Assembly: GCA_027315115.1 (NCBI GenBank)
Contig: DAHUYQ010000016.1
Coordinates: forward strand, 62,001 to 126,000
From: Solirubrobacterales bacterium
GTDB taxonomy: Bacteria > Actinomycetota > Thermoleophilia > Solirubrobacterales > Solirubrobacteraceae
Direction: 5' to 3'
DNA length: 64,000 nucleotides
In this document: positions 1-64,000 of the stretch, one piece after another
How positions within the stretch are numbered: position 1 is the first letter of the stretch
Layout of the letters: the number at the start of each line of letters is the position of its first letter
Notes under the pieces: model-generated
The model's input: the letters and a program-made list of their open reading frames with translations, nothing else
The model's database searches: none
What the model was told of the DNA's origin: nothing
Translations under genes and position numbers: made by a program

Positions 1-659
1 CGCCGTTCCTGCTCTTCGCGCTGGCCGGGGGCGCGGTGCCGCTGCCGCTCACCGTGATGCAGATACTCGCCTTCGACGTGGGCACCGAGACGCTGCCCTC
101 GCTGGCGCTCGCACGCGACCCGGCCGAGCCGGGCAGCATGCGCAAGCCACCGCGCCCACGCTCGGAGGGCGTGATCCGCGGGTCCATGCTGCTGCGCGCA
201 TGGCTCTTCCTGGGCGTGCTGATCGCGGCGCTCTCGCTCGGCGGCTACTTCTACGTGCTGAGGAGCGCTGGCTGGCACCCGGGCGTTCCGACGGGGCCCG
301 GGCACCCACTCCACCACGCTTACCTGCAGGCCACGACGATGACGTTCATGGGCATGATCGCGGGACAGATCGGGACGGCGTTCGCGGTGCGCACGCAGCG
401 CGCGTCGTTGTGGTCGATCGGCGTGTTTAGCAACCCCTTCCTGCTGTACGCGATCGTCGCGGAGCTCGCGATCGCGGCGCTGTTCGTCTACGCGCCGCCG
501 CTGCAGTCGCTGCTGGGCACGGCGGCGCTGCCGGTGAAGTACCTGGCGATCCTGCCCGCCTATCCGCTGGTCGTCTGGGGCGCGGACGAGATACGGCGCT
601 GGGCGCTGCGCCGAAGCGAAGCCGCACGCGCCCGCCGGCTCCAGCACGCCGGTGCTTAG
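1..659 (+). CDS. Cation-transporting P-type ATPase, C-terminal part (5' end outside window)
   Basis: This is the last 218 codons or so of a P-type cation pump of the inner membrane. The reading frame is open from the first bases of the window (first full codon at 3), so the start lies upstream. The C-terminal transport domain is visible: a hydrophobic helix, then [20 protein letters not shown] and the [13 protein letters not shown] loop, which is the usual sequence between membrane helices of P2-type ATPases, followed by four more hydrophobic segments and a basic tail. The ion cannot be told from this part; calcium or sodium/potassium-type pumps both carry this loop. The ATP-binding and phosphorylation domains are not in the window. 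Confidence 0.88.
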
Positions 660-661
660 CG

Positions 662-790
662 CCCATCAGGGAGGATCTCCTACTCGCCGCGCAGAGCCGT
701 GGAGTGCTCGTGCTCACGCACGCCAGCATCGCCGCCATCGCTGCATTCGATCGCGTCCCGATCGTCGAGCACGGACGGGTGCTGAGCACC
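662..790 (+). pseudogene. Possible C-terminal remnant of an ABC transporter ATPase
   Basis: Directly after the P-type ATPase stop, the +2 frame reads REDLLLAAQSRGVLVLTH, then AFDRVPIVEHGRVLSTG. This matches the end of ABC ATPase domains: a beta strand ending in the H-loop (LTH), then the hydrophobic strand and hairpin before the C-terminus. There is no Walker A, signature or Walker B upstream in any frame, so only the last 45 residues or so would survive. The fragment lies antisense under the odd C-terminal tail of the histidine kinase. The similarity is short, so this is a tentative call. Confidence 0.4.
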
Positions 791-2419
791 GGCAGAGTCG
801 GCGCCCGCCTCGGCGCGACCGAGACCGGCGCCCGCGCCAAGCGCCGGAGCGGCGGCAGCGCCGGGGCGGTGCGCCGGACCGGCGCTGGCAGCGACGGGGA
901 GCTTGCGCCCGTAGACCGGCCGGCGGCCACGTGGCGAGAACCCGGGCAGCTCCAGGTCAAAGCGCGCGCCCCCTGCCTGCGCGCGCTTTGCGCTGACCGT
1001 TCCACCGTGCGCCTCGGCGATCGCGCGCACGATCGCAAGGCCGAGACCCGCGCCGCCGGAGGCCCTGTCCCGGGCGGCGTCGGTGCGGTGGAAGCGATCG
1101 AAGACGCGCTCCCACTGGTCTGGCGGTATGCCGGGCCCGTCGTCCTGCACGCTGAACACCAGCTTGCCCCGCGGAGCGCCCGGCCCGGGCGTCACGGAGA
1201 GGCTCACGAGGCCGCTTACTGGCTCGGTGTGGTCGATCGCGTTGGCGAGCAGGTTGCGCAGAGCCTGCGCGAGCCTGTCGGGGTCCGCCCTGATCGTGCC
1301 CTCGGGCACGCTTCCAAGCTCGAAGCGGCGGTCGGCGATCAGGCTGACGCCGTCCCAGAGCTCCTGCACGAACCCGCGCAGATCCACGTTCTCCACGCGC
1401 AGGAACTCCGTCTGCTCGGCCTTGGCAAGCAGCAGCAGGTCGTCGACGAGCCTCGTGATGCGCGAGATCTCGGCCTGCAGGAGTCGCTCCACACGCCGCA
1501 CCTCCTCGCCCGAGGGCTCCTTCTGGGCGGCCAGGACTTCAAGCTGCCCGCGGATCACCGTCAGCGGAGTGCGCAGCTCATGGGAGGCGTCGGCGACGAA
1601 GGCCCGCTGTCCGGCGAAGGCGTCGGTGAGACGGTCGAGCATGTGGTTGAAGGCGTCCGCCAGCACCCGCATCTCGTCACCGGGCCGGCCGACTTCATGG
1701 ATGCGGGGATGCAGGTCGCCCGCGTCCACACGCGTGGCCACGGCGGCCATCCGCCGCAGCGGCCTGGTGAAGCGACTGCCGATCAGCAGCGCGCCGAGCA
1801 GCGCGCCGGCCAGCGTCAGCACGCCTGCCAGGATGAAGGCGCGCGCCACCCCCTCGCTGGCCCGCCCGACCGACGCGAGCGACTCGCCGGCGCCGACGGT
1901 GATGCTCAGACCGTGCCCGACCTTCACCTGGCGCTTGAGCAGCCGCAGCGAGCCGATGTCAGGCAGGTGCAGCGTGGAGTAGCCGATCGGCGCATCCAGC
2001 ACCTTGCCGGCGGCATGGTTCTCGACGCCCTGCTCTTCCAGGCTCTCGCCTTCGTCCGGAGTCGAGCTGTAGATCAGCTCCGGGGTGTTGGTCTGGATCC
2101 TGGTGCCGGGTATGGCGACGAACAGCGCCGTCGAGCTGGCCTGGAAGGGCTGTCCCCTGACGTAGCGGGCAGCAGCTCGTTCGATCGCGGCTCTGGTCGA
2201 GCTGCCTTCCACGATCGCACGAGACATCTCTCCCGTATCTCCGTAGAGCTCTTTGTCTATCTGGCCTCTCAGCTCGCTCGCGGTGCCGCGGTAGACGACG
2301 ACGAAGGTGATGCCCGAGGAGACCACGACCACGAGCGCCACCCAGGCCGCCAGGCGCCAGCGCAGCCCTCTCAGAGCAAAACGACTGGGCGCAAGCCGGC
2401 GCGCCGGCTCAGCCACCAT
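680..2419 (-). CDS. Sensor histidine kinase (HAMP-HisKA-HATPase)
   Basis: A membrane sensor kinase that should phosphorylate the response regulator encoded just upstream. Two membrane helices (about residues 23-43 and 193-213) bracket an extracytoplasmic sensor domain. A HAMP linker follows (about 215-268), then the dimerisation domain with SHELRTPL (His280), an N box (LRNLLANAID), and G boxes (DDGPGI, GGAGLGLAI). The gene overlaps the regulator by 11 nt, so the two are translationally coupled. The kinase fold ends near residue 490. The remaining 90 residues or so are low-complexity Ala/Gly/Arg sequence with no kinase counterpart, and they run antisense over an ABC-ATPase-like remnant. The original stop codon may have been lost in a rearrangement. 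The signal sensed is unknown. Confidence 0.93.
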   Translation of the reverse strand: MVAEPARRLAPSRFALRGLRWRLAAWVALVVVVSSGITFVVVYRGTASELRGQIDKELYGDTGEMSRAIVEGSSTRAAIERAAARYVRGQPFQASSTALFVAIPGTRIQTNTPELIYSSTPDEGESLEEQGVENHAAGKVLDAPIGYSTLHLPDIGSLRLLKRQVKVGHGLSITVGAGESLASVGRASEGVARAFILAGVLTLAGALLGALLIGSRFTRPLRRMAAVATRVDAGDLHPRIHEVGRPGDEMRVLADAFNHMLDRLTDAFAGQRAFVADASHELRTPLTVIRGQLEVLAAQKEPSGEEVRRVERLLQAEISRITRLVDDLLLLAKAEQTEFLRVENVDLRGFVQELWDGVSLIADRRFELGSVPEGTIRADPDRLAQALRNLLANAIDHTEPVSGLVSLSVTPGPGAPRGKLVFSVQDDGPGIPPDQWERVFDRFHRTDAARDRASGGAGLGLAIVRAIAEAHGGTVSAKRAQAGGARFDLELPGFSPRGRRPVYGRKLPVAASAGPAHRPGAAAAPALGAGAGLGRAEAGADSAGAQHPSVLDDRDAIECSDGGDAGVREHEHSTALRGE

Positions 2420-3134
2420 GTCCGAGCCGGTACCCGACGGAGCGCACCGTGTAGATCGGCGCCGGGCTCTCTCCGCGCCGCAGCTTGCGACGCAGGTAGC
2501 CGATGTAGACGTCGACGATGTTGGTCGCCGGATCGTGCTCGTAGCCCCAGACGGCGCTCAGGATCTGCTCGCGCGAGAGCACCTGGCCGCGGTGGCGCAA
2601 CAGGTAGACCAGCAGCTCGAACTCCGTCGTGGAGAGCGGCACCGCCTCGCCCGCGCGCCGCACGCGTCGCGTAAGCAGGTTGACCTCGATGTCCTCGCCT
2701 TGGATCACGGTGGCCGACGCCTCGGCGGCCGTGCGAAGCTGGGCGCGGATGCGCGCCACCAGCTCCGCTAGCGAGAAGGGCTTGACCAGATAGTCGGCGG
2801 CGCCGGCTTCAAGGCCTGTGACACGATCTTCGACCTCGCCCCTGGCGGTCAGCACGATGACAGGCAGTCCCGGCTTGGCGTCACGCAGGGCACGCAGAAT
2901 CTGCAGACCGCCGCGTCCTGGGAGCATCAGGTCGAGCACGACCATCTCGAAGCTCTCCCGCAGCGCGGTGCGCTCGCCAGCCACCCCGTCCTGCTCGACG
3001 GCGACCGTGAAGCCCTCTGCCTCCAGCCCGCGGCGCACGAAATCGACGATCCCGGGCTCGTCCTCGATCAGCAGGACGCTCGCCGACCGCACGGCGGGGC
3101 TGGCCCGCGGGATCTCCTGGGCCTCTTGCTGCAT
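2409..3134 (-). CDS. OmpR/PhoB-family response regulator
   Basis: A DNA-binding response regulator, partner of the kinase that it overlaps by 11 nt. The receiver domain (about 18-130) shows the acidic pair EDE near residue 24, the phospho-acceptor Asp68 in VVLDLMLPG, Thr96 and Lys118 in LVKPF. The C-terminal winged helix (about 145-240) ends in VDVYIGYLRRKL and YTVRSVGYRL, the OmpR/PhoB recognition helix and wing. Length (241 aa) is usual for the family. An extra 17-residue N-terminus precedes the receiver domain, so a later start is possible. Target genes cannot be read from the sequence; the adjacent P-type ATPase is a candidate. Confidence 0.95.
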   Translation of the reverse strand: MQQEAQEIPRASPAVRSASVLLIEDEPGIVDFVRRGLEAEGFTVAVEQDGVAGERTALRESFEMVVLDLMLPGRGGLQILRALRDAKPGLPVIVLTARGEVEDRVTGLEAGAADYLVKPFSLAELVARIRAQLRTAAEASATVIQGEDIEVNLLTRRVRRAGEAVPLSTTEFELLVYLLRHRGQVLSREQILSAVWGYEHDPATNIVDVYIGYLRRKLRRGESPAPIYTVRSVGYRLGHGG

Positions 3135-3243
3135 GTGCTCAGGATAGAGGCGCCAAGCACAGACATCGGCCGCTGAGCAAACTCGATGAGTTTTCTCACG
3201 CTTCGATTACCGATCGCTTAGCAACCGCGCCCAGACTGCGGCC

Positions 3244-4050
3244 ATGGCCTACGACCCACCCGTGCCCAGGTCGGAGCCGGGCACCTACGACTCCCACCGT
3301 CGGCGCCAGGTCCAGCGCCCCCAACCGCCGCAGCGCCGCGCGATACGACCGCCGGCGCACCGTCGCAAGCCGCGATCGGAGCTGACCGGCGGCGGCACCG
3401 AGGGCAACCGTCTGCTCACAGCCCAGACCGGCGCGGTGCTGATCGTGCTGCTGGCAGTGATCGGCATCACGATCCTGCGCATCGGGCAGCTCGTGTCGGT
3501 GCACATGTTCGTCGGAATGTTGCTGATCCCGGTCGTGCTGCTGAAGATGAGCACCACCGGCTACCGCTTCGCCCGCTACTACACGCACAACAGGCGCTAC
3601 CGCAAGGCAGGCCCCCCGGCGCCCCTGCTGAGGATGATCGCCCCGATGGTCGTGATCTCGACGGTCGCGGTGTTCGTGACGGGCGTGGTGCTGATGATCG
3701 AGGGCCCGAGCGCTCGCGGCACGCTCTCGGAGCTGCACAAGCTCAGCTTCATCGCATGGATCGCATTCACGGCTCTGCACGTGATCGGCCACATCGGCGA
3801 GATCCCCGGCGCGCTCAGCCGCCGCTACGAGAACAAGCTCTCGGGCCTCAGCACTGAAATCGAATCGTTCCCTGGCATGCAGCGGTCCGCGCCGGTCGAG
3901 GCGTCGCCCGAGTGGGACGCCTACGGCACCGGGCGCGCCGGACGTCTGATCGCGCTCTCAGGCGCGCTGGTCGCGGGCGCGGTGCTAGCGCTGATCTCGC
4001 TGACCTGGTTCGGCCCCTGGCAGCAGCCGTTCACGTTCATCCCACATTGA
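3244..4050 (+). CDS. Membrane protein, cytochrome b561/DUF4405-like
   Basis: First gene of a six-gene redox operon. A basic, proline-rich cytosolic N-terminus of about 60 residues precedes four membrane helices. Histidines lie in or near the helices at 87 (VHMFVG), 165 (LHKLSF), 179 and 183 (LHVIGH). This arrangement is known from four-helix haem-b proteins of the cytochrome b561 type, so bis-His haem ligation and electron transfer across the membrane are inferred. A soluble tail with a final hydrophobic segment follows, giving perhaps five helices in total. The gene lies 15 nt upstream of the next one. The start at 3244 gives the longest frame; a later start inside the basic region cannot be excluded. 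No enzyme function can be assigned. Confidence 0.72.
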   Translation: MAYDPPVPRSEPGTYDSHRRRQVQRPQPPQRRAIRPPAHRRKPRSELTGGGTEGNRLLTAQTGAVLIVLLAVIGITILRIGQLVSVHMFVGMLLIPVVLLKMSTTGYRFARYYTHNRRYRKAGPPAPLLRMIAPMVVISTVAVFVTGVVLMIEGPSARGTLSELHKLSFIAWIAFTALHVIGHIGEIPGALSRRYENKLSGLSTEIESFPGMQRSAPVEASPEWDAYGTGRAGRLIALSGALVAGAVLALISLTWFGPWQQPFTFIPH

Positions 4051-4065
4051 CGCCCACCAATCGGC

Positions 4066-4557
4066 ATGGATAAACACACTCCCCGAACCCGCGACGCCGC
4101 CCTGCGCAAGCTGCGGGCCGCAAACCGTTGGCTGATCGCCGGCAGCGTCAGCCTGACGGGCATCTTCGCGGCCGTCGCCGCCAGCGCGTTCCCCGGCAAG
4201 ACGCTCAAATCGACCAGCGCCGGCGCCGGGGCGAGCAGCGGGAAGAGCAGCACCGGCTCCTCGCGCCTGCGCGCGCCGACCCACTCGCCGCAGTCAAGCG
4301 AACAGGAAAGCTCCACGGCAGGCTCGACCGAAACCGAACGAGCCACGGAATCGGAATCCGAAGCAGGGACGGAAGCCGGCAAAGCCACGGAATCCGAAGA
4401 AGGCGTGGAAGCCGGCGGGTCCACCGAACCCGAAAGAGCAGTCGAACCCGAAAGAACCGTCGAAGCCGAAAAACCGGTGGAAACCGAAAAACCGGTCGAA
4501 GCCGAAGCGAAAGTCGAAACGCAGCCCGAAGCCCCCGTGGTCTCCGGAGGCTCGTGA
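4066..4557 (+). CDS. Membrane-anchored, Glu-rich repetitive protein
   Basis: Not recognised as a known family. A short basic N-terminus, one hydrophobic helix (about residues 22-42) and then about 120 residues of low complexity: a Ser/Gly stretch followed by Glu/Pro/Ala/Thr repeats of the type VEAEKPVETEKPVEAE. The layout suggests an exported, membrane-tethered acidic stalk or spacer. Codon use is odd for this genome: glutamate is mostly GAA rather than GAG, which makes the repeat region locally A-rich. The stop overlaps the GTG start of apbE by 4 nt (GTGA), so it is co-translated with a flavinyltransferase. It carries no visible ApbE target motif, so it is not an obvious flavoprotein. Confidence 0.6.
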   Translation: MDKHTPRTRDAALRKLRAANRWLIAGSVSLTGIFAAVAASAFPGKTLKSTSAGAGASSGKSSTGSSRLRAPTHSPQSSEQESSTAGSTETERATESESEAGTEAGKATESEEGVEAGGSTEPERAVEPERTVEAEKPVETEKPVEAEAKVETQPEAPVVSGGS

Positions 4558-5591
4558 GCAACTGGAGTGACTCCGTGCGCGCCATGGCTTCGCCCAGAAC
4601 AGCCACATGGCAGGCACTCGGCACCTCCGCCGTGCTGCGTCTGGCGCAGCACGGCGACCTCCAGCAGGCCAAGAGGTGCGTCGAGCGGGAGCTCGCAGCG
4701 ATCGACCGCGCCTGCAGCCGCTTCCGAGCCGACTCGGATCTCTCACGGCTGAACGCCGCGGGCGGGGAGGCACTGGAGGTCGACAGCGTCCTGATCGAAG
4801 CGCTGCAGGTCGCGCTGCGGGCTGCGCGAATAACCGAAGGTGCAGTCGATCCGTGCATCGGCGCCGCCCTCGAGCTGGCCGGCTACGACCGGGACTGGAG
4901 CCTGATGGAGCAGCGCATGGAGGGCGGCGACGCCGCGCCCGCCGGCAACGCCATGCCCGGTGACGACGCCACGCCCGGTGCCGGTGCCCCGCCGCCCGCG
5001 CTCCTTCGCGCGCGCCGGCGGGCAAGCTGGCAGGCGATCGAGCTCGACCGCGCCAGGCGACTGGTGAGGCTCCCGCCCGGCATCAAGCTGGACCTCGGCG
5101 CGACCGCGAAGGCATGGGCCGCCGACCGCGCGGCGCGGGCCGCCTTCCGCCGCACCGGAATCGGCACGCTGGTTGCCCTCGGCGGGGATATCGCGACCGC
5201 CGGCCCACCACCGCCGGACGGATGGCAGATCCGGGTCACCGACAACCATCGGGCCGGCATCGCGGCACCCGGTCAGACGATCGCGATCCACGACGGCGGC
5301 CTTGCCACCTCCAGCGTCACCGTGCGCCGCTGGATCAGGGCCGGCGCCCCCATGCACCACATCATCGATCCGGCCACCGCGCGGCCGGCACGCGGCGCAT
5401 GGAGGACTGTGAGCGTCGCCGCGGCAAGCTGCACGGACGCGAACATCGCCTCCACCGCTTCGATCCTGCTCTCTGATCGTGCCCCGGCATGGCTCTCGGC
5501 GCAGGGTCTCCCGGCACGCCTGGTCGCGCACGACGGCGGCGTGCGTCACGTCGGCGACTGGCCCGCACAACAGACGCAGGTGGCGGCATGA
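4554..5591 (+). CDS. apbE: FAD:protein FMN transferase (ApbE family)
   Basis: ApbE proteins move FMN from FAD onto a Ser/Thr of exported or membrane flavoproteins. Family landmarks are present: CSRFRADSDLSRLN near the N-terminus, KLDLGATAKAWAADRAA (the DLGGIAKGYAVD-type motif), ATSSVTVRRW in place of the usual ATSG, HHIIDPATARPA (H-IDP), and a C-terminal DANIASTASILL helix. The start is placed at GTG 4554, which overlaps the preceding stop; the frame is open further upstream only because of the GC-rich repeat. A low-complexity Gly/Ala/Pro insertion (about 122-145) is unusual. No Tat or Sec signal or lipobox is evident, so the site of action is unclear. It overlaps the next gene by ATGA. Confidence 0.88.
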   Translation: MSNWSDSVRAMASPRTATWQALGTSAVLRLAQHGDLQQAKRCVERELAAIDRACSRFRADSDLSRLNAAGGEALEVDSVLIEALQVALRAARITEGAVDPCIGAALELAGYDRDWSLMEQRMEGGDAAPAGNAMPGDDATPGAGAPPPALLRARRRASWQAIELDRARRLVRLPPGIKLDLGATAKAWAADRAARAAFRRTGIGTLVALGGDIATAGPPPPDGWQIRVTDNHRAGIAAPGQTIAIHDGGLATSSVTVRRWIRAGAPMHHIIDPATARPARGAWRTVSVAAASCTDANIASTASILLSDRAPAWLSAQGLPARLVAHDGGVRHVGDWPAQQTQVAA

Positions 5592-6310
5592 ACGCCATCC
5601 TCGCCACCACTACCGGACCGAGCATTGCCTGGTATCTCACGCGCGCGACGGGCGCTGTGGCGATGCTGCTGCTGACCGCGTCGGTCGCGCTCGGCGTGCT
5701 GAACGTCAGCCGCTACAGCTCGGCACGCTGGCCGCGATTCCTGTTCGACGCGCTGCACCGCAACGTGTCGCTGCTGGCGGTCGTCTTCCTGGCGCTGCAC
5801 GTCATCACGACCGTGCTCGACACCTTCGCGCACATCTCGCTCGTCTCCGCCTTCATCCCGTTCACGAGCAGCTACCGCCCCTTCTGGCTCGGTCTCGGCA
5901 CGATCGCGTGCGACCTCCTGCTGGCGCTGCTCATCACCAGTCTGATGCGCCGCCGTCTCGGCTTCGCCGCCTGGCGGACGACGCACTGGCTTGCCTACGC
6001 CTGCTGGCCGATCGCGCTGCTGCACGGCCTGGGCACAGGCAGCGACGTGAAAAGCGCCTGGATGCTGCTGCTCACGGTCGCATGTGTGCTGTTGGTGATC
6101 GCGGCCGTGTGGGTGCGGCTGCTGCGCGGGTGGCCCGACAACGCGCGCGTGCGTGGCGGCGCGCTGGCGGCCAGCGCCGCATTCGCGCTGTTCCTGGTGG
6201 TGTGGGTGCCCTCCGGGCCGCTGGGCAGCGAATGGGCCAAGCGCTCCGGCACTCCCTCGACGTTGCTGCCGCACGCGAGCACGACAAGGACCGCGGAGGT
6301 GAGCCGGTGA
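5588..6310 (+). CDS. Ferric-reductase-like transmembrane haem-b protein
   Basis: A 240-aa integral membrane protein of the ferric reductase / NADPH oxidase / MsrQ transmembrane type. About six helices are visible. Two His pairs sit in helices as in the family: His57 with His71 (HRNV to LHVI) and His133 with His146 (THWLA to LHGLG), which would hold two haems b. No C-terminal FAD/NAD ferredoxin-reductase domain is attached, so electrons must come from another protein, plausibly the NuoF-like flavoprotein encoded next. It overlaps apbE by 4 nt upstream and the NuoF-like gene by 4 nt downstream. This is a strong sign of a single functional unit. Substrate (metal, quinone or a flavinylated protein) is unknown. 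Confidence 0.85.
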   Translation: MNAILATTTGPSIAWYLTRATGAVAMLLLTASVALGVLNVSRYSSARWPRFLFDALHRNVSLLAVVFLALHVITTVLDTFAHISLVSAFIPFTSSYRPFWLGLGTIACDLLLALLITSLMRRRLGFAAWRTTHWLAYACWPIALLHGLGTGSDVKSAWMLLLTVACVLLVIAAVWVRLLRGWPDNARVRGGALAASAAFALFLVVWVPSGPLGSEWAKRSGTPSTLLPHASTTRTAEVSR

Positions 6311-7686
6311 GCGCCACCATGACCGCGACCCTGCCGCGGCTGCTGCTGGGCGTCGATCCCGACAGCGCGCTGAGCCTCCAGGATCATCTCGACGTCCACG
6401 GCCCGCTGCCGTCGCTGGGCACGGGCGGGCGCAGACTGCTGAGCAGGCGCCCCGATGCCGGCGGCGCACTGATCGAGGAGGTCGAGCGGGCCGGCCTGCG
6501 CGGCCGTGGCGGCGCGAGCTTCCCCGCCGCCTCCAAGATGCGCGCCGTCGCATCGGCGAGGGGCAAGGCGATCGTGGTGGTCAACGCGACCGAGGGCGAG
6601 CCGGCAAGCATGAAGGACAGGCTGCTGCTGCAGAGCCTGCCCCACCTGGTGCTGGACGGCGCCGTGCTCGCGGCCACCGCGGTGGGCGCCGACGAGGCGA
6701 TCGTCTGTGTCTGCGAGACCAATGCCGACCTGCACAGCGTCCAGCGCGCGATCGGCGAGCGCCGGGCGTTGCGGGAGGGGGTGGATCTGCGCTTCTCGGT
6801 GGTCCCGAACGGATACGTCAGCGGCCAGGAGTCCGCGCTGGTGCAGCACCTCAACGGCGGTCCCGCGCTCCCGACCTTCACGCCGCCGATGCCGTTTCAA
6901 AGCGGCGTGCAGGGACGTCCGACGCTGGTCAGCAACGCCGAGACGCTCGCTCATCTGGCGATGATCGCCCGCCACGGCGCGGAGTGGTACCGGCAGCTCG
7001 GCATCGCCAGCCAGCCGGGCTCCACGCTGGTCACGCTCTCCGGCCCCGTGGCGCACCCCGGCGTCTATGAGATCGAGCACGGCGCCTCTCTGTCCTCGCT
7101 GATCGAGGCGGCCGGCGGACTGAGCGCAACTGTTCGCGCGGTGCTGCTCGGGGGCTATGCCGGCACCTGGGTCGACGCCCGATCGATCCATGGCCTCGGG
7201 CTCTCGGACGAGCAGCTCGCGCCCTACGGAGCGTCGGTAGGGGCCGGGGTGATCGCACTGCTCTCCGCGGACGCCTGCCCTGTCGCGGAGACCGCTCGGC
7301 TGATGCAATGGCTGGCCGACCAGAGCGCCGGACAGTGCGGACCGTGCGTGAACGGCCTGCATGCGATCGCGAAGACCTTCGCCCAGGTCGCGGCCGGGAC
7401 CGCCGGCAGAGGCGCCGCTCAGAATCTCGCTCGCCTGGTCTTGCTCACGCGCGGCCGGGGCGCCTGCCGCCACCCCGACGGCGCGGTCAGGCTGGCGGAG
7501 AGCGCCGCCCAGGTCTTCGCGGAGGAGCTCTCCGATCACGCGCGGCACGGAGCCTGCGCGGCCTGCGGCAGGGCGGCGGAGTTTCCACTGCCCGCCTGGT
7601 CGGACCCCGAGCGCACGACTCGATCCAAGCGCACGCGCGGGACGGCGGGCAGCGCCTCCAAGCTGCGGATCGGAGCAAGGGCATGA
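6307..7686 (+). CDS. NuoF-like NADH-binding flavoprotein / diaphorase subunit
   Basis: 459 aa, related to the 51-kDa subunit of complex I, which takes electrons from NADH to FMN. The FMN-site loop GLRGRGGASFP (about 63-73) matches NuoF GLRGRGGAGFP. NATEGEPASMKDR (93-105) corresponds to NADEGEPGTFKDR, and PNGYVSGQESALV (167-179) to the Gly-rich segment before SLBB. An SLBB domain (PGVYEIEHGASLSSLI) follows. The FeS region reads SAGQCGPC (340-347) with Cys387, so the first Cys of the usual SCGxCxPC is Ala; Cys417 and Cys420 follow. No other complex I subunit lies nearby. With the haem-b proteins and ferredoxin this should feed or draw electrons at the membrane. GTG start overlaps the previous stop. 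Confidence 0.87.
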   Translation: MSATMTATLPRLLLGVDPDSALSLQDHLDVHGPLPSLGTGGRRLLSRRPDAGGALIEEVERAGLRGRGGASFPAASKMRAVASARGKAIVVVNATEGEPASMKDRLLLQSLPHLVLDGAVLAATAVGADEAIVCVCETNADLHSVQRAIGERRALREGVDLRFSVVPNGYVSGQESALVQHLNGGPALPTFTPPMPFQSGVQGRPTLVSNAETLAHLAMIARHGAEWYRQLGIASQPGSTLVTLSGPVAHPGVYEIEHGASLSSLIEAAGGLSATVRAVLLGGYAGTWVDARSIHGLGLSDEQLAPYGASVGAGVIALLSADACPVAETARLMQWLADQSAGQCGPCVNGLHAIAKTFAQVAAGTAGRGAAQNLARLVLLTRGRGACRHPDGAVRLAESAAQVFAEELSDHARHGACAACGRAAEFPLPAWSDPERTTRSKRTRGTAGSASKLRIGARA

Positions 7687-8000
7687 GCCAGCGCGTCGTG
7701 GTCAACCCGATCGCATGCACCGCGCACGGGATGTGCGCGGAGCTGCTGCCGGAGCGGATCACTCTCGATGACTGGGGCTATCCGATCGTGGATGGGCGAC
7801 CGCTCTCCGCCGACCTGCTCGAACACGCCCGCCGCGCCGCCGAGGTCTGCCCGACCTTCGCGCTGCTGCTGCAGTCCGACGGCTCGCCCGTCAGGGCATC
7901 AGCACGTGCATCGCAGCCAGCCCAGCCCACTGTCCGTAACGTGCGAAGAAGGCCCGAACCTGTGGTTCGTCGGCAAACGCGTTTGGATCCCCGCCGCTGA
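7683..8000 (+). CDS. Small ferredoxin, probably 3Fe-4S
   Basis: Last gene of the redox operon, overlapping the NuoF-like gene by ATGA. Cys12 and Cys18 in CTAHGMC and Cys56 in VCPTFAL give the three-cysteine C-x5-C ... CP pattern of actinobacterial 3Fe-4S ferredoxins, which usually serve cytochromes P450 or reductases. Homology ends near residue 68 (LLLQSDGSPV). The remaining 37 residues or so are basic and overlap the end of the convergent alkA gene by 110 nt, which is unusual; the original stop may have been lost. Likely role: cytosolic electron carrier between the NuoF-like protein and a partner. Confidence 0.8.
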   Translation: MSQRVVVNPIACTAHGMCAELLPERITLDDWGYPIVDGRPLSADLLEHARRAAEVCPTFALLLQSDGSPVRASARASQPAQPTVRNVRRRPEPVVRRQTRLDPRR

Positions 8001-8778
8001 GCAGCCGGCCGACGCCCTTGCGCAGGCCGAGATCGCCGGCGGGCACCTGGTCGTTCCGGCCCTGGCCGTGCAACGCGCACATCTCCACCGTCCATGGGCC
8101 GATGCCGGGTATCGCGCGCAGGCGCCGCCAACAACGCTCGTGGTCGTCTTCGTGCAGGTCGACCCGGCCGCGCGCGACCTCGGCGGCTGCGCGCCGCAGC
8201 GCAACCGCGCGCGAGCCGGCAAGGTCGAAGGATTGCAGCAGCGCGGGCGAGGCGCCGGCGAGGACCTCGGCGCAAGGAGCGTCGCGCAGCGGCGTGCCGG
8301 CAAGGGCGTCACAACTGCGACCGAGCCGGCGCACCAGCGCCCGCTCGATCGCGGCGGCGCGCTCATATTCGATGAGCTGCTCGCAGATCGCGAAGGCGAG
8401 CGCCTCAAACGGCTCGGGCCGGCGCGCGGGCCTCAGCCACGGCCGCCTGCGCAGCGAGCCGCCGATCGCGGGATCATCGCGGAAGGCCCGGTAGAAGGGC
8501 CGCACGTCGACGTCCAGGCCGAGCGCGAACCGCATCCGCTCGATTCCGTGGCCCGCCGCCTCTCGCGTGCTGCTCCAGGCGCCGATCAGCACCCGGTCAC
8601 GCGCTGTCTGGGCGGCACGCACGACGACCGGCTCGTCCTGGTGATGCAGCAGCCGGTGCAGTATCCCGCCACGCTTGCGCAGCAGGCCGTCCGCGCCGCC
8701 GTGGGGCAGACGGTACGGCGGAGGCGGCGTGAGCTCTACGCGCAGTTGCAGCGGCAGTGCGGTGTCTGCCGCGCTCAC
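7891..8778 (-). CDS. alkA: DNA-3-methyladenine glycosylase II (AlkA-like, HhH-GPD)
   Basis: A base-excision repair glycosylase that removes alkylated bases. The N-terminal AlkA-type beta domain is followed by the helix-hairpin-helix LRAIPGIGPWTVEMCAL (about 220-236) and the Gly/Pro-rich loop with catalytic Asp249 in PAGDLGLRKGV. Length 295 aa fits AlkA. The GTG start overlaps the stop of the 138-aa gene upstream (GTGA), so the two are coupled. The 3' end overlaps the convergent ferredoxin gene by 110 nt. A second, shorter HhH-GPD glycosylase is encoded at 55106-55738. Confidence 0.88.
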   Translation of the reverse strand: MSAADTALPLQLRVELTPPPPYRLPHGGADGLLRKRGGILHRLLHHQDEPVVVRAAQTARDRVLIGAWSSTREAAGHGIERMRFALGLDVDVRPFYRAFRDDPAIGGSLRRRPWLRPARRPEPFEALAFAICEQLIEYERAAAIERALVRRLGRSCDALAGTPLRDAPCAEVLAGASPALLQSFDLAGSRAVALRRAAAEVARGRVDLHEDDHERCWRRLRAIPGIGPWTVEMCALHGQGRNDQVPAGDLGLRKGVGRLLSGGDPNAFADEPQVRAFFARYGQWAGLAAMHVLMP

Positions 8779-9191
8779 CGCCGTCCGCGCGCGGCGGAGT
8801 CGAGCAGGTGCACATCCACGAGCAGCGAGCGGCTGCCGACGATCTGCAGCAGCTCCCCGGCACCGGAGCGTCCACGGCGAGCACGACGATCGCGGGCCAC
8901 GGTGCGCGAGGCGTCGCCCTGCCGGCGACGCGCAAGCCCGACGACGGCGGCGCCGGCGACGAATCCGCCGGCGGCGAGCGCTGCCGCGTGCACAGCGGGG
9001 GCGGAGCGCAAGGTCGAGAGCACGATCGCTCCTCGTGACTCGGGCGCAGCCGGCGCAAGCTGGGCCGCAGGGCCATCGCCCACAGGCACGGCGATCGCGT
9101 CTATTTCCTCGGTGTCGCCCTCGTGCTGTGAGAGGGCCAGCTCGTCGTCCGGGTCGGCGTCCTGCCTGTCGCGGTCCGCACCATCGATCAC
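8775..9191 (-). CDS. Hypothetical protein with one membrane helix, upstream of alkA
   Basis: A 138-aa protein of no recognised family. The N-terminal 40 residues or so are acidic. A hydrophobic Ala/Gly/Val helix follows (AAALAAGGFVAGAAVVGLA, about 70-88), flanked by the basic RRRQG. The last 40 residues end in GELLQIVGSRSLLVDVHLLDS, a patterned strand-like segment. The start at 9191 is GTG. The gene is accepted because its stop and the alkA start share GTGA and because the C-terminus looks structured. It may be a small membrane protein; no role is claimed. Confidence 0.5.
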   Translation of the reverse strand: MIDGADRDRQDADPDDELALSQHEGDTEEIDAIAVPVGDGPAAQLAPAAPESRGAIVLSTLRSAPAVHAAALAAGGFVAGAAVVGLARRRQGDASRTVARDRRARRGRSGAGELLQIVGSRSLLVDVHLLDSAARGRR

Positions 9192-9231
9192 GACAAGCGA
9201 GTCTAGCCCTCTGTCCAGACGTGAGAACGTC

Positions 9232-10389
9232 TCAGCCGAGCTCGCGCTCGTAGACGCGGTAGCGCTTGACGATCTGGCCGCCCATCGCTTCCATCCCGCG
9301 GTTCATCGGCGTGTTGGTCTCCAGGATCCAGCCCATCTCGCCCCAAGTCTGCGGGCGCGCTTCGGCCGCGTCGAAATGCAGTTGGTACAAGCGCGCGGCC
9401 ACCCCTGTGTGCTGGAACTCGGGCTTGACGCCCAGGTAGCCGACGCGCACGCGAGTCATGATTTTGCCGCGGTTGAGGAAGTGCCACCAGCCCAGCGGCA
9501 GCAGTTTGCCTTTCATCTTGGCCAGCACCTGGTTGATGTCGGGGAAGGTGAGCGCCGTGCCGACCACCGTGCCGTCGGATTCGCGCTGCGCGATCATCGC
9601 CCAGTGCTTGTCGAAGACGAGCTGCAGCTCCTGGGCGTAGGCGTCCAGGTCCTTCTTGGAGAAGGGCACGAAGTCCCAGTTTTTGGCCCACGCGGAGTTG
9701 TAGACCTCCGCGAAGCCGTCGAGGTCCTTGCGCAGGCTGCGCCGCTTGATCGGGCGGACCTTGATCCCGTGCTCGGACTGGACCTTGTCGGCCAGCTCCC
9801 AGATCACGGGCATCACTTTGTCGCGCCCGGTGATCGTGAGCTTCCACATGTAGAGGTCGATCGCCTTTGCCATCCCGGCCTGCTCCATCAAGCGCTGGTA
9901 GTAGGGCGGATGCCAGGGCTGGCGGATCATCGGCTCGATCTCGAAGCCCTCGATCAGGACGCCGCTCTCGTCGTTCATCGAGAAGTCGGCGGGGCCGACC
10001 ATCTTCTCGCAGCCGCGCTTGCGCAGCCAGGCCTCCGCGGCGCCCAGCAGCGCGTTGAGGACCTCCAGGTCCTCCTCCAGCTCCAGGAACCCGAACCAGC
10101 CCCATTTGCTCTCGTGGACCTCGTTGTAGGCGTGGTTGATCTGCGCGGTGATGCGCCCGACCACGCGCCCGTCCCGGAAGGCCAGGAAGTACTCGGCCTC
10201 GCCGTGGGTGAAGTAGGCGTTCATCTTCCGGTTGAGGAAGAGCCAGCGCTCCAGCTTCAGCGGAGGAATCCACTGCGAGCGGTTAGCATGCAGCCGGAAG
10301 GGCAGGCCGATGAAGCGTCGCATGTCGCGCCAACCGGATGCCTTTCGGACTTCCACACCCAATGCCCGCTCCTCGCCAACGGCAGCCAT
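9232..10389 (-). CDS. GNAT-superfamily N-acyltransferase, possible ceramide-synthase-like
   Basis: A 385-aa cytosolic protein with two GNAT-like halves. The C-terminal half has the acyl-CoA-binding style segment VGYLGVKPEFQHTGVAARLYQ (about 315-335). The N-terminal half has the FLAFRDGRVVGRITAQIN strand pair. It is encoded divergently from an alpha-oxoamine synthase with only 16 nt between the two start codons. Large GNAT proteins beside a serine palmitoyltransferase-like gene are known in bacterial sphingolipid clusters, where the GNAT enzyme N-acylates the sphingoid base; that role is inferred here from context only. Because of the tight spacing the real start may be later, for example GTG at residue 12 or ATG at residue 23. 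Confidence 0.75.
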   Translation of the reverse strand: MAAVGEERALGVEVRKASGWRDMRRFIGLPFRLHANRSQWIPPLKLERWLFLNRKMNAYFTHGEAEYFLAFRDGRVVGRITAQINHAYNEVHESKWGWFGFLELEEDLEVLNALLGAAEAWLRKRGCEKMVGPADFSMNDESGVLIEGFEIEPMIRQPWHPPYYQRLMEQAGMAKAIDLYMWKLTITGRDKVMPVIWELADKVQSEHGIKVRPIKRRSLRKDLDGFAEVYNSAWAKNWDFVPFSKKDLDAYAQELQLVFDKHWAMIAQRESDGTVVGTALTFPDINQVLAKMKGKLLPLGWWHFLNRGKIMTRVRVGYLGVKPEFQHTGVAARLYQLHFDAAEARPQTWGEMGWILETNTPMNRGMEAMGGQIVKRYRVYERELG

Positions 10390-10405
10390 AGCGGGCTCAC
10401 CTTAC

Positions 10406-11686
10406 ATGGCTACCTCGACAGACGTCTTCGCAAAGGTCCACGGCTACGAGCGGGAAGCGATGGTGCGCGCAGCGCGCGAAGCCGACCTGCTCCCCTACTT
10501 CCGCACCGTCGAGTCTCCGGCGATGCCGGTCGTGGAGATGGAGGGCGCGCCGCGGATCATGCTCGCCTCCAACAACTACCTGGGCCTGACCGGCGACGAG
10601 CGCGTCATGAAGGGCGCGCAGGACGCCCTGCACCGCTACGGGACGGGGCTGACCGGCTCGCGCCTGCTCAACGGCACCACGCCGCTGCACCTGGAGCTCG
10701 AGCGCGAGCTGGCGCAGTGGATGGGGACCGACGACGCGCTGGTCTTCACGACCGGACACCAGGCCAACGTCGGCACGCTCGGCACGCTGCTCGGGCCCGG
10801 CGACACCGTGATCGTCGACTCCGCCGACCACGCCTCGATTCTCGACGGCGCGCTGCTCTCCAAGGCCAAGCTGCGCGCCTTCAGGCACGGGCGCCTGGAG
10901 AAGCTGGAGCGTGCGCTGGAGCGCGCGAAAGCCGACGGCGGAGGCATCCTCGTGGTGGTCGATGGGGTCTTCTCGATGGAGGGCGACATCGCGCCGCTGG
11001 TCGACGTGGTCGAGCTCTGCAAAGCGCATGGAGCGCGGCTGATGGTCGACGAGGCGCATGGCGCCGGCGTGCTCGGCGCACGCGGGGCCGGCGCCTGCGA
11101 TCTGCTCGGCGTCGAGGCGGAGGTCGATCTGCGGATGGGCACCTTCTCGAAGTCGCTGGCCTCCTGCGGCGGCTTCATCGCGGGCTCGGCCGAGGTGATC
11201 GACTACCTGCGCATCTCCTCCCGCGCCTTCCTGTTCACCGCCTCGGCGGTGCCGGCCGCGCTCGGCGCGGCGCTGGCGGCGCTGCGGATCATCCGCTCCC
11301 CGGAGGGGCCGCCGCTGCTGGCCGAGGTGCTGGAGAACGCGCGGCATCTGGCGGATGGGCTGCGGGAGATCGGCTACCGGACGCTGCAGGGCGAGGCCGT
11401 CCGCACCGGGCCCGCGCAAGACGCGCCCTCGGCCAGCTTCACGACCCCGATCGTGCCGGTGCTGGTCGGCGACGACTGGAAGGCCGGCCTGCTCTGGCGC
11501 GCCCTCTACGACGGCGGCGTGTTCACGAACTGCGCTCTGCACCCGGCCGTTCCGCCGGGCGGCGCACTGCTTCGCACGAGCGTGATGGCCACACACGATC
11601 GTGACACGCTCGACCGGGCGCTGGAGGTCTTCGCGCGCGTCAAGCGCGACTTCGAGGCGCAGCACGGCCCGCTGCCGGCGCCGTAG
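10406..11686 (+). CDS. Alpha-oxoamine synthase (serine palmitoyltransferase / KBL-like, PLP-dependent)
   Basis: A 426-aa fold-type I PLP enzyme that condenses an amino acid with an acyl-CoA. Landmarks: SNNYLGL (55-61), the cofactor-stacking His in SADHASI (142), VDEAHGAG (Asp215, His218), and the Schiff-base Lys249 in GTFSKSLASCGGFIAG. The GTFSKS-x3-GGF form resembles bacterial serine palmitoyltransferases more than KBL (GTLGKALG) or BioF. C-terminal segments PVLVGDDWKAGLLWRALYD and LRTSVMATHDRDTLDRAL are normal for the family. Together with the divergent GNAT gene it may make and acylate a sphingoid-like base. The alternative is 2-amino-3-ketobutyrate CoA ligase; no threonine dehydrogenase gene is adjacent. 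Confidence 0.85.
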   Translation: MATSTDVFAKVHGYEREAMVRAAREADLLPYFRTVESPAMPVVEMEGAPRIMLASNNYLGLTGDERVMKGAQDALHRYGTGLTGSRLLNGTTPLHLELERELAQWMGTDDALVFTTGHQANVGTLGTLLGPGDTVIVDSADHASILDGALLSKAKLRAFRHGRLEKLERALERAKADGGGILVVVDGVFSMEGDIAPLVDVVELCKAHGARLMVDEAHGAGVLGARGAGACDLLGVEAEVDLRMGTFSKSLASCGGFIAGSAEVIDYLRISSRAFLFTASAVPAALGAALAALRIIRSPEGPPLLAEVLENARHLADGLREIGYRTLQGEAVRTGPAQDAPSASFTTPIVPVLVGDDWKAGLLWRALYDGGVFTNCALHPAVPPGGALLRTSVMATHDRDTLDRALEVFARVKRDFEAQHGPLPAP

Positions 11687-12017
11687 CGCCGAGGGCGGCG
11701 GGCCAGAAGCCTTGTCGCAGCCTTCACAAGGTTCTTGTCCATTTCTTCACAAGTTCCTGCCCTTGAAAAAAAGCCCGCTTCTAGCGAGCGAACTGTCGGC
11801 TCGCGGTTGACGTCCGCATGCTCGCTCACGTAGTTTCTTTGGGCACGCTTCAAGACGGTCCAGGGCTCACCCAGCGTCATCCGACATAGGGGTGCCGGAA
11901 GGCGCGGGCATCATCCGGGGGGGCATCTGGGGTCTTGCGGCGGCTACTGCATCTGAAATCCAGCCGATGTCGCCGGCCATGCGCTCCACATGGCCGCGAC
12001 GGGGAGTGAGCACAACC
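11687..12017 (+). promoter_or_regulatory. Intergenic region upstream of mIHF with a candidate promoter
   Basis: No gene is supported in this 331-nt gap. It has a direct repeat TTCACAAG (11723-11730 and 11746-11753). A sigma70-like promoter candidate follows: TTGACG (11807-11812), an 18-nt spacer and TAGTTT (11831-11836). This would leave a leader of about 175 nt before the mIHF start. A GGGGAG ribosome-binding site lies at 12001-12006. Confidence 0.4.
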
Positions 12018-12392
12018 ATGAACGCGACAGCGACGATCGTCCCTGCCGTCCCGCAACACCTCCGTGCGCTGCAGCGCGCGAACGAGGTGCGGCTTGCACG
12101 CGCCGAGCTCAAGCGAGCCATCGCGGACGGCGAGATGGACATTGCAGAAGTGATCCTCGACTGCCCGCCGGAGGCGCAGTCGATGGCCGTGGCGGACCTG
12201 CTGATGAGTCAGCGTCGATGGGGACAGACGCGCTGTCGCAGGTTCCTGGCCCAGATCCCGATGTCCGAGAAGAAGACCCTCGGCTCGATGACCGAGCGTC
12301 AGCGCCGTGCGCTGGTCAAGATGCTCGCCGCCGTGCGGGCGACGCGCATGCGCCCCGCCTGGGCGATCGAGCCGGGCAGCACCCTCTCCTGA
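12018..12392 (+). CDS. mihF: Actinobacterial integration host factor (mIHF family)
   Basis: A small nucleoid-associated DNA-binding protein; mIHF/sIHF bends DNA and is widespread in Actinobacteria. The 124-aa product follows the mIHF plan: RAELKRAIADGEMDIAEVI (helix and SLHEVI-type segment), MAVADLLMSQRRWGQTRCRR (MKVSALL...VGKVRA, the helix-two-turn-helix), then IPMSEKKTLGSMTERQRRAL (the GLGSNQ-type C-terminal region). The ATG at 12018 is chosen because GGGGAG lies just upstream; the frame is open further 5' but that part has no similarity. Unlike Streptomyces forms, a Trp replaces Gly in the turn. A strong hairpin follows the stop. Confidence 0.85.
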   Translation: MNATATIVPAVPQHLRALQRANEVRLARAELKRAIADGEMDIAEVILDCPPEAQSMAVADLLMSQRRWGQTRCRRFLAQIPMSEKKTLGSMTERQRRALVKMLAAVRATRMRPAWAIEPGSTLS

Positions 12393-12960
12393 TCATCTGA
12401 CCGCGGGCAGCAAGGGCCGCGCTCGAAGCGCGGCCCTTGGCTAACGGGCAACCGGAGCTGAGCTTCACGTGCCACCAGCCCGCGAGTATCCCGATCACGC
12501 CGAGGCGCGGCCGCACCGCCCAAACCCCGCATCCGCGTTCGCCCGCGTCGACCGCGCGCAGGCGCACGAACTTGTAGCGAGCCGGCTCGAGTTGCATCGC
12601 CGCCAGCAGCTCGCGGCCCGCCTGGTGGCGACGCGCCCGCGCCGCGGTGGCGGCGTGCGCGTCGCGCAGCGAGCCGATCAGCGCGTCCCGGTCCCGCTCG
12701 AGCTCGGCAAGGCTGAGCAGACGGGGCTCGTGGGCGGCGCCGGGCGGCGCCGCGCTCGCTGCGGGAATGTCCGGAAACCCGGCGGCCACCAGCGCTGAGA
12801 GCTCCTGCTCCAGCCGCGCGATCTGCCGCCGCAGCGCTCGTCGCGCGGACGCCTCGGCGTCATTGGCGCGCTCGCGCTCACGCTCTCCCGCGAAAGGCCC
12901 GGGCCGCGAGCCCGGCGCCGGCGGGGCACTGGTCAAGCAGAGCTGCTCGGTTTGAGACAT
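12316..12960 (-). CDS. Hypothetical protein with coiled-coil segment, convergent to mIHF
   Basis: Unrecognised. ATG 12960 is chosen because a very strong ribosome-binding site (AGGGAGGAGG) precedes it; the longer frame upstream has no support. Residues about 27-55 form a charged helix (ERERERANDAEASARRALR, then QIARLEQELSALV). Residues 75-120 are another helix. A compact C-terminal part ([28 protein letters not shown] to GWWHVKLSSGCPL) looks like a small beta domain. After SSGCPL the frame reads through the terminator hairpin and 77 nt into antisense mIHF. That last stretch of 40 residues or so is probably not part of the ancestral protein. Confidence 0.6.
   Translation of the reverse strand: MSQTEQLCLTSAPPAPGSRPGPFAGERERERANDAEASARRALRRQIARLEQELSALVAAGFPDIPAASAAPPGAAHEPRLLSLAELERDRDALIGSLRDAHAATAARARRHQAGRELLAAMQLEPARYKFVRLRAVDAGERGCGVWAVRPRLGVIGILAGWWHVKLSSGCPLAKGRASSAALAARGQMIRRGCCPARSPRRGACASPARRRAS
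12411..12439 (+). terminator. Strong hairpin, probable bidirectional terminator
   Basis: A perfect 13-bp inverted repeat (CAAGGGCCGCGCT and its complement) with a 3-nt loop lies 19 nt after the mIHF stop. There is no clear T tract on either strand. It is placed to end mIHF transcription; it lies inside the predicted 3' part of the opposing gene. Confidence 0.75.
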
Positions 12961-13078
12961 CGGCGGCCTCCTCCCTTCACAACGGTGCTTCGAGTGTAGC
13001 CACAGGGGGGCGAGCCGGCAATCGGGGCCGCGGGAGCGCAGGCCGGAGCCGCCGCGCAGCGCATAGGATGACGCTCGG

Positions 13079-13723
13079 ATGGCCGGCAAGCCGATCAACC
13101 ACCCAACCTTCGCGCGCATCTACACGCGGGTTGCCGCTTACGCGGAACAGCGCGGTGGCGCCGAGCATCGCCGCACGCTGCTGGCCGGGCTCAGCGGTCG
13201 GGTGATCGAGGTCGGCGCGGGCGCGGGGGCGAACTTCAAGCACTATCCGAGCACCGTCACGCAGGTGGTCGCAGTGGAGCCCGAGCCGCATCTGCGCGCA
13301 CGCGCTCAGCAGGCAGCGGAGCGAGCCCCGATTCCGGTGGACGTGCTCGAGGCGGCCGCCGAGAGCCTGCCCGGCCCCGACGAGCGCTTCGACGCGGGCG
13401 TCGTCTCGCTGGTGCTGTGCACCGTGCCCGACCAGGCGCGCGCGCTGGCCGAGCTCTTTCGCGTGATCCGGCCGGGCGGTGAGCTGAGGTTCTACGAGCA
13501 CGTCGTCTCGGAGCGCCCCTGGGAGGCGCGCGTCCAGAAGCTGGCCGACGCGACCTTCTGGCCCCACGTCGCAGGCGGCTGCCATCTCGCGCGCGAGACC
13601 ACGCCGGAGATCGAACGGGCAGGATTCGCGATCGAGTCCTGCGAGCGGTTCCCGTTCAAGCTGGCGCCGCTGCTCCCCGCAGATCCGCACGTGATCGGCG
13701 TGGCGCGGCGGGCGGCTCGATAG
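13079..13723 (+). CDS. Class I SAM-dependent methyltransferase (UbiE/Methyltransf_11 type)
   Basis: 214 aa. The SAM-binding motif I is VIEVGAGAGANFKHY (about 42-56), motif II ends VAVEPEPHLRARA, and motif post-II/III reads AGVVSLVLCTVPDQARAL with RPGGELRFYEHV. The C-terminus (HVAGGCHLARETTPEIERAGFAIESCERF) is like cytosolic methyltransferases of the phosphatidylethanolamine N-methyltransferase-like and METTL7-like group. The substrate is not identifiable. It stands alone, divergent from the coiled-coil gene with start codons about 120 nt apart. Confidence 0.85.
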   Translation: MAGKPINHPTFARIYTRVAAYAEQRGGAEHRRTLLAGLSGRVIEVGAGAGANFKHYPSTVTQVVAVEPEPHLRARAQQAAERAPIPVDVLEAAAESLPGPDERFDAGVVSLVLCTVPDQARALAELFRVIRPGGELRFYEHVVSERPWEARVQKLADATFWPHVAGGCHLARETTPEIERAGFAIESCERFPFKLAPLLPADPHVIGVARRAAR

Positions 13724-13802
13724 AGCATCTGCGCAGCGAGCCGATGCCTTGGGCCCGTTCCGGCGACGGGCACATCGAGCGAGCCCAGACGCTATGGCGC
13801 TG

Positions 13803-14276
13803 CTACGGCCGACCACGCCGCAGCATCGTCAAGAACCTCACCATCGCGTGAAGCACATTTCGCGGCAGCCCCCTGAACGACGGCATCGGCGAGCGTGGGT
13901 GCAGCAGGACGCGGCGAATCTGACGCGCTGTCAACCGCGAGCCGACATTCGTGAGTGGCTGGCCTGGCCTGCGATTGCCTTCGTCGCCGATGCGGTGACA
14001 GGCAAGGCAACCAGATTTCGCCACCGCTTTGCGGCCTTCCAGGAATTCACGCAACTCCCGTCCGCCCGCGCGGCGGACGGCAGGGGGCGGAGGCACGCTC
14101 AGTTCGACCGGACCGCCGATGTCCACCGCAGCTTTGGCCACCACGCCAGACAGTGCTCCACCCCCGATGCAGAGCACGAGGACCACCGACGCCAACAGCG
14201 CCGAGCCCCCGACATCGCTCGTTCTGCGCCTTCCGCGCATCACGCACCGCCCCACGTTGGCTCCGCAGCTCGACAA
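13803..14276 (-). CDS. Membrane-anchored monohaem c-type cytochrome
   Basis: 157 aa. An N-terminal membrane helix (ALLASVVLVLCIGGGALSG, about 26-44) anchors an extracytoplasmic domain. The haem-binding CxxCH is CLACH (about 89-93), preceded by FLEGRKAVAKSG. The distal Met is likely in RSPMPSF (about 130), followed by the usual helix LHAMVRFLTMLR. It is a class I cytochrome c domain of the kind found as an electron carrier for terminal oxidases or dehydrogenases. Start could be residue 1 or Met13. No oxidase gene is adjacent. It lies downstream of the PadR gene on the same strand with a 74-nt gap. Confidence 0.82.
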   Translation of the reverse strand: MSSCGANVGRCVMRGRRRTSDVGGSALLASVVLVLCIGGGALSGVVAKAAVDIGGPVELSVPPPPAVRRAGGRELREFLEGRKAVAKSGCLACHRIGDEGNRRPGQPLTNVGSRLTARQIRRVLLHPRSPMPSFRGLPRNVLHAMVRFLTMLRRGRP

Positions 14277-14350
14277 CCCATCTCGATCAGCCGAACAATG
14301 CTATCGAATCTACGTAGCTCGGATAGTGCGCTACCCGCGGCTCCCTGCGA

Positions 14351-14977
14351 CTACTCGCCGCCGCGCGTCTCGGCTTCTTGGCGTGCGCGCGTGACCCAGT
14401 CGAGTTGCGCCGCGACCGCGGTCTGCTGCTCGCGGAGCAGCATCAGATTCGAGAGCGCCTGCAGACTCTGCTGCTCACCGGCGGATCGCTCGGCGATCAA
14501 CTCGTCGACCCTCTGCTTATGCAGCTCGGCGTAGTGCCTGTAGCGGTCGAGCTGCTCCCCCAGGGCAGACGGTCCCTGCAGGTGAGCGGTGACGACCCGA
14601 GCGAGCATCTCGTTATGCCATCGCTCGGAGTTGCAAGGGGAGTCGAGCCAGGCCGCATGAGCCGCCAACGCGGCCCCTGTGGGCCGGTAGCTGACGCGCA
14701 TCCTGCGCACACCGGGCCCAGGCGCCGAAGCAGACACGAGGCTTTCGATCAGGCCGGCCTGGTCGAGTCGATCGAGCGCGCCGTATATCGCGGTTCTGCC
14801 CGCGGGCAGAAACGTGCCGAAGCGGCGTTCGTAGCGCTCGCCGATCTCATAGCCGTAGCTTGGCTTCTCCATCACAAGAGCCAGCACCAGCCATTGAGAC
14901 ACGGCTATGACGGGCAGGTCCCTCAGGGATCGGCGCCTACGCACCTCAGCGACCCTCGCAACGTTCGTCGATCTCAT
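14351..14977 (-). CDS. PadR-family transcriptional regulator (PadR-1)
   Basis: 208 aa, with an N-terminal winged helix: WLVLALVMEKPSYGYEIGERY is the PadR recognition motif (SYGYEI), followed by RTAIYGALDRLDQAGLIE and a wing. The C-terminal half is a long helical dimerisation region (about 130-200) with many charged residues. It is divergent from the MMPL transporter at 15294 and so is a candidate local repressor of that export cluster. A palindrome in the intergenic region (15036-15049) resembles one in front of the second PadR gene. Confidence 0.88.
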   Translation of the reverse strand: MRSTNVARVAEVRRRRSLRDLPVIAVSQWLVLALVMEKPSYGYEIGERYERRFGTFLPAGRTAIYGALDRLDQAGLIESLVSASAPGPGVRRMRVSYRPTGAALAAHAAWLDSPCNSERWHNEMLARVVTAHLQGPSALGEQLDRYRHYAELHKQRVDELIAERSAGEQQSLQALSNLMLLREQQTAVAAQLDWVTRARQEAETRGGE

Positions 14978-15293
14978 ATCGCCCCTCCCAGGAGCTCAGC
15001 TCGTAGCGTCTCAATTCATCGTCCCGATTCGAAAGACACGACATCGTGGCGCATGTTTTCGCACAGCGGCATGGGAAGACAACGTCGTGCATGCAGCTAG
15101 AAAGCAAACAGTTGCGGGCTGAAGAGCACCGTTTCTCCATGAACGCGGCGGTTGCTTGAGCAAGCCGAACGCCGCACGAAGTGCTGGGCGCCACCCTCCC
15201 GGTGCTACTGATCTCGACGTGCGGCCGCGTGCGCGCCCGTGGAGGACAGAACGACGAGGAGGGCCCCTCGGTGACGCTGGATCGTGTGGCGGT
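14978..15293. promoter_or_regulatory. Divergent intergenic region with candidate PadR operator
   Basis: This 316-nt gap separates PadR-1 from the MMPL gene and should contain both promoters. The palindrome CACGA-CA-TCGTG lies at 15037-15048. It shares the pattern AYACGRCAYCGTR with ATACGG-CA-CCGTAT at 18247-18260 ahead of PadR-2. No clear -35/-10 pair was identified. A TTG at 15156 opens the MMPL frame earlier, but the region before 15294 has no membrane-protein character. Confidence 0.42.
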
Positions 15294-17492
15294 GTGAACG
15301 CATGGCTGACCAGCCTCGCGAGACGACGGTCGCGAGATGTGCTCTGGTGCGCGGCAGCGCTCACGCTGGGCGCGACGATCTTCGGGCTGCCTGCCACGCA
15401 CCTGCTGCGCAGCGACAGCGAGCAGTTCCAAGACCCCGCATCGGGCTATGAACGCGCGAATGCCGCGATCAGGCACGCCACCGGGCGCGCCTCATATTTC
15501 GGAGTGAATCTGCTGCTTCTCAGCCATGCGCGGATCCCCGACAACCGACGTGCGCTGCGCGCGAGCGGCTACGTCGCCTCGCTGCTCGCCCACCAGCGCG
15601 GCTTTCAGGGAGAGACCGCAAGCACGGATGCGCACGCACATGACCTGATCTCGCGCAGCGGTCGCGAGACGACGGTCCTTGCGGCCTTCGCCTCGCCGGC
15701 CGAGTCCGTGGTGGCGGCCGATCGCGTTCGCGCTGTCTTGCGCCCGCACCGCGCCGCATCGCGTCTGGACGGCATGCGGGCGCTCATCGGCGGCCCGGAC
15801 ATCACGTTCGACGAACTCGATCGCCGCACGATCTCCGACCTTCGCCACGTCGAGCTTCTCGCGATTCCAGTGCTGCTGATGATCTCCTTCTGGGTGTTCG
15901 GCGGCATGATCGCCGGTCTGCTGCCGCTGCTCGTAGGCGGCTTGGCGATCCTGCTCGGCTTCCTTGCGCTGAGGCTCGTCGACCAGGTGACCGGGATCTC
16001 CGTGTTCGCCTTGAACGTGGTCTCGGGGCTGGGCCTCGGCCTCGGGATCGACTACAGCCTCCTGATGGTCCGGCGCTTTCGCCAAGAGCTTGCGCGCGGT
16101 CGCGACCCAGGACGCGCGATTGCCGGCGTCATGCAGTCGGCAGGCCGAACGGTGCTGCTCAGCGCGCTCACGGTCGCGACCGCGATGCTCGCGCTGCTGG
16201 CGTTCCCGCTGGAGTTTCTGCGCTCGATGGCCATCGGCGGCGCGATCACGGCCCTGCTCGCCGGAGCGATCTCCGTGACGGTGCTGCCGGCGGCGCTGGT
16301 GATGCTGGGCGAGAGGGTGGACGCGCTGGCGCCGTTGCGGATGGGCGACCGCGGCACTCTGCCGGGCAGCGAGGCATGGAGGGGCATCGCGCTCGGCGTC
16401 ATGCGTCGACCGGTGCTCGTGGCCGCGCTCGCAAGCGGCGCAATGCTGCTCCTGGCCGCGCAGGCGCTGCATCTGCGACTGAGCGCGCCAAGCGCGACCC
16501 TGCTGCCGGCCTCGGCGCCCAGCCGCGTAGTCGAAGCGAGATTGGCCAGAGACTTCCCACTCAACCCGGCAGCCACGATTCCCGTGATCCTGCCGGCGCA
16601 TTCGGCGGCGGGCAGGAATGCGAGCTCGCGTGCGGCGCTCTACCGCCGGATCGCGGCGCTCGCCAGCACACGTGCGCGTGTGAGCGCGCCCACCGAGCTC
16701 GGCGCGGACACGTGGCAGATCGCGCTGGCGATCCCCGGGTCGCCTTACACCAGCGACAATCAACGCCTGGCGCGAGCGATCGCCGCGCTCACCCACCGCA
16801 GCGGCGCCCTGACCGGCGGGCTGACCGCCTACTTCATCGACCAGCGCGAAGCGATTGCCTCCCACATGCCGCTGGCGCTCGCGCTGCTCGCCGCCGTCAC
16901 GTGCGGCTTCCTGTTCTGGCTGACCGGCTCGCTGGTGCTGCCGCTGAAGGCATTGGCGATGAACGTGCTGACGGCGTCCGCAGGCGCCGGGCTGCTTGTG
17001 GCGATCTTCCAGCGGGGACTCTTGGCGAGCCTGTTCGGCTTCACGCCGATCGGCGGCCTGGAAGAGGCCAACCTCTTGTTCCTGCTGGTCATCGCCTTCG
17101 CTCTCTCGACCGACTACGAGGTGTTCCTGATGGCACGCATCAAGGAGGCGCGTGAGGGCGGCCTGGCCAACGTCGAGGCGATCGCGGCCGGGATGCAGCA
17201 GAGCGGCGGCCTCATCACCGCGGCGGCGCTGCTCTTCTGCGTCGCCGTCGGCGCATTCGTCACCTCGGACCTGTTCTTCGTCAAGCAGTTCGGACTTGGC
17301 GCGGCGCTCACGGTGGCGATCGACGCGAGCGTCGTCCGCATCCTCCTGGTGCCGGCGCTGATGGCGCTCCTGGGCGACTGGAACTGGTGGGCGCCGACGC
17401 CGCTGAGACGGCTGCGAAACCGCTTCGGCAGCCCCGAGGCGACCTTCGGAGCGCAAGTCGCCGTCGACGCGGTGGGCAGCGAGAGCCGATGA
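15294..17492 (+). CDS. MMPL/RND-family transporter
   Basis: A 732-aa exporter of the MMPL type, proton-driven and usually for lipids or hydrophobic compounds. Helix 1 is near residue 15-30. A periplasmic loop follows, then five helices with GIDYSLLMVRRFRQEL (the proton-relay Asp-Tyr pair of the first repeat), a second loop, and six more helices with STDYEVFLMARIKEA as the second-repeat counterpart. GTG 15294 is preferred because the transmembrane protein starts just after it (NAWLTSLARR); the upstream extension is polar. The stop overlaps the start of the first degenerate ABC gene by ATGA, so the two are one operon. Confidence 0.9.
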   Translation: MNAWLTSLARRRSRDVLWCAAALTLGATIFGLPATHLLRSDSEQFQDPASGYERANAAIRHATGRASYFGVNLLLLSHARIPDNRRALRASGYVASLLAHQRGFQGETASTDAHAHDLISRSGRETTVLAAFASPAESVVAADRVRAVLRPHRAASRLDGMRALIGGPDITFDELDRRTISDLRHVELLAIPVLLMISFWVFGGMIAGLLPLLVGGLAILLGFLALRLVDQVTGISVFALNVVSGLGLGLGIDYSLLMVRRFRQELARGRDPGRAIAGVMQSAGRTVLLSALTVATAMLALLAFPLEFLRSMAIGGAITALLAGAISVTVLPAALVMLGERVDALAPLRMGDRGTLPGSEAWRGIALGVMRRPVLVAALASGAMLLLAAQALHLRLSAPSATLLPASAPSRVVEARLARDFPLNPAATIPVILPAHSAAGRNASSRAALYRRIAALASTRARVSAPTELGADTWQIALAIPGSPYTSDNQRLARAIAALTHRSGALTGGLTAYFIDQREAIASHMPLALALLAAVTCGFLFWLTGSLVLPLKALAMNVLTASAGAGLLVAIFQRGLLASLFGFTPIGGLEEANLLFLLVIAFALSTDYEVFLMARIKEAREGGLANVEAIAAGMQQSGGLITAAALLFCVAVGAFVTSDLFFVKQFGLGAALTVAIDASVVRILLVPALMALLGDWNWWAPTPLRRLRNRFGSPEATFGAQVAVDAVGSESR

Positions 17493-18226
17493 GCGCCGTG
17501 CTGTCGTTGGAGGGGGTGGAGAAGGGGTTCTCCCGCGGCGGAGAATGGACACCCGTCCTGGCCGACATCAACCTCCAACTGCACGCAGGCGAGATCACCG
17601 CCATCAACGCCGGCCGCCTGCAAGGCAAGACCACCCTCCTAAAGATCGCCGCCGGCATAGAGCGCCCCGACAAAGGCACCATCCACCTCCAAAACCAAAA
17701 CATCACCAACACCAGCGACCGCCACCGCAGCAAACTCCTCGGCCACCAAATCACCTGGATCGACCGCGACGGCCCCGGCCTCCCCATCCAAACCACCAAG
17801 TACGTCGGCTGGCCCCTCACCCTCCACGGACACAAACGCCGCCAAGCAGAAACAGCCGCAGCCCAAGCACTCACCCGCGTAGGCGCACCCCAATGCGCCA
17901 CCCGCCACTGGAACGAGCTCTCAAACCACCAACGCGTCCTCGTCGGACTCGCACGAGCATTCATCGCCAACCCCACCCTCATCATCATCGACGACCTCCT
18001 CGACGCCCTCGGATACCAAGCCACAGAGCAAACCTCAGACCTCCTCCGCACCCTCATAGACCAAAACACCCCCCGCCCAGCAGTACTCATGTCCACCACA
18101 GACATCGAATCCGCCATCTACGCCGACCACATCCACCACATCACCGGCAAGCACGCCCTGCAGCGCCTCGGGCGGGAGCGCGCGGGTGAGGTGATTCCGC
18201 GACGGCGGATCGCAGACAACCCGTAG
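17489..18226 (+). CDS. Degenerate ABC-type ATPase, copy 1
   Basis: 245 aa, clearly an ABC nucleotide-binding domain of the LolD/MacB type, but its key sites are altered. Walker A is AGRLQGKT (41-48), with the first Gly replaced and Leu at the fourth position; Lys47 is kept. The Q-loop Gln is missing (TWIDRDGPGLP), the signature LSGGQ is LSNHQ (144-148), Walker B ends IIIDD so the catalytic Glu is Asp169, and the H-loop His is Thr204 (MSTTD). ATP hydrolysis is therefore doubtful. After the first 45 codons or so, codons end almost always in C or A, unlike neighbours rich in CTG, GAG and GCG. A near-copy lies at 18929. It overlaps the MMPL stop (ATGA). Confidence 0.8.
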   Translation: MSAVLSLEGVEKGFSRGGEWTPVLADINLQLHAGEITAINAGRLQGKTTLLKIAAGIERPDKGTIHLQNQNITNTSDRHRSKLLGHQITWIDRDGPGLPIQTTKYVGWPLTLHGHKRRQAETAAAQALTRVGAPQCATRHWNELSNHQRVLVGLARAFIANPTLIIIDDLLDALGYQATEQTSDLLRTLIDQNTPRPAVLMSTTDIESAIYADHIHHITGKHALQRLGRERAGEVIPRRRIADNP

Positions 18227-18241
18227 CGCGCCTCGGGGACA

Positions 18242-18270
18242 TGACGATACGGCACCGTATTGTCTATAAG
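18242..18270 (+). promoter_or_regulatory. Promoter with embedded palindromic operator ahead of PadR-2
   Basis: The perfect 6-bp inverted repeat ATACGG-CA-CCGTAT is at 18247-18260. It lies between a weak -35 (TGACGA, 18242-18247) and a -10 (TATAAG, 18265-18270) separated by 17 nt. A protein bound there would block RNA polymerase, so PadR-2 autoregulation is likely. The start codon at 18327 follows about 50 nt after the expected transcription start. Confidence 0.6.
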
Positions 18271-18326
18271 CCTGGACGGTTCCATCATCCCGCACGGGGA
18301 CCGGCTGGTCGGCTAGCATCCCGCCG

Positions 18327-18929
18327 ATGCCTGTGATGAGAACGGGAGACGCGGCGCCGCACATGATGGCGCTCGGCCTGCTGGTCCAGCAGTCCGACAC
18401 GATCGCGGGCGTCGGACGACGCCTGCACGACCAGTTCCGCGCCGCCGGCTTCGCCAGAACCACCGCGTACAGCAGCGTCCCCAGCCTGGCCGCCGATGGA
18501 TTGGCGCTCCTTGTCAGGCCCGCGCCGCCGGAACAGCCCACGCTCGCCTTCTACGAAGCCACGCCCGCCGGCCGCGAGCACTTCCTGCGGTGGATGCGCT
18601 GCACGGACGTCCCGGTCCTAGTCAGAGACATTTTTCAGTGCAAGCTGGAGCTTGCCGAACCGGAGGATGTGCCGGCGATCCTGGAGCTCGTCAACGCGCT
18701 CGAAAACTCTTTCCTGGACATGTGCGACGAGGCCCGAGTCAGATTGCGCCGAGAGCAGCGTTCCAGGAGCTCGCGCCCAGACAAGGCTTCGGAGTGGCGC
18801 CGGCAGATGCGCAGGCTCCAGATCCAGGACGAGGCAGTGCTCTGGACCTCGATGGCGCTGCGCCTGAAGCGCCTTGGCGAACAGCTCGAGAAGATGCACG
18901 CAGGGGCCGTATCCGAAGAGACCTCCTGA
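18327..18929 (+). CDS. PadR-like winged-helix regulator (PadR-2)
   Basis: 200 aa. The N-terminal winged helix (about 12-90) reads MMALGLLVQQSDTIAGVGRRL, then FARTTAYSSVPSLAADGLALL and a wing TLAFYEATPAGREHFLRWM, as in PadR proteins, though the usual GYE motif is replaced. The C-terminal half is helical and charged, for dimerisation. The stop and the start of the second degenerate ABC gene overlap (TGATG). A palindromic operator sits in its promoter. It most likely controls the ABC2-ABC3-FtsX-terpene synthase genes downstream. Effector unknown. Confidence 0.75.
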   Translation: MPVMRTGDAAPHMMALGLLVQQSDTIAGVGRRLHDQFRAAGFARTTAYSSVPSLAADGLALLVRPAPPEQPTLAFYEATPAGREHFLRWMRCTDVPVLVRDIFQCKLELAEPEDVPAILELVNALENSFLDMCDEARVRLRREQRSRSSRPDKASEWRRQMRRLQIQDEAVLWTSMALRLKRLGEQLEKMHAGAVSEETS

Positions 18930-19693
18930 TGGCCAGCGCCGTGCTGTCGTTGGAGGGGGTGGAGAAGGGCTTCTCCCGCGGCGGGGAATGGACACCCGTG
19001 CTGGCAGACATCAGCCTCCAACTGCACGCAGGCGAGATCACCGCCATCAACGCCGGCCGCCTGCAAGGCAAGACCACCCTGCTGAAGATCGCCGCCGGCA
19101 TAGAGCGCCCCGACAAAGGCACCATCCACCTCCAAAACCAAAACATCACCAACATCCCCGACCGCCACCGCAGCAAGCTCCTGGGCCGCCAAATCACCTG
19201 GATCGACCGCGACGGCCCCGGCCTGCCCATCCAAACCACCAGGTACGTCGGCTGGCCCCTCACCCTCCACGGACACAAACGCCGCCAAGCAGAAGCAGCC
19301 GCAGCCCAAGCACTCACCCGCGTAGGCGCAGCAAAGTCCGCCACCCGCCACTGGAACGAGCTCTCAAACCACCAACGCGCCCTCGTCGGACTCGCACGAG
19401 CATTCATCGCCAACCCCACCATCATCATCATCGACGACCTCCTCGACGCACTCGGCTACCAAGCCACAGAGCAAACCTCAGACCTCCTCCGCACCCACAT
19501 AGACCAAAACAACCCCCACCCAGCAGTACTCATATCCACCACAGACATCGAATCCGCCATCTACGCCGACCACATCCACCACATCACCGAGCGGTGCACC
19601 CTCTATCCGCCCAGGCGGCGCGGCAGTGAGGGCAAGGTCATTCCGTTCCCCGCGCGAGACGCCGGCGGCGCCCACGGCATCGGCGCCCCGTAG
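18929..19693 (+). CDS. Degenerate ABC-type ATPase, copy 2
   Basis: 254 aa, a near-copy of the protein at 17489 with the same altered motifs: Walker A AGRLQGKT, signature LSNHQ, Walker B IIIIDD, and ISTTD in place of the H-loop. Keeping the same unusual residues in both copies argues that they are selected rather than decaying. The base composition anomaly (C- or A-ending codons, few G-ending) is also shared. The C-terminus differs from copy 1 (GSEGKVIPFPARDAGG). The gene is followed directly, with no gap, by a canonical LolD-type ATPase and an FtsX-type permease, so it may act as a regulatory partner in that transporter. This role is inference. Confidence 0.8.
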   Translation: MASAVLSLEGVEKGFSRGGEWTPVLADISLQLHAGEITAINAGRLQGKTTLLKIAAGIERPDKGTIHLQNQNITNIPDRHRSKLLGRQITWIDRDGPGLPIQTTRYVGWPLTLHGHKRRQAEAAAAQALTRVGAAKSATRHWNELSNHQRALVGLARAFIANPTIIIIDDLLDALGYQATEQTSDLLRTHIDQNNPHPAVLISTTDIESAIYADHIHHITERCTLYPPRRRGSEGKVIPFPARDAGGAHGIGAP

Positions 19694-20404
19694 ATGCTCG
19701 AGCTGCGAGAACTGGTCAAGCACTACCAGCTCGGCGAGGGCGAGCCCATCCGGGCGGTCGACGGCCTCTCGATGGAGATCGCGCGTGGCGAGTTCGTGGC
19801 GCTCTACGGTCCGAGCGGCTCCGGCAAGACCACGCTGCTGGAGCTGATCGCCGGCCTGAAGGAGCCCGACAGCGGCGTGGTGCTCGTGGACGGACGCAAC
19901 GTCTTCGAGATGTCCCGCAAGGAGGCGCACGCCTACCGGCTGCACCAGCTCGGCATCATCGGCCAGCCGCACAACCTGATCCCGGGCGCCAAGGCGATCC
20001 AGAACGCATCGCTGAAGCTGCTGCTCACCAACGTGCGCAAGGCGGGGCCGACGATCGAACCGCTGCTGGCTCAGCTCGGGCTCGGCCAGCGCTTGCACCA
20101 CCGCACAGAGCAGCTCTCGATGGGCGAGCGCCAGCGCGTGATGATCGCGCTCGCGCTCTCCACAGGCCCTCAGCTCGTGCTCGCGGACGAGCCCACCGGC
20201 AGCCTCGACACGATGCGCACGCGCGAGGTGCTCGAGCTGCTGCGCGATGTTTGCCATGAGCGGGGCGTCGCTCTCCTGCTCGCAACGCACGATCCGCAGG
20301 CAGCCGAGTTCGCCGACCGGGTCGACGAACTGCGCGACGGCCGCCTCACCGGAGGGCTGGCCGTGCATGGCTTGGCTGGAGATCCTCCGCCCGTAGGAGG
20401 CTGA
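19694..20404 (+). CDS. ABC transporter ATP-binding protein (LolD/MacB type)
   Basis: 236 aa with all canonical sites: Walker A GPSGSGKT (about 46-53), Q-loop IIGQPHNLIPGAKAIQN, signature LSMGERQRV, Walker B VLADEPTGSLD and H-loop LLATHDP. The EPTGSLDT sequence and the FtsX-type permease that follows 3 nt later place it in the MacB/LolD/FtsE class, which drive mechanotransmission across the membrane rather than classical transport. Base composition is like the genome average and unlike the two degenerate copies. It should power the permease at 20408. Confidence 0.92.
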   Translation: MLELRELVKHYQLGEGEPIRAVDGLSMEIARGEFVALYGPSGSGKTTLLELIAGLKEPDSGVVLVDGRNVFEMSRKEAHAYRLHQLGIIGQPHNLIPGAKAIQNASLKLLLTNVRKAGPTIEPLLAQLGLGQRLHHRTEQLSMGERQRVMIALALSTGPQLVLADEPTGSLDTMRTREVLELLRDVCHERGVALLLATHDPQAAEFADRVDELRDGRLTGGLAVHGLAGDPPPVGG

Positions 20405-20407
20405 GCG

Positions 20408-22942
20408 GTGGCCGGCATCAACCTCTCCGGGATCTTCTACATCTACAAGGCACGCCTGGAGGCAAGGACGGTCTTGGTCCAGGAGGGGTTCGCGATCATC
20501 GGCATCGCCGTTGGCGTGGCCCTGTTGTTCGCGTCGCAGGTCGCGAGCACAAGCCTCAGCAAGTCGACCTCTCAGTTGACCAACGAGTTCGTTGGCAGCG
20601 CACAGGTCCAGCTCGAGGCTCGCGGCCCTGAAGGCGTCAGCGAACAACTTCTCACCGAAGTACGACGCGTGCCCGGTGTGCGCACGGCCCTGCCGATCTT
20701 CGAACAGCAACTGAACCTGATAGGTCGTCGCGCCGAACGGTCGGTCGACCTGATCGGCGTCGATCCGAGCGCTGTACGAGCGAGTGGGCCGCTGCTCCGG
20801 CGATTCTCGGCCAGGCAACTCGCGGCCCAGCAGGCCATCGCTCTCCCAGACCCGATCGCGGCCGAAATCGGCACAGGTCCTCTGGAACCGGTCAAGCTGC
20901 AAGTCGGCTCGCGCTACATCGAAACGTTGGTCGGTGCGACCCTCGGCGAAGCAGACGTAGGCGCGCTGATCCACAGCCCCGTCGCGGTTGCGACTCTCAA
21001 GTACGCCCAGCGGCTGGCTGGCGCTGCGGGCCGGGTCGACCGCATCTTCGTTCGTTATCTGCCTGCTCAGGCCCGTGAGACGCGGTCCACCCTACGACGG
21101 CTCGCCACGAAGTGGAACGTGAACCTGGTGCCCGGCCGCTTCGATGATCGCCTGTTCGCCGTGGCCGCGGCGCCCGAGACCAACAGCGAGACCCTGTTTT
21201 CGGCGATCAGCGCACTGGTGGGCTTCATGTTCGCGCTCAACGCGATGCTCATCACGGTGCCCGCGCGGCGCGCACTGATCGAAGAGGTGCGGCCACACGG
21301 CGCCACACGCTGGGACACCGTGAAGATCCTACTCTTCGATGCCGGCGTCATCGGACTCCTCGCCTGCGTTCTCGGCCTGCTCCTGGGCGAGCTTCTATCG
21401 ATCGTGGTGTTCAGGAGCACTCCGGGATACCTCGCCGTCGCGTTTCCGGTCGGCAACAGCCGGATCGTGACCTGGCAGAGCGTCGCGCTGGCAATTGTCG
21501 CGGGCATGGGCGCCGCGGTGCTTGGAGTCTTCTGGCCATTGCGTGACGTTCTGCGCCAGCCACTTCAGGGCAGAAGCATGACCCACGAGCGCCACTCGTG
21601 GACCATCGGCAGAGTCCTCGCCGGAGTGCTGTGCCTGGCACTCTCAGCGGTGACGCTCTTCGATGACACGCAGGCTGCGGTCATCGGCAACCTGGCGCTG
21701 GTTCTCGCGCTGATCATCCTGCTGCCGCCCCTCTTCGATCTGCTCGTGACGGGCTTTGGGCGCCTCTCGAACACGCTGAACGGCGTCGCCTCGGCGCTCG
21801 CCGTGACCGAGTTGCAGACGCCGCAGACCAGGGTTCGCTCGCTCGCGATCGCCGCGACCGCGGCCGTGGCCGTCTTCGGCGTCGTTGAGTTTCAGGGCGC
21901 GCAGGCAAACCTTGAAAAAGGCCTGGACGCCGCCTCGCGAGGTCTTGATGCGACCGCGCAGCTCTGGGTGATGCCCGGCGGAAAGACCGGCGTCCAACCG
22001 ACGACCCCCTTTGCGGGACTCGACACGACTGCATTGAGGAGCGTGCCCGGCGTGAGCGACGTGGGCGTCTTTCGAGGCAGCTTCCTCAACTGGGGCGCCC
22101 GCCGCCTCTGGCTGCTGGCGCCTCCGGCGACCACGCAGGCACCGGTGCCCAGCGCTCAGATCACGAGCGGCCGCATGCCTGTTGTCGAGCGCCGCCTGCG
22201 CGAAGGCGGATGGGCAGCGCTTTCTACCGCACTCGCCGCCGAACACCATCTCAGCGTCGGCCAGTCGTTCACGCTGCCGTCACCCCATCCACTGAGGTTG
22301 CGTGTCGCCGCGCTGATCACCAATCTCGGATGGCCGCCCGGAGCTCTGATTCTCGATTCGAGCGCATACGCGCGCGCCTGGGGCAATCCAGATCCGACGG
22401 CCTACACGATCCAAACCAGCGGCAACACGAGCCTTGCCGCCGTGCAAGACCGCTTGAGAGCGGCGCTGGTGGCCAATCCGGGGTTGGTGGTGGAAACGTC
22501 TGCTGAACGAAATCACCGACGCGATGCCATCGCCCGCCAAGGCCTTTCCAGACTGACTGAGATCCGCTTGCTCGTGCTCATCGCCGCCATTCTCGCGATA
22601 GTGGGCGCGATGGGAGCCATGATCTGGCAGCGACGCGACCTGATCGCGTTCATCAAGTGCCAGGGCTATGAAGAGGTGGTGCTGTGGCGTTGGCTACTCT
22701 GCGAAGCGGCGCTCCTGCTGGCAGCCGGCTGCGCGGCAGGAGCAGCATTCGGCCTTTACGGGCAAGCCTTGCTCAGCCACGCATTGACGAGCGTGACGGG
22801 CTTTCCGATGGTCTTCAACATCGAAGGAGTAGCTGCGCTGACGAGCTTCGCCGCGGTGCTTGCAGTGGCACTTGCGGTCGTCGCGGTACCAGGATATCTC
22901 GTCGTGCGTGTACCACCGAACACTGCGGCCCCAGCCTACTGA
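20408..22942 (+). CDS. FtsX/MacB-type ABC permease with two extracytoplasmic domains
   Basis: 844 aa, GTG start. Helix 1 (about 28-48) is followed by a large extracytoplasmic MacB-like domain (about 50-250). Three helices follow near 265-285, 310-335 and 360-385. A second half repeats the pattern: helices near 405-470, one near 480, a second exported domain (about 500-710), and three helices near 722, 765 and 810. This two-unit architecture is typical of long LolC/FtsX-like permeases in Gram-positive bacteria that handle lipids, peptides or lipoproteins. The last 35 nt overlap the terpene synthase start. The substrate is unknown; the neighbour makes a terpenoid candidate reasonable. Confidence 0.88.
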   Translation: MAGINLSGIFYIYKARLEARTVLVQEGFAIIGIAVGVALLFASQVASTSLSKSTSQLTNEFVGSAQVQLEARGPEGVSEQLLTEVRRVPGVRTALPIFEQQLNLIGRRAERSVDLIGVDPSAVRASGPLLRRFSARQLAAQQAIALPDPIAAEIGTGPLEPVKLQVGSRYIETLVGATLGEADVGALIHSPVAVATLKYAQRLAGAAGRVDRIFVRYLPAQARETRSTLRRLATKWNVNLVPGRFDDRLFAVAAAPETNSETLFSAISALVGFMFALNAMLITVPARRALIEEVRPHGATRWDTVKILLFDAGVIGLLACVLGLLLGELLSIVVFRSTPGYLAVAFPVGNSRIVTWQSVALAIVAGMGAAVLGVFWPLRDVLRQPLQGRSMTHERHSWTIGRVLAGVLCLALSAVTLFDDTQAAVIGNLALVLALIILLPPLFDLLVTGFGRLSNTLNGVASALAVTELQTPQTRVRSLAIAATAAVAVFGVVEFQGAQANLEKGLDAASRGLDATAQLWVMPGGKTGVQPTTPFAGLDTTALRSVPGVSDVGVFRGSFLNWGARRLWLLAPPATTQAPVPSAQITSGRMPVVERRLREGGWAALSTALAAEHHLSVGQSFTLPSPHPLRLRVAALITNLGWPPGALILDSSAYARAWGNPDPTAYTIQTSGNTSLAAVQDRLRAALVANPGLVVETSAERNHRRDAIARQGLSRLTEIRLLVLIAAILAIVGAMGAMIWQRRDLIAFIKCQGYEEVVLWRWLLCEAALLLAAGCAAGAAFGLYGQALLSHALTSVTGFPMVFNIEGVAALTSFAAVLAVALAVVAVPGYLVVRVPPNTAAPAY

Positions 22943-24047
22943 GCGCCGGCCAGCACGCAAGCCGAACCGTCTCTCAGCACGGCAGGTCGCTAGCCTGGCC
23001 CATGCCGCATTCCGCGAGCTCAGATGGGGTCTGGCCGCCGTCGCAGAGCAGGTTGACCACTGGCAAGCGTTCGCCCGCTCGATCCCGGATCCGTCGATCC
23101 GTGAGGACGCTCTGCACGCCATCACGCAGCAGCGCAGTCACATAGACGGCGCCGCGCTCTTTTCGACGTTGCCGCGAGCGCGCTCTCCAGCGCTTCTGCG
23201 GCTGCTGGTCGCCTACGAGATCATCTGGGACTTCCTTGACAACTTCAACGAGCGCACCGACGATTTGGGCGTCGCTAACGGGCTGCAACTGCATCGCGCG
23301 CTCGTCGACGCGTTGGATGATGACAGCAAACCCGTCTCTGCGTACTACCTTCATTGCCCGGCCCATGACGATGGCGGATACCTGCGCAAGCTGGTCGCCG
23401 GCTGCCGGCAGTTGTACGAGCAGATGCCCTCACATGCAGCCCTGCGATCGGCCGTAGCGCGCGAGTCGCGTCGAGCGCTCGTGTGCGCAATCAACCACGA
23501 TCCTTCGGCAAACCGCCGAGACACGGCGTTGCGGAACTGGGCAAACGAGGAGTTCCCAGCCGGCCATGAGGCCGCATGGTTCGAGTTGACAGCCGCCGCG
23601 AGCACGAATCTCACTGTGTTCGCCTTGCTGGCGTTGGCGTGTGAGTCGACCTGCATCAGCCTTCAGATCGAACGAGTATCGACTGCCTACTTTCCCTGGA
23701 TCTCAGTTCTCACTGCCATGCTGGACAGCTACGTAGACCAGGTCGATGATGCTGCCACTGGCAACCATTGTTATCTTGCTCATTATCCAACGCACGGCGA
23801 TGCGATTAACAGACTCTGCGAGTTGATGTGGCGCTGCCTCAATGAGGCGACCGCACTCAGAGAGGCGGAGAAGCACTGCGTGATCGCTTCGTGCATGTTT
23901 GCCATGTACCTCACGAAGGACAGCGCCAGAAGCCTTCCGATGCGTTCGTCGACCAGACGCCTCGGTCGCGCCGCAGGACCTATTGCTCGTGCTCTCTACC
24001 CCGTCTTCCTCGTTTGGCGGGCCGCTTACGGCCTACGCGACCAATAG
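22908..24047 (+). CDS. DUF2600 family class IB terpene synthase (YtpB-like)
   Basis: 379 aa from GTG 22908. DUF2600 proteins include Bacillus YtpB, tetraprenyl-beta-curcumene synthase, a large-terpene synthase. Two Asp-rich motifs fit the family: EIIWDFLDNFNERTDD (Asp108, Asp111) and LTAMLDSYVDQVDD (Asp273, Asp277), both in helical context, for Mg-diphosphate binding. The downstream NHCYLAHYP segment is also family-like. The reading frame overlaps the permease by 35 nt from GTG 22908 (or 83 nt from TTG 22860); no start exists after the permease stop before the conserved region. The coupling suggests the terpenoid is linked to the ABC system. Product chain length cannot be told. Confidence 0.82.
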   Translation: MYHRTLRPQPTERRPARKPNRLSARQVASLAHAAFRELRWGLAAVAEQVDHWQAFARSIPDPSIREDALHAITQQRSHIDGAALFSTLPRARSPALLRLLVAYEIIWDFLDNFNERTDDLGVANGLQLHRALVDALDDDSKPVSAYYLHCPAHDDGGYLRKLVAGCRQLYEQMPSHAALRSAVARESRRALVCAINHDPSANRRDTALRNWANEEFPAGHEAAWFELTAAASTNLTVFALLALACESTCISLQIERVSTAYFPWISVLTAMLDSYVDQVDDAATGNHCYLAHYPTHGDAINRLCELMWRCLNEATALREAEKHCVIASCMFAMYLTKDSARSLPMRSSTRRLGRAAGPIARALYPVFLVWRAAYGLRDQ

Positions 24048-24367
24048 CAGGTCCCTGGCGAGCGTATGTCTTCCTGTTCCAGGCGCCTGTTGGAGACCTG
24101 CTGTATGAGTTCCTGCGCGGACTGCTTTAGCAGCCCACGTGCGCCGACCCCAACTGAGCGCCGCGCCTCATCGGCCGCGGCCGCGCTCCCGATCGATGTC
24201 CACTCGCCACCCGCTTCGCGTTACCATGGACCCGCCCCAAGCCACACGGTGACAGCCGCCCGGTTCCCGAGGTGCGCAGCTCGGCGGGCATCCTGGCGCG
24301 TACTGCGCGCCGCGCCGTGACGGGGTGCCGGCCCAGTGGAGGCGACCAAGGCGGTCGCATGACCCCC
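24048..24367. other. Gap without a supported gene at the island's left edge
   Basis: About 320 nt between the terpene synthase and the insertion-sequence remnant. Short open frames here have no start-site or composition support and no recognisable domain. It may be the left boundary of the accessory island. Confidence 0.4.
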
Positions 24368-24760
24368 GTGTAGTGGTCCGGGTGGTCTGGGCCCCGGAGT
24401 CATAAACCGTGCTTTTGCGAGTCAGGCGGCGATTAACTGGTCGTGATGTAGCGTCTCATATTCGGCGAGTGTGAGCATGCCGACGCTTGAATGTCGTCGC
24501 TTGCGGCTGGGAAGATCTCGAGGTACTCGAAGATCGCGTTTGCTAGCTCGAGGCGGGTTCGCCACCACCCTCGGTTGAGCCGCTCGGTCTGCATGCGTGC
24601 CGAGAAGGAGTCCATCATCGCGTTGTCGTAGGCGTGACCGACCCGCCCATGAGAGCGCGAGTTCTGCGGTCTTGACGCGCTCGCTGAAGGCCCACGAGGT
24701 GACCTGCGTCCCGTGATCGCTGTGGATGATCCCGCCAGCGGTCCATCGGCATAGAAGCCA
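24368..24760 (-). mobile_element. IS3-family insertion sequence remnant
   Basis: The 3' part of an IS3-type element. A possible terminal end begins TGTAGTGGTCCGG at 24368, about 50 nt beyond the transposase stop. The other end and the 5' two thirds of the element are missing; recognisable transposase sequence stops near 24760. No target-site duplication can be defined. Confidence 0.62.
24422..24760 (-). pseudogene. IS3-type transposase (integrase core), truncated and frameshifted
   Basis: Only the C-terminal part of the DDE integrase core is present, split over two frames. Frame one gives GGIIHSDHGTQVTSWAFSER, the HSDxG motif with the second catalytic Asp. The sequence then continues in another frame as YDNAMMDSFSARMQTERLNR and LELANAIFEYLEIF, the region with the last catalytic residue. 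It returns to the first frame for RKRRHSSVGMLTLAEYE, the usual RRRHSSLG C-terminus. At least two frameshifts and loss of the N-terminal half make it inactive. Confidence 0.82.
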
Positions 24761-24806
24761 CGACCAGCGTCGGCAAAGTTGCGTCACCGATTTGTCGTCG
24801 CTTCTC

Positions 24807-25259
24807 CTAAACCGCACGAAGCGCAATACTCTCAATCCATTCTCTACATGGTCCGGCCACCCCGACAATCACCTCGGGCGTCAGCACGCAAACCAGCCAC
24901 CATCCCCCATATCCGATTCGTTCACCGGTCACGTTACACTCTCCAAGCCGAACGTCAATAGACCGCCACAACTCGCGACTGGCGCCCAGACGACCCATTT
25001 CGGCGCTCATCGCGGCGGGGGCCACGCGATTCACCAAAAACCACGAGAGAAGGGCTTCGCGCGCCGCGTGCGGGGTGAGTGGGTAAGCTTCGCAGTGACC
25101 AAGCACGCAACGACGCGCGCGGTCTAGGACAACTACCATGATGTCTCCTCCTCCCCCAGGCCTCCGGTGCGAGAACTCGCGCATTCTCGTCCCACTGCCT
25201 ATCTCCATTGACACCCAATCGTCATCAACAAGGACATAACCCGGCAGCACTGGCACCAT
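24807..25259 (-). CDS. Small orphan protein, candidate immunity protein of the RHS gene
   Basis: 150 aa, unrecognised. It starts 28 nt after the RHS stop on the same strand, the usual place of the immunity gene in polymorphic toxin loci. The product is compact and alternates hydrophobic strands and helices (MVPVLPGYVLVDDDWVSMEI, DIMVVVLDRARRCVLGH, GGWWLVCVLTPEVIVGVAG) with no signal peptide, as expected of a cytosolic binder. The 3' end lies close to the IS3 remnant but appears intact. GC is lower than in core genes nearby. The immunity role is inferred from position alone. Confidence 0.5.
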   Translation of the reverse strand: MVPVLPGYVLVDDDWVSMEIGSGTRMREFSHRRPGGGGDIMVVVLDRARRCVLGHCEAYPLTPHAAREALLSWFLVNRVAPAAMSAEMGRLGASRELWRSIDVRLGECNVTGERIGYGGWWLVCVLTPEVIVGVAGPCREWIESIALRAV

Positions 25260-25287
25260 TTTAATATGCCCTCCCCACGCTTTGAGC

Positions 25288-28200
25288 TCAGGGTCCGGCC
25301 AACACTATTTCGCCCTCAACGAGCTTCGTCACGATACTGTAATCTCGCGTAGCTCCACGCACTACCGACACCAGTTCGAAAATCCACAGTTCATCCGCGG
25401 TTACCGGCGCGTCAAACGTCATCGCCGCCAGACTCGTTTTATATTCGGTTTCGTCGTGCAATACGTTTTCGATGCGCCCCGCGACAAACCGCTTGACATT
25501 GATCCGCAAATACTCTACTTGCTTATGGCGAATTCCCGGAGTGTTCGCGAATACGCGAAAGGACACGACCGCGGTCTTGTTTGACATCGACAGAATACGC
25601 GCATCAACATTGAAGTGGACACCGTGTTTGTAATCACGGAACTCTGGATCACTAGCATCGTATGGTTCTTCGCCTTCTGGTTCCGGCAAGTTGCCGCTCG
25701 GCGTTTCTGCTTCGCCGGCTTGGCTTGACGCTTCGACGTACTTGACGGGCACGAACGGAGCGACCGTAATGACGACCGGTGTGACTGCACTGAGCGGTGC
25801 CGCTGGAAGTTCCGGGCTCGTGGTCTGCAATGGCGCGCCAAGTTGCGGCACGTAAGTGACGCCGTCCTGCACAATGCTGCCACTTGAAAGGTTGCTGCTG
25901 AGCCCGCTCGCGCCAAGCCAGCCGTACTGATCAGTTGGATTTTCGGTGGTGGGCACGCCGAACGCAGTAGTGCGTTCAAGGGTGCGCGGTTTGCTTTCGC
26001 TTTCGCTGAGGTTGGCCGTGCCGATGATGTTGCCTTCCAGGTCGCGGATCTGGAGCACGGCCTGCTTGCCTGATTCTTCGACGGCTGCCAGGCCACCGAA
26101 GCTGACGATGTTGCGGGTCCAGGTGCCGGTGGTCTGGTTGTAGGTCCAGGACGGAGTGCCGCTGTCTGAGCCATCGTAATGGGAGATGACGACCGCGCTG
26201 GCGAGTTCCTTGCCGACGGTTTCCGTGGACAGAGTGCGCCCTTCGGGGTCCAGCGTGTAGGTGTTGGTCTTCTGGTCCTGAGTTTGGCTGCGAACCTGGC
26301 CGTTGGCGTAGTATTCCGTTTCTAGTATGTGGCCTCCAGCGTCGACGGCCGGAACCCTAGTGATGTTGCCGAGCGGTTCGTACTGGAGTTCTTCGTCCGT
26401 TAGACGATTACCTTCGTCGTAGGTGTGGCGTTCGGTTTCGCCGCCTTCGCTGGCGCATTTGCCTTCGGCCCCAGGCTTGCGGGTCGTCAGGCTAGTGCGA
26501 TTCGCTTCTTCGTTGTATGCATATACGCGCGTGGTGCATCCTTCACCCGTCGGCGTTTCCCGAACTTCAGTCAGACCACCGGGCTGCTGGTAGCGATACT
26601 GCACCGTCGCCAAGGTGCTCTGCTGGGAGAGGGGTTCGCCGTGGATCGATGGCGTCAGCGTGTCTTTGAACCATTCGCATTCCGCCCCGGTGCAATGGCT
26701 GTCCTTGACGTACTGGAGCGCAACGCCTTCTCCGATGCTGTTGTACGCATATATGGCAGTCATATCGTTGGGGTAGTGCTCGCTGAGAATGTTTCCTTCC
26801 ACGTCGTAGGTCGCCTTGAAGGCGCCTGCGCCCTGGCCGCCGTAGGTGCCTTCGCCGCCGAGGTCCTGCAGTTCTGTGACCGCCCCTGTGGCTTCGTCGT
26901 AATGCAGGGTCTGCCTGGCTTCCATGTGGTCGAGTTTTGAGGCGTCGTAGATGACTTCGACGGGTCGCTCATACTGATCGTAGCTGTAGGCCGTCGTGTT
27001 GCCGGCAGCGTCAGTGTAGCTTGCTAGCTGCCCCAGCGTGTTGAGTTGCCGCGTGATCGTCTCGCCTTCGCTGGTCTGTTCGACCAGCATGCCGAGCGTG
27101 GCGCTGTACTTGAAGCTAACGGGCGGCACCGCGGCATCGGAGCCTCCAGCCTGCGTCGATTCGCTCACCGGCCGTTCGCCTTCATAGACGATCGTCTTCG
27201 TCCGCGTCGTCGCCCCAAACGCTTCGGTCTTCTTGACCGGCTCATACCACATGTTGTATTCGGTCGTGACGACGGGTAGCTCGGGGAGCTGTTCGCCTTT
27301 GGGTTCGGCGGCGCTGTCGGTGGGCTGTGCGACGGGTTCGGTGCGGCAGGGCAGCCCAGACCATTGCGGCTTGTCCTGGCAGGCTTGCACGCTGGCTTGG
27401 GTGCCGGGGGTGTAGTAGATGGTGCTAGTGTCGTGGACGGCTTGCGTGTTGGGTGCCCACTTCTCGATGCGGTTGTTGGCTGTGTCGGTGATGTAGATGT
27501 CTCCGGCGGGGGTGAGCGCTATGCCTTGTGGTTCGTTTAGTTGGCCTTCGCCGCTGCCGTGGCTGGCGATGCTTTGCATGAAGTGGCCTGCGGGGTTGTA
27601 CTCGTCGATGCGGCTGTTGGCGGAGTCGAGCACGAACAGGTCGCCGGCCTGGTTGATTGCGATGGCTGTGGGGCGCTTTAGCTGGCCGCCGCTATCGCCT
27701 TCGCTGCCGACCTGGCCCAGGTATTGGCCTGTCTGTGATAGCTCTTGGACGCGATCGTTGCCGGTATCCACGACGTAGAGGTCTTCGCCGCTTAGCACCA
27801 GCGATGTTGGTTCTTCAAACTGGCCGTTGCCTTTGCCTTGGCTGCCGTAGGCCGCGATGAAGCTGCCTGTGGCGCTGAACTCCTGGATCCGGTCGTTGCC
27901 GCGATCGGCGACCCAGACATCCCCTGTGCTGCTCAAAGCCACGCCTGTTGGTTGGGAGAGCTGGCCCGGTTCGGCGCCGGCTTTGCCGAAGCTGCGGATG
28001 AATTCGCCTTTGGGGCCTAGCTCATCGATGCGGTCGTTGTAGAAGTCGGCGACGTAGCCATCACCGGTGGCCTGGTTGATCGTGATGCCCGCAGGACCAT
28101 CGAACTGGCCTTCCCCGCTGCCCGCCGTGCCGTAGGAGCCAAGGAACTTTCCCTGCGGGCTAAACTGCTGCACACGGTCGTTGTTAAAGTCGGTAACCCA

Positions 28201-29001
28201 GACATCGCCGTTGCCCGCGTCAACGACCGGGGCGCTGGGATGGTTGAACTGGCCTTCCCCGCTTCCCTGGCTACCCCACTGCGTGGAGTAGACCATATGC
28301 ACGCCGCCGGCTTCCGGTGGTGTGAACTCCTGCACCCAGTCATCGGCGTGATCATCGACATACACCGCGCCGCTGCCGGCGACCGCGACGCCCACCGGTT
28401 CCCGAAACTGCCCCGCCTTTTCACCCGACCAGCCGAATTCTGTTAGGAACTTACCCGCGGGCGTAAACTCCTGCACACGATCATTGCCGCTATCCGCGAT
28501 CAACAGATCGCCCGTATTCGGGCTGACCGCGATACCCAACGGCCGTTCGAACTCGCCGCTCGCGGTACCCGGACCGCCAAAGCTACCACGGTAGGCGCCA
28601 CTCAACGTAAACTGGCTGACATCCTCGCCGCCTGCCGCGCTTGTCACATACAGCATACCCTCGCTGATCGCAACGCCTACGGGTTCCTGCAGATGCCCTT
28701 CACCGATAGCACGGATGAATACGCCGCTGGCGGAGAACTCCTCGACCTCCGAGCTCCCAGCATCCGCTACAAAAACATCGCCTTGGGAGTCGACCGTCAA
28801 ATCAACGGGGCGCCCGAGTTCGCCCTGCTGCCCGAACGCGCCGATCTTTTCGCCATTGCCGTTGAGCTCCACAATGTCTTTCGCCGTGCTGTTACTCACA
28901 TACACAATGCCAGTTGAGTTATCGATCGCTACGCCCGAAGGCCCTTCAAACACTCCTGATCCATAAGACGCCAGGTATTCACCGGTCGCGCTGAACTTCA
29001 A
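25288..29001 (-). CDS. NHL-repeat / RHS (YD-repeat) protein, 5'-truncated
   Basis: 1237 aa. Residues 1-515 or so are about ten NHL beta-propeller repeats (pattern GQFxxPxGVAVxxxGxVYVADxxNDRIQEF). A linker follows. RHS/YD repeats then run from about 630 to 1050 (TDAAGNTTAYSYDQYERPVE, YDEGNRLTDEE), ending in a YGWLGASGL / VPQLGAPLQT core. An acidic Pro/Glu linker (about 1090-1112) leads to a unique C-terminal domain of 120 residues or so with no recognised toxin motif. The start at 29001 is TTG, begins in mid-repeat and lacks any signal peptide. Directly upstream is a fragment of an unrelated AAA ATPase gene. The original N-terminus was therefore lost by recombination and export is doubtful. 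Confidence 0.82.
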   Translation of the reverse strand: MKFSATGEYLASYGSGVFEGPSGVAIDNSTGIVYVSNSTAKDIVELNGNGEKIGAFGQQGELGRPVDLTVDSQGDVFVADAGSSEVEEFSASGVFIRAIGEGHLQEPVGVAISEGMLYVTSAAGGEDVSQFTLSGAYRGSFGGPGTASGEFERPLGIAVSPNTGDLLIADSGNDRVQEFTPAGKFLTEFGWSGEKAGQFREPVGVAVAGSGAVYVDDHADDWVQEFTPPEAGGVHMVYSTQWGSQGSGEGQFNHPSAPVVDAGNGDVWVTDFNNDRVQQFSPQGKFLGSYGTAGSGEGQFDGPAGITINQATGDGYVADFYNDRIDELGPKGEFIRSFGKAGAEPGQLSQPTGVALSSTGDVWVADRGNDRIQEFSATGSFIAAYGSQGKGNGQFEEPTSLVLSGEDLYVVDTGNDRVQELSQTGQYLGQVGSEGDSGGQLKRPTAIAINQAGDLFVLDSANSRIDEYNPAGHFMQSIASHGSGEGQLNEPQGIALTPAGDIYITDTANNRIEKWAPNTQAVHDTSTIYYTPGTQASVQACQDKPQWSGLPCRTEPVAQPTDSAAEPKGEQLPELPVVTTEYNMWYEPVKKTEAFGATTRTKTIVYEGERPVSESTQAGGSDAAVPPVSFKYSATLGMLVEQTSEGETITRQLNTLGQLASYTDAAGNTTAYSYDQYERPVEVIYDASKLDHMEARQTLHYDEATGAVTELQDLGGEGTYGGQGAGAFKATYDVEGNILSEHYPNDMTAIYAYNSIGEGVALQYVKDSHCTGAECEWFKDTLTPSIHGEPLSQQSTLATVQYRYQQPGGLTEVRETPTGEGCTTRVYAYNEEANRTSLTTRKPGAEGKCASEGGETERHTYDEGNRLTDEELQYEPLGNITRVPAVDAGGHILETEYYANGQVRSQTQDQKTNTYTLDPEGRTLSTETVGKELASAVVISHYDGSDSGTPSWTYNQTTGTWTRNIVSFGGLAAVEESGKQAVLQIRDLEGNIIGTANLSESESKPRTLERTTAFGVPTTENPTDQYGWLGASGLSSNLSSGSIVQDGVTYVPQLGAPLQTTSPELPAAPLSAVTPVVITVAPFVPVKYVEASSQAGEAETPSGNLPEPEGEEPYDASDPEFRDYKHGVHFNVDARILSMSNKTAVVSFRVFANTPGIRHKQVEYLRINVKRFVAGRIENVLHDETEYKTSLAAMTFDAPVTADELWIFELVSVVRGATRDYSIVTKLVEGEIVLAGP

Positions 29002-29011
29002 GCGCCGGCGA

Positions 29012-29131
29012 TCAGGGGTGTCGTGGCGGTGGGCAGTCGGTTGGAAACGCTTCGAGCTCCGCGTCGCGCCCCGCCAGCTTCAGCGGCTTCACGCCGGAGC
29101 CCGGCGTATATGGGTTGAGACGCTGATCCAT
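29012..29131 (-). pseudogene. N-terminal fragment of an AAA-type ATPase gene
   Basis: A 39-codon frame starting ATG 29131 reads MDQRLNPYTPGSGVKPLKLA then GRDAELEAF. This is the conserved N-terminus (NPYTPGxGxxPPxLxGRDxEL) of a family of actinobacterial AAA ATPases, in which a Walker A normally follows about 25 residues later. Here similarity stops after ELEAF. The frame runs ten more codons to a stop, and the truncated RHS gene begins 11 nt further on. It marks a recombination junction at about 29012-29045. Confidence 0.7.
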
Positions 29132-29134
29132 TTC

Positions 29135-29163
29135 TATCTGCGATCGTAGATAAAAGCAGATAG
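29135..29163 (-). promoter_or_regulatory. Inverted repeats just upstream of the AAA fragment start
   Basis: The TCTATCTGC / GCAGATAGA arms enclose 29133-29163, and an inner near-palindrome TATCT-N8-AGATA with a central CGATCG lies at 29135-29152. It ends 3 nt before the ATG of the AAA fragment, with no ribosome-binding site between. It looks like an operator or leaderless promoter that may now drive the truncated RHS gene. Confidence 0.45.
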
Positions 29164-29207
29164 ACCGGGCGTAGCGGCTTCCGGCGCCCGGTCAGGCGAG
29201 CCGATTC

Positions 29208-29291
29208 GTCGATCTGCCGGGGCTTTCTCAGTCGATCAGCCGCCCTATATTCCGTCGATCAGCCGGGCATCATTCCGTCGATCGGCCGGGG
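29208..29291 (+). repeat. Four tandem 23-bp repeats (iteron-like)
   Basis: GTCGATCNGCCGSSS occurs at 29208, 29231, 29254 and 29277, exactly 23 bp apart. The two inner copies share GTCGATCAGCCG. Linkers between copies vary but contain TATTCC/CATTCC. Such arrays occur as transposase binding sites at ends of some insertion sequences (for example the IS21 family) or as replication iterons. No cognate protein gene is adjacent. Confidence 0.75.
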
Positions 29292-29323
29292 CAATTAAGG
29301 TCTGATCGGCGACCTTGAGAGGA

Positions 29324-30169
29324 TCACGCGCCAATGACCGCGACGAGGTGCTCGTAGAACGAACGCACGGCAACGACAGCGTCAGCCCGCATCTGGGCCG
29401 CATCGAGCTCGGGATGATCGATGGCGAGCTGTGAAGCGTAAGCCGCCGGTCCTTGCGCATGCACGGTGGCGAAGTTGGCGCGGAGATCGTCGAGCGCACT
29501 GCGCGCAGCGACCACCACATCGTTCTTGAAGCGCTCGAGTATCGTGCCAGCCGCTGCTTCCGGGCCGCCAGCGTCATTGTGGAGCAGAACGAAGGCTATG
29601 TCGTACCAGTCCTTCTCCTTGCGGCGGCCGTACGCCGCTGCCACCTTGGCGAGCAAGAAGCCGGCAAGCTCGGCCACGTTCACATCGACGTCGTAGCTGA
29701 CGCCACCGACGCGTGCGCGCATCGGACGCCGCGCGTAATCACGCGCAGCGAAGCCGGTGCCATGCAGATTCACGGCTCCAAGCGCCTCACAGGCATCGAA
29801 ACTGACAACAGCTCCGGTCGGCCTTGAATCGAGATCTGCAAGGAGCTCAAACTTAACCACCGCCCTGCGACCACCGATCTCGGTCTGCCAACGCCAGATT
29901 CTGTCTGGGTCGACAGAGAACTCCGCGTTTGCCAAGGCACGTTCGAGCCGCCTCGTATTGACGGCTCCGGCTGCGATCTCGAGATCGACCTGCACATCGA
30001 TGTCGGACGTGCCTGCGTGAAGCATGCCGCTCGAAGCACACAGCAACTCTGGTACGAGCCCGCCGAGCACCACGAACTCCGGAGTCGCGCCGTAGTGGTG
30101 GACGACCCGGACCAGCGCCCTCTCCGCCGCCTCGCGAGCCGTCCTCGTGCGAGGCGCCTCATCGATCAT
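29324..30169 (-). CDS. AbiEii-like nucleotidyltransferase toxin
   Basis: 281 aa from ATG 30169. The nucleotidyltransferase signature is FVVLGGLVPELL followed by SDIDVQVDL, the hG[GS]...Dh[DE] pattern with two metal-binding Asp residues. The third acidic strand is probably in RAVVKFELLADLD. LAGFLLAKVAAAYGRRKEKDWYDIAFVLL is the conserved K-x-R-x-KDxYD block of AbiEii/AbiGii toxins. The start overlaps the antitoxin stop by 11 nt, as expected for a type IV toxin-antitoxin operon. AbiEii toxins modify a nucleotide-bearing target, tRNA in studied cases, and stop growth. An earlier in-frame start at 30241 lies deep inside the antitoxin gene and is not preferred. Confidence 0.85.
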   Translation of the reverse strand: MIDEAPRTRTAREAAERALVRVVHHYGATPEFVVLGGLVPELLCASSGMLHAGTSDIDVQVDLEIAAGAVNTRRLERALANAEFSVDPDRIWRWQTEIGGRRAVVKFELLADLDSRPTGAVVSFDACEALGAVNLHGTGFAARDYARRPMRARVGGVSYDVDVNVAELAGFLLAKVAAAYGRRKEKDWYDIAFVLLHNDAGGPEAAAGTILERFKNDVVVAARSALDDLRANFATVHAQGPAAYASQLAIDHPELDAAQMRADAVVAVRSFYEHLVAVIGA

Positions 30170-31199
30170 GCACAACCTCGCGTAGATGCTCGGCTGCCTC
30201 CTCGCCCCGAACGCCGGCTGGGCGAAGATCCGCGTAGACACGAGGCCACGGAGCGATACGCAGCCCGTCCTGCCTCGTGGCTAGACGGCGCGAGGCGGCC
30301 GTCGGGAAGGGGCGCAGCAGCAACCGCCCGCCGTCCATGGGCTCGATATCCGCCAGCCGCGCCATCCTCAACAACTCCGGTTGGCTCGTGGCCTCGACGT
30401 AGACCTCGCCGCCACCGATGTCTGTCAGGTAGGGGGCCAAGGCCGCTGCTGCCATCGCGCCCGTAACCGCCCATTCGGCCCCAGCCCGGTCCCAACGCTG
30501 CCCGATCCGCGCGAGGCTTGTCAGCGGATCGCGCCACGCCACGCCGCATCGCAATTGTGTCTTGACCGCGACACGAGCAGCCGCCTGCGCGTACTCCTCG
30601 AGCAACCGGCCGGCATCGATCACCCGGCGCCCAGAGCGTCGACCCCGGCGGGCTTCGGCGTCGAGTAGGCCCATCTCGCTCAGCACGGAGAGCGCATGAG
30701 CAGCGGAGCTTTGCGAGTGGCCTGTCGCCTCCGCGACAGCGGCAACGGTCGGCGTCGTACCACACAGGATCGCCTCGGCGACGCCGATTACGCTCGGTGT
30801 CCAGCCTGTCGGGCGGGTACTGGAGCGACCCGGCCGGCCAGACCTGGAGACGATGATGCCATCGGCAACGATCTCGGCCGCGCCAGTCTCGTCGAGCCAG
30901 CCAAGCTCGGCCTCCGCAGCCGCCGCGCGAGCCGCCAAAGACAGCTCGGACCCGACGATGACGTCAGGACGGTCTCGCAAGGCCAGGACATCACGTACCT
31001 CACGCACGCCGGCACGGCCGACCCAGCGCAGGGCCAGAAGGCTCGACCCGGCCTGCACAGAGACGGAGGATTCGTCGGCGACCATCACCTTGAGATGGAC
31101 TGACCGAGGAAGCACAGCGCCGAGGGCGGCGAGCATCCTCCTCCGGACACGAGCGTCGGAGCGGCGACCAAGTTTCGTCTTTACATCGCTTTCCAACAT
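30159..31199 (-). CDS. AbiEi-like antitoxin / transcriptional regulator
   Basis: 346 aa from ATG 31199. The N-terminal part (DVIVGSELSLAARAAAAEAE to GWLDETGAAEI) resembles the nuclease-like fold fused to many actinobacterial regulators. A winged helix follows near residues 140-200 (TVAAVAEATGHSQSSAAHAL and SEMGLLDAEA). The C-terminal part (DPLTSLARIGQRWDRAGAEW, AVTGAMAAAALAPYLTDIGG, EVYVEA) is the AbiEi-type domain that precedes AbiEii toxins. ATG 31199 is chosen over ATG 31226 because a perfect palindrome and a -10 box lie between them, so the longer start would be within the promoter. Confidence 0.75.
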   Translation of the reverse strand: MLESDVKTKLGRRSDARVRRRMLAALGAVLPRSVHLKVMVADESSVSVQAGSSLLALRWVGRAGVREVRDVLALRDRPDVIVGSELSLAARAAAAEAELGWLDETGAAEIVADGIIVSRSGRPGRSSTRPTGWTPSVIGVAEAILCGTTPTVAAVAEATGHSQSSAAHALSVLSEMGLLDAEARRGRRSGRRVIDAGRLLEEYAQAAARVAVKTQLRCGVAWRDPLTSLARIGQRWDRAGAEWAVTGAMAAAALAPYLTDIGGGEVYVEATSQPELLRMARLADIEPMDGGRLLLRPFPTAASRRLATRQDGLRIAPWPRVYADLRPAGVRGEEAAEHLREVVHDR

Positions 31200-31201
31200 A
31201 G

Positions 31202-31239
31202 TTCGGTGCTGCACCGAAGTATACATATATTCGATGTAT
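31202..31239 (-). promoter_or_regulatory. AbiEi promoter and operator palindromes
   Basis: On the minus strand a -10 box TATACT (31223-31218) precedes ATG 31199 by 18 nt. The perfect inverted repeat TTCGGTG-CTG-CACCGAA (31202-31218) covers the expected transcription start, and a second one, ATACAT-N7-ATGTAT, lies at 31221-31239. AbiEi proteins bind paired inverted repeats to repress their operon. Confidence 0.68.
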
Positions 31240-31440
31240 CACCCCCGGCAACGCCTGGATCACGCGCCGCATTCACGATCGCGCTCGGTCCCGCTCGAAG
31301 GGCTCTGGGCGGCGCGGGCGTAGCGCCGAGCTCATCAGCCGCTTTCACGGCGATGCGATGTTCGCTTTTCCGGGACGTGCTTTCCTGCAATGCGAACGGC
31401 AGCGCCGACGGCCTCAGCCGACCCCTGACGCTGCTCACGC

Positions 31441-32710
31441 CTATGCCTCGATCAGCGCCCGCGCCGCAGCCCGCTGATCGTGCTCAAAGGCGGGCGCAAG
31501 CCGGCGCAGCTCCGACGCGCTGACGCCCATCGCCCTCGCGACCTCCCGCCAGCGCGCGGTCGCGGTGGAGACCTGATCGACGATCTGGCGGGCATCGTCA
31601 TCCGAGAGCCTGAACAGGCCAGCCACCGCGAGGGCCGTGGCGAGACTTGCTTCTGTGTCGGTCTCATCGATCGCGGTGGCAAGGTGCTTGGCTGAGCCTT
31701 CGGGATTGGGATTCAGGTCAAACGCGGGTGAGAGCGACCAGCCTGCGGCGCTCTTGCGCAGGAAGCCGTGATTGCGCAGGTGGTCGTCGGTGTTGGAGAT
31801 CAGGATGGAGAAAACGATCCGACGCCAAAGCTCGCGCAGGTCTGCGTCGACGGTCGGAGAGCGTTCTTCGACGGCTTCCGCGATTTCGAGGTAGCTCGCC
31901 TGCTCGCCGTCCCTCGCTTGGAGCATCGACATCGCGCTGAGGTAGCCGACCCGACCGTCCTGCACACGATCGAAGCGCCGCACCACCAGCACGGGCCGAC
32001 CATCCACCACGTGAAGCTCGTGCTCGGGCACCTCTATGCCCCCGGCCTGCGCCAACTCCAGCGCGACGGCCTCCCATCGGATCACATCCCATTCGTCGAT
32101 CTTGGGTGACGGGAACTTGGCGATCCCCAACCGCCCATGGCTGTCAAGCACATGGGCCTTCGGTCGCGCGCCGCCAAGCGAGCTGCCGCCATTGAGCAGC
32201 AGACGCAGATCTTCGCTGCTCGGATGGTCGCGTTCCAGCTCTTCAGAGGCATTCAACAGTCGCGAGAGCATGACCAGATCCGGGACTGACTCCCTCAGCA
32301 TCGGGGGCCAGGTAATGCAAGCCGCCACGGAGCCGAAACCGCAGCGCGCCTTGACGCAGATCGTCACGCGCTCCGAGCAGGAAGTCGACCTCGGCCAGGG
32401 AACGCGGTTGCTCGCCGGCTTCGCGAGCGCGTTGCCCCTCCGCGCGCCGGACGAGCCTCCGACCCCAGCCATCCGGCGCGCAGTCGTACATCGCGCCGAA
32501 CAGCGCCTGCCCGAGCGCCGTCTGATGCTGCCCGCTCTGAAGCGGCAGGCCGGGATCGAGCTCATAGGCGTCGGAGCGTCGAAGGTAGTCCTCGTGATAG
32601 CTGAACGTGGCCGACTCGCTCTGACCGTGCCGGTGGCACCACAGCCGGCCCGCCGCAATGCCCTGCACGCCGAGCTGGCCGTCGATCTCAATTGGCTGCT
32701 CAGCCATCAC
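31441..32710 (-). pseudogene. hipA: HipA-like kinase toxin, frameshifted
   Basis: HipA toxins are Ser/Thr kinases that phosphorylate glutamyl-tRNA synthetase. The N-terminal third (start ATG 32710) is in one frame: MMAEQPIEIDGQLGV, then SESATFSYHEDYL, GLPLQSGQ, FGAMYDCAPDGWGRRL and LLGARDDLRQGALRF. From about 32290 the match continues in another frame: LGGARPKAHVLD, IAKFPS, EVPEHEL, the catalytic loop ILISNTDDHLRNHGFL and the metal-binding SPAFDLNPNP. The shift lies near 32286-32300, where removal of one base restores the frame. Either the toxin is dead or there is a sequencing error. The start overlaps hipB by 11 nt. Confidence 0.85.
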
Positions 32711-33035
32711 CCGTCAGCCGCCTTGACCGGATGCGTCGCGGCAGCGCCTGATCGGAACGTAGACGACCGATGTCGCTGGCCAGAGGGTCGAGCGCCCTCG
32801 TCAGGAGGTCTTGGATGCCAAGCGCCCGCAGCACGCGAAGCAGATTCTCGGTGCTGACACCGCCATCCCCCGCTTCGAGCCTCCGCACCGTGTCGCGCGA
32901 GACGTCGGCACGTTCGGCGAGCTGCGCCTGCGTCAGACCGCGCAGCCTGCGCCATGACGCGACGCTGTGGGACAGCGCGCGTTGTGTTCGACGCACCGCG
33001 GCGGGCGTTCGCCTGGTTGATTCTTTAGGTGGCAT
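32700..33035 (-). CDS. hipB: HipB-like XRE-family antitoxin
   Basis: 111 aa with a Cro/XRE helix-turn-helix: LTQAQLAERADVSRDTVRRL (about 34-53) and the following helix VSTENLLRVLRALGI. The acidic-poor, arginine-rich C-terminal tail is typical of HipB-like proteins that contact the kinase partner. It overlaps the hipA start by 11 nt. An AT-rich inverted repeat over the promoter (33034-33052) is the likely operator. If hipA is broken, hipB is an orphan antitoxin that could still act as a regulator. Confidence 0.85.
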   Translation of the reverse strand: MPPKESTRRTPAAVRRTQRALSHSVASWRRLRGLTQAQLAERADVSRDTVRRLEAGDGGVSTENLLRVLRALGIQDLLTRALDPLASDIGRLRSDQALPRRIRSRRLTGDG

Positions 33036-33052
33036 ATATCAGTCACTATATA
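33034..33052 (-). promoter_or_regulatory. hipB promoter/operator
   Basis: On the minus strand a TATATA -10 box (33052-33047) lies 11 nt before the hipB ATG, so the transcript would have almost no leader. The inverted repeat TATAT-N8-ATATA (33035-33052) covers it, fitting HipB autorepression. The local AT richness stands out from the surroundings. Confidence 0.5.
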
Positions 33053-33279
33053 GAGTAGCGCCTTGGATCTCAGTCCTAGAGCGCAGCGCGTGATCCCGCG
33101 CCGCAAGGCCGGCCCGCCGCGCAGAATCACGGCTCCAAGCGACTCGCCGAAGGAACGCGCTCGTAGGTTCGTCCAACCCTGCGTGGGCGCTCGGCCCACG
33201 TGGGTAACCAGGGCCAATCGACAACGACCAGCGTGTCTATTCGGGGTGGACGCGCCTTTATCTCTGGAGGCCGAACCTC

Positions 33280-33621
33280 ATGGACACGAAGAGCGTTGAG
33301 CGCATGCTGGGCGGGCACCCCGACATCCGCCGCGCCGACACGCTGCTTGGCGGCCGCGAGCGGCTGAAGCCCTCGGTGCTGGCGGCGCTGCATCGCAAGC
33401 TGAAGCTGGTGGGACTGCACTTGGACGGCGGCGATCTGGAGCGCCTGTACGACCTCGCCTGGCAAGCCCTGTACGCACGTCTGCGCAACGGCGAGTGGCT
33501 TGACGCCAAGGAAGCCGCGTTGGAGGCGTTCCTGCTGCAGGTCGCCTTTCGTCGCGCGGTTGACGAGGGGCGGCGGATCAGCCCGAGAATCGCCACCCGG
33601 GCGTCGACTAACGTCGCGTAG
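33280..33621 (+). CDS. Small helical orphan, faintly sigma-70-like
   Basis: 113 aa with a good ribosome-binding site (GGAGG at 33266-33270). The protein is predicted helical: LKPSVLAALHRKLKLVGLHL, GDLERLYDLAWQALYARL, EAALEAFLLQVAFRRAVDEG. The pattern of helices resembles sigma-70 region 2 of ECF-type factors, but no promoter -35-binding region 4 follows, so it may be a truncated or diverged relative. It is isolated in the defence island, between hipBA and the restriction gene and opposite in strand. No function is claimed. Confidence 0.5.
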   Translation: MDTKSVERMLGGHPDIRRADTLLGGRERLKPSVLAALHRKLKLVGLHLDGGDLERLYDLAWQALYARLRNGEWLDAKEAALEAFLLQVAFRRAVDEGRRISPRIATRASTNVA

Positions 33622-33682
33622 GACGTCGATGCCGAGGTCAGACGTGGAGAGCCGGGGACGGCCGCTCGCCCCGATGTCGACG

Positions 33683-34393
33683 TCAGCCGTCCACCGCGAG
33701 CAGCGCCGCGGCTCGGCCGCGGATCGCCTTCTCGAACGCGCTGAAGCTGAGGTCCGGCGCGGGCTCATGTATGGGGGTCGTGTGATCCGCAGAGGCCGTG
33801 ACGAAACATGCCGCGTCGTACAGACGCTCAAGCACCAAGCGGCGGCACAGCAGTTCGTAGCGCCGCTTATAGGAGGCGCCGAGGAATGCGGGATCGACCT
33901 CGAACAGCGGCTGCTTGACCGCAATCGGCCGGGTCGAGCCTGGCGCCTCCTCCAGCAGGAAGAGATATCCAAGCCATGGGCGCACCGAGCCGAATCTGCC
34001 CTCCCGATATGCGGTCCAGATGTCGGTGGCGTTGCCGATGGCCTCCTCGGTACGGTTGTTCTGGTTATTGCCGAAGGAGGGACCGACCTGGCTCTTGAAC
34101 TCGATCGCCGCAGCCAGCGCATCCCCGTGGACGACGACAAGGTCCCACCTCTTCTCCGGGCGGAAGTAGCCCGGCAACTCGACTGCCGAGCCGCGAGCGA
34201 TGCTTGACGGAGGGAATCCGGCGTCGACGAAGATGGATTCCATCAGCTCGGCCATCGCGTCCATGTGCGCGCCTCCGGTCACCGCGCCACGAGTCCCCGC
34301 ATCGGCACGGCCGCCGTCGCGCTGCTTCCTGGCCTGGGCCTCACGCACGATCCAGTACTCGCGCACGGCTGCTTCGAACGCCTGCTGATCCAT
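33683..34393 (-). CDS. PaeR7I/XhoI-family type II restriction endonuclease
   Basis: 236 aa. PaeR7I and XhoI cut CTCGAG. The family landmarks are present: YWIVREAQARKQRDGGRADA at the N-terminus, GTRGAVTGGAHMDAM, LPGYFRPEKRWDLVV, and the PD-(D/E)xK core with Asp84, Glu98 and Lys100 (AAAIEFKSQVG), then SFGNNQNNRTEEAIG. The length fits PaeR7I. It lies 37 nt downstream of the methyltransferase on the same strand. CTCGAG sites occur in the window (for example 13346-13351), so an active enzyme requires protection by the partner methylase. Confidence 0.9.
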   Translation of the reverse strand: MDQQAFEAAVREYWIVREAQARKQRDGGRADAGTRGAVTGGAHMDAMAELMESIFVDAGFPPSSIARGSAVELPGYFRPEKRWDLVVVHGDALAAAIEFKSQVGPSFGNNQNNRTEEAIGNATDIWTAYREGRFGSVRPWLGYLFLLEEAPGSTRPIAVKQPLFEVDPAFLGASYKRRYELLCRRLVLERLYDAACFVTASADHTTPIHEPAPDLSFSAFEKAIRGRAAALLAVDG

Positions 34394-34430
34394 CGGCCGC
34401 CGGAAGGCTACTGCGCGCGACGGCGGTCGG

Positions 34431-36125
34431 CTAACGCGGGAGCGCGTCCAGCCCGTATGCGATCAGCGCCGCGCTCGTAGCGCGTTCGACGTCTCGTTCG
34501 GCAAAGGCCCGGCGCAGGTCGCGTGCCGATCGCTGGGCGAGTCGTTCGAGACTCGGCACCCTGATCCGGCGAAGGTATTGCGCTTGAAACCGCAGGTAGC
34601 CTCCGCGCATCTTGACCGCGTAGCACTCGATGAACATCTGTGCCACGCCGGACAGAAGCACGCCGCCCAAGACTTCCGGATCCCACTGCTCGCTGGCAAC
34701 CCAGTAGAGGTTGTGATGAGGGTAGAGCCGACCGTCGTCGAGCACCGGATGGATCGCGGCCTTGATGTCGGGGATCAACAGCTTCGGGACGCCGGTCAGC
34801 GAATGGCTGACGCGATCGATCGTCCTGTACCACTGTTCAGGCCGCCGACCTGCGACGTTGCGCTTGAGCAGGGCAGCAGCGTGGGTCTCCAGGTAGTCAC
34901 GCAGGACCGGGTAGTCCTCCAATGCGACGAGCTTTCCGGAGTCGCCGTCCCAGGGGTCCACGAGATGATGACCAGACCAGCGCAGCGTGCCCGTCATCGT
35001 GTCGCGGGCCATCGCCAATGGCAGCATGCGCTCCGGCTCGACGACCGTCGCGTCCTTGACGACGAAGACCCTGTCCGCGCCGGTGGCCACGCCGATTCCG
35101 ACACGCGTCTTTGTCTCCCCGTCCTCCAACGCCGGGAGCGTGCGCTCAAGATGAGCCAGGAGCGCCAGCCGCTCCGGCGACCCCGCCGGCCACGAACTTG
35201 AGCCGTCGAACCAAGCCGGGAGCCGCGCTGCCTGCACCGTCGGCTCATCAAGCCTGCGATCGTTCTTCGTGCTCGCCCAGATCTTGACGCGTCTCGCAGC
35301 CGTCTCGTCAAAGCCGCCGCGGGCGGTGGCGACCAGGGCCTCGCCCTGCTTCTGCCTCCGAAGCACCGTCACGGACGGGTAGGCGCTCACATCCTCCTCG
35401 AACGCATCCACGTCGTGCATCTCGATGACTGCCTCCACGGAGAACGCAGACGCGACCAACGCGCGCAGACGCTGCCCGTACTGGTTGCGCATCCACCGAT
35501 CCGCGCAGATGAAGCCGAGCGCGCCACCTTCGCGCAGCGCTTCCAGCGCGACCTCGAAGAAGCCGACGTAGACATCCGCGCGGCCACCCATTGTCGCACA
35601 GCTTCGGCGGTACGCAGCGCTGCGGGCGGACGAGACCGCCTCCAGTCGAATGTAGGGCGGGTTCCCGATCACGAAGTCCGCGGTGCCGCTCTCCCGCTCC
35701 CCCAGCAGGAAGTCTTCATGCCTCACCCACCTCTCTGCGAGTGCCTTCGCGTCCGCCTTCGCCCATCCATCGCGCACGAGCATCTCGCGCACCACGCCGC
35801 GACTGGCCTGCACTTTCGATGGCTGCAGGTCGCAGGCCCGCACCGCGTCGGCCGCCTCCGTGATGTCGCGGCCCTGGCGGCGGCATGCCCTCGACAGCCG
35901 CTCGACCATCGGGCCAAGGAACGCGCCGGCGCCACATGCGGGCTCGATCGCGCGCGCCTGGGCCAGGTCGGCATCAGCCGTGTAGCCGACCAGATCGAGG
36001 ATCAGCTCCACCACCCACCGGCGCGTGAAGACGGCGCCGTACTCGTCAGCCACCTCCGACAGAGAGGCAGACAACGACTCGGCATGATCCAGATCCGCCT
36101 GCGGTATTCGGGCGACGCTTGCCAT
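34431..36125 (-). CDS. N6-adenine DNA methyltransferase of the PaeR7I-type system
   Basis: 564 aa. Motif I is EPACGAGAFL (61-70) and the catalytic motif IV is NPPYIRLE (155-162), the NPPY of N6-adenine methylases of the gamma class. Before motif I, YGAVFTRRWVVELILDLVGY is the usual helix (motif X). The C-terminal part (about 300-560) is the target-recognition region. It should methylate the adenine of CTCGAG and protect host DNA. Gene order M then R lets methylation lead. Starts at ATG 36125 after a small gap. Confidence 0.9.
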   Translation of the reverse strand: MASVARIPQADLDHAESLSASLSEVADEYGAVFTRRWVVELILDLVGYTADADLAQARAIEPACGAGAFLGPMVERLSRACRRQGRDITEAADAVRACDLQPSKVQASRGVVREMLVRDGWAKADAKALAERWVRHEDFLLGERESGTADFVIGNPPYIRLEAVSSARSAAYRRSCATMGGRADVYVGFFEVALEALREGGALGFICADRWMRNQYGQRLRALVASAFSVEAVIEMHDVDAFEEDVSAYPSVTVLRRQKQGEALVATARGGFDETAARRVKIWASTKNDRRLDEPTVQAARLPAWFDGSSSWPAGSPERLALLAHLERTLPALEDGETKTRVGIGVATGADRVFVVKDATVVEPERMLPLAMARDTMTGTLRWSGHHLVDPWDGDSGKLVALEDYPVLRDYLETHAAALLKRNVAGRRPEQWYRTIDRVSHSLTGVPKLLIPDIKAAIHPVLDDGRLYPHHNLYWVASEQWDPEVLGGVLLSGVAQMFIECYAVKMRGGYLRFQAQYLRRIRVPSLERLAQRSARDLRRAFAERDVERATSAALIAYGLDALPR

Positions 36126-36211
36126 GGGGCGAGCCTACTGCGCGCCGGGGACGGCGCAGAGGCAGTCCAAGGCTCCAGCCGCCATCGGCGGCTCAGCGCG
36201 CCAGCGCCGGA

Positions 36212-36514
36212 TCAGAACACGCAGGGCCGCGCGCAGCGGTCCATCCCGACTTCGGTGATGCCCGCTGATGTGATCTTGATGCGCGTCGGCACGTTGCCGC
36301 GCTCCAGCAGCTTGTAGAGCACCGACTCCCCCTTGGTCTCGATGCTCGACCGCAGCGGGTCCTCGAATTCCGAGGCGTCCAGCGCATCGGCGATCTGCAC
36401 GTAGACATGCTGCTCGGCCGTGCCGTTCTTGACCGTCCAGCGGTAGAGGCTACCGGGCATGTGGATTACCGGCATGAACGTGGGTCCGTCGATGATTGCG
36501 AGCGCTTCGCTCAT
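36212..36514 (-). CDS. Hypothetical 100-aa protein at the island's right edge
   Basis: Unrecognised. ATG 36514 is preferred; a longer frame to 36661 is low-complexity Arg-rich sequence. The product has mixed strands and helices (FMPVIHMPGSLYRWTVKNGT, HVYVQIADALDASEFEDP, VLYKLLERGNVPTRIKITSA) and ends with two Cys (DRCARPCVF). It is on the same strand as the restriction-modification genes but 86 nt upstream of them, so it could be their controller or an unrelated gene; it has no helix-turn-helix. Confidence 0.55.
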   Translation of the reverse strand: MSEALAIIDGPTFMPVIHMPGSLYRWTVKNGTAEQHVYVQIADALDASEFEDPLRSSIETKGESVLYKLLERGNVPTRIKITSAGITEVGMDRCARPCVF

Positions 36515-36665
36515 GCGCTCATTCTCGGCGGCGCCGCGGCGGCGCGCATGGGCCGCGGGTCCCACATGTCGGCACGGCTCTTGGACAGGATGCCAAGCTC
36601 GACCCTGCTGACCGTGAACGCGCATCACGCGGCGGCGTGCTCGCGGCGCCCGTCTACGCACCCAT

Positions 36666-37412
36666 ATGATCCCGCTCGTGAGGCTGCCTGGCAGGGAGAT
36701 CGAGCGCCTGGCCGGCGACGCTCTGCCGAGCGATCACGCGCATCAGGTGCTGGCGGAGCATTACATCGACCGCGCGATCGGGCGCGTCGAGGGGCGGCCG
36801 TGGCGCGTGCTGGATCTCGGCTGCGGATCGGGCAGCTCGGTCGACTTCTTCCGCGCCCGCGATCCCGCTGTGGAGTGGATCGGCCTGGACATAGCCGAGT
36901 CGCCCGAGGCGCGCAGCCGCACGCGCACCGACGCGAGCTTTGCGACCTTCGACGGCATCTCGATCCCGTTCGAGCAGGCGAGCTTCGACCTCGTCTACTG
37001 CAAGCAGGTGCTGGAGCACGTCCACCGCCCCCGGCCGCTGCTGGCGGAGGTTCGCAGAGTGCTCGCCCCCGGCGGCTTCATGGCGGGCTCCACCTCTCAG
37101 CTCGAGCCCTTCCACTCCTACAGCACATGGAACTACACGCCCTGGTTCCTGCGCGTGCTGCTGCAAGAGGCGGGACTCTCGATGATCGAGCTGCGGCCCG
37201 GAATCGATGGTCTGACGCTGATCGGCGGCCGCATGGCGCCGGCGGGCGCGCTCCACGATCGCGTGTGGGCCCGATGGTGGGGCGGGCAGTCCCCGCTGAA
37301 CCGCCTGATCGACCTCTACGGGCGCGCGCTGCGACTCGACGCGCGGTCGCTCAACGCCACCAAGCTGCTCTTCTGCGGACAGTTCGCATTCCTCGCGCAG
37401 CGCGCCTCGTAG
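36666..37412 (+). CDS. Class I SAM-dependent methyltransferase
   Basis: 248 aa. Motif I is VLDLGCGSGSSVDFF (about 48-62), followed by GLDIAESPEAR and FDLVYCKQVLEHVHRPRPLL, then VLAPGGFMAGSTSQLEPF, as in Methyltransf_11 proteins. The C-terminal 100 residues (NYTPWFLRVLLQEAGLSMIE and LNRLIDLYGRAL) resemble methyltransferases near glycan and glycosyltransferase genes. The substrate is unknown. It stands alone and marks a return to core-like composition. Confidence 0.85.
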   Translation: MIPLVRLPGREIERLAGDALPSDHAHQVLAEHYIDRAIGRVEGRPWRVLDLGCGSGSSVDFFRARDPAVEWIGLDIAESPEARSRTRTDASFATFDGISIPFEQASFDLVYCKQVLEHVHRPRPLLAEVRRVLAPGGFMAGSTSQLEPFHSYSTWNYTPWFLRVLLQEAGLSMIELRPGIDGLTLIGGRMAPAGALHDRVWARWWGGQSPLNRLIDLYGRALRLDARSLNATKLLFCGQFAFLAQRAS

Positions 37413-37436
37413 ACCGCGAGCGCTGTCCCGGCTCCC

Positions 37437-38219
37437 TCACTCCGCCGCTTCGAGCGCCGAGCGGCAGATCCACAGCGACTCCTCCACCGCCAGCCAGGGC
37501 ACCCCGGCGACCTGCAGCGCGTAGAGCAGCAGCCCGCGCGTGCGCGCCGTCGGCCTGTGCGCGGGCGCGGGGTCGGCGAACAGCAGCGAGAGCGCGCCGC
37601 GCGAGTCGGCGACGACGAGCTGGCCGGCGCCCACGACGTCGCCGGCGGCCACGAGATCGCCGCCGGCCACGACCTCGCCTGCGCCTGCCGCCTCGCCGCG
37701 GGCTACCGGCTGCCCCTCGCGCCCGAGGGGCTCGCCGGCGCGGCTGGTCCGCACCCCCAGCGGCCCTTCGACGGTGCTCGCGTCGAGCGCCCAGACGGGC
37801 ACGCCCGTGTCCAGCAGCGCGATCAACAGGACGTCCTCCAGCAGGCGCCTGGACAGGAAGCCGCCGTCCAGCATGCGTTCGAGCACGGCCGCCTCGATCG
37901 GCGTGCGCACCACGTCCGGGTCCAGGCCGATGTGGCGGAAGAAGACCCTGTAGGCGGCGGTCACCGGCTCGCGCCGCAGGCTCACCGCCTTGGCGCCGTT
38001 GAAGCGGTTCGAGAGCGCGGCCAGCCGTTCGCGCACCGGCTCGCTCGCCGGCCGGCTGGGAGCCGCGCGGGGCGGCATCTGCGCCTGCGCCAGCGCGATG
38101 CGCAGCTCAGGCAGCTCTTCCTGCACCTGCCGCTCGCACCAGCCCAGCGACGCTTCGCCGCTCACAGAGAGCTCCAGCCGCGCGCACGCGAGCTCACGGG
38201 GCGCTCCAGCCGCGCGCAC
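37437..38219 (-). CDS. B3/B4 tRNA-editing-domain-like protein
   Basis: About 260 aa, related to the B3/B4 domain of the phenylalanyl-tRNA synthetase beta subunit, where it edits mischarged tRNA. Conserved-looking segments: SNRFNGAKAVSLRREPVTAA, YRVFFRHIGLDPDVVRTPIE, LERMLDGGFLSRRLLEDVLL, VPVWALDASTVEGPLG. Near residue 180-200 six-residue repeats (VVAGGD, LVAAGD, VVGAGQ) are inserted. The 5' end overlaps the thioredoxin-like gene by 26 nt and falls in a 21-bp direct repeat, so the true start may be later. Last gene of the YrbE/MceG operon. Function in trans-editing is inferred only. Confidence 0.7.
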   Translation of the reverse strand: MRAAGAPRELACARLELSVSGEASLGWCERQVQEELPELRIALAQAQMPPRAAPSRPASEPVRERLAALSNRFNGAKAVSLRREPVTAAYRVFFRHIGLDPDVVRTPIEAAVLERMLDGGFLSRRLLEDVLLIALLDTGVPVWALDASTVEGPLGVRTSRAGEPLGREGQPVARGEAAGAGEVVAGGDLVAAGDVVGAGQLVVADSRGALSLLFADPAPAHRPTARTRGLLLYALQVAGVPWLAVEESLWICRSALEAAE

Positions 38220-38223
38220 GCGA
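38171..38223. repeat. 21-bp direct repeat with 32-bp period at a gene junction
   Basis: GCTCCAGCCGCGCGCACGCG followed by A occurs at 38171-38191 and 38203-38223. The repeat spans the end of the thioredoxin-like gene and the start of the B3/B4 gene, and it explains their 26-nt overlap as a slippage duplication. Confidence 0.75.
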
Positions 38224-38850
38224 AGCGGCGAGCAGCTTCCCCACGCGCGCGTCCAGCGCCGCGGCGGACGGCGTCTGCGTCAGCACGCTCTGCATCACCC
38301 CGCCGGGGTAGATGAAGCTGAGCTGCGGGCAGCTCAACACGTTGTAGAGCCCGACGAGCTGCCCTTCCTCGTCGAAGCCGACGGGGATTCTCAGCCCCTC
38401 GTGACGCACGAGGTGGCGGATTTCGGCGTGCTGCCCGCCGGTCGCGACCGCGGCGAAGCTCACTTCCGGGAAGCGCCGCGCGGCCGCCTGCAGCACCGGC
38501 AGCACCTTCGAGCAGGATCCGAGGGTCACGAACAGCGCGAGCACGACGGGCCGGCGTTCGTAGAGCGCGCAGATGTTCAGCGCGCCCGGCGGGCGCTCCT
38601 GGCAGGCCGCCACGTTGCCCCGGCTTCCTTCTTTGGCGTGAACGGCGATGTCCGCTTTGCCGTTGAGCTCGCCGGTGGCCAGCGGCACGGCGAAGGGCGG
38701 CACCTTCGTTCCCGGCTTCAGGCCGCTGCTGACATGGGGGTTGCCGAGCAGCACCACGACGAGCACGATCAGCAGGATCGCGATGCCGCCGATCGCGATG
38801 TAGCGCGCGTATGGGGCTCCCTGGATCGGGAGCTCAGGCCGAGATCCCAC
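38194..38850 (-). CDS. Membrane-anchored thioredoxin-fold (TlpA/redoxin-like) protein
   Basis: 218 aa. One N-terminal membrane helix (IAIGGIAILLIVLVVVLLG, about 18-36) exposes a redoxin-like domain outside the cytosol. GTKVPPFAVPLATGELNGKA is the usual strand before the active-site region. The active-site position reads VTLGSCSKVLPVLQAA, with a single Cys instead of CxxC, so thiol-disulfide exchange by itself is doubtful; peroxiredoxin or copper-binding Sco-like roles are alternatives. YNVLSCPQLSFIYPGG has the cis-Pro loop region. It overlaps the MMPL gene by 17 nt and is part of the operon. Confidence 0.78.
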   Translation of the reverse strand: MGSRPELPIQGAPYARYIAIGGIAILLIVLVVVLLGNPHVSSGLKPGTKVPPFAVPLATGELNGKADIAVHAKEGSRGNVAACQERPPGALNICALYERRPVVLALFVTLGSCSKVLPVLQAAARRFPEVSFAAVATGGQHAEIRHLVRHEGLRIPVGFDEEGQLVGLYNVLSCPQLSFIYPGGVMQSVLTQTPSAAALDARVGKLLAASRARGWSAP

Positions 38851-41641
38851 CGCGCGCTCCGGATCGCCGGCGCGGCCACGGCCGGCCGCGGCGCGCGAGC
38901 CTCGTCCACTCGCGGGCGAGCCCGCGGCTCTCCTGGCCGCCGTAGACGAGACTCAGGGCGGCGGGCAGCACGATCATCACGCCCACCAGCGAGACGGTCA
39001 GGTCGATCAGGGTCGTGAAGCCGAAGTCGCGCAGCATCGCGATGTCGGAGAGCACCAGCACGCCGAAGCCCGCAATTGCGGTCGCCGCCGAGGCCGCCAC
39101 CGCCGCGCCGGTGCCGCGGTAGGCGGCGCTCAGCGCCGCATGCCAGTCGGCGCCCTCCCCAGCCGGGCGTGCGGCGCTCTCCTCGACCTGGCGTGCGGCG
39201 CTCGCGCCGACCTGGCGGACGCCGCTCTCCCCCGCCTGCCGGGCGGCGAGCTCCTCGCGGAAGCGCTCGCAGATCAGCACGCTGAACTCGGTGGAGATCG
39301 CGATCACCAGCACGCCGAGCGTCACCGACATCGGGTTCAGCGGCACCCCCACGATCAGCAGCACGAGCGCCGACCAGCCCGACGCCAGCACGACGGGCAC
39401 GAGCGGGAGCAGCGCGCGATGCGCGCTGCCGCGGAAGGCGATCAGCAGGATCGCCGCCACCGCCAGCAGGCCGAGCAGCATCTGCACGATCCGCCTCCCT
39501 GTCGAGGCGACCTCGGCATCGGCCTTGGCGGCGAGCACGGGCAGGCCCACGAGCTGCGCTCTGACGCCGCGCGGAGGATGCAGAGCGGCCTGCATCTCTT
39601 CGATCATCCGCTGCTGGCGGGCGAGCGGCATCAGCTTCAGCCCGAACGCCAGCGTCGCGGCGCGGTGGTCGCCGGAGATCACCTCTTCGGAGAAGTACGG
39701 CGGCACGCTGTCCAGGAAGCTGCGTATTTCCGCCGCGGTCAGCTTGCGCGAGCCGGGAGTGGAGCCGCCTTCGCCGCCGGCGCCCGCGGGGCCTCTCAGC
39801 AGTTCGGGCAGCGAGAGCGCGGGGCACAGCGACGCCGTGCCGCAGCCGCGATCCTTGCTGTAGCCGAAGCGCGCGAGCATCCGGCTCTGGTAGGAGCGCA
39901 TCCATTCGATGCTGGCGGGCTTGATCACGTTCGGGCCGGAGACCATCAGGTCCAGTTCTCCGCCGACGCCGGAGAGTCTCTCCAGCGTGGCGAGGTTGCG
40001 CAGGGCGGGCATGCTCTGCGGCACGAGCTTGGTGATGTCGGTCTGCACCGGAGTCAGACCGGAGAGGCCCCAGCCCAGCACGGCAAGGAGCCCGCCCACG
40101 CCGAGCACGAGCCACGGCCGCCGCGGCGCGCGCACGAGCGCGACGCCTGCGATCCCGCGCGTGAGCGCGTTCTCGCGCACGAGCTGCTGCGCCCCCCGCC
40201 AGGAGGCCGCCAGGCCGCCGAGGTCCACTCCGCGCCCCTGCCATCGGCGCGAGAGCGCGACGCCGGCGCTGCCGACGCTGACAGCGCACAGCAGCGCGAG
40301 CGCCAGCCCGATCACCAGCAGCAGGGCGAAGTCGCGCACCATCGGCACCGGCGAGAGCTCCAGGACGAGCATCGCGCCGGCGCTGGCCGCCGCGGCGGCG
40401 GCGATCGCGGGGCCGCCGGTGCGCGCGGCCGCGACGGCGGCGACGCGCAGGGTCCGGCCCTCTCCCTCCCCCTCCATCGCTTCCTGGATCCGCGACTGGA
40501 GCTGGATCGCGTAGTCGACCGCCAATCCGATCAGCACCGGCAGCACCGCCACCTCGCCGACGCTGAGCGCGGCGCCGCTGAGCGCCAGCCCGCCGAACGT
40601 GAGCGCGGTGGAGAGCAGCGCTACCAGCAGCGGCAGCAGCCGCGGGCGCCCGCGGAAGGCCAGGCCGAGCACGAGCGCCATCACGAGCATCGCGCCGATC
40701 AGCAGCAGCACGATCGAGTGCGTGATCGAGCTGCTCAGTTCGTCCAGGATCACCGGCTCGCCGGTGATCAGGTAGGACTCGCCGAAGCGCAGGCGCCACT
40801 GCGGCATCGCCACGGCTTCGCGGATCGCGGAGATCGCGTCCCCCACCTGCCGCTGGGAGAGGCCGGCCTTCAGCCGCACCGAGATCAGGGCGGCTTCCCT
40901 GCTCGGGAACAGGTAGGCGAAGCGCTGCTTGGGCGTGCCCGGAACCTTGGAGGCGGGATCGAAGACCAGCGTGGAGACGAATTCGCCTTCGCCGATGCTC
41001 GGCACTTTGGTGATGCCGTAGCGGACCGCGAGCGTCGCCATTTCCGCCTCGAAGCTCCGCGTCACCACTTCGCCGGCCTGCTTGCCCAGTTCGCCGGCCT
41101 GCGCGCTGGAGAGCCCCCTGGCCAGCGCGCGTTCGCGGACGGCGCTTTCGGCGTTGGCGGCTCTGCGGTGGGCTTCGGCCTCGCGGCGGCCCAGCGCTTT
41201 TTCGATTTCCAGCGCCGCCTCGTTGACGAAGGTGCCCGGCCCGATCACGACCTTCGCCGGCTGGCTGCGCGCGAGCCGCGCGCAGGGCCCGTGGGCGCCG
41301 CCCTCGCCGGAGAAGCCACCGGAGCCCGCCCTTCCAGCCAGGCATCCCTCCAGGCCCACAAGCTTCTCGATGTCTTCGCTGAGCAGCAGCCGCTGCAGAT
41401 TGCCCTTCACGACGATCTCGATCGGCTCCTGGCCGAAGCGGCGGTAGAAGGACCGGGTCGCGCGATAGGTCGGGCTCGACCCTTCCACGAACGTGTCCAC
41501 CGCCGCGCTCGGCGTCAGTCCGACCGCCAGGCCGGCGGCGGCGGCGCCCAGCGCCAGCGCGATCGCCACGACCAGCAGCGGCCGCTTGACCGCCGCGCCG
41601 GCAAGCGCGCCCAACGCTCGCGCGGCGCTCACCGCGACCAC
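38834..41641 (-). CDS. RND-superfamily MMPL/HpnN-like lipid transporter
   Basis: 935 aa, GTG start. Helix 1 (about 18-40) precedes a periplasmic domain (about 45-300). Helices 2-6 are near 310-460, with GLAVDYAIQLQSRIQEA as the first-repeat relay motif. A second half repeats it: helix near 505-525, second exported domain (about 530-725), then helices to 915 with ISTEFSVLICERFREEL. The loop after this has four 8-residue repeats (RQAGESGV, RQVGASAA, RQVEESAA, RPAGEGAD), a 24-bp array. HpnN-like RND proteins move hopanoids or other lipids. It sits directly after MceG, a rare pairing that suggests shared lipid export or import. Confidence 0.85.
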   Translation of the reverse strand: MVAVSAARALGALAGAAVKRPLLVVAIALALGAAAAGLAVGLTPSAAVDTFVEGSSPTYRATRSFYRRFGQEPIEIVVKGNLQRLLLSEDIEKLVGLEGCLAGRAGSGGFSGEGGAHGPCARLARSQPAKVVIGPGTFVNEAALEIEKALGRREAEAHRRAANAESAVRERALARGLSSAQAGELGKQAGEVVTRSFEAEMATLAVRYGITKVPSIGEGEFVSTLVFDPASKVPGTPKQRFAYLFPSREAALISVRLKAGLSQRQVGDAISAIREAVAMPQWRLRFGESYLITGEPVILDELSSSITHSIVLLLIGAMLVMALVLGLAFRGRPRLLPLLVALLSTALTFGGLALSGAALSVGEVAVLPVLIGLAVDYAIQLQSRIQEAMEGEGEGRTLRVAAVAAARTGGPAIAAAAAASAGAMLVLELSPVPMVRDFALLLVIGLALALLCAVSVGSAGVALSRRWQGRGVDLGGLAASWRGAQQLVRENALTRGIAGVALVRAPRRPWLVLGVGGLLAVLGWGLSGLTPVQTDITKLVPQSMPALRNLATLERLSGVGGELDLMVSGPNVIKPASIEWMRSYQSRMLARFGYSKDRGCGTASLCPALSLPELLRGPAGAGGEGGSTPGSRKLTAAEIRSFLDSVPPYFSEEVISGDHRAATLAFGLKLMPLARQQRMIEEMQAALHPPRGVRAQLVGLPVLAAKADAEVASTGRRIVQMLLGLLAVAAILLIAFRGSAHRALLPLVPVVLASGWSALVLLIVGVPLNPMSVTLGVLVIAISTEFSVLICERFREELAARQAGESGVRQVGASAARQVEESAARPAGEGADWHAALSAAYRGTGAAVAASAATAIAGFGVLVLSDIAMLRDFGFTTLIDLTVSLVGVMIVLPAALSLVYGGQESRGLAREWTRLARRGRPWPRRRSGARGGISA

Positions 41642-41654
41642 CTCCCGGCGGCCA

Positions 41655-42470
41655 CTACTCCATGCCCAGTGGGCCCGATGACTCTCCAGCCAGGAATTGC
41701 CTTACAAACTCGTTCTCGGACTCGAACAGCTCCTGAGATGGTCCCGCTTCCACGATCCGTCCGCGCCAGAGGACCGCGATGTACTCCGCGACGCGGCGGG
41801 CGCTCATGATGTCGTGGGTGATCACGACGTAGGTGCCGCCGTTCTCGGCGTGCACTTCCTTGATCAGCTCGCACAGCAGCGCGGTGCGCACAGGGTCCAG
41901 GCCCGAGTCGGGCTCGTCGAAGAGCACGATCTCGGGATCGAGCACGAGCGAGCGCGCGAAGCCGGCGCGCTTGCGCATCCCGCCGGAAAGCTCGTTTGGC
42001 ATCTTCTCGTTGGCGTTGCCGAGGCCCACCTCGCTCAGCCTGCGGTTGACGATCTCGGCGATCTCGTCCTCGCCCTTCTCGGTGTGCTGGCGCAGCGGGA
42101 AGGCGACGTTGTCGTAGAGGTTCAGCGAGCCGAAGAGCGCGCCGTCCTGGAAGAGCACGCCGAACTTCTTGCGCAGCTCGAAGAGGTCGTCGTCGGAGAG
42201 GGACGGGATCGAGTGGCCGGCCACCACGACGTCGCCGCTGTCGGGGTACATCAGGCCCACGATGTGCTTGATGCAGACCGACTTGCCGGTGCCGGACGGG
42301 CCGAGGATCATCGAGACCTTGCCTTCCGGCAGCCCCATGCTCAGGCCGCGCAGGACCTGGTTGGAGCCGAACGTCTTGTGGACGTCGATGAACTGGATCG
42401 CGTCAGGAACGCCCGCCGGGCGGTTCTGGCCCGTGTGGAACTCGAACTCCTCCTCCTTGACGACCGCCAC
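41655..42470 (-). CDS. MceG/MlaF-type ABC ATPase
   Basis: 271 aa with Walker A GPSGTGKS (about 58-65), Q-loop VLFQDGALFGSLNLYDNV, signature LSGGMRKR, Walker B IVLFDEPDSGLDP and H-loop VVITHDI. The LFQDGALFGSL sequence and LSGGM are hallmarks of the MlaF/MceG/TGD3 class, which power MCE lipid transporters. It lies 6 nt after the second YrbE permease, so it should energise the YrbE pair. An N-terminal extension of 20 residues or so is acidic. Confidence 0.92.
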   Translation of the reverse strand: MAVVKEEEFEFHTGQNRPAGVPDAIQFIDVHKTFGSNQVLRGLSMGLPEGKVSMILGPSGTGKSVCIKHIVGLMYPDSGDVVVAGHSIPSLSDDDLFELRKKFGVLFQDGALFGSLNLYDNVAFPLRQHTEKGEDEIAEIVNRRLSEVGLGNANEKMPNELSGGMRKRAGFARSLVLDPEIVLFDEPDSGLDPVRTALLCELIKEVHAENGGTYVVITHDIMSARRVAEYIAVLWRGRIVEAGPSQELFESENEFVRQFLAGESSGPLGME

Positions 42471-42476
42471 GGCCGC

Positions 42477-43274
42477 TCAGCCTCCGATCGGAGCGTTCGG
42501 ATTGTTGCCCCAGAAGACCTGGGTGCCGAGCATGCCTATCAGGTGCACGAGGACCAGGTTCAGAACCATCGACTTCGCCGTCGCGGTGCCCACCCCGACC
42601 GGGCCGCCGCCGGCGTTGTACCCGTAGTAGCAGCCCACGAGCACGATCGCGGTGGCCATCACCATCGCCTTGATGAGGCTGAAGAGGAAGTCTGGAGGGT
42701 TCTGGAACTCCCAGAAGATCAGCAGGTAGCCGCCTGAGGAGACGAAGCCGACCTGCTGCACGACGGCTATGTAGGAGGCCAGGAAGGCCCCTCCCATCCC
42801 CGCCAGGTAGAGGAACGGCAACACGATCCAGGCGGCCAGCAGGCGCGTGGCGCACAGGAAGGTCATCGAGTCGATGCCCATCACCTCCAGGGCGTCGATC
42901 TCGTCGGAGATCCGCATCGCGCCGAGCTCGGCCACGATCCCGGTGCCCACCTTCGCGGCCATCATGTAGCCGAAGGCGTAGGGAATGATCTCGCGCAGGT
43001 CGCACCAGGCGGCGAACACGCCTGCGTAGGCGGGCGCGCCGTTGGCCTCCAGGAAGTAGGCGCCCTCGGTGCCGCAGATCAGGCCGAGGATGAACATCAG
43101 CGCCCAGATCACGAGCGTCGAGGAGACGATCAGGATGCCGGCCTGGCGCAGCGACTCGCCGAAGAAGTGCAGGACGCGGCCGCCCCACACGTCCCCCATG
43201 ACCGTGCCCATGAAGCGACCGATCTCGCCGGTCGCCGCCAGCCATTCGCGCGGGAGTGCGAAGAGTTCGTTCAC
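42477..43274 (-). CDS. YrbE/MlaE-family permease, second of a pair
   Basis: 265 aa from GTG 43274. Five or so membrane helices, with the family's conserved GTGIVAELGAMRISDEIDAL and MGIDSMTFLCATRLLAAW segments, which form the cytosolic coupling helix to MlaF/MceG. The N-terminal amphipathic helix and GRVLHFFGESLRQAG also fit. GTG 43274 is chosen because the upstream frame is polar and overlaps the preceding gene. The 16-nt spacing to the first permease and the close MceG gene show one operon. Confidence 0.9.
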   Translation of the reverse strand: MNELFALPREWLAATGEIGRFMGTVMGDVWGGRVLHFFGESLRQAGILIVSSTLVIWALMFILGLICGTEGAYFLEANGAPAYAGVFAAWCDLREIIPYAFGYMMAAKVGTGIVAELGAMRISDEIDALEVMGIDSMTFLCATRLLAAWIVLPFLYLAGMGGAFLASYIAVVQQVGFVSSGGYLLIFWEFQNPPDFLFSLIKAMVMATAIVLVGCYYGYNAGGGPVGVGTATAKSMVLNLVLVHLIGMLGTQVFWGNNPNAPIGG

Positions 43275-43290
43275 GCCGAGCCTCGCATCG

Positions 43291-44097
43291 CTACTTGATG
43301 ACGAGCAGGTTCGGATGCGTCGCAAGCAGCATCTGCGTGAAGGTGTAGTTGAAGGCGCCGATCGCCAGGAAGGCCACGACCACAGCCTGGTTGACGGCGC
43401 GGCCCACGCCCTCGGCGCCGCCGGAGGCGGTCATGCCCTTGTAGCAGCAGACGATCGCGATGATCGCGCCGAAGATCGTGCACTTCAGCACCGACCCCCA
43501 CAGGTCGGTCGTGGAGGCGTTGGCGAACAGCGTGTTCCAGAACGGGCCGACCGGCTGGCCCTCGACCATCTCGGCGAGCAGGCCGCCGAAGAGGCCGAAC
43601 AGGATCGCGTAGATGTCGAACAGGCCGGTCACGAGCATCAGCGCCAGGAAGCGCGGCACGACCAGGTTCTTGACCGGGTCCACGCCCAGCACCTGCAGGG
43701 CGTCGAGCTCCTCCCTGATCTTGCGTGCGCCGAGATCGGCGGTGATCGCGGTGCCCGCCACGCCGGCGAGCACGATCGCTGTCACGTTGGGGCCGATTTC
43801 TCGGATCGCGGCCAGCACGAAGATGCCGCCGAGGCGGTCGAGCGCGCCGAACAGGGTCAGAAAGTTCGCGGCTTGAAGTCCCGGCGCCGCGTAGTTCAGG
43901 GCCACCGTGGAGAGCAGCAGCGGGAACCAGCAGAGCCGCAGGGCGAACAGGAACTGGGAGACGAACTCGCCGCCGTAGGGGTACGGCGGACGCAGGGCAG
44001 CCGAGATCGTCCTGCCCGTCAGGATCATCATGTCCCCAACTTCCTCGAGCAGGTTCCTCGCAGGGAGGATGGCCCGCTCGGCCACGTTTCGAACCAC
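43291..44097 (-). CDS. YrbE/MlaE-family permease, first of a pair
   Basis: 268 aa from GTG 44097, chosen for a strong AGGAGG site 6 nt before it. The frame continues upstream over the divergent lipoprotein promoter without similarity. Conserved MlaE segments: AIREIGPNVTAIVLAGVAGT, ADLGARKIREELDALQVLG and VDPVKNLVVPRFLALMLV. Five helices. It heads the minus-strand operon YrbE, YrbE, MceG, MMPL, thioredoxin-like, B3/B4. In actinobacteria such a pair is normally followed by several MCE proteins, which are absent here. Confidence 0.9.
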   Translation of the reverse strand: MVRNVAERAILPARNLLEEVGDMMILTGRTISAALRPPYPYGGEFVSQFLFALRLCWFPLLLSTVALNYAAPGLQAANFLTLFGALDRLGGIFVLAAIREIGPNVTAIVLAGVAGTAITADLGARKIREELDALQVLGVDPVKNLVVPRFLALMLVTGLFDIYAILFGLFGGLLAEMVEGQPVGPFWNTLFANASTTDLWGSVLKCTIFGAIIAIVCCYKGMTASGGAEGVGRAVNQAVVVAFLAIGAFNYTFTQMLLATHPNLLVIK

Positions 44098-44209
44098 TCT
44101 GCCCCTCCTCGGGTGGCAATCGGGAGATCGCGCGCTTGTGGTGAACACTACGCGATCCCGAGGCGGCGCGGAACCTTCAGGGCGACCCAATGGTATCGTC
44201 AGCGCCGCT

Positions 44210-44920
44210 GTGAGGAGGGTCCGACTCCGCAGAAGGGCAGGCGCAAGGCGCCTCCCGGCCAGGGGCAGAAAGCCCGCGGCGCTCGTCGCGGTCACTGCCG
44301 CATGCGTGCTTGCGATCGCCGGATGCGGCGGGGCCAAGCAGGACGCAAAGGAACCGAACGCCACCTATACGGTCGCGCTGACCCGCGCCAGCTTCCCCGC
44401 CAAGCAGGCGATCGCGCGGCCCACGAGGCTTACGATCACTGTGACCAACAGGAGCTCCAAGGCGCTCCCGAACGTCGCGGTGACGGTCGATTCGCTGACC
44501 TACAGGGCGACTAAGCCGCCCAAGCTCGCGGACCCCGAAAGGCCCACCTGGATCGTCTACGACGGACCTGGCCCGGTCGCCAAGCCGCCCGTCGAAAGCG
44601 AAGAAATCACGCGCGCGGGCGGCGCGGAGACGGCCAACACCCACACCTGGGCGCTCGGAGCGCTGGCGCCCGGAGCCAGCAAGACCTTCGATTGGAAGCT
44701 GCTGCCAGTCGTTTCCGGCGTAAAGACGATCCACTACGAAGTGGTGGCGGGCCTTAACGGCAGGGCCAAGGCGGAGCTGGCCGGCGGCGGCCCCGCCGAC
44801 GGCACCTTCGTGGTGCATGTCGCGCCCGCGCCGCCCGACGTGCACGTCAACCCAGAAACAGGCGCGATCGCCCAGGGGGCCTACAGCGCGGCGGCAGGAC
44901 CGATCGGCGCCGTCCCCTGA
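44210..44920 (+). CDS. Secreted lipoprotein with an Ig-like fold, unknown function
   Basis: 236 aa from GTG 44210. A basic N-terminus, hydrophobic helix AALVAVTAACVLAIAGC and the lipobox LAIAGC predict lipidation at Cys. After a short linker a beta-sandwich-like domain follows (ARPTRLTITVTNRSSKALPN, VAVTVDSLTYR, AGGAETANTHTWALGALAPG, KTFDWKLLPVVSGVKTIHYE), with the NxSxxxLxNV-type pattern of DUF11/CARDB-like domains. It is divergent from the YrbE operon and could be a lipid-binding partner for it, but there is no MCE domain. Ends 181 nt before the glutamine synthetase. Confidence 0.72.
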   Translation: MRRVRLRRRAGARRLPARGRKPAALVAVTAACVLAIAGCGGAKQDAKEPNATYTVALTRASFPAKQAIARPTRLTITVTNRSSKALPNVAVTVDSLTYRATKPPKLADPERPTWIVYDGPGPVAKPPVESEEITRAGGAETANTHTWALGALAPGASKTFDWKLLPVVSGVKTIHYEVVAGLNGRAKAELAGGGPADGTFVVHVAPAPPDVHVNPETGAIAQGAYSAAAGPIGAVP

Positions 44921-45101
44921 TCGGCCCGTTTGGCCCCTTGTCGAAAGATCGCCTCGCCGATTTCTCCATCCGGGGTCACACCCCCGGCCTCCGATCGCAC
45001 TACGATTTCTCCCTGGCACTATTCGCGGCCGCGTGAGCGCCCTGCGCCCAGCCCGCCAGTGGCCCAATCCCATTCTTCTCCAGGAGGACTGAAAGCCCCC
45101 G

Positions 45102-47255
<2,154 letters not shown>

Positions 47256-47286
47256 GCGCTCGCGCGCCGGCACGAGTTGGTCTTGC

Positions 47287-47322
47287 AACGGGCCGGCCCG
47301 CGAGGGCCGGCCCGTTCTTTTT
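47287..47322 (+). terminator. Rho-independent terminator after glnN
   Basis: A perfect 13-bp GC-rich stem (AACGGGCCGGCCC and complement) with a GCGA loop is followed by CTTTTT. This is the clearest intrinsic terminator in the window. It ends 24 nt before the GTG start of metH, so metH needs its own promoter within or just after it. Confidence 0.93.
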
Positions 47323-47345
47323 GCCCACCACTAGCATGGGGGCCT

Positions 47346-50912
<3,567 letters not shown>

Positions 50913-50942
50913 GTGTCACGCCGCCGCAGCCGCGGTCACGGC

Positions 50943-51089
50943 TCACCGTTTGCGTCCCGGCACCACGTTCGGTCGGGCGAGATCGAGGCCGGCGGCAAGT
51001 ATCAGCGTGGCGGCCCACGCGTTGACCGGGTCGAGGATCAGCGCTTCGTGCCCCGCGATGAACCAGATCAGCAGCCAGAGCAGCGTCAC
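50943..51089 (-). CDS. Small two-helix membrane protein (48 aa)
   Basis: A GTG-initiated frame reads VTLLWLLIWFIAGHEALILD then PVNAWAATLILAAGLDLARP, giving two hydrophobic helices and a basic end (PGRKR). The amphipathy and clear N-in topology suggest a real small membrane protein in the 319-nt gap between metH and the Dph6-like gene. The ribosome-binding site is weak. No family is recognised. Confidence 0.45.
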   Translation of the reverse strand: MTLLWLLIWFIAGHEALILDPVNAWAATLILAAGLDLARPNVVPGRKR

Positions 51090-51231
51090 CGCGCCACCGC
51101 CGCTCTCGACCTGACATCTCGACTCATGGAACGACACTAGCCGCGGGCGCCCGACCACGGATCGGGAGCTTTCCGCGTCGATGGCGGTGCTTTTCCGTGA
51201 TGCGCGGGCCGGCGGCCGCCGCGGGCCCGCC

Positions 51232-51929
51232 TCAGCCCGGCAGCAGGTCGCAGAACACGAACCCCTCGCGTTCCACCACCTCGCCGGTGCGGCAGGCGAT
51301 CGGCTCGCCGAAGATCGGCCCGGCGTGCACGAAGGTGTGGAACTCGCCGTTCTCGCCGCACGGATCGACCCCGTCGGGCAGCTCGGTGAGCAGTCGCTCG
51401 TCATATCTGCGCCCGGCGAAGGAGGCCGGCAGCGCTCTCGGATCCACGCAGACCAGGTACGCCTCGAAGCCTGCCTCCACGAACTCTCTGGCCAGCGCAC
51501 CGGTGTCGAGCCCCCACAGCGGGAAGACCCCGCTCCTGCCGCTGGCGGCCAGGCGCTGCTCCCGGTAGGCGCGGATGTCCGCCAGGAAGAGGTCGCCGAA
51601 GGCGACCGTCCGCACGCTCGCCAGCGGCTCGGCCGCGAAGGCCTGCGCCATCCGCTCTTCGTAGACCTCGTTGACGCAGCTCGGCGGGATCTGCACCTCC
51701 ACGAGCGGGACTCCGACCGACTCGGCCTGCGCGGCAGCAGCTCGCGCCGCACGCCGTGCATGCTGATGCGGTCGTAGGCGTCGGTGACGGTCGTGATCAG
51801 AGCATCCGGCTCGATGCGCTGCTCTCGCAGCCGCCACAGCGCGAGCGCGGAGTCCTTGCCGCCGCTCCAGGAGAGCGCGTGGGCGGCGGCGAGCACCGGC
51901 GTGTCCGGTCTTCGGGCGTCGGCGCTCAC
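51232..51929 (-). pseudogene. Dph6-like ATP-binding protein (adenine nucleotide alpha-hydrolase), frameshifted
   Basis: Dph6 relatives are PP-loop enzymes; in eukaryotes and archaea they amidate diphthine, and the bacterial role is unknown. The first part (GTG 51929) has the PP-loop HALSWSGGKDSALALWRLRE and ALITTVTDAYDRISMHGVRR. At about 51741 the sequence moves to another frame and continues as AAQAESVGVPLVEVQIPPSC, then RTVAFGDLFLADIRAYRE, FPLWGLDT and DPCGENGEFHTFVHAGPIF, the conserved C-terminal EFHTxV region. One missing base in a CTGCTG-CCGCGC stretch explains the shift. Either a recent pseudogene or a sequencing error. GTGA overlap with the upstream gene. Confidence 0.85.
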
Positions 51930-54283
51930 GAGCTCAGGCCCGGATCGGTGGCCGTTTGGCCGGCGGGCCGCGGCAGCGGCGTCAGCCTCACCGGCGCGGC
52001 ATGCAGCGTACGCAGGCGCAGCTCTTTCCAGGACAGCCCCTCCGCGACCAGCGCGGGCAGGCCCATTGCCACCGCGGTCGCGAGCTCGACCGCCTGCAGC
52101 ACGATCCCGTAAGCGAGCGCTGCGGGCACGGACACGTGGAACGCGCCGACCAGCACCGCGACGCAGGCCGCCTGGAAGACGCCGAGGTTCGCGGGCGTCA
52201 GCGGCACGAAGGCGGTCGCGTTGACAGCGAAGAGCACCGCGGCCGCGGCTCCCAAGCCGAGCCGGCGGTCCAGGCCCAGCGCGCTCAGCACGAGCCAGCA
52301 CGCGAGCACCTGCAGCCCCCACGCCAACATCTGGGCGCAGGTGGCGATCACAGCCTGCCGCGGATGACGGAAGAGCGCGAACCCGTCGCGGACCCGCCGC
52401 GCGACCGTGCGCAGCGCGTCGCCCACGCGGGCCGCCGGGCCACGTGGATCTCCCGGCGAGGGCGGTGTGAGCAGCACCCGGAAGAGCAGCAGGCACAGCA
52501 GAGCCGCGCCGGGCAGCAGCGCGAGCGCCACCAGGATCCCCACGCCGCGAAGCAGGTCGACGCTCAGCATGCTCGCCACACCGAGAATCGCCAGCGCCGC
52601 GACGTTGATCAGCGACTGCGAGACGATCGTGCCCAGCAGCAGCGGCAGCGTCTCGCGCGCCCTGCCGATCCGGCGCGCCACGATCAGCGCGCGCGAGGTC
52701 TCGCCAAGGCGCACCGGCAACGTCGCGGACATCAGCACGCCGACGAAGGTCCCCTGCAGGGCATCGCGCCGCCGCGCCGGACGCCAGGTGGGCGCCGCGC
52801 CAAGGATCGAGTGCCAGGCCAGCCCGCGCAGCACCATAGCCGCGCACATGGTGGCAAGGCCGGCCGCCACCAGCCCGGGCTGCGAGGAGACGATGCTGGC
52901 GATCACCTTCGCCACGCCTACGCGCTCCAGGGCAAGCAGCGCCAGCGCGACCGCGGCAAGCGCAACGGTCGTCAGAGCCAGTCGCGCCCCGACCCGGATC
53001 GCGCGTCCGGTCCGCGATCGCCGCGGCGCGGGCTCCAGGCTCGGCAGCCGCCGCGGCGGGATGCTCGGCTGCATGTCCGCGCTGACAACGCCCAGCCGCA
53101 GCGCCAGGCTTTGCGTGCGGCTCTGCGGCGACGCTGCCGCTATCGCCTGCTCGTAGACGTCCATCACCTCCGCCGCCACCTGCGGCCACGCGAAGCGCTG
53201 CGCCCGCTCCCGCGCCTGCCTTGCCATGGCGGCTCTGGCAGACGGGTCGTGAGCGATCGCGCGCAGCGCCTCGGCCAGGGCGAGAGGATCTCCCGGCGCC
53301 ACCAGCACGCCGTCGAGGCCGTCCCGAACGACGTCGCGGTAGCCGGTGATGTCCGATGCCACGACGGGCGTGGCGGCGGCGAACGCCTCGGTCAGGACCA
53401 TCCCGAAGCTCTCCCCCCGCAGCGACGGCGCGCAGAGCACGTCGGCCTGAGCCAGCGCCCGCGCCTTCTGCTGCTCCGCCACCTTCCCCAGCGCCTGCAC
53501 CCCGCGGCCGTCGAGCAGCAGCGGCTCCACCTGCTCGGGAGACGCGCCCACGAGCGTCAGCGTCGCCGGCACGTGCTCGCGCAGCGCCTCGAAGGCCCGC
53601 AGCAGCACCGGCAGCCCCTTGCGCTCGACCGCCTGCCCGATGAAGAGGATCCTCAGCGGGCGGTCCTCCGAGACCGCCTCGCCCGCCGCCGCCGCGTGAC
53701 CGATCGGCAGCGCCGGCAGGACCACCCCGTTGGGCACGATCGTGTAGCGCCCCCCGAAGAAGCGCCGTGCCGTCCAGGCGGCCGCTTCGGAGACGGCGAT
53801 GCGCGCGTGCAGACGGCTCATCCTGCGCGTGGCCCCCGCCAGCCGTGCGCCCCCGTTGGTCAGCGCGTTGTCGGAGTAGGTGTGGAACGTGCCGACGATC
53901 GGCACCCCCCTGGTGGAGCAGAGCGCATCCCACGAGGCGATCGGGACGACAGGCTCGTGGATGTGCAGCACGTCATAGCCGCCGTCTCGCAGCTCTCGCC
54001 GAAGGCGGGTGATCGCATCCGGGAACAGAGAGAGGTTGGAGACCGCGCCGTTGGCCTCGATCCCGAGCGTGCGTCCCAGCGAGAACAGGTAGTCCGGCGC
54101 CTGGCGAGGCTCCGGGCGGGCGCCCTTGTGCAGCCGCCGCGAGAGCGAGTCGTCGGGGTCGAACGGCGCGAGCACCCTCACGTCGTGCCCGCAGGAGATC
54201 AGCTCGCCCGCGAGCGCCTCGATGTGCCTCGTCACTCCCCCCGGATAGGTCCAGGAGTAAGGGCAGAGCAGCGCGATCCGCAC
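51926..54283 (-). CDS. Fusion: GT4 glycosyltransferase plus LPG-synthase-type membrane domain
   Basis: 785 aa. Residues 1-375 or so form a GT-B glycosyltransferase of family 4, like PimA: RIALLCPYSWTYPGGVTRHI, HIHEPVVP, FHTYSD, VPNGV, LFIGQAVERKGLPVLLRAFE and the nucleotide-sugar motif PSLRGESFGMVLTEAFAAATP. After a basic linker (about 390-430) come about eight helices of the lysylphosphatidylglycerol synthase TM / UPF0104 type (about 435-760), with LRGLAWHSILG, LPVRLGETSRALIVARR and FVPLTPANLGVFQAACVAV. Fusing a sugar transferase to this flippase-like domain suggests synthesis and membrane passage of a glycolipid in one protein. Stop overlaps the Dph6-like start (GTGA). Confidence 0.88.
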   Translation of the reverse strand: MRIALLCPYSWTYPGGVTRHIEALAGELISCGHDVRVLAPFDPDDSLSRRLHKGARPEPRQAPDYLFSLGRTLGIEANGAVSNLSLFPDAITRLRRELRDGGYDVLHIHEPVVPIASWDALCSTRGVPIVGTFHTYSDNALTNGGARLAGATRRMSRLHARIAVSEAAAWTARRFFGGRYTIVPNGVVLPALPIGHAAAAGEAVSEDRPLRILFIGQAVERKGLPVLLRAFEALREHVPATLTLVGASPEQVEPLLLDGRGVQALGKVAEQQKARALAQADVLCAPSLRGESFGMVLTEAFAAATPVVASDITGYRDVVRDGLDGVLVAPGDPLALAEALRAIAHDPSARAAMARQARERAQRFAWPQVAAEVMDVYEQAIAAASPQSRTQSLALRLGVVSADMQPSIPPRRLPSLEPAPRRSRTGRAIRVGARLALTTVALAAVALALLALERVGVAKVIASIVSSQPGLVAAGLATMCAAMVLRGLAWHSILGAAPTWRPARRRDALQGTFVGVLMSATLPVRLGETSRALIVARRIGRARETLPLLLGTIVSQSLINVAALAILGVASMLSVDLLRGVGILVALALLPGAALLCLLLFRVLLTPPSPGDPRGPAARVGDALRTVARRVRDGFALFRHPRQAVIATCAQMLAWGLQVLACWLVLSALGLDRRLGLGAAAAVLFAVNATAFVPLTPANLGVFQAACVAVLVGAFHVSVPAALAYGIVLQAVELATAVAMGLPALVAEGLSWKELRLRTLHAAPVRLTPLPRPAGQTATDPGLSS

Positions 54284-54377
54284 ACCAAGACTTTAGACCG
54301 TGGCGCTCGGCGGCGTGCGCCGCCGTGGCGGCGCCCACCGGTGCCCAGCACCCGTGCGCGCCCCCAACGGGTGCGCC

Positions 54378-54383
54378 TATACT
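54378..54383 (+). promoter_or_regulatory. -10 box of hemQ
   Basis: TATACT lies 8 nt upstream of the TTG start, so the mRNA should begin at or within 2-3 nt of the start codon (leaderless or nearly so). No -35 box of note. TATACT also precedes erpA (57107-57102) and abiEi (31223-31218). Confidence 0.5.
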
Positions 54384-54391
54384 CGGAGCCC

Positions 54392-55093
54392 TTGAGCGAG
54401 CGCCACTTCGTCAAGTACACGTTCTTGAAGGTCGACCCCGCATGGCGTCGCCTGGACGGCGAGACCCGCGCCCGGCACAAGGTCGAGCTCATGGCGGCCT
54501 GCGAGGACTTCGCCGACGGCCACCTGCTGCAGTCCTTCACGCTGGTGGGCACGCGCGGCGACGCGGAGCTGCTGCTGATCTCCGAGGCCGAGAACCTCGA
54601 CCGCATCCACGAGTTCCACGTCGTGCTGCTGCAGAGCGGGCTGATGAAGTGGGCCGACACCCCGTACTCCTTCCTCGGCATGCGCAAGAGCTCGGAGTAC
54701 TCCGAAGACGTGCGCGCGATCCCGCGGGGCTTCAAAGGCAAGTACGTCTTCGTCTACCCGTTCGTGAAGTCGCGCGAGTGGTACGCGCTGCCCGCTGAGC
54801 AGCGCTGGCAGATCATGCAGGGGCACATCAAGGTTGGCCGCGAATACCCAGGCGTGGACAACCACACCACCTACTCCTTCGGCTTGGACGACCAGGAGTT
54901 CGTCGTGGCCTTCGACACCGACGATGTCGGCACGTTCCTGGACCTGGTCCAGCGCCTGCGCACCACCGAGGCGTCCCGCTACACGGTGCGCGACACTCCG
55001 AGCTTCACCTGCATCGCGGCCTCGCTGCCCAAGGCGCTGAACGCGCTCGACGGCGAGCCGGTGGCGCTCGAGCCGCTGGCCGCGCAGAGCTGA
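54392..55093 (+). CDS. hemQ: Coproheme decarboxylase HemQ (chlorite dismutase family)
   Basis: 233 aa from TTG 54392. HemQ makes haem b from coproheme in the actinobacterial and firmicute pathway. Family segments: HFVKYTFLKVDPAWRRL, HLLQSFTLVGTRGDAELLLI, PYSFLGMRKSSEY, KYVFVYPFVKSREWYALP (with the active-site Tyr region), the haem-ligand His145 in MQGHIKVGREYP and FGLDDQEFVVAFDTDDVGTF, RLRTTEASRYTVRDTPSFTC. The start is placed at TTG because upstream sequence holds the -10 box and no further similarity. It is the only haem biosynthesis gene in view. Confidence 0.92.
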   Translation: MSERHFVKYTFLKVDPAWRRLDGETRARHKVELMAACEDFADGHLLQSFTLVGTRGDAELLLISEAENLDRIHEFHVVLLQSGLMKWADTPYSFLGMRKSSEYSEDVRAIPRGFKGKYVFVYPFVKSREWYALPAEQRWQIMQGHIKVGREYPGVDNHTTYSFGLDDQEFVVAFDTDDVGTFLDLVQRLRTTEASRYTVRDTPSFTCIAASLPKALNALDGEPVALEPLAAQS

Positions 55094-55105
55094 GAGCGCG
55101 AAGCG

Positions 55106-55738
55106 ATGAGCCCTCGCGCGCGCAGCCCTCGCTCGCACCTGCGCGCCAGCGATCCCGTGCTCTGTGAGCTCATCGACGCGGCCGGCCCGCTGCGCGACTC
55201 GCGCGAGGGCAGGCCGGCGAGGGACGACCACTACGGCGCGCTGGTGCGCTCGATCGTCAACCAGCAGCTCTCGGTGCGGGCAGGCCGGGCGATCTACGGG
55301 CGTCTGCTGGAGCGCTTCGGTGGCCGGCCGCCCGCCCCGGAGGAGGTTCTCGCCGACGATCCCGAAGAGCTTCGCGCCGCCGCCGGGCTCTCGCGCGCCA
55401 AGGTGAGCTTCCTGCGCTCGCTCGCCGAGCACGTGATCGACGGCAGCCTGGAGCTTGCGAGGCTCGACGATCTCGATGACGATCAGGTGATCGCCGAGCT
55501 GGTGGCCGTCAAGGGCCTTGGCGTGTGGACAGCCCACATGTTCCTGATGTTCCATCTGGAACGCCCGGACGTGCTCGCCGTCGGCGACCTCGGCATCCGG
55601 CGCGCGATCGAACTGGCCTACGGCCTGGATGAGCTTCCCGCGCCCGCGAGCATCGAGCGGATCGCGGAGCCCTGGCGTCCATACAGGACGCTCGCGTGCC
55701 GCTATCTGTGGCGCTCGCTGGACAACGAGCCGGACTGA
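55106..55738 (+). CDS. HhH-GPD DNA glycosylase (short AlkA type)
   Basis: 210 aa. A 3-methyladenine-type base-excision glycosylase without the AlkA N-terminal beta domain. Conserved parts: YGALVRSIVNQQLSVRAGRA, GLSRAKVSFLRSLAEHVIDG, the hairpin LVAVKGLGVWTAHMFLMFHL and the catalytic Asp in DVLAVGDLGIRRAIEL, then EPWRPYRTLACRYLWRSLD. The ATG lies 12 nt after the hemQ stop, so it is likely co-transcribed. It complements the longer AlkA at 7891. Confidence 0.9.
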   Translation: MSPRARSPRSHLRASDPVLCELIDAAGPLRDSREGRPARDDHYGALVRSIVNQQLSVRAGRAIYGRLLERFGGRPPAPEEVLADDPEELRAAAGLSRAKVSFLRSLAEHVIDGSLELARLDDLDDDQVIAELVAVKGLGVWTAHMFLMFHLERPDVLAVGDLGIRRAIELAYGLDELPAPASIERIAEPWRPYRTLACRYLWRSLDNEPD

Positions 55739-55755
55739 GCGTCGCCGCACCGATG

Positions 55756-55782
55756 GTCTGCGCGCGCCGCGACCGCGCAGAC
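55756..55782 (+). terminator. Hairpin after the HhH-GPD gene
   Basis: A perfect 9-bp stem GTCTGCGCG / CGCGCAGAC with a 9-nt loop lies 17 nt after the stop. There is no T tract, so it is a weaker terminator candidate. Confidence 0.5.
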
Positions 55783-55954
55783 AATCGGGTGCGGAGATCT
55801 ACGCAGGGCGCCCCGTGCCATCCCGCGAGCGTTTCGGTTGACAAGTCGCAGCCGGCCGCGTGCCGCATACCGATGCGAGAGCGTCCTTCGTAGATGAGAG
55901 TTCCCTTAGAAGGCCGGGCACCCGCCCGGTAGGTAACTGGAAGGGAGCAATCTG

Positions 55955-56602
55955 ATGCGCAAGGTATTCGAGATCGGCGGCCTGGTCGCCGCCGTCGTCC
56001 TGGTCGGCTTCGGCATCGCCGCGATCGTGCTTGGCGTGGGCGGCAACAACGAAGTGCAGACCGCCCTGAAGCAGCAGAAGCTGACGGGCACTCCGAACAT
56101 GACTCCGAGCGTCGAGACCGCAGCCGCCAAGAAGGCCGGTCTGAACATCTCGGCGATCGAAATGCCGACCTGCGCCATCGCGGGCAAGGCGGTCACCGAA
56201 GGCAAAGACGCGCGCTGCTTCGCCGACTACATGCGCGTCGATGCGCTGATGGCCACGGGCGGACTGGTCTACTCGCAGATGCCGCACTACGCGACCGCCG
56301 ACGGCAAGGGCACCAACAACGAAGCTGAAGCTTTGAAGGTGGGCGGCAAGGCCGTGGAAAACTCAGCCCGCAACGTGTGGGTGACCGAGACCGCGCTCTC
56401 GACCGCGCTCAACGCCTCCTACATGGCAGAACAGACGGCGCTGTTCGGCGTGGTCGTGGGCATCGCCCTGCTGCTCGCCGGCGTCGGCTTCGCGGTGCTG
56501 ACGATCGCGGGCGCCCTGCGCAACCCGGAGACGGCGCTTGGCTTCCTACGTGGCCGCTCGATCAGGCGCGGACACGGCGGAGCGCCGGCGACTTCGCACT
56601 AG
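55955..56602 (+). CDS. Membrane protein of unknown function with extracytoplasmic domain
   Basis: 215 aa. Helix 1 (VFEIGGLVAAVVLVGFGIAA, about 4-28), an exported domain of 120 residues or so with two Cys (PTCAIAGKAV and ARCFADYMRV, probable disulfide), and helix 2 near 158-182 (ALFGVVVGIALLLAGVGFAV), then a basic cytosolic tail. GGAAGGGAG lies 8 nt upstream of ATG. The N-terminus MRKVFEIGGLVAAVVL is a pattern I associate with Thermoleophilia genomes, of unknown role. An open 216-nt region upstream holds TTGACA (55838) without a good -10. Confidence 0.7.
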   Translation: MRKVFEIGGLVAAVVLVGFGIAAIVLGVGGNNEVQTALKQQKLTGTPNMTPSVETAAAKKAGLNISAIEMPTCAIAGKAVTEGKDARCFADYMRVDALMATGGLVYSQMPHYATADGKGTNNEAEALKVGGKAVENSARNVWVTETALSTALNASYMAEQTALFGVVVGIALLLAGVGFAVLTIAGALRNPETALGFLRGRSIRRGHGGAPATSH

Positions 56603-56738
56603 CGAAGCCCGACCGAGCTCGCCTCGCGCGAGCTCTCATCCAGGACCCGCGGCGGGCCGTCGAAAGGCGGCCCGTCAGCGTGTCCAACACGACGCTCGCT
56701 CGTCAGCGAGCACGCAGAGATCCGCAGGCTGCCGGCCC

Positions 56739-57092
56739 TCAGAGGGCCGAGACCTGCTCCTCCTCGGCGACCCGGAAGGATGAGCCGCATCCGCAGGCCG
56801 CGACGACGTTCGGGTTGTTGACTTTGAAGCCGGCGCCCTGGAGGCTCTCCTCGTAGTCGATCACCGAGCCGCGCACATACTGCAGGCTCGGGCCGTCCAC
56901 GAGCAGCTTCAGGCCATGGTCCTCGAACACCTCGTCCCCGTCGCGCTGCTCATCGAAGGCGAGCTGGTACTGGAAGCCTGAGCAGCCTCCACCCCGCACG
57001 CCCACTCGCAGCCCCGCAAGGCTCATGTCCGCCTGCTGCGCCGCGAGGAACTCGCGAACCTTCTCAGCGCCCTTGTCGGTCAGGGTGATCAT
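56739..57092 (-). CDS. erpA: A-type iron-sulphur carrier (ErpA/IscA/HesB)
   Basis: 117 aa from ATG 57092. Carries and delivers FeS clusters. The three ligand Cys are Cys37 (GGGCSGF) and Cys100, Cys102 (AACGCGSSF). The rest (ITLTDKGAEKVREFL, YQLAFDEQRDGDEVFEDHGL, SLQYVRGSVIDYEESLQGAG, FKVNNPN) is standard. An open upstream frame to 57170 is rejected because a TATACT -10 box lies 9 nt before ATG 57092. It is divergent from a BolA gene with a CGFS glutaredoxin next, the usual partners of A-type carriers. Confidence 0.94.
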   Translation of the reverse strand: MITLTDKGAEKVREFLAAQQADMSLAGLRVGVRGGGCSGFQYQLAFDEQRDGDEVFEDHGLKLLVDGPSLQYVRGSVIDYEESLQGAGFKVNNPNVVAACGCGSSFRVAEEEQVSAL

Positions 57093-57101
57093 GCTTTCCA
57101 A

Positions 57102-57107
57102 AGTATA
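57102..57107 (-). promoter_or_regulatory. -10 box of erpA (leaderless)
   Basis: TATACT on the minus strand, 9 nt before the erpA ATG, so the transcript would be nearly leaderless. Confidence 0.55.
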
Positions 57108-57138
57108 GCGATGCGCGATCGGCGCTAATGTGGGTGCC

Positions 57139-57414
57139 ATGCCAACCGCCGATGAGATCAAGCAGCGCATCGAGGCTGCGATACCGGGAGCGCACGCCGA
57201 GGTGGAGGACTACACCGGGGGCGGGGACCACTTCCGTGCCAGCGTGACCGCGGCCGCCTTCGCCGGACGCAGCCGCATCGAGCAGCACCGTCTCGTCTAC
57301 GAGGTCTTCGGCGCCGAGATCGGGGGGCCGATCCACGCGCTCGCGCTGAAGACCGCGGTCCCCAGCAACGCGGAGGCCGACGCCGCGGCATCCGCACCGA
57401 CGCCAAGCCGATAG
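57139..57414 (+). CDS. BolA-family protein
   Basis: 91 aa. The BolA fold is visible: MPTADEIKQRIEAAIPGAHA, then VEDYTGGGDHFRASVTAAAF with the conserved DGDHFxA-type motif, and RIEQHRLVYEVFGAEIGGPIHALAL. BolA proteins bind a [2Fe-2S] cluster together with CGFS glutaredoxins and act in cluster trafficking; the next gene encodes such a glutaredoxin. ATG 57139 is chosen over GTG 57130. The Ala-rich tail after residue 80 is extra. Confidence 0.9.
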   Translation: MPTADEIKQRIEAAIPGAHAEVEDYTGGGDHFRASVTAAAFAGRSRIEQHRLVYEVFGAEIGGPIHALALKTAVPSNAEADAAASAPTPSR

Positions 57415-57424
57415 GAGCACACCG

Positions 57425-57829
57425 ATGTCCACTCCTGAGACCAACCCGATCCGTGATGCGATCGCCGAGGCGATCTCCGAGCACGAGGTCATCCTGTTCA
57501 TGAAGGGCACCCCCGAGGCGCCGGCGTGCGGGTTCTCCGCCCGCACCGTCGCCGCGCTGCAGGCCACAGGCGCCCCGTTCGCCGCGGTCGACATCCTGCC
57601 CGACCCGCGCATCCGCCAGGAGCTCTCCGCGCTCTCCAACTGGCCGACGATCCCGCAGCTGTTCGTCAAGGGCGAGCTGGTCGGCGGCTGCGACATCGTG
57701 ACCGAGATGTACGAGACCGGCGAGCTGGCGCAGGCGCTCGGCGTCGAGGCTGCCGCCACGCCGCAGCAGCCGGTGCAGGAGCAGCAGCAGCCCGCGCACG
57801 GCCTGGGCATCGAAAACCGCCTCGGCTGA
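57425..57829 (+). CDS. grxD: Monothiol CGFS glutaredoxin (Grx4/GrxD)
   Basis: 134 aa. Active site PACGFSARTV with Cys35, then KG upstream (LFMKGTPEAP), WPTIPQLFVKGELVGGCDI with the cis-Pro and the GGxDI glutathione site. CGFS glutaredoxins hold a bridging [2Fe-2S] with glutathione, pair with BolA and hand clusters to ErpA-type carriers. The gene follows bolA by 10 nt. A Gln-rich tail (about 112-125) is unusual. Confidence 0.93.
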   Translation: MSTPETNPIRDAIAEAISEHEVILFMKGTPEAPACGFSARTVAALQATGAPFAAVDILPDPRIRQELSALSNWPTIPQLFVKGELVGGCDIVTEMYETGELAQALGVEAAATPQQPVQEQQQPAHGLGIENRLG

Positions 57830-57908
57830 GAGACGGCGAGACGACCGGCAGGCGAGGGCCGGACCGGCCGGGACGCCGACCCTGCGGTTGCTGTAGGGTC
57901 AGCCTCCA

Positions 57909-58772
57909 ATGAGCCCGGTCGCGATAGTCAGCGACACAACGCATTACCTCCCGCCTGAGCTCGTAGAGCGCGAAGGCATCCACCAGGTGAGCCTGTACGT
58001 GGGCTGGACCGGCGAATCCACGAAGGAGCTGGAGCTGGGCGGCTTCGACGCCTTCTACGCGCGACTTGCCAGCGATCCGGCCACCCCGACGACCTCCCAG
58101 CCTTCGATCGGAGACTTCCTGGCGGTCTGGGAGCCGCTGCTCGAGGAAGGCAAGGACATCGTCTCGGTGCATCTGGCGGGCGGGATCTCGGGCACCTGCG
58201 AGGCGGCAAGGCAGGCGCGCGCGCTGCTGGCCGAGCGCGGTCTCGGTGAGCGCGTCGAGGTGATCGACGGCGAGACGGGCTGCGGCGGCCTCGGCTTCCT
58301 GCTGCTTGCGGGGGTGGCTGCGGCGCGCGCGGGCGGAGACCTTCAGGCTGTGGCCGAGCACGTCAAGAAGGCGCGGGAGCGCGCGCGCATCTGGTTCTGC
58401 ATCGACACGCTGGAGTACCTGCGGCGGGGCGGGCGCATCGGCAAGGCGCAGGCGTGGCTGGGCGGCACGCTGAAGATCAAGCCGATCCTCACGCTCCAGT
58501 ACGAGATCACGCCGATCGAGCGAGTGCGCACCTCCAAGCGCGCCTTCGAGCGGATGGTCGAGTACGGACAGAGGCTGGTGGATGAAGGTCTCACCGCGTG
58601 GGCCGTGCAGCACATCCAGGCCCGCGAGGAGGCGGAGCGTCTGGCGCAGCGCTGCCGCGATGTGGTCGGCGGCGAGCCGCTGTTCATCTCCGAGGTCGGC
58701 CCGGTGATCGGCACCTACACGGGTCCCGGCCTGCTCGGCGTGGGCGGCATCGATCCGGCGTTTCTGGCGTAG
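57909..58772 (+). CDS. DegV-family fatty-acid-binding protein
   Basis: 287 aa, the length of DegV/FakB proteins, which bind fatty acids for phosphorylation by FakA. Family motifs: VAIVSDTTHYLPPELV, PTTSQPSIGDF (TSQPSxxxF), SVHLAGGISGTCEAARQA (SxLSGTxQxA-type), VEVIDGETGCGGLGF, and WFCIDTLEYLRRGGRIGKAQAWLG. No FakA/DAK gene is adjacent in the window. Starts at ATG 57909. Confidence 0.92.
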   Translation: MSPVAIVSDTTHYLPPELVEREGIHQVSLYVGWTGESTKELELGGFDAFYARLASDPATPTTSQPSIGDFLAVWEPLLEEGKDIVSVHLAGGISGTCEAARQARALLAERGLGERVEVIDGETGCGGLGFLLLAGVAAARAGGDLQAVAEHVKKARERARIWFCIDTLEYLRRGGRIGKAQAWLGGTLKIKPILTLQYEITPIERVRTSKRAFERMVEYGQRLVDEGLTAWAVQHIQAREEAERLAQRCRDVVGGEPLFISEVGPVIGTYTGPGLLGVGGIDPAFLA

Positions 58773-58787
58773 AGCCCGCTTGTCGAA

Positions 58788-58820
58788 GCTATAGCTGATC
58801 CCGTTATAACCGGCTATAGC
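58788..58820 (+). promoter_or_regulatory. Two GCTATAGC palindromes before the DUF2283 gene
   Basis: Perfect 8-bp palindromes at 58788-58795 and 58813-58820 lie 25 bp apart centre to centre; the second abuts the ATG. TATAAC lies between them (58805-58810) as a possible -10. This pattern suggests a dimer-pair operator and a leaderless transcript. Confidence 0.5.
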
Positions 58821-59090
58821 ATGGTGGTCGATTACGACACCGATGCTGGCGCGACTTACGTCGAGTTGGCCGGCTACGACGAGGACAAAGCCGATCATAC
58901 GGTCGAGGTCGTCAGGGGCTTGGTCACCGTGGATGTCGACAGCTTCGAGGAGCCAATCGGCGTGGAGATCCTGATGGCGCCAGCCGAGATCGACGAGGCG
59001 ACGCTACGGCCGCTTGCGGCCCGCTTCCCGACGCTTGATCTGGCAGCGCTGGGTGCCGCCATCGCGGGCCGCCGGCTGGCTGCGGCCTGA
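58821..59090 (+). CDS. DUF2283 domain protein
   Basis: 89 aa. DUF2283 pattern: VVDYDTDAGATYVELAGYDE, DHTVEVVRGLVTVDVDSFEE, PIGVEILMAP, with the D.D.DA.Y and G.EIL motifs. DUF2283 proteins often act as antitoxins next to DUF4258 toxins; no such toxin is adjacent, so it may be an orphan. Twin palindromes in front support autoregulation. Confidence 0.82.
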   Translation: MVVDYDTDAGATYVELAGYDEDKADHTVEVVRGLVTVDVDSFEEPIGVEILMAPAEIDEATLRPLAARFPTLDLAALGAAIAGRRLAAA

Positions 59091-59105
59091 TCCCCTGCGC
59101 CGGCC

Positions 59106-59315
59106 TATCGGCCGGTCTCAACTAGACGGTCGAGAGTCAAGCAAGGCAAGGACGCAGCGAGCGTGGCGTGCTCCGCACGCGAGCGAGCGAGGACGCCGCC
59201 TCGCGCCGGCTATCGGCCGGTCTCAACTAGACGGTCGAGAGTCAAGCAAGGCAAGGACGCAGCGAGCGTGGCGTGCTCCGCACGCGAGCGAGCGAGGACG
59301 CCGCCTCGCGCCGGC
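59106..59315. repeat. Perfect 105-bp tandem duplication
   Basis: Two identical 105-bp units run 59106-59210 and 59211-59315, with the first bases of a third copy. Each unit has the short hairpin GCGTGC-TCC-GCACGC. The length is a multiple of three and the units are open in one frame, but no credible gene starts there. Confidence 0.9.
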
Positions 59316-59325
59316 TATCGGCCGT

Positions 59326-59553
59326 CTAGCGGCGCCGCCGGCGTTTGCCGGCGAATACCGCGGCAAGCCCGCCGCCGAGCACGAAGCCGGCGACCGCAGC
59401 GCCGATCAGCGCTTCTTTGCGGTGCTTTTCGATCTGGCCGCGCCAGTCGGTGACGACCGCGACCTCGCCGCGCAGGCGTTCCAGGGACAGCGCCAACTCG
59501 GCGCGGTTGGCCTCGATGGAGCTGCGGATCTCAACAGGTGAGCGGCTTGGCAT
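59326..59553 (-). CDS. DUF3618 membrane protein
   Basis: 75 aa. The N-terminal half is the DUF3618 pattern (RSPVEIRSSIEANRAELALS, LERLRGEVA, a helix with coiled-coil character). The C-terminal half has a membrane helix (IGAAVAGFVLGGGLAAVFAG) and ends in five Arg. Last gene of an operon of small envelope genes. The frame ends next to the 105-bp repeats. Confidence 0.75.
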   Translation of the reverse strand: MPSRSPVEIRSSIEANRAELALSLERLRGEVAVVTDWRGQIEKHRKEALIGAAVAGFVLGGGLAAVFAGKRRRRR

Positions 59554-59592
59554 CGGCGCGATCCTCCTTCGGTTCCTTGCCTTCGATCACGA

Positions 59593-60045
59593 TCACCGGC
59601 GCCCGGCTCCCTCGGTGACAGGCTCTCCGCCGCCGCTCACGGTCTCCCGGATCTTGCGGGCCTCCTCGATCGCCATGTTCGGCGTGGGAGGCGAGCCGGC
59701 TTTGACGGCCTTGGCGGCCGCGAAGCCGGCGATCACGCCCAGCAGCAGCAGGATCAAGGCCATCGCGAAGAAGCCCCAGAAGTAGGTGAACTGGTTGCCG
59801 ATCGGCAGCTCGAAGTAGAGCAGCCACGCAAGCCCGACCAGAGCGAAGAACAGCGCCATCACCACGAAGACGCCGGCGGCGATGCCGACGACGGCGCCCT
59901 TGGCGATGCGCGTCGCCTTCTGCGTCATCTCCGCCTTCGCGAGCTCTATCTCCTCGCGCACGAGCAGCGAGGCGCGCTCGGAGACCTCCGTGATCGCGGC
60001 GGCGAGGTTGGCGGACCTCTGCTCTCCTTCGACAGGCGCGCTCAT
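59593..60045 (-). CDS. Phage-holin-like / DUF1469 membrane protein
   Basis: 150 aa. An N-terminal amphipathic helix (VSERASLLVREEIELAKAEM) precedes two membrane helices (about 55-80 and 90-112), the plan of the actinobacterial holin-3 superfamily (DUF1469). These are cellular envelope-stress genes, not phage lysis genes. It overlaps the 67-aa gene upstream by ATGA. Confidence 0.8.
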   Translation of the reverse strand: MSAPVEGEQRSANLAAAITEVSERASLLVREEIELAKAEMTQKATRIAKGAVVGIAAGVFVVMALFFALVGLAWLLYFELPIGNQFTYFWGFFAMALILLLLGVIAGFAAAKAVKAGSPPTPNMAIEEARKIRETVSGGGEPVTEGAGRR

Positions 60046-60245
60046 GAGCGCACCCGGCGCAGCAGCAGCGCGAGCACGAGCCCGCCCACGAACGCAGCGC
60101 CGACGGCGACCTCGGGGCGCCCGCCGGCCATCGGGTGGGCGGGGCTCCCAATCTCCGAGGACGGATGTGCGGCGGGCTCCTGCGGACCGGCGCCGTTGCC
60201 GGAGCTCGACGGCTCAACCATCCCGTTCATGTCCGATGCGCTCAT
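60042..60245 (-). CDS. Small tail-anchored membrane protein (67 aa)
   Basis: ATG 60245 opens a Ser/Pro/Gly-rich segment of about 45 residues and one C-terminal helix (VAVGAAFVGGLVLALLLRRV). Both ends overlap neighbours by ATGA, which supports it as real. It resembles the small proteins encoded beside holin-like DUF1469 genes. Role unknown. Confidence 0.65.
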   Translation of the reverse strand: MSASDMNGMVEPSSSGNGAGPQEPAAHPSSEIGSPAHPMAGGRPEVAVGAAFVGGLVLALLLRRVRS

Positions 60246-60376
60246 TCCGGTGGCTCCTCGTCGAAGATCCGCCTCCAGGCCATCGCGGCGACGCGCTGGG
60301 CAAGAATGCTCGCAAGCGCGCCGAACGCCGTGAGGACGCCCGACCACATCAGGCGCTTCACCATCTCGTTCTCCAT
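60242..60376 (-). CDS. 44-aa membrane protein, DUF4235-like
   Basis: ATG 60376, product MENEMVKRLMWSGVLTAFGA followed by LASILAQRVAAMAWRRIFDE and a final EPPE. One helix and an RRIFDEEPP end resemble DUF4235 proteins. The stop overlaps the next start by ATGA and it begins 10 nt after the TetR stop, so the operon is tight. It is too short for most gene finders. An internal ATG (residue 5) is the alternative start. Confidence 0.65.
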   Translation of the reverse strand: MENEMVKRLMWSGVLTAFGALASILAQRVAAMAWRRIFDEEPPE

Positions 60377-60386
60377 CTGCCGCAGT

Positions 60387-61040
60387 CTAATCACCGTCCC
60401 GGTCGGCGTCGCGGCGCCCGTGCGAGGCGCCGCTGATCTCCAGGCCGCCGCAGATCGTCTCCACGACCAGCCGCTTGGCGCGCTCGTAGTGCTCCTCGTC
60501 GGCTGGAAGCATCTCGAAGATCCAGCCGGTGAGCATCTGCTCGATCGCGCCGTAGAAGGCCATCGCGGCGAACTCGGCGTCGATCTCGGCCTTGAAGGCG
60601 CCCTGTCGCTGGGCTCCCTCCACGATCGCCGCGATCCTGCGGTATGCCTCCCGGATGCGGGCCAGATGCGTCTGCCCGAAGGAGTTCGCCGCGCGCGTCA
60701 CGTCGACGATGATCACCTTCATCAGGTCCGGGTCGTGCCTGTAGCTGTCCACGATGAAGGAGGCGATCGCGTAGAGCTTCTCCCGCGCCGAGGCCTCCGT
60801 CGCGTCCACCTCGGCGATCATGTCGAGCATCACGTTCCAGCGCTCGAGGAAGAGCGTGTCCAGCACGCTGTCCTTGGAGCCGAAGTAGTGGTAGACGAGC
60901 CCGTAGGCGACCCCTGCCTCGTCGGCGATGTCAGAGACCCGGCAGGCGTGGAAGCCGCGACGCGCGAAGACCCGCACCGCCGCGTCCAGGATCGCCTGGC
61001 GGCGGTCCTGGGGCGCGCTGCGTGTGCGCACCGCGCTCAT
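60387..61040 (-). CDS. TetR-family regulator
   Basis: 217 aa from ATG 61040, which overlaps the nitrilase stop by ATGA. N-terminal HTH: RRQAILDAAVRVFARRGFHA, RVSDIADEAGVAYGLVYHYF, GSKDSVLDTLF. The C-terminal ligand-binding part (about 75-205) with EKLYAIASFIVDSY and EAYRRIAAIVEGAQRQGAF resembles FadR-like TetR proteins that sense acyl-CoAs. A palindrome ahead of the operon (61934-61953) has the TTGAC...GTCAA form seen in TetR sites for fatty-acid genes. Confidence 0.88.
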   Translation of the reverse strand: MSAVRTRSAPQDRRQAILDAAVRVFARRGFHACRVSDIADEAGVAYGLVYHYFGSKDSVLDTLFLERWNVMLDMIAEVDATEASAREKLYAIASFIVDSYRHDPDLMKVIIVDVTRAANSFGQTHLARIREAYRRIAAIVEGAQRQGAFKAEIDAEFAAMAFYGAIEQMLTGWIFEMLPADEEHYERAKRLVVETICGGLEISGASHGRRDADRDGD

Positions 61041-61891
61041 GCGGCACGCGGCGTCCCCGCCGCCGTGCTCGATTCCGGCCACCGGTATGCCCGCGGAGCC
61101 CTGTTTGCCAGCGATGGCAGCTTGCGCCGCACCTGCGCCTGGGCGTCGAGGTCGATCTCGGCGACGACGTGGCCCTCTTCACGCTCGCCGAGGCTTGCCA
61201 GCACCCTGCCCCAGGGATCGACGATCATCGAGCGCCCGCCCGACTCGTAGCCGTCGGGGTGCTTGCCGACCTGGTTGGCGGCCACCAGGAAGGCCTGGTT
61301 CTCGATCGCGCGGGCTCTGATGAGGACCTCCCAGTGCTCGCGGGTGGTCGGCAGGGTGAAGGCCGACGGCAGGGCGATCAGCAGCGCGCCGCGCAACGCC
61401 AGGATCCGAAAGACCTCGGGGAAGCGCAGGTCGTAGCAGATCGCGAGGCCGAGCGGCAGGCCCTGCGCTGACTCGCTGAGCACGATCTCGCTGCCCGGGT
61501 CCTCGATCTCCGACTCGCGATAGGCCTTGCCGTCGATCTCGACGTCGAACATGTGGATCTTGCGGTAGATAGCCCTGATCTCGCCGGCCGGATCGACGTG
61601 AACGCAGGTGTTCGCGAGCTTGGGCGAGCCGGGCACGCGCTCGGTGAACGAGCCGGCGACGAGGTCGACCGCCAACTCGGCGGCGACAGTCCGGGCCCAG
61701 GAGATCGCCGGCCCGTCGAGCGGCTGAGCGCCGGCCAGCAGCTTGTCCTTGGCGCCCATGGCCGTCCACTTCTCGGGAAGCACGATCAGCTTCGCGCCGT
61801 CGGCCGCCGCGGCGCGGACGTGACGATCCGCGGACGCAAGGTTTGCGGCCGTCTCATCGTTCGAGTTGAGCTGAACTGCCGCGACCCTCAT
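61037..61891 (-). CDS. Carbon-nitrogen hydrolase (nitrilase superfamily, Nit1/Nit2-like)
   Basis: 284 aa from ATG 61891. The catalytic triad is Glu40 (LIVLPEKW), Lys111 (RAIYRKIHMFDVEI) and Cys152 (LGLAICYDLRFPEV). HMFDVEIDGKAYRESE and the TREHWEVLIRARAIENQAFL block fit the Nit1/Nit2 group, which hydrolyse deaminated glutathione or omega-amides. An upstream ATG at 61951 would place the operator palindrome inside the gene, so the shorter start is preferred. Cytosolic. It is coupled to the TetR gene. Confidence 0.9.
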   Translation of the reverse strand: MRVAAVQLNSNDETAANLASADRHVRAAAADGAKLIVLPEKWTAMGAKDKLLAGAQPLDGPAISWARTVAAELAVDLVAGSFTERVPGSPKLANTCVHVDPAGEIRAIYRKIHMFDVEIDGKAYRESEIEDPGSEIVLSESAQGLPLGLAICYDLRFPEVFRILALRGALLIALPSAFTLPTTREHWEVLIRARAIENQAFLVAANQVGKHPDGYESGGRSMIVDPWGRVLASLGEREEGHVVAEIDLDAQAQVRRKLPSLANRAPRAYRWPESSTAAGTPRAA

Positions 61892-61933
61892 AGGTACACT
61901 GCCGACCTCGCGACGGGCGTCCCGCCAGGTTTC

Positions 61934-61953
61934 GATTGACAAGTCAGTCAATC
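61934..61953 (-). promoter_or_regulatory. 20-bp TetR-type operator palindrome
   Basis: GATTGAC-N6-GTCAATC is a perfect 7-bp inverted repeat lying between the MerR stop and the nitrilase start. It is the expected shape and size of a TetR-dimer site. The first TetR gene downstream is in the same operon, so autoregulation is likely. Confidence 0.65.
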
Positions 61954-62764
61954 ATTGTGAAGCATAACGCTTGGTCTTCGTCGCCCGCGACCGTGGCGCG
62001 CCCGTGGCGGGCTTGCTCTCGCGCCCATCCTGGCCGCCGCGGCCATCGTGCTGGCGCCGCAGCTCCGCCAGCAGCAGCTTCGAGTGCATCGCGCCCACCA
62101 GCTCGCGCAGCGGCTCCACGCCGGCCGCGACTATCTGGAGCGCGCGCTCGATCTCTACCTCACCGGCGAGCCGGTCCAGCAGCGCCCGCACCTCTTCGCG
62201 CACGAGCGGCTCCAGCGCCTCCCTGTAGCGCAGGGTGTCGTAGACGGTGAAGCCGAGCTCCTCCTCATAGCCACCGGCCCTGAAGCGAGAGATCGCCTCG
62301 ATGATCTTCACGTCGTCCTGGTCATAGCCCGCTCGGGTGGGCGTCAGGACGCCGAGCTCGGCCAGGCGCGCCAGGACGTTGGCTGGCATCTCGTAACGGC
62401 TGCGCACCTCCGCCGCCGAGACGCGCTCGCTCTCCGCGCTCGCCAGCGCGCGCTCGACGATCCGGTCCTCCAGGTCGATCAGAGCCTGCACCCGCTCGGG
62501 GTCGCGCTCGAGCAGGTCCTTGATCACGCGCAGAGGCATGAAGCGCTCCTCCTGCAAGCGCTTGATCAACTCGATCCGCTGCACGAAGTGCGGCGGGTAG
62601 TAGGCCATGTTGCGACTCGTCCGCCTGATCTCGGAGTCTTCGCCCAGCAGGCCCTCGCGCAGGTAGTGCCTGATCGTGCCGGCGCTCACCCCGCTGCGCT
62701 GGGCAAGCTCGCTCATCTTCAGCAGGTCCTTCAAGGGCCTGCTCAGAGCCGAGCCCTCGCTCAT
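61952..62764 (-). CDS. MerR-family regulator
   Basis: 270 aa. N-terminal winged helix: LKMSELAQRSGVSAGTIRHY, LREGLLGEDSEIRRTSRNMA, YYPPHFVQRIELIKRLQEER, with the MerR wing-like YYP. The C-terminal 150 residues or so are helical; a second HTH-like segment (RVSAAEVRSRYEMPANVLARLAELG) lies near 112-136. The Lys/Arg-rich end is basic. It overlaps the CaiB stop by ATGA, so it is in one operon with a CoA transferase and may control it. Effector unknown. Confidence 0.87.
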   Translation of the reverse strand: MSEGSALSRPLKDLLKMSELAQRSGVSAGTIRHYLREGLLGEDSEIRRTSRNMAYYPPHFVQRIELIKRLQEERFMPLRVIKDLLERDPERVQALIDLEDRIVERALASAESERVSAAEVRSRYEMPANVLARLAELGVLTPTRAGYDQDDVKIIEAISRFRAGGYEEELGFTVYDTLRYREALEPLVREEVRALLDRLAGEVEIERALQIVAAGVEPLRELVGAMHSKLLLAELRRQHDGRGGQDGRESKPATGAPRSRATKTKRYASQ

Positions 62765-64000
62765 GCGGTCGAGCCTGCGCTCCTGTGCGCCACGGGCCCC
62801 GGGGACGCGCCGGCGGCGGCGCCGGCGGCGAGCAGCTCGGAGATCTCCTCATCGGAGAGCCCCGCGTCGCGGAGCACCGTCTCGGTGTGCTCGCCGAGCG
62901 CCGGCGCGGGCATGCGCGCGGCCTGTCCGGGGGTGCGGGAGAGCTTGACCGGCATGCCGAGCTGCCTGACCGGACCCTCGACGCCCGGCTGGCTGAGCTC
63001 CACGACCATCTCGCGTGCCCGCACGAGCTCTGAGGCGAGCGCCTCGTCGAGGTCGAGGACCGGCTCCAGGCAGCATTCGTGCTGGGCGGCGAACTCCTCC
63101 CATTCCGCGCGAGTGCGGCTCTTGAAGACCGCCTTCACCTCGGCGTGGGCGCTGCTGCCCGGACGCTCGAACTGGCGCTCGATCAGGTCGTCTCTGCCCA
63201 CTCCCCTGCACCAGGCCTGCCAGAACTTCGGCTCCAGGGCGCCGAGGCTGACCCAGCCGTCCGCGCACTCGTACGGCCGGTAGCAGATCAGCGCGCCCGC
63301 GAGCTCCAGGTCGCCGCGGTGCGGGGTGACGCCGTCGAGGAAGAAGCGACCGGCGACCAGCGCAAGCCATGACAGGGCGCCGTCCGACATCGAGATGTCC
63401 ACGAGCTGCCCTTCGCCGGAGCCCGGCTTGGCAAGCGATCCGTCTCGCTCGTGCAGCGCCGCCATGATCCCGAACGCGGCCATCATCGCGCCCCCTCCGA
63501 CATCGGCGATCTGGCCTGCCGATTGGATAGGGCCCCCGCCCGCCCCGCCCGCCCCTGCGCCGCCCGCGCCGCCCGAACGCTCGCCAGTCAGTCCCAGCAT
63601 CCCGATCAGGCCCAGGTAGTTCATGTCATGGCCCGGCGCGTCGCGCTTGGGACCATCCTGGCCATAGCCGGTGATCGCGCAGTAGACGATCCGCGGGTTC
63701 TCCTGCTTCATGCGCTCGTAGCCCACGCCAAGCCGATCGAGCACGCCGGGCCGGAAGGACTCGAGCACCACGTCGCAGTCGCGCACCAGCTTGAGCAGCA
63801 TCTCCCTGCCCTGCTCGCTCTTAAGATCCAGCCGGATCGAGCGCTTGTTGCGGTTCAGCGCCAGGTAGAGAGCGGAACGGGCGCTCTCGTGAGCGCCCTC
63901 GTAATAGGGAGGAGACCAGCGGATGTAGTCGCCCGCTCCGACGTCCTCGACCTTCAGCACGTCCGCGCCCATGTCGGCGAGCAGCAGGGAGCAGAAGCCG
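62761..64000 (-). CDS. CaiB/BaiF-family CoA transferase, 5' end outside window
   Basis: At least 413 aa, class III CoA transferase or alpha-methylacyl-CoA racemase. The frame continues past the window edge (GFCSLLLADMGADVLKVED). Motifs: GDYIRWSPPYY, LNRNKRSIRLDLKSEQGREM, VVLESFRPGVLDRLGVGYER, IVYCAITGYGQDGP, APGHDMNYLGLIG with the likely catalytic Asp, and a C-terminal PVKLSRTP segment. A Gly/Ala-rich insertion (GERSGGAGGAGAGGAGGGPI) interrupts the loop near residue 140. Acyl-CoA metabolism fits the TetR of acyl-CoA type in the same gene series. Substrate unknown. Confidence 0.9.
   Translation of the reverse strand, partial: GFCSLLLADMGADVLKVEDVGAGDYIRWSPPYYEGAHESARSALYLALNRNKRSIRLDLKSEQGREMLLKLVRDCDVVLESFRPGVLDRLGVGYERMKQENPRIVYCAITGYGQDGPKRDAPGHDMNYLGLIGMLGLTGERSGGAGGAGAGGAGGGPIQSAGQIADVGGGAMMAAFGIMAALHERDGSLAKPGSGEGQLVDISMSDGALSWLALVAGRFFLDGVTPHRGDLELAGALICYRPYECADGWVSLGALEPKFWQAWCRGVGRDDLIERQFERPGSSAHAEVKAVFKSRTRAEWEEFAAQHECCLEPVLDLDEALASELVRAREMVVELSQPGVEGPVRQLGMPVKLSRTPGQAARMPAPALGEHTETVLRDAGLSDEEISELLAAGAAAGASPGPVAHRSAGSTA

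Follow-up and report, generated by a model that had tools for sequence, protein, structure and literature searches.

We report that the window, i.e. the whole 64,000-nucleotide stretch of DNA analysed, carries two closely similar genes, A and B, on both sides of a PadR-like gene; both are predicted to encode degenerate ABC ATPases (referred to as DEG). They are followed by genes for a canonical ABC ATPase (CAN), a YbbP-like permease and a putative terpene synthase. The features are as follows:

14351-14977, minus strand: regulator of the PadR family, facing away from the gene block (PF03551, 36.6 bits, cut-off 27).
15156-17492, plus strand: MMPL-family membrane protein (PF03176, 219.6 bits); its stop overlaps the start of A.
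17489-18226, plus strand: twin A, predicted DEG, extra copy (PF00005, 67.5 bits; motifs and codon use).
17550-18145 (approximate), plus strand: A/C-rich tract of twin A (codon and base composition).
18327-18929, plus strand: PadR-like regulator, first gene of a conserved operon (matches to genes in the equivalent place).
18929-19693, plus strand: twin B, predicted DEG in the conserved operon position (PF00005, 67.8 bits).
18990-19588 (approximate), plus strand: A/C-rich tract of twin B (codon and base composition).
19694-20404, plus strand: CAN, canonical ABC ATPase (PF00005, 106.6 bits; LSMGERQ, intact Walker A and B, Q- and H-loops).
20408-22942, plus strand: YbbP-like permease (PF02687 in two stretches; hydropathy).
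22860-24047, plus strand: DUF2600 / YtpB-type putative terpene synthase (PF10776, 286.9 bits, cut-off 25); putative start, the frame overlapping the permease end.

A and B each begin with an ATG that overlaps the stop of the preceding gene, MMPL (junction ATGA) in the case of A and PadR-like in that of B. For the product of 18327-18929 no Pfam or NCBIfam match was obtained at E 0.001; it was termed PadR-like because equivalent genes elsewhere match it and some of these also match the PadR regulator at 14351-14977. The best NCBIfam model for CAN was LolD, with 178.5 bits and thus under the cut-off of this model (307.75). According to hydropathy the permease has 10 hydrophobic segments arranged as 4+2+4 and two large outside domains, and its FtsX domains with four-TM units are those of the type VII (MacB/YbbAP) class; its score against the YbbP equivalog model NF041854 was 19.7 bits (cut-off 999). 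An Rfam scan of positions 14000-25000 gave no match.

The first-pass annotation had correctly placed two near-identical ATPase genes around the PadR-like gene. Over 655 bp A and B are 95.6% identical, with 15 residue differences in 218 aligned positions (codons 2-219 of A), and past codon 219 their C-terminal tails are dissimilar. This likeness is the result of a recent duplication or of gene conversion, which cannot be told apart here; gene conversion had been proposed before and agrees with our data. The motif alignment also confirmed that the twins have the same altered motifs, AGRLQGKT, LSNHQ, IIIDD and TTD. Competent ABC ATPases have a canonical Walker A, a Walker B Glu, an H-loop His and the LSGGQ signature. 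Judged against this set, with the canonical neighbour as yardstick, both twins fall short, and they are probably non-working as ATPases. They nevertheless score well above the PF00005 cut-off of 25 bits as members of the ABC ATPase family, and the predicted structure of B (pLDDT 86.7, pTM 0.82) matches chain B of BceABS with a Foldseek E-value of 1.3e-19, the best 15 solved-structure matches including BceA, MacB, LolD and YbbA. The model thus suggests that DEG has retained the ABC ATPase fold, an outcome that is favoured by canonical relatives in the model's input alignment.

It had been argued that decaying copies would have changed at different residues; for such young copies this argument is weak, and stronger support comes from the defect being common to the DEG family. 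Specifically, at least 25 of the 399 genomes of the class contain a match to DEG scoring no less than 200 bits, with up to six candidates scored in each genome. Motifs were checked across those 25 genomes at one locus each, giving 26 DEG and 23 CAN. The H-loop His is present in none of the DEG and in every CAN (all THD), while the Walker B Glu position in DEG is occupied by Asp (18), Glu (7) or Gln (1) and the Walker A has Lys in 22 and Arg in four. No DEG orthologue with intact motifs was found among the relatives compared. DEG is typically encoded upstream of CAN and a 10-segment YbbP-like FtsX permease: the genome of the window has nine DEG loci, eight of which have the order DEG-CAN-FtsX (L017 is without CAN), as do nine of the ten same-genus loci. 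A canonical and a degenerate ATPase are encoded together at 23 of the 25 loci, which is what would be predicted for a heterodimeric transporter with one degenerate site; CAN was not seen at L171 and L175, both short loci. This pairing of an idle with a working motor is repeated across relatives within a single bacterial order, so the defect seems to have been retained by design rather than to reflect decay.

As the first-pass annotation had observed, third codon positions in the twins are dominated by C and A. Over 194 interior codons, third-position A+C reaches 93.3% in A and 90.7% in B, compared to the 54.6% and 55.7% expected if they followed the usage of five genes nearby (65.5% at most in 2000 simulations per twin). 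With no T-ending codon observed, where about 21 were expected, and third-position G at 7-9%, the deviation has a z of about 12. Codon use is normal in the first ~13 codons and in the tails, such that the bias ends within the gene on both sides, and codon positions 1 and 2 are shifted too. The orthologues at L061 and L062 are G/T-rich, i.e. the opposite of the twins, and since the codon use of orthologues can be normal or even reversed, the bias is local and not a property of the protein family. It is a strand-specific base shift in which an inherited gene has lost G and T on its coding strand. Other causes were considered, among them Rho loading on C-rich, G-poor RNA. The codon-aligned antisense frame is, judged by eye, cut at TCA in both twins and at CTA in A, which argues against an antisense gene; the shifted frames are open because third positions of the twins lack T. 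Translational selection was rejected since elsewhere in this genome PadR and IclR genes are biased the other way and since positions 1 and 2 shift as well; in a 50-codon stretch of L010, third positions are G at a frequency of 0.68 and T at 0.28. Were deamination the sole process, A should outnumber C at third positions, but the twin branch shows 38 changes of G to C and 12 of G to A; deamination can account for this only if the opposite strand also underwent C-to-G events.

How did the twins arise? The divergent codon use relative to the neighbours is what had suggested import, i.e. pseudo-ATPases acquired horizontally or carried by a plasmid or phage and bearing the codon use of the donor. 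This was not borne out and we consider it very improbable. The DEG, CAN and permease trees agree, giving the same close relatives for the window operon, so that no gene tree conflicts with the operon, and the nearest relatives found for B (L061 and L062) are in the same genus and the same operon position. Moreover, both limits of the bias lie within the gene, and codon positions 1 and 2 are affected as well. A phage, plasmid or virus source was searched for and no near relative was found: phage and plasmid matches are all below 60% identity (those listed at most 34%), and no relative was found among viral contigs. A scan of named genomes gave only general ABC ATPases with 25-35% identity. Equally hard to credit is that A and B are ordinary decaying duplicates. 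DEG of this subclade does evolve rapidly (window versus L061: DEG 48%, CAN 78% and permease 65% identity), and the faster divergence than that of its partners could mean relaxed constraint. However, both frames are open, gene overlaps are tight, a similar defect is present in the 25 or more genomes referred to above, and dN/dS between A and B is 0.39 (NG86) or 0.36 (LWL85) and not near 1 as for a pseudogene. The earlier proposal that degenerate ATPases are retained under constraint beside an FtsX-type permease therefore stands on dN/dS and on the family-wide defect, with no intact-motif orthologue to contradict it; on codon use, some orthologues are normal or reversed, contrary to that annotation. 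A further explanation is that the twins record local strand-specific mutation tied to recombination between paralogues, whereby over ~600 bp C (turned into T and G) and A disappear from one strand, the sign can flip between orthologues and tracts cluster around the operons. Biased tracts number seven in 158.5 kb of operon loci and two in 789.7 kb of other stretches of the same genome, a count that takes in the window itself, which was selected on account of this finding. Of the remaining four tracts, those at L010, L011 and L013 are copies related to one another, so the independent events are fewer; L016, a sugar-type ABC locus with one marginal tract, was dropped from the operon set before the final count. 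Such mutation may be likened to damage clusters in single-stranded DNA, and mitochondrial strand asymmetry is a further parallel for base loss from one strand. As an account of the twins we regard it as doubtful. If confirmed as mutational, the tracts would be an unusual local genome change for bacteria.

The DUF2600 protein matches the tetraprenyl-beta-curcumene synthase of PDB entry 5yo8 with an E-value of 6.3e-40, and the Asp-rich residues D124, D127, D289, D293 and D297 are invariant in 13 of 13 aligned sequences; based on the family profile and the two Asp-rich motifs it is a putative synthase. All nine DUF2600 copies found in the genome of the window adjoin such a permease, and in 11 genomes of the family DEG is near in 38 of 44 listed DUF2600 loci. 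The other six comprise two cut by contig ends inside CAN, three with CAN and FtsX without DEG, and one with none of these. These DUF2600 counts come from listings with no more than seven scored candidates per genome, while genomes G044 and G147 have nine and 10. In 23 of 29 pairs, DEG and DUF2600 lie 3.34-3.56 kb apart. DUF2600 is on the strand opposite to DEG in five of the 29 pairs, and also at L240, L241 and L242, and is thus a neighbour and not always a member of the operon. Conversely, DEG-CAN-FtsX occurs without DUF2600 at L010 and L012, and DUF2600 is missing from genome G017, which does encode DEG and CAN as a pair.

Taken together, our reading of the genes is that B, with A as extra copy, is probably a non-hydrolysing subunit of an asymmetric type VII (MacB/YbbAP-class) ABC complex with CAN, tied to a terpenoid; we hold this with moderate confidence. 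The permease would be a fused pseudo-symmetric double unit, so that each half could accommodate its own ATPase, DEG binding to one and CAN to the other. One composite site, formed by Walker A/B and the H-loop of CAN with the signature of DEG, would hydrolyse ATP, and as the twin signature is also degraded (LSNHQ) even this site would be weakened. The second, built from the Walker A and B motifs of DEG and the CAN signature, would at most bind ATP. The complex may act on or with the DUF2600 product, in the simplest form by pulling a large terpenoid from the membrane; the PadR-like genes would control expression, and copy A would provide extra DEG, like the additional DEG genes at L243, L249 and L250. 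In an alternative arrangement CAN could form a homodimer with DEG as regulator, that is, an ATP sensor or inhibitor that docks on the CAN2-permease complex or competes with CAN, the twin copy doubling the dose. In its favour, three loci have DUF2600-CAN-FtsX without DEG (L237, L238 and L239), extra DEG genes without their own CAN lie beside full operons (L243, L249 and L250), at L068 PadR and DEG stand as a pair with no CAN or permease close by, and the PadR-like gene precedes DEG at 18 of 19 loci, the 19th (L062) beginning at a contig end. We nevertheless judge this arrangement to be unlikely, though deserving attention: the DEG and CAN genes are adjacent at 17 of 19 loci in one set and at 23 of 25 in the other, the spacing of DEG to DUF2600 is narrow, and the modelled fold as well as the common Walker A Lys are as expected of a subunit at the same interface.

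The proposed asymmetric complex can be compared with known systems. The Escherichia coli type VII transporter YbbAP-TesA, as described in the available part of PMC12646458, has two copies of one ATPase in a 2:1:1 complex with TesA, and YbbP has the layout of the window permease (10 TM as 4+2+4, internal pseudo-symmetry); according to the available part of PMC5985334, two outside domains are also common to YbbP. Both systems have a separate ATPase, and YbbAP takes hydrophobic compounds out of the membrane (title of PMC12646458). The window differs from YbbAP in encoding two unlike ATPases, of which one is degenerate, and in having a putative terpene synthase gene where YbbAP(-TesA) has a lipid hydrolase. 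A canonical paired with a degenerate nucleotide site, as proposed here, is found in the heterodimeric exporters TM287/288 and TmrAB, and a changed Walker B Glu often accompanies a changed H-loop, TmrB having Asp for Glu (excerpts of PMC7756269 and PMC8277102). These are type I exporters, another ABC type than the window system (PMC7756269, in part); within the available text of that review, 'type VII' and 'MacB' each occur 0 times. The type VII exporters of Bacillus subtilis have an FtsX-like fold of the MacB and Bce classes like the window system, and in the type VII table the rows for FtsE, YclH, YknY and YtrE give the same ATPase twice, unlike the window (available sections of PMC11466899). 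The DUF2600 protein belongs to the same family (PF10776) as the tetraprenyl-beta-curcumene synthase YtpB/BalTS, whose motifs DYLDNLxD and DY(F,L,W)IDxxED correspond to WDFLDNFNE and LDSYVDQVDD in the window (PMC7839719, in part; PDB 5yo8). It is 27% identical to the Anoxybacillus protein, and unlike in the window no ABC gene is among the neighbours listed within 5 kb of the Anoxybacillus synthase gene. The Kitasatospora plasmid NZ_CP108290.1 has the order PadR, ATPase, FtsX-like permease as in the window; it has one ATPase, with no degenerate partner or DUF2600 among the genes listed. In the available descriptions of type VII machines (YbbAP, LolCDE and several of B. subtilis) two copies of one ATPase are used, and a bacterial order that multiplies a variant in which one ATPase looks dead and its partner is intact offers a natural test of why degenerate sites persist. 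Finally, the neighbourhood of the YtpB-type synthase gives a gene-level lead to how such terpenoids might be moved or extracted.

The twin genes, members of a family of degenerate ABC ATPases (DEG), belong to a block of seven genes, in this order:

15156 to about 24047, + strand: MMPL protein, twin A, PadR-like gene, twin B, canonical ABC ATPase (CAN), permease, DUF2600 (YtpB-type terpene synthase)

The MMPL gene and twin A overlap by ATGA, the PadR-like gene and twin B by TGATG, and twin B abuts the CAN gene. The order DEG, CAN and FtsX permease recurs at eight of the nine DEG loci of the own genome (3.3 Mb, 65 contigs) and at 9/10 loci from the same genus. The exceptions are L017 (G000:C39), where DEG, permease and DUF2600 form an operon and the canonical ATPase is absent, and L068 (G007:C124), which has only a PadR-DEG pair (6898-8783), with neither canonical partner nor permease within the 14 kb fetched. 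Elsewhere in the window, a reading frame on the minus strand (24422-24868, read from 24868 to 24422) resembles the remnant of an IS3-type integrase, and a 123-bp direct repeat (99% identity) lies at 59097-59324.

Judged by alignment, the motif defects of the twins are a trait of the DEG family. Among 16 aligned DEG none has the H-loop His, five retain the Walker B Glu, and in two (L010 and L011) the Walker A Lys is replaced by Arg. With this alignment as query against 399 genomes of the class, matches of at least 200 bits were obtained in 25 genomes, representing six genera and three families, throughout in one order; a looser threshold of 1e-45 (253/399 genomes) includes canonical ATPases and does not give a DEG count. 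A motif check of one locus per genome covered 26 DEG genes, with the H-loop His in 0/26 and the Walker A Lys in 22/26, and THD was present in 23/23 canonical partners; the partner was not seen in two short loci, and five further loci had canonical ATPases only. In a later set of 15 DEG, the alignment places a His one position past the H-loop in three (L241, the second DEG of L243, and L245).

The codon use of the twin interiors is strongly skewed (Gln CAA 25/25, Ala GCG 0/45, Leu CTC 35/44), with G-ending codons still frequent for Lys (7/12) and Glu (8/12). The A+C content over all codon positions is 0.71-0.72 in the twins; eight further DEG, including two from the own genome, give 0.39-0.48. 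With the majority state among relatives as reference in place of a full reconstruction, keto-to-amino changes (G/T to A/C on the coding strand) on the twin branch were 29/79 vs 8/58 in reverse at position 1, 23/84 vs 7/59 at position 2 and 50/58 vs 0/39 at position 3. Since the excess is seen at all three positions, the twin bias goes beyond codon tuning and amounts to a shift at base level. Tracts of this kind, defined as 450-bp windows with A+C ≥0.62 or ≤0.38, numbered 7 in 158.5 kb of operon loci vs 2 in 789.7 kb of other stretches in the own genome, 4 in 113 kb vs 2 in 237 kb in relatives, and 9 in 873 kb (80 loci) in other organisms. The following genes carry such stretches:

25291-29079 of the window, - strand: NHL/RHS-repeat ORF with mid-gene tract at 27101-27900, A/C-rich when read along the coding strand of the ORF
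L010 6601-7900, L011 11051-12000, L013 7801-8600: IclR-PadR stretches with G/T-rich third positions

The NHL/RHS ORF has normal ends and a third-position A/C excess mid-gene, resembling the twins. G/T-rich tracts cover the IclR/PadR genes in L010, L011 and L013 and an MMPL gene in L012, and the DEG orthologues of L061 and L062 are also G/T-rich, opposite to the twins. The IclR-PadR stretch of L010 is about 80% alike to that of L011 and likewise to that of L013. The IclR-like frame of L013 has an early stop and then runs into sequence common to L010 8070-8392, and L010 8724-10990 holds a long array of imperfect repeats whose period, estimated from self-match spacing, is about 72 bp. Papers on strand-coordinated damage clusters among the matches listed concern, in the text available, yeast and human cells.

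The first-pass annotation rightly described the twins as nearly identical; they match at 95.6% over 655 bp, with 15 amino-acid differences and a dN/dS of 0.36-0.39. Past codon 219 the tails are dissimilar, yet both retain a G-x-V-I-P piece resembling one in several family tails, which hints at an old pair that conversion has homogenised in its core. In the structure model the tail is predicted mostly with low confidence (residues 223-235 and 243-254). The same annotation had also proposed import of the genes, and here the trees (DEG n=20 sequences, CAN n=17, permease n=18) speak against it, because all three place the window in one group with L061 and L062 and the nearest relatives found (50% and 44%) are both from the same genus. 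The CAN and permease trees resolve as ((window, L061), L062), supported at 0.91 or higher, followed by L013. For DEG, L061 and L062 pair with a support of only 0.63, their group with the twins has 0.997, and L013 joins at 0.48. Window and L061 share 48% (DEG), 78% (CAN) and 65% (permease) identity, and L063 and L066 76%, 75% and 56%; by such comparisons DEG has changed faster in the window's subclade. A second DEG is, from gene content, a recurrent arrangement, since L243, L249 and L250 also have a DEG without a canonical gene of its own beside full operons, and it would perhaps serve as an alternative partner. The DEG pairs there are 59%, 34% and 32% identical, respectively, which sets the twins apart by their near-identity.

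The gene following the permease was assigned to DUF2600 by profile (286.9 bits), and its product is similar to the tetraprenyl-beta-curcumene synthase of solved structure 5yo8 (E 6.3e-40). Two Asp-rich motifs are described for this enzyme in the available text of PMC7839719; the window protein has counterparts of both, their Asp being invariant in 13/13 aligned sequences. All nine DUF2600 genes found in the own genome adjoin an operon-type permease, seven with DEG, and at the remaining two the contig ends inside the canonical gene. DUF2600 is present at 14 of the 19 DEG loci of the initial set; L010 and L012 are without it, contig ends truncate L066 and L070, and L068 has no permease. DUF2600 is rare, occurring in 16/299 genomes of the class and in 1/296 of a phylum sample, that one being the own genome. 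In 44 listed loci from 11 DUF2600-bearing genomes of the own family, DEG is near DUF2600 in 38, two are cut by contig ends, three (L237, L238, L239) have CAN and permease without DEG, and one (L247) has neither. The gene order in L237, L238 and L239 is DUF2600, canonical ATPase, permease; these are possibly an all-canonical version of the operon. Within these counts, 29 DEG-DUF2600 pairs were scored by distance alone (<6.5 kb), not all being read gene by gene; 24 of them are on the same strand. DUF2600 and DEG are on opposite strands in L240, L241, L242, L248 and L251. DEG, CAN and permease neighbours were absent at five DUF2600 loci in genomes of other families, two of which (L235 and L246) stop at the gene itself. 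In genome G017 a DEG-CAN pair is present and the DUF2600 search gave no match; no ABC gene was among the genes listed within 5 kb of a Bacillus-type DUF2600 gene of Anoxybacillus.

Among the literature matches listed, with most subscription journals outside coverage, no title or abstract concerned degenerate or heterodimeric ATPase pairing in MacB/FtsX systems, or a YtpB/DUF2600-linked transporter of the DEG-CAN kind. In the available text of PMC7038271, deletion of ytpB in B. subtilis left BceAB activity unaffected, which lends no support to a general link of YtpB with type VII transporters. Beyond gene content and topology, the mechanism proposed here is inferred. The cargo may be a terpenoid, given the DUF2600 link and the report, in the text available, that YbbAP has a role in extracting hydrophobic compounds from membranes. 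In the permease, ten hydrophobic segments (4+2+4) and two large outside domains give the same layout as that described for YbbP in the available text of PMC12646458 and PMC5985334. In YbbAP both ATPases are one protein, whereas the window operon encodes two unlike ATPases with a fused two-sided permease; the simplest reading would thus be one DEG and one CAN per permease and only one ATP site at work, like the exporters covered in the available part of the review PMC7756269.
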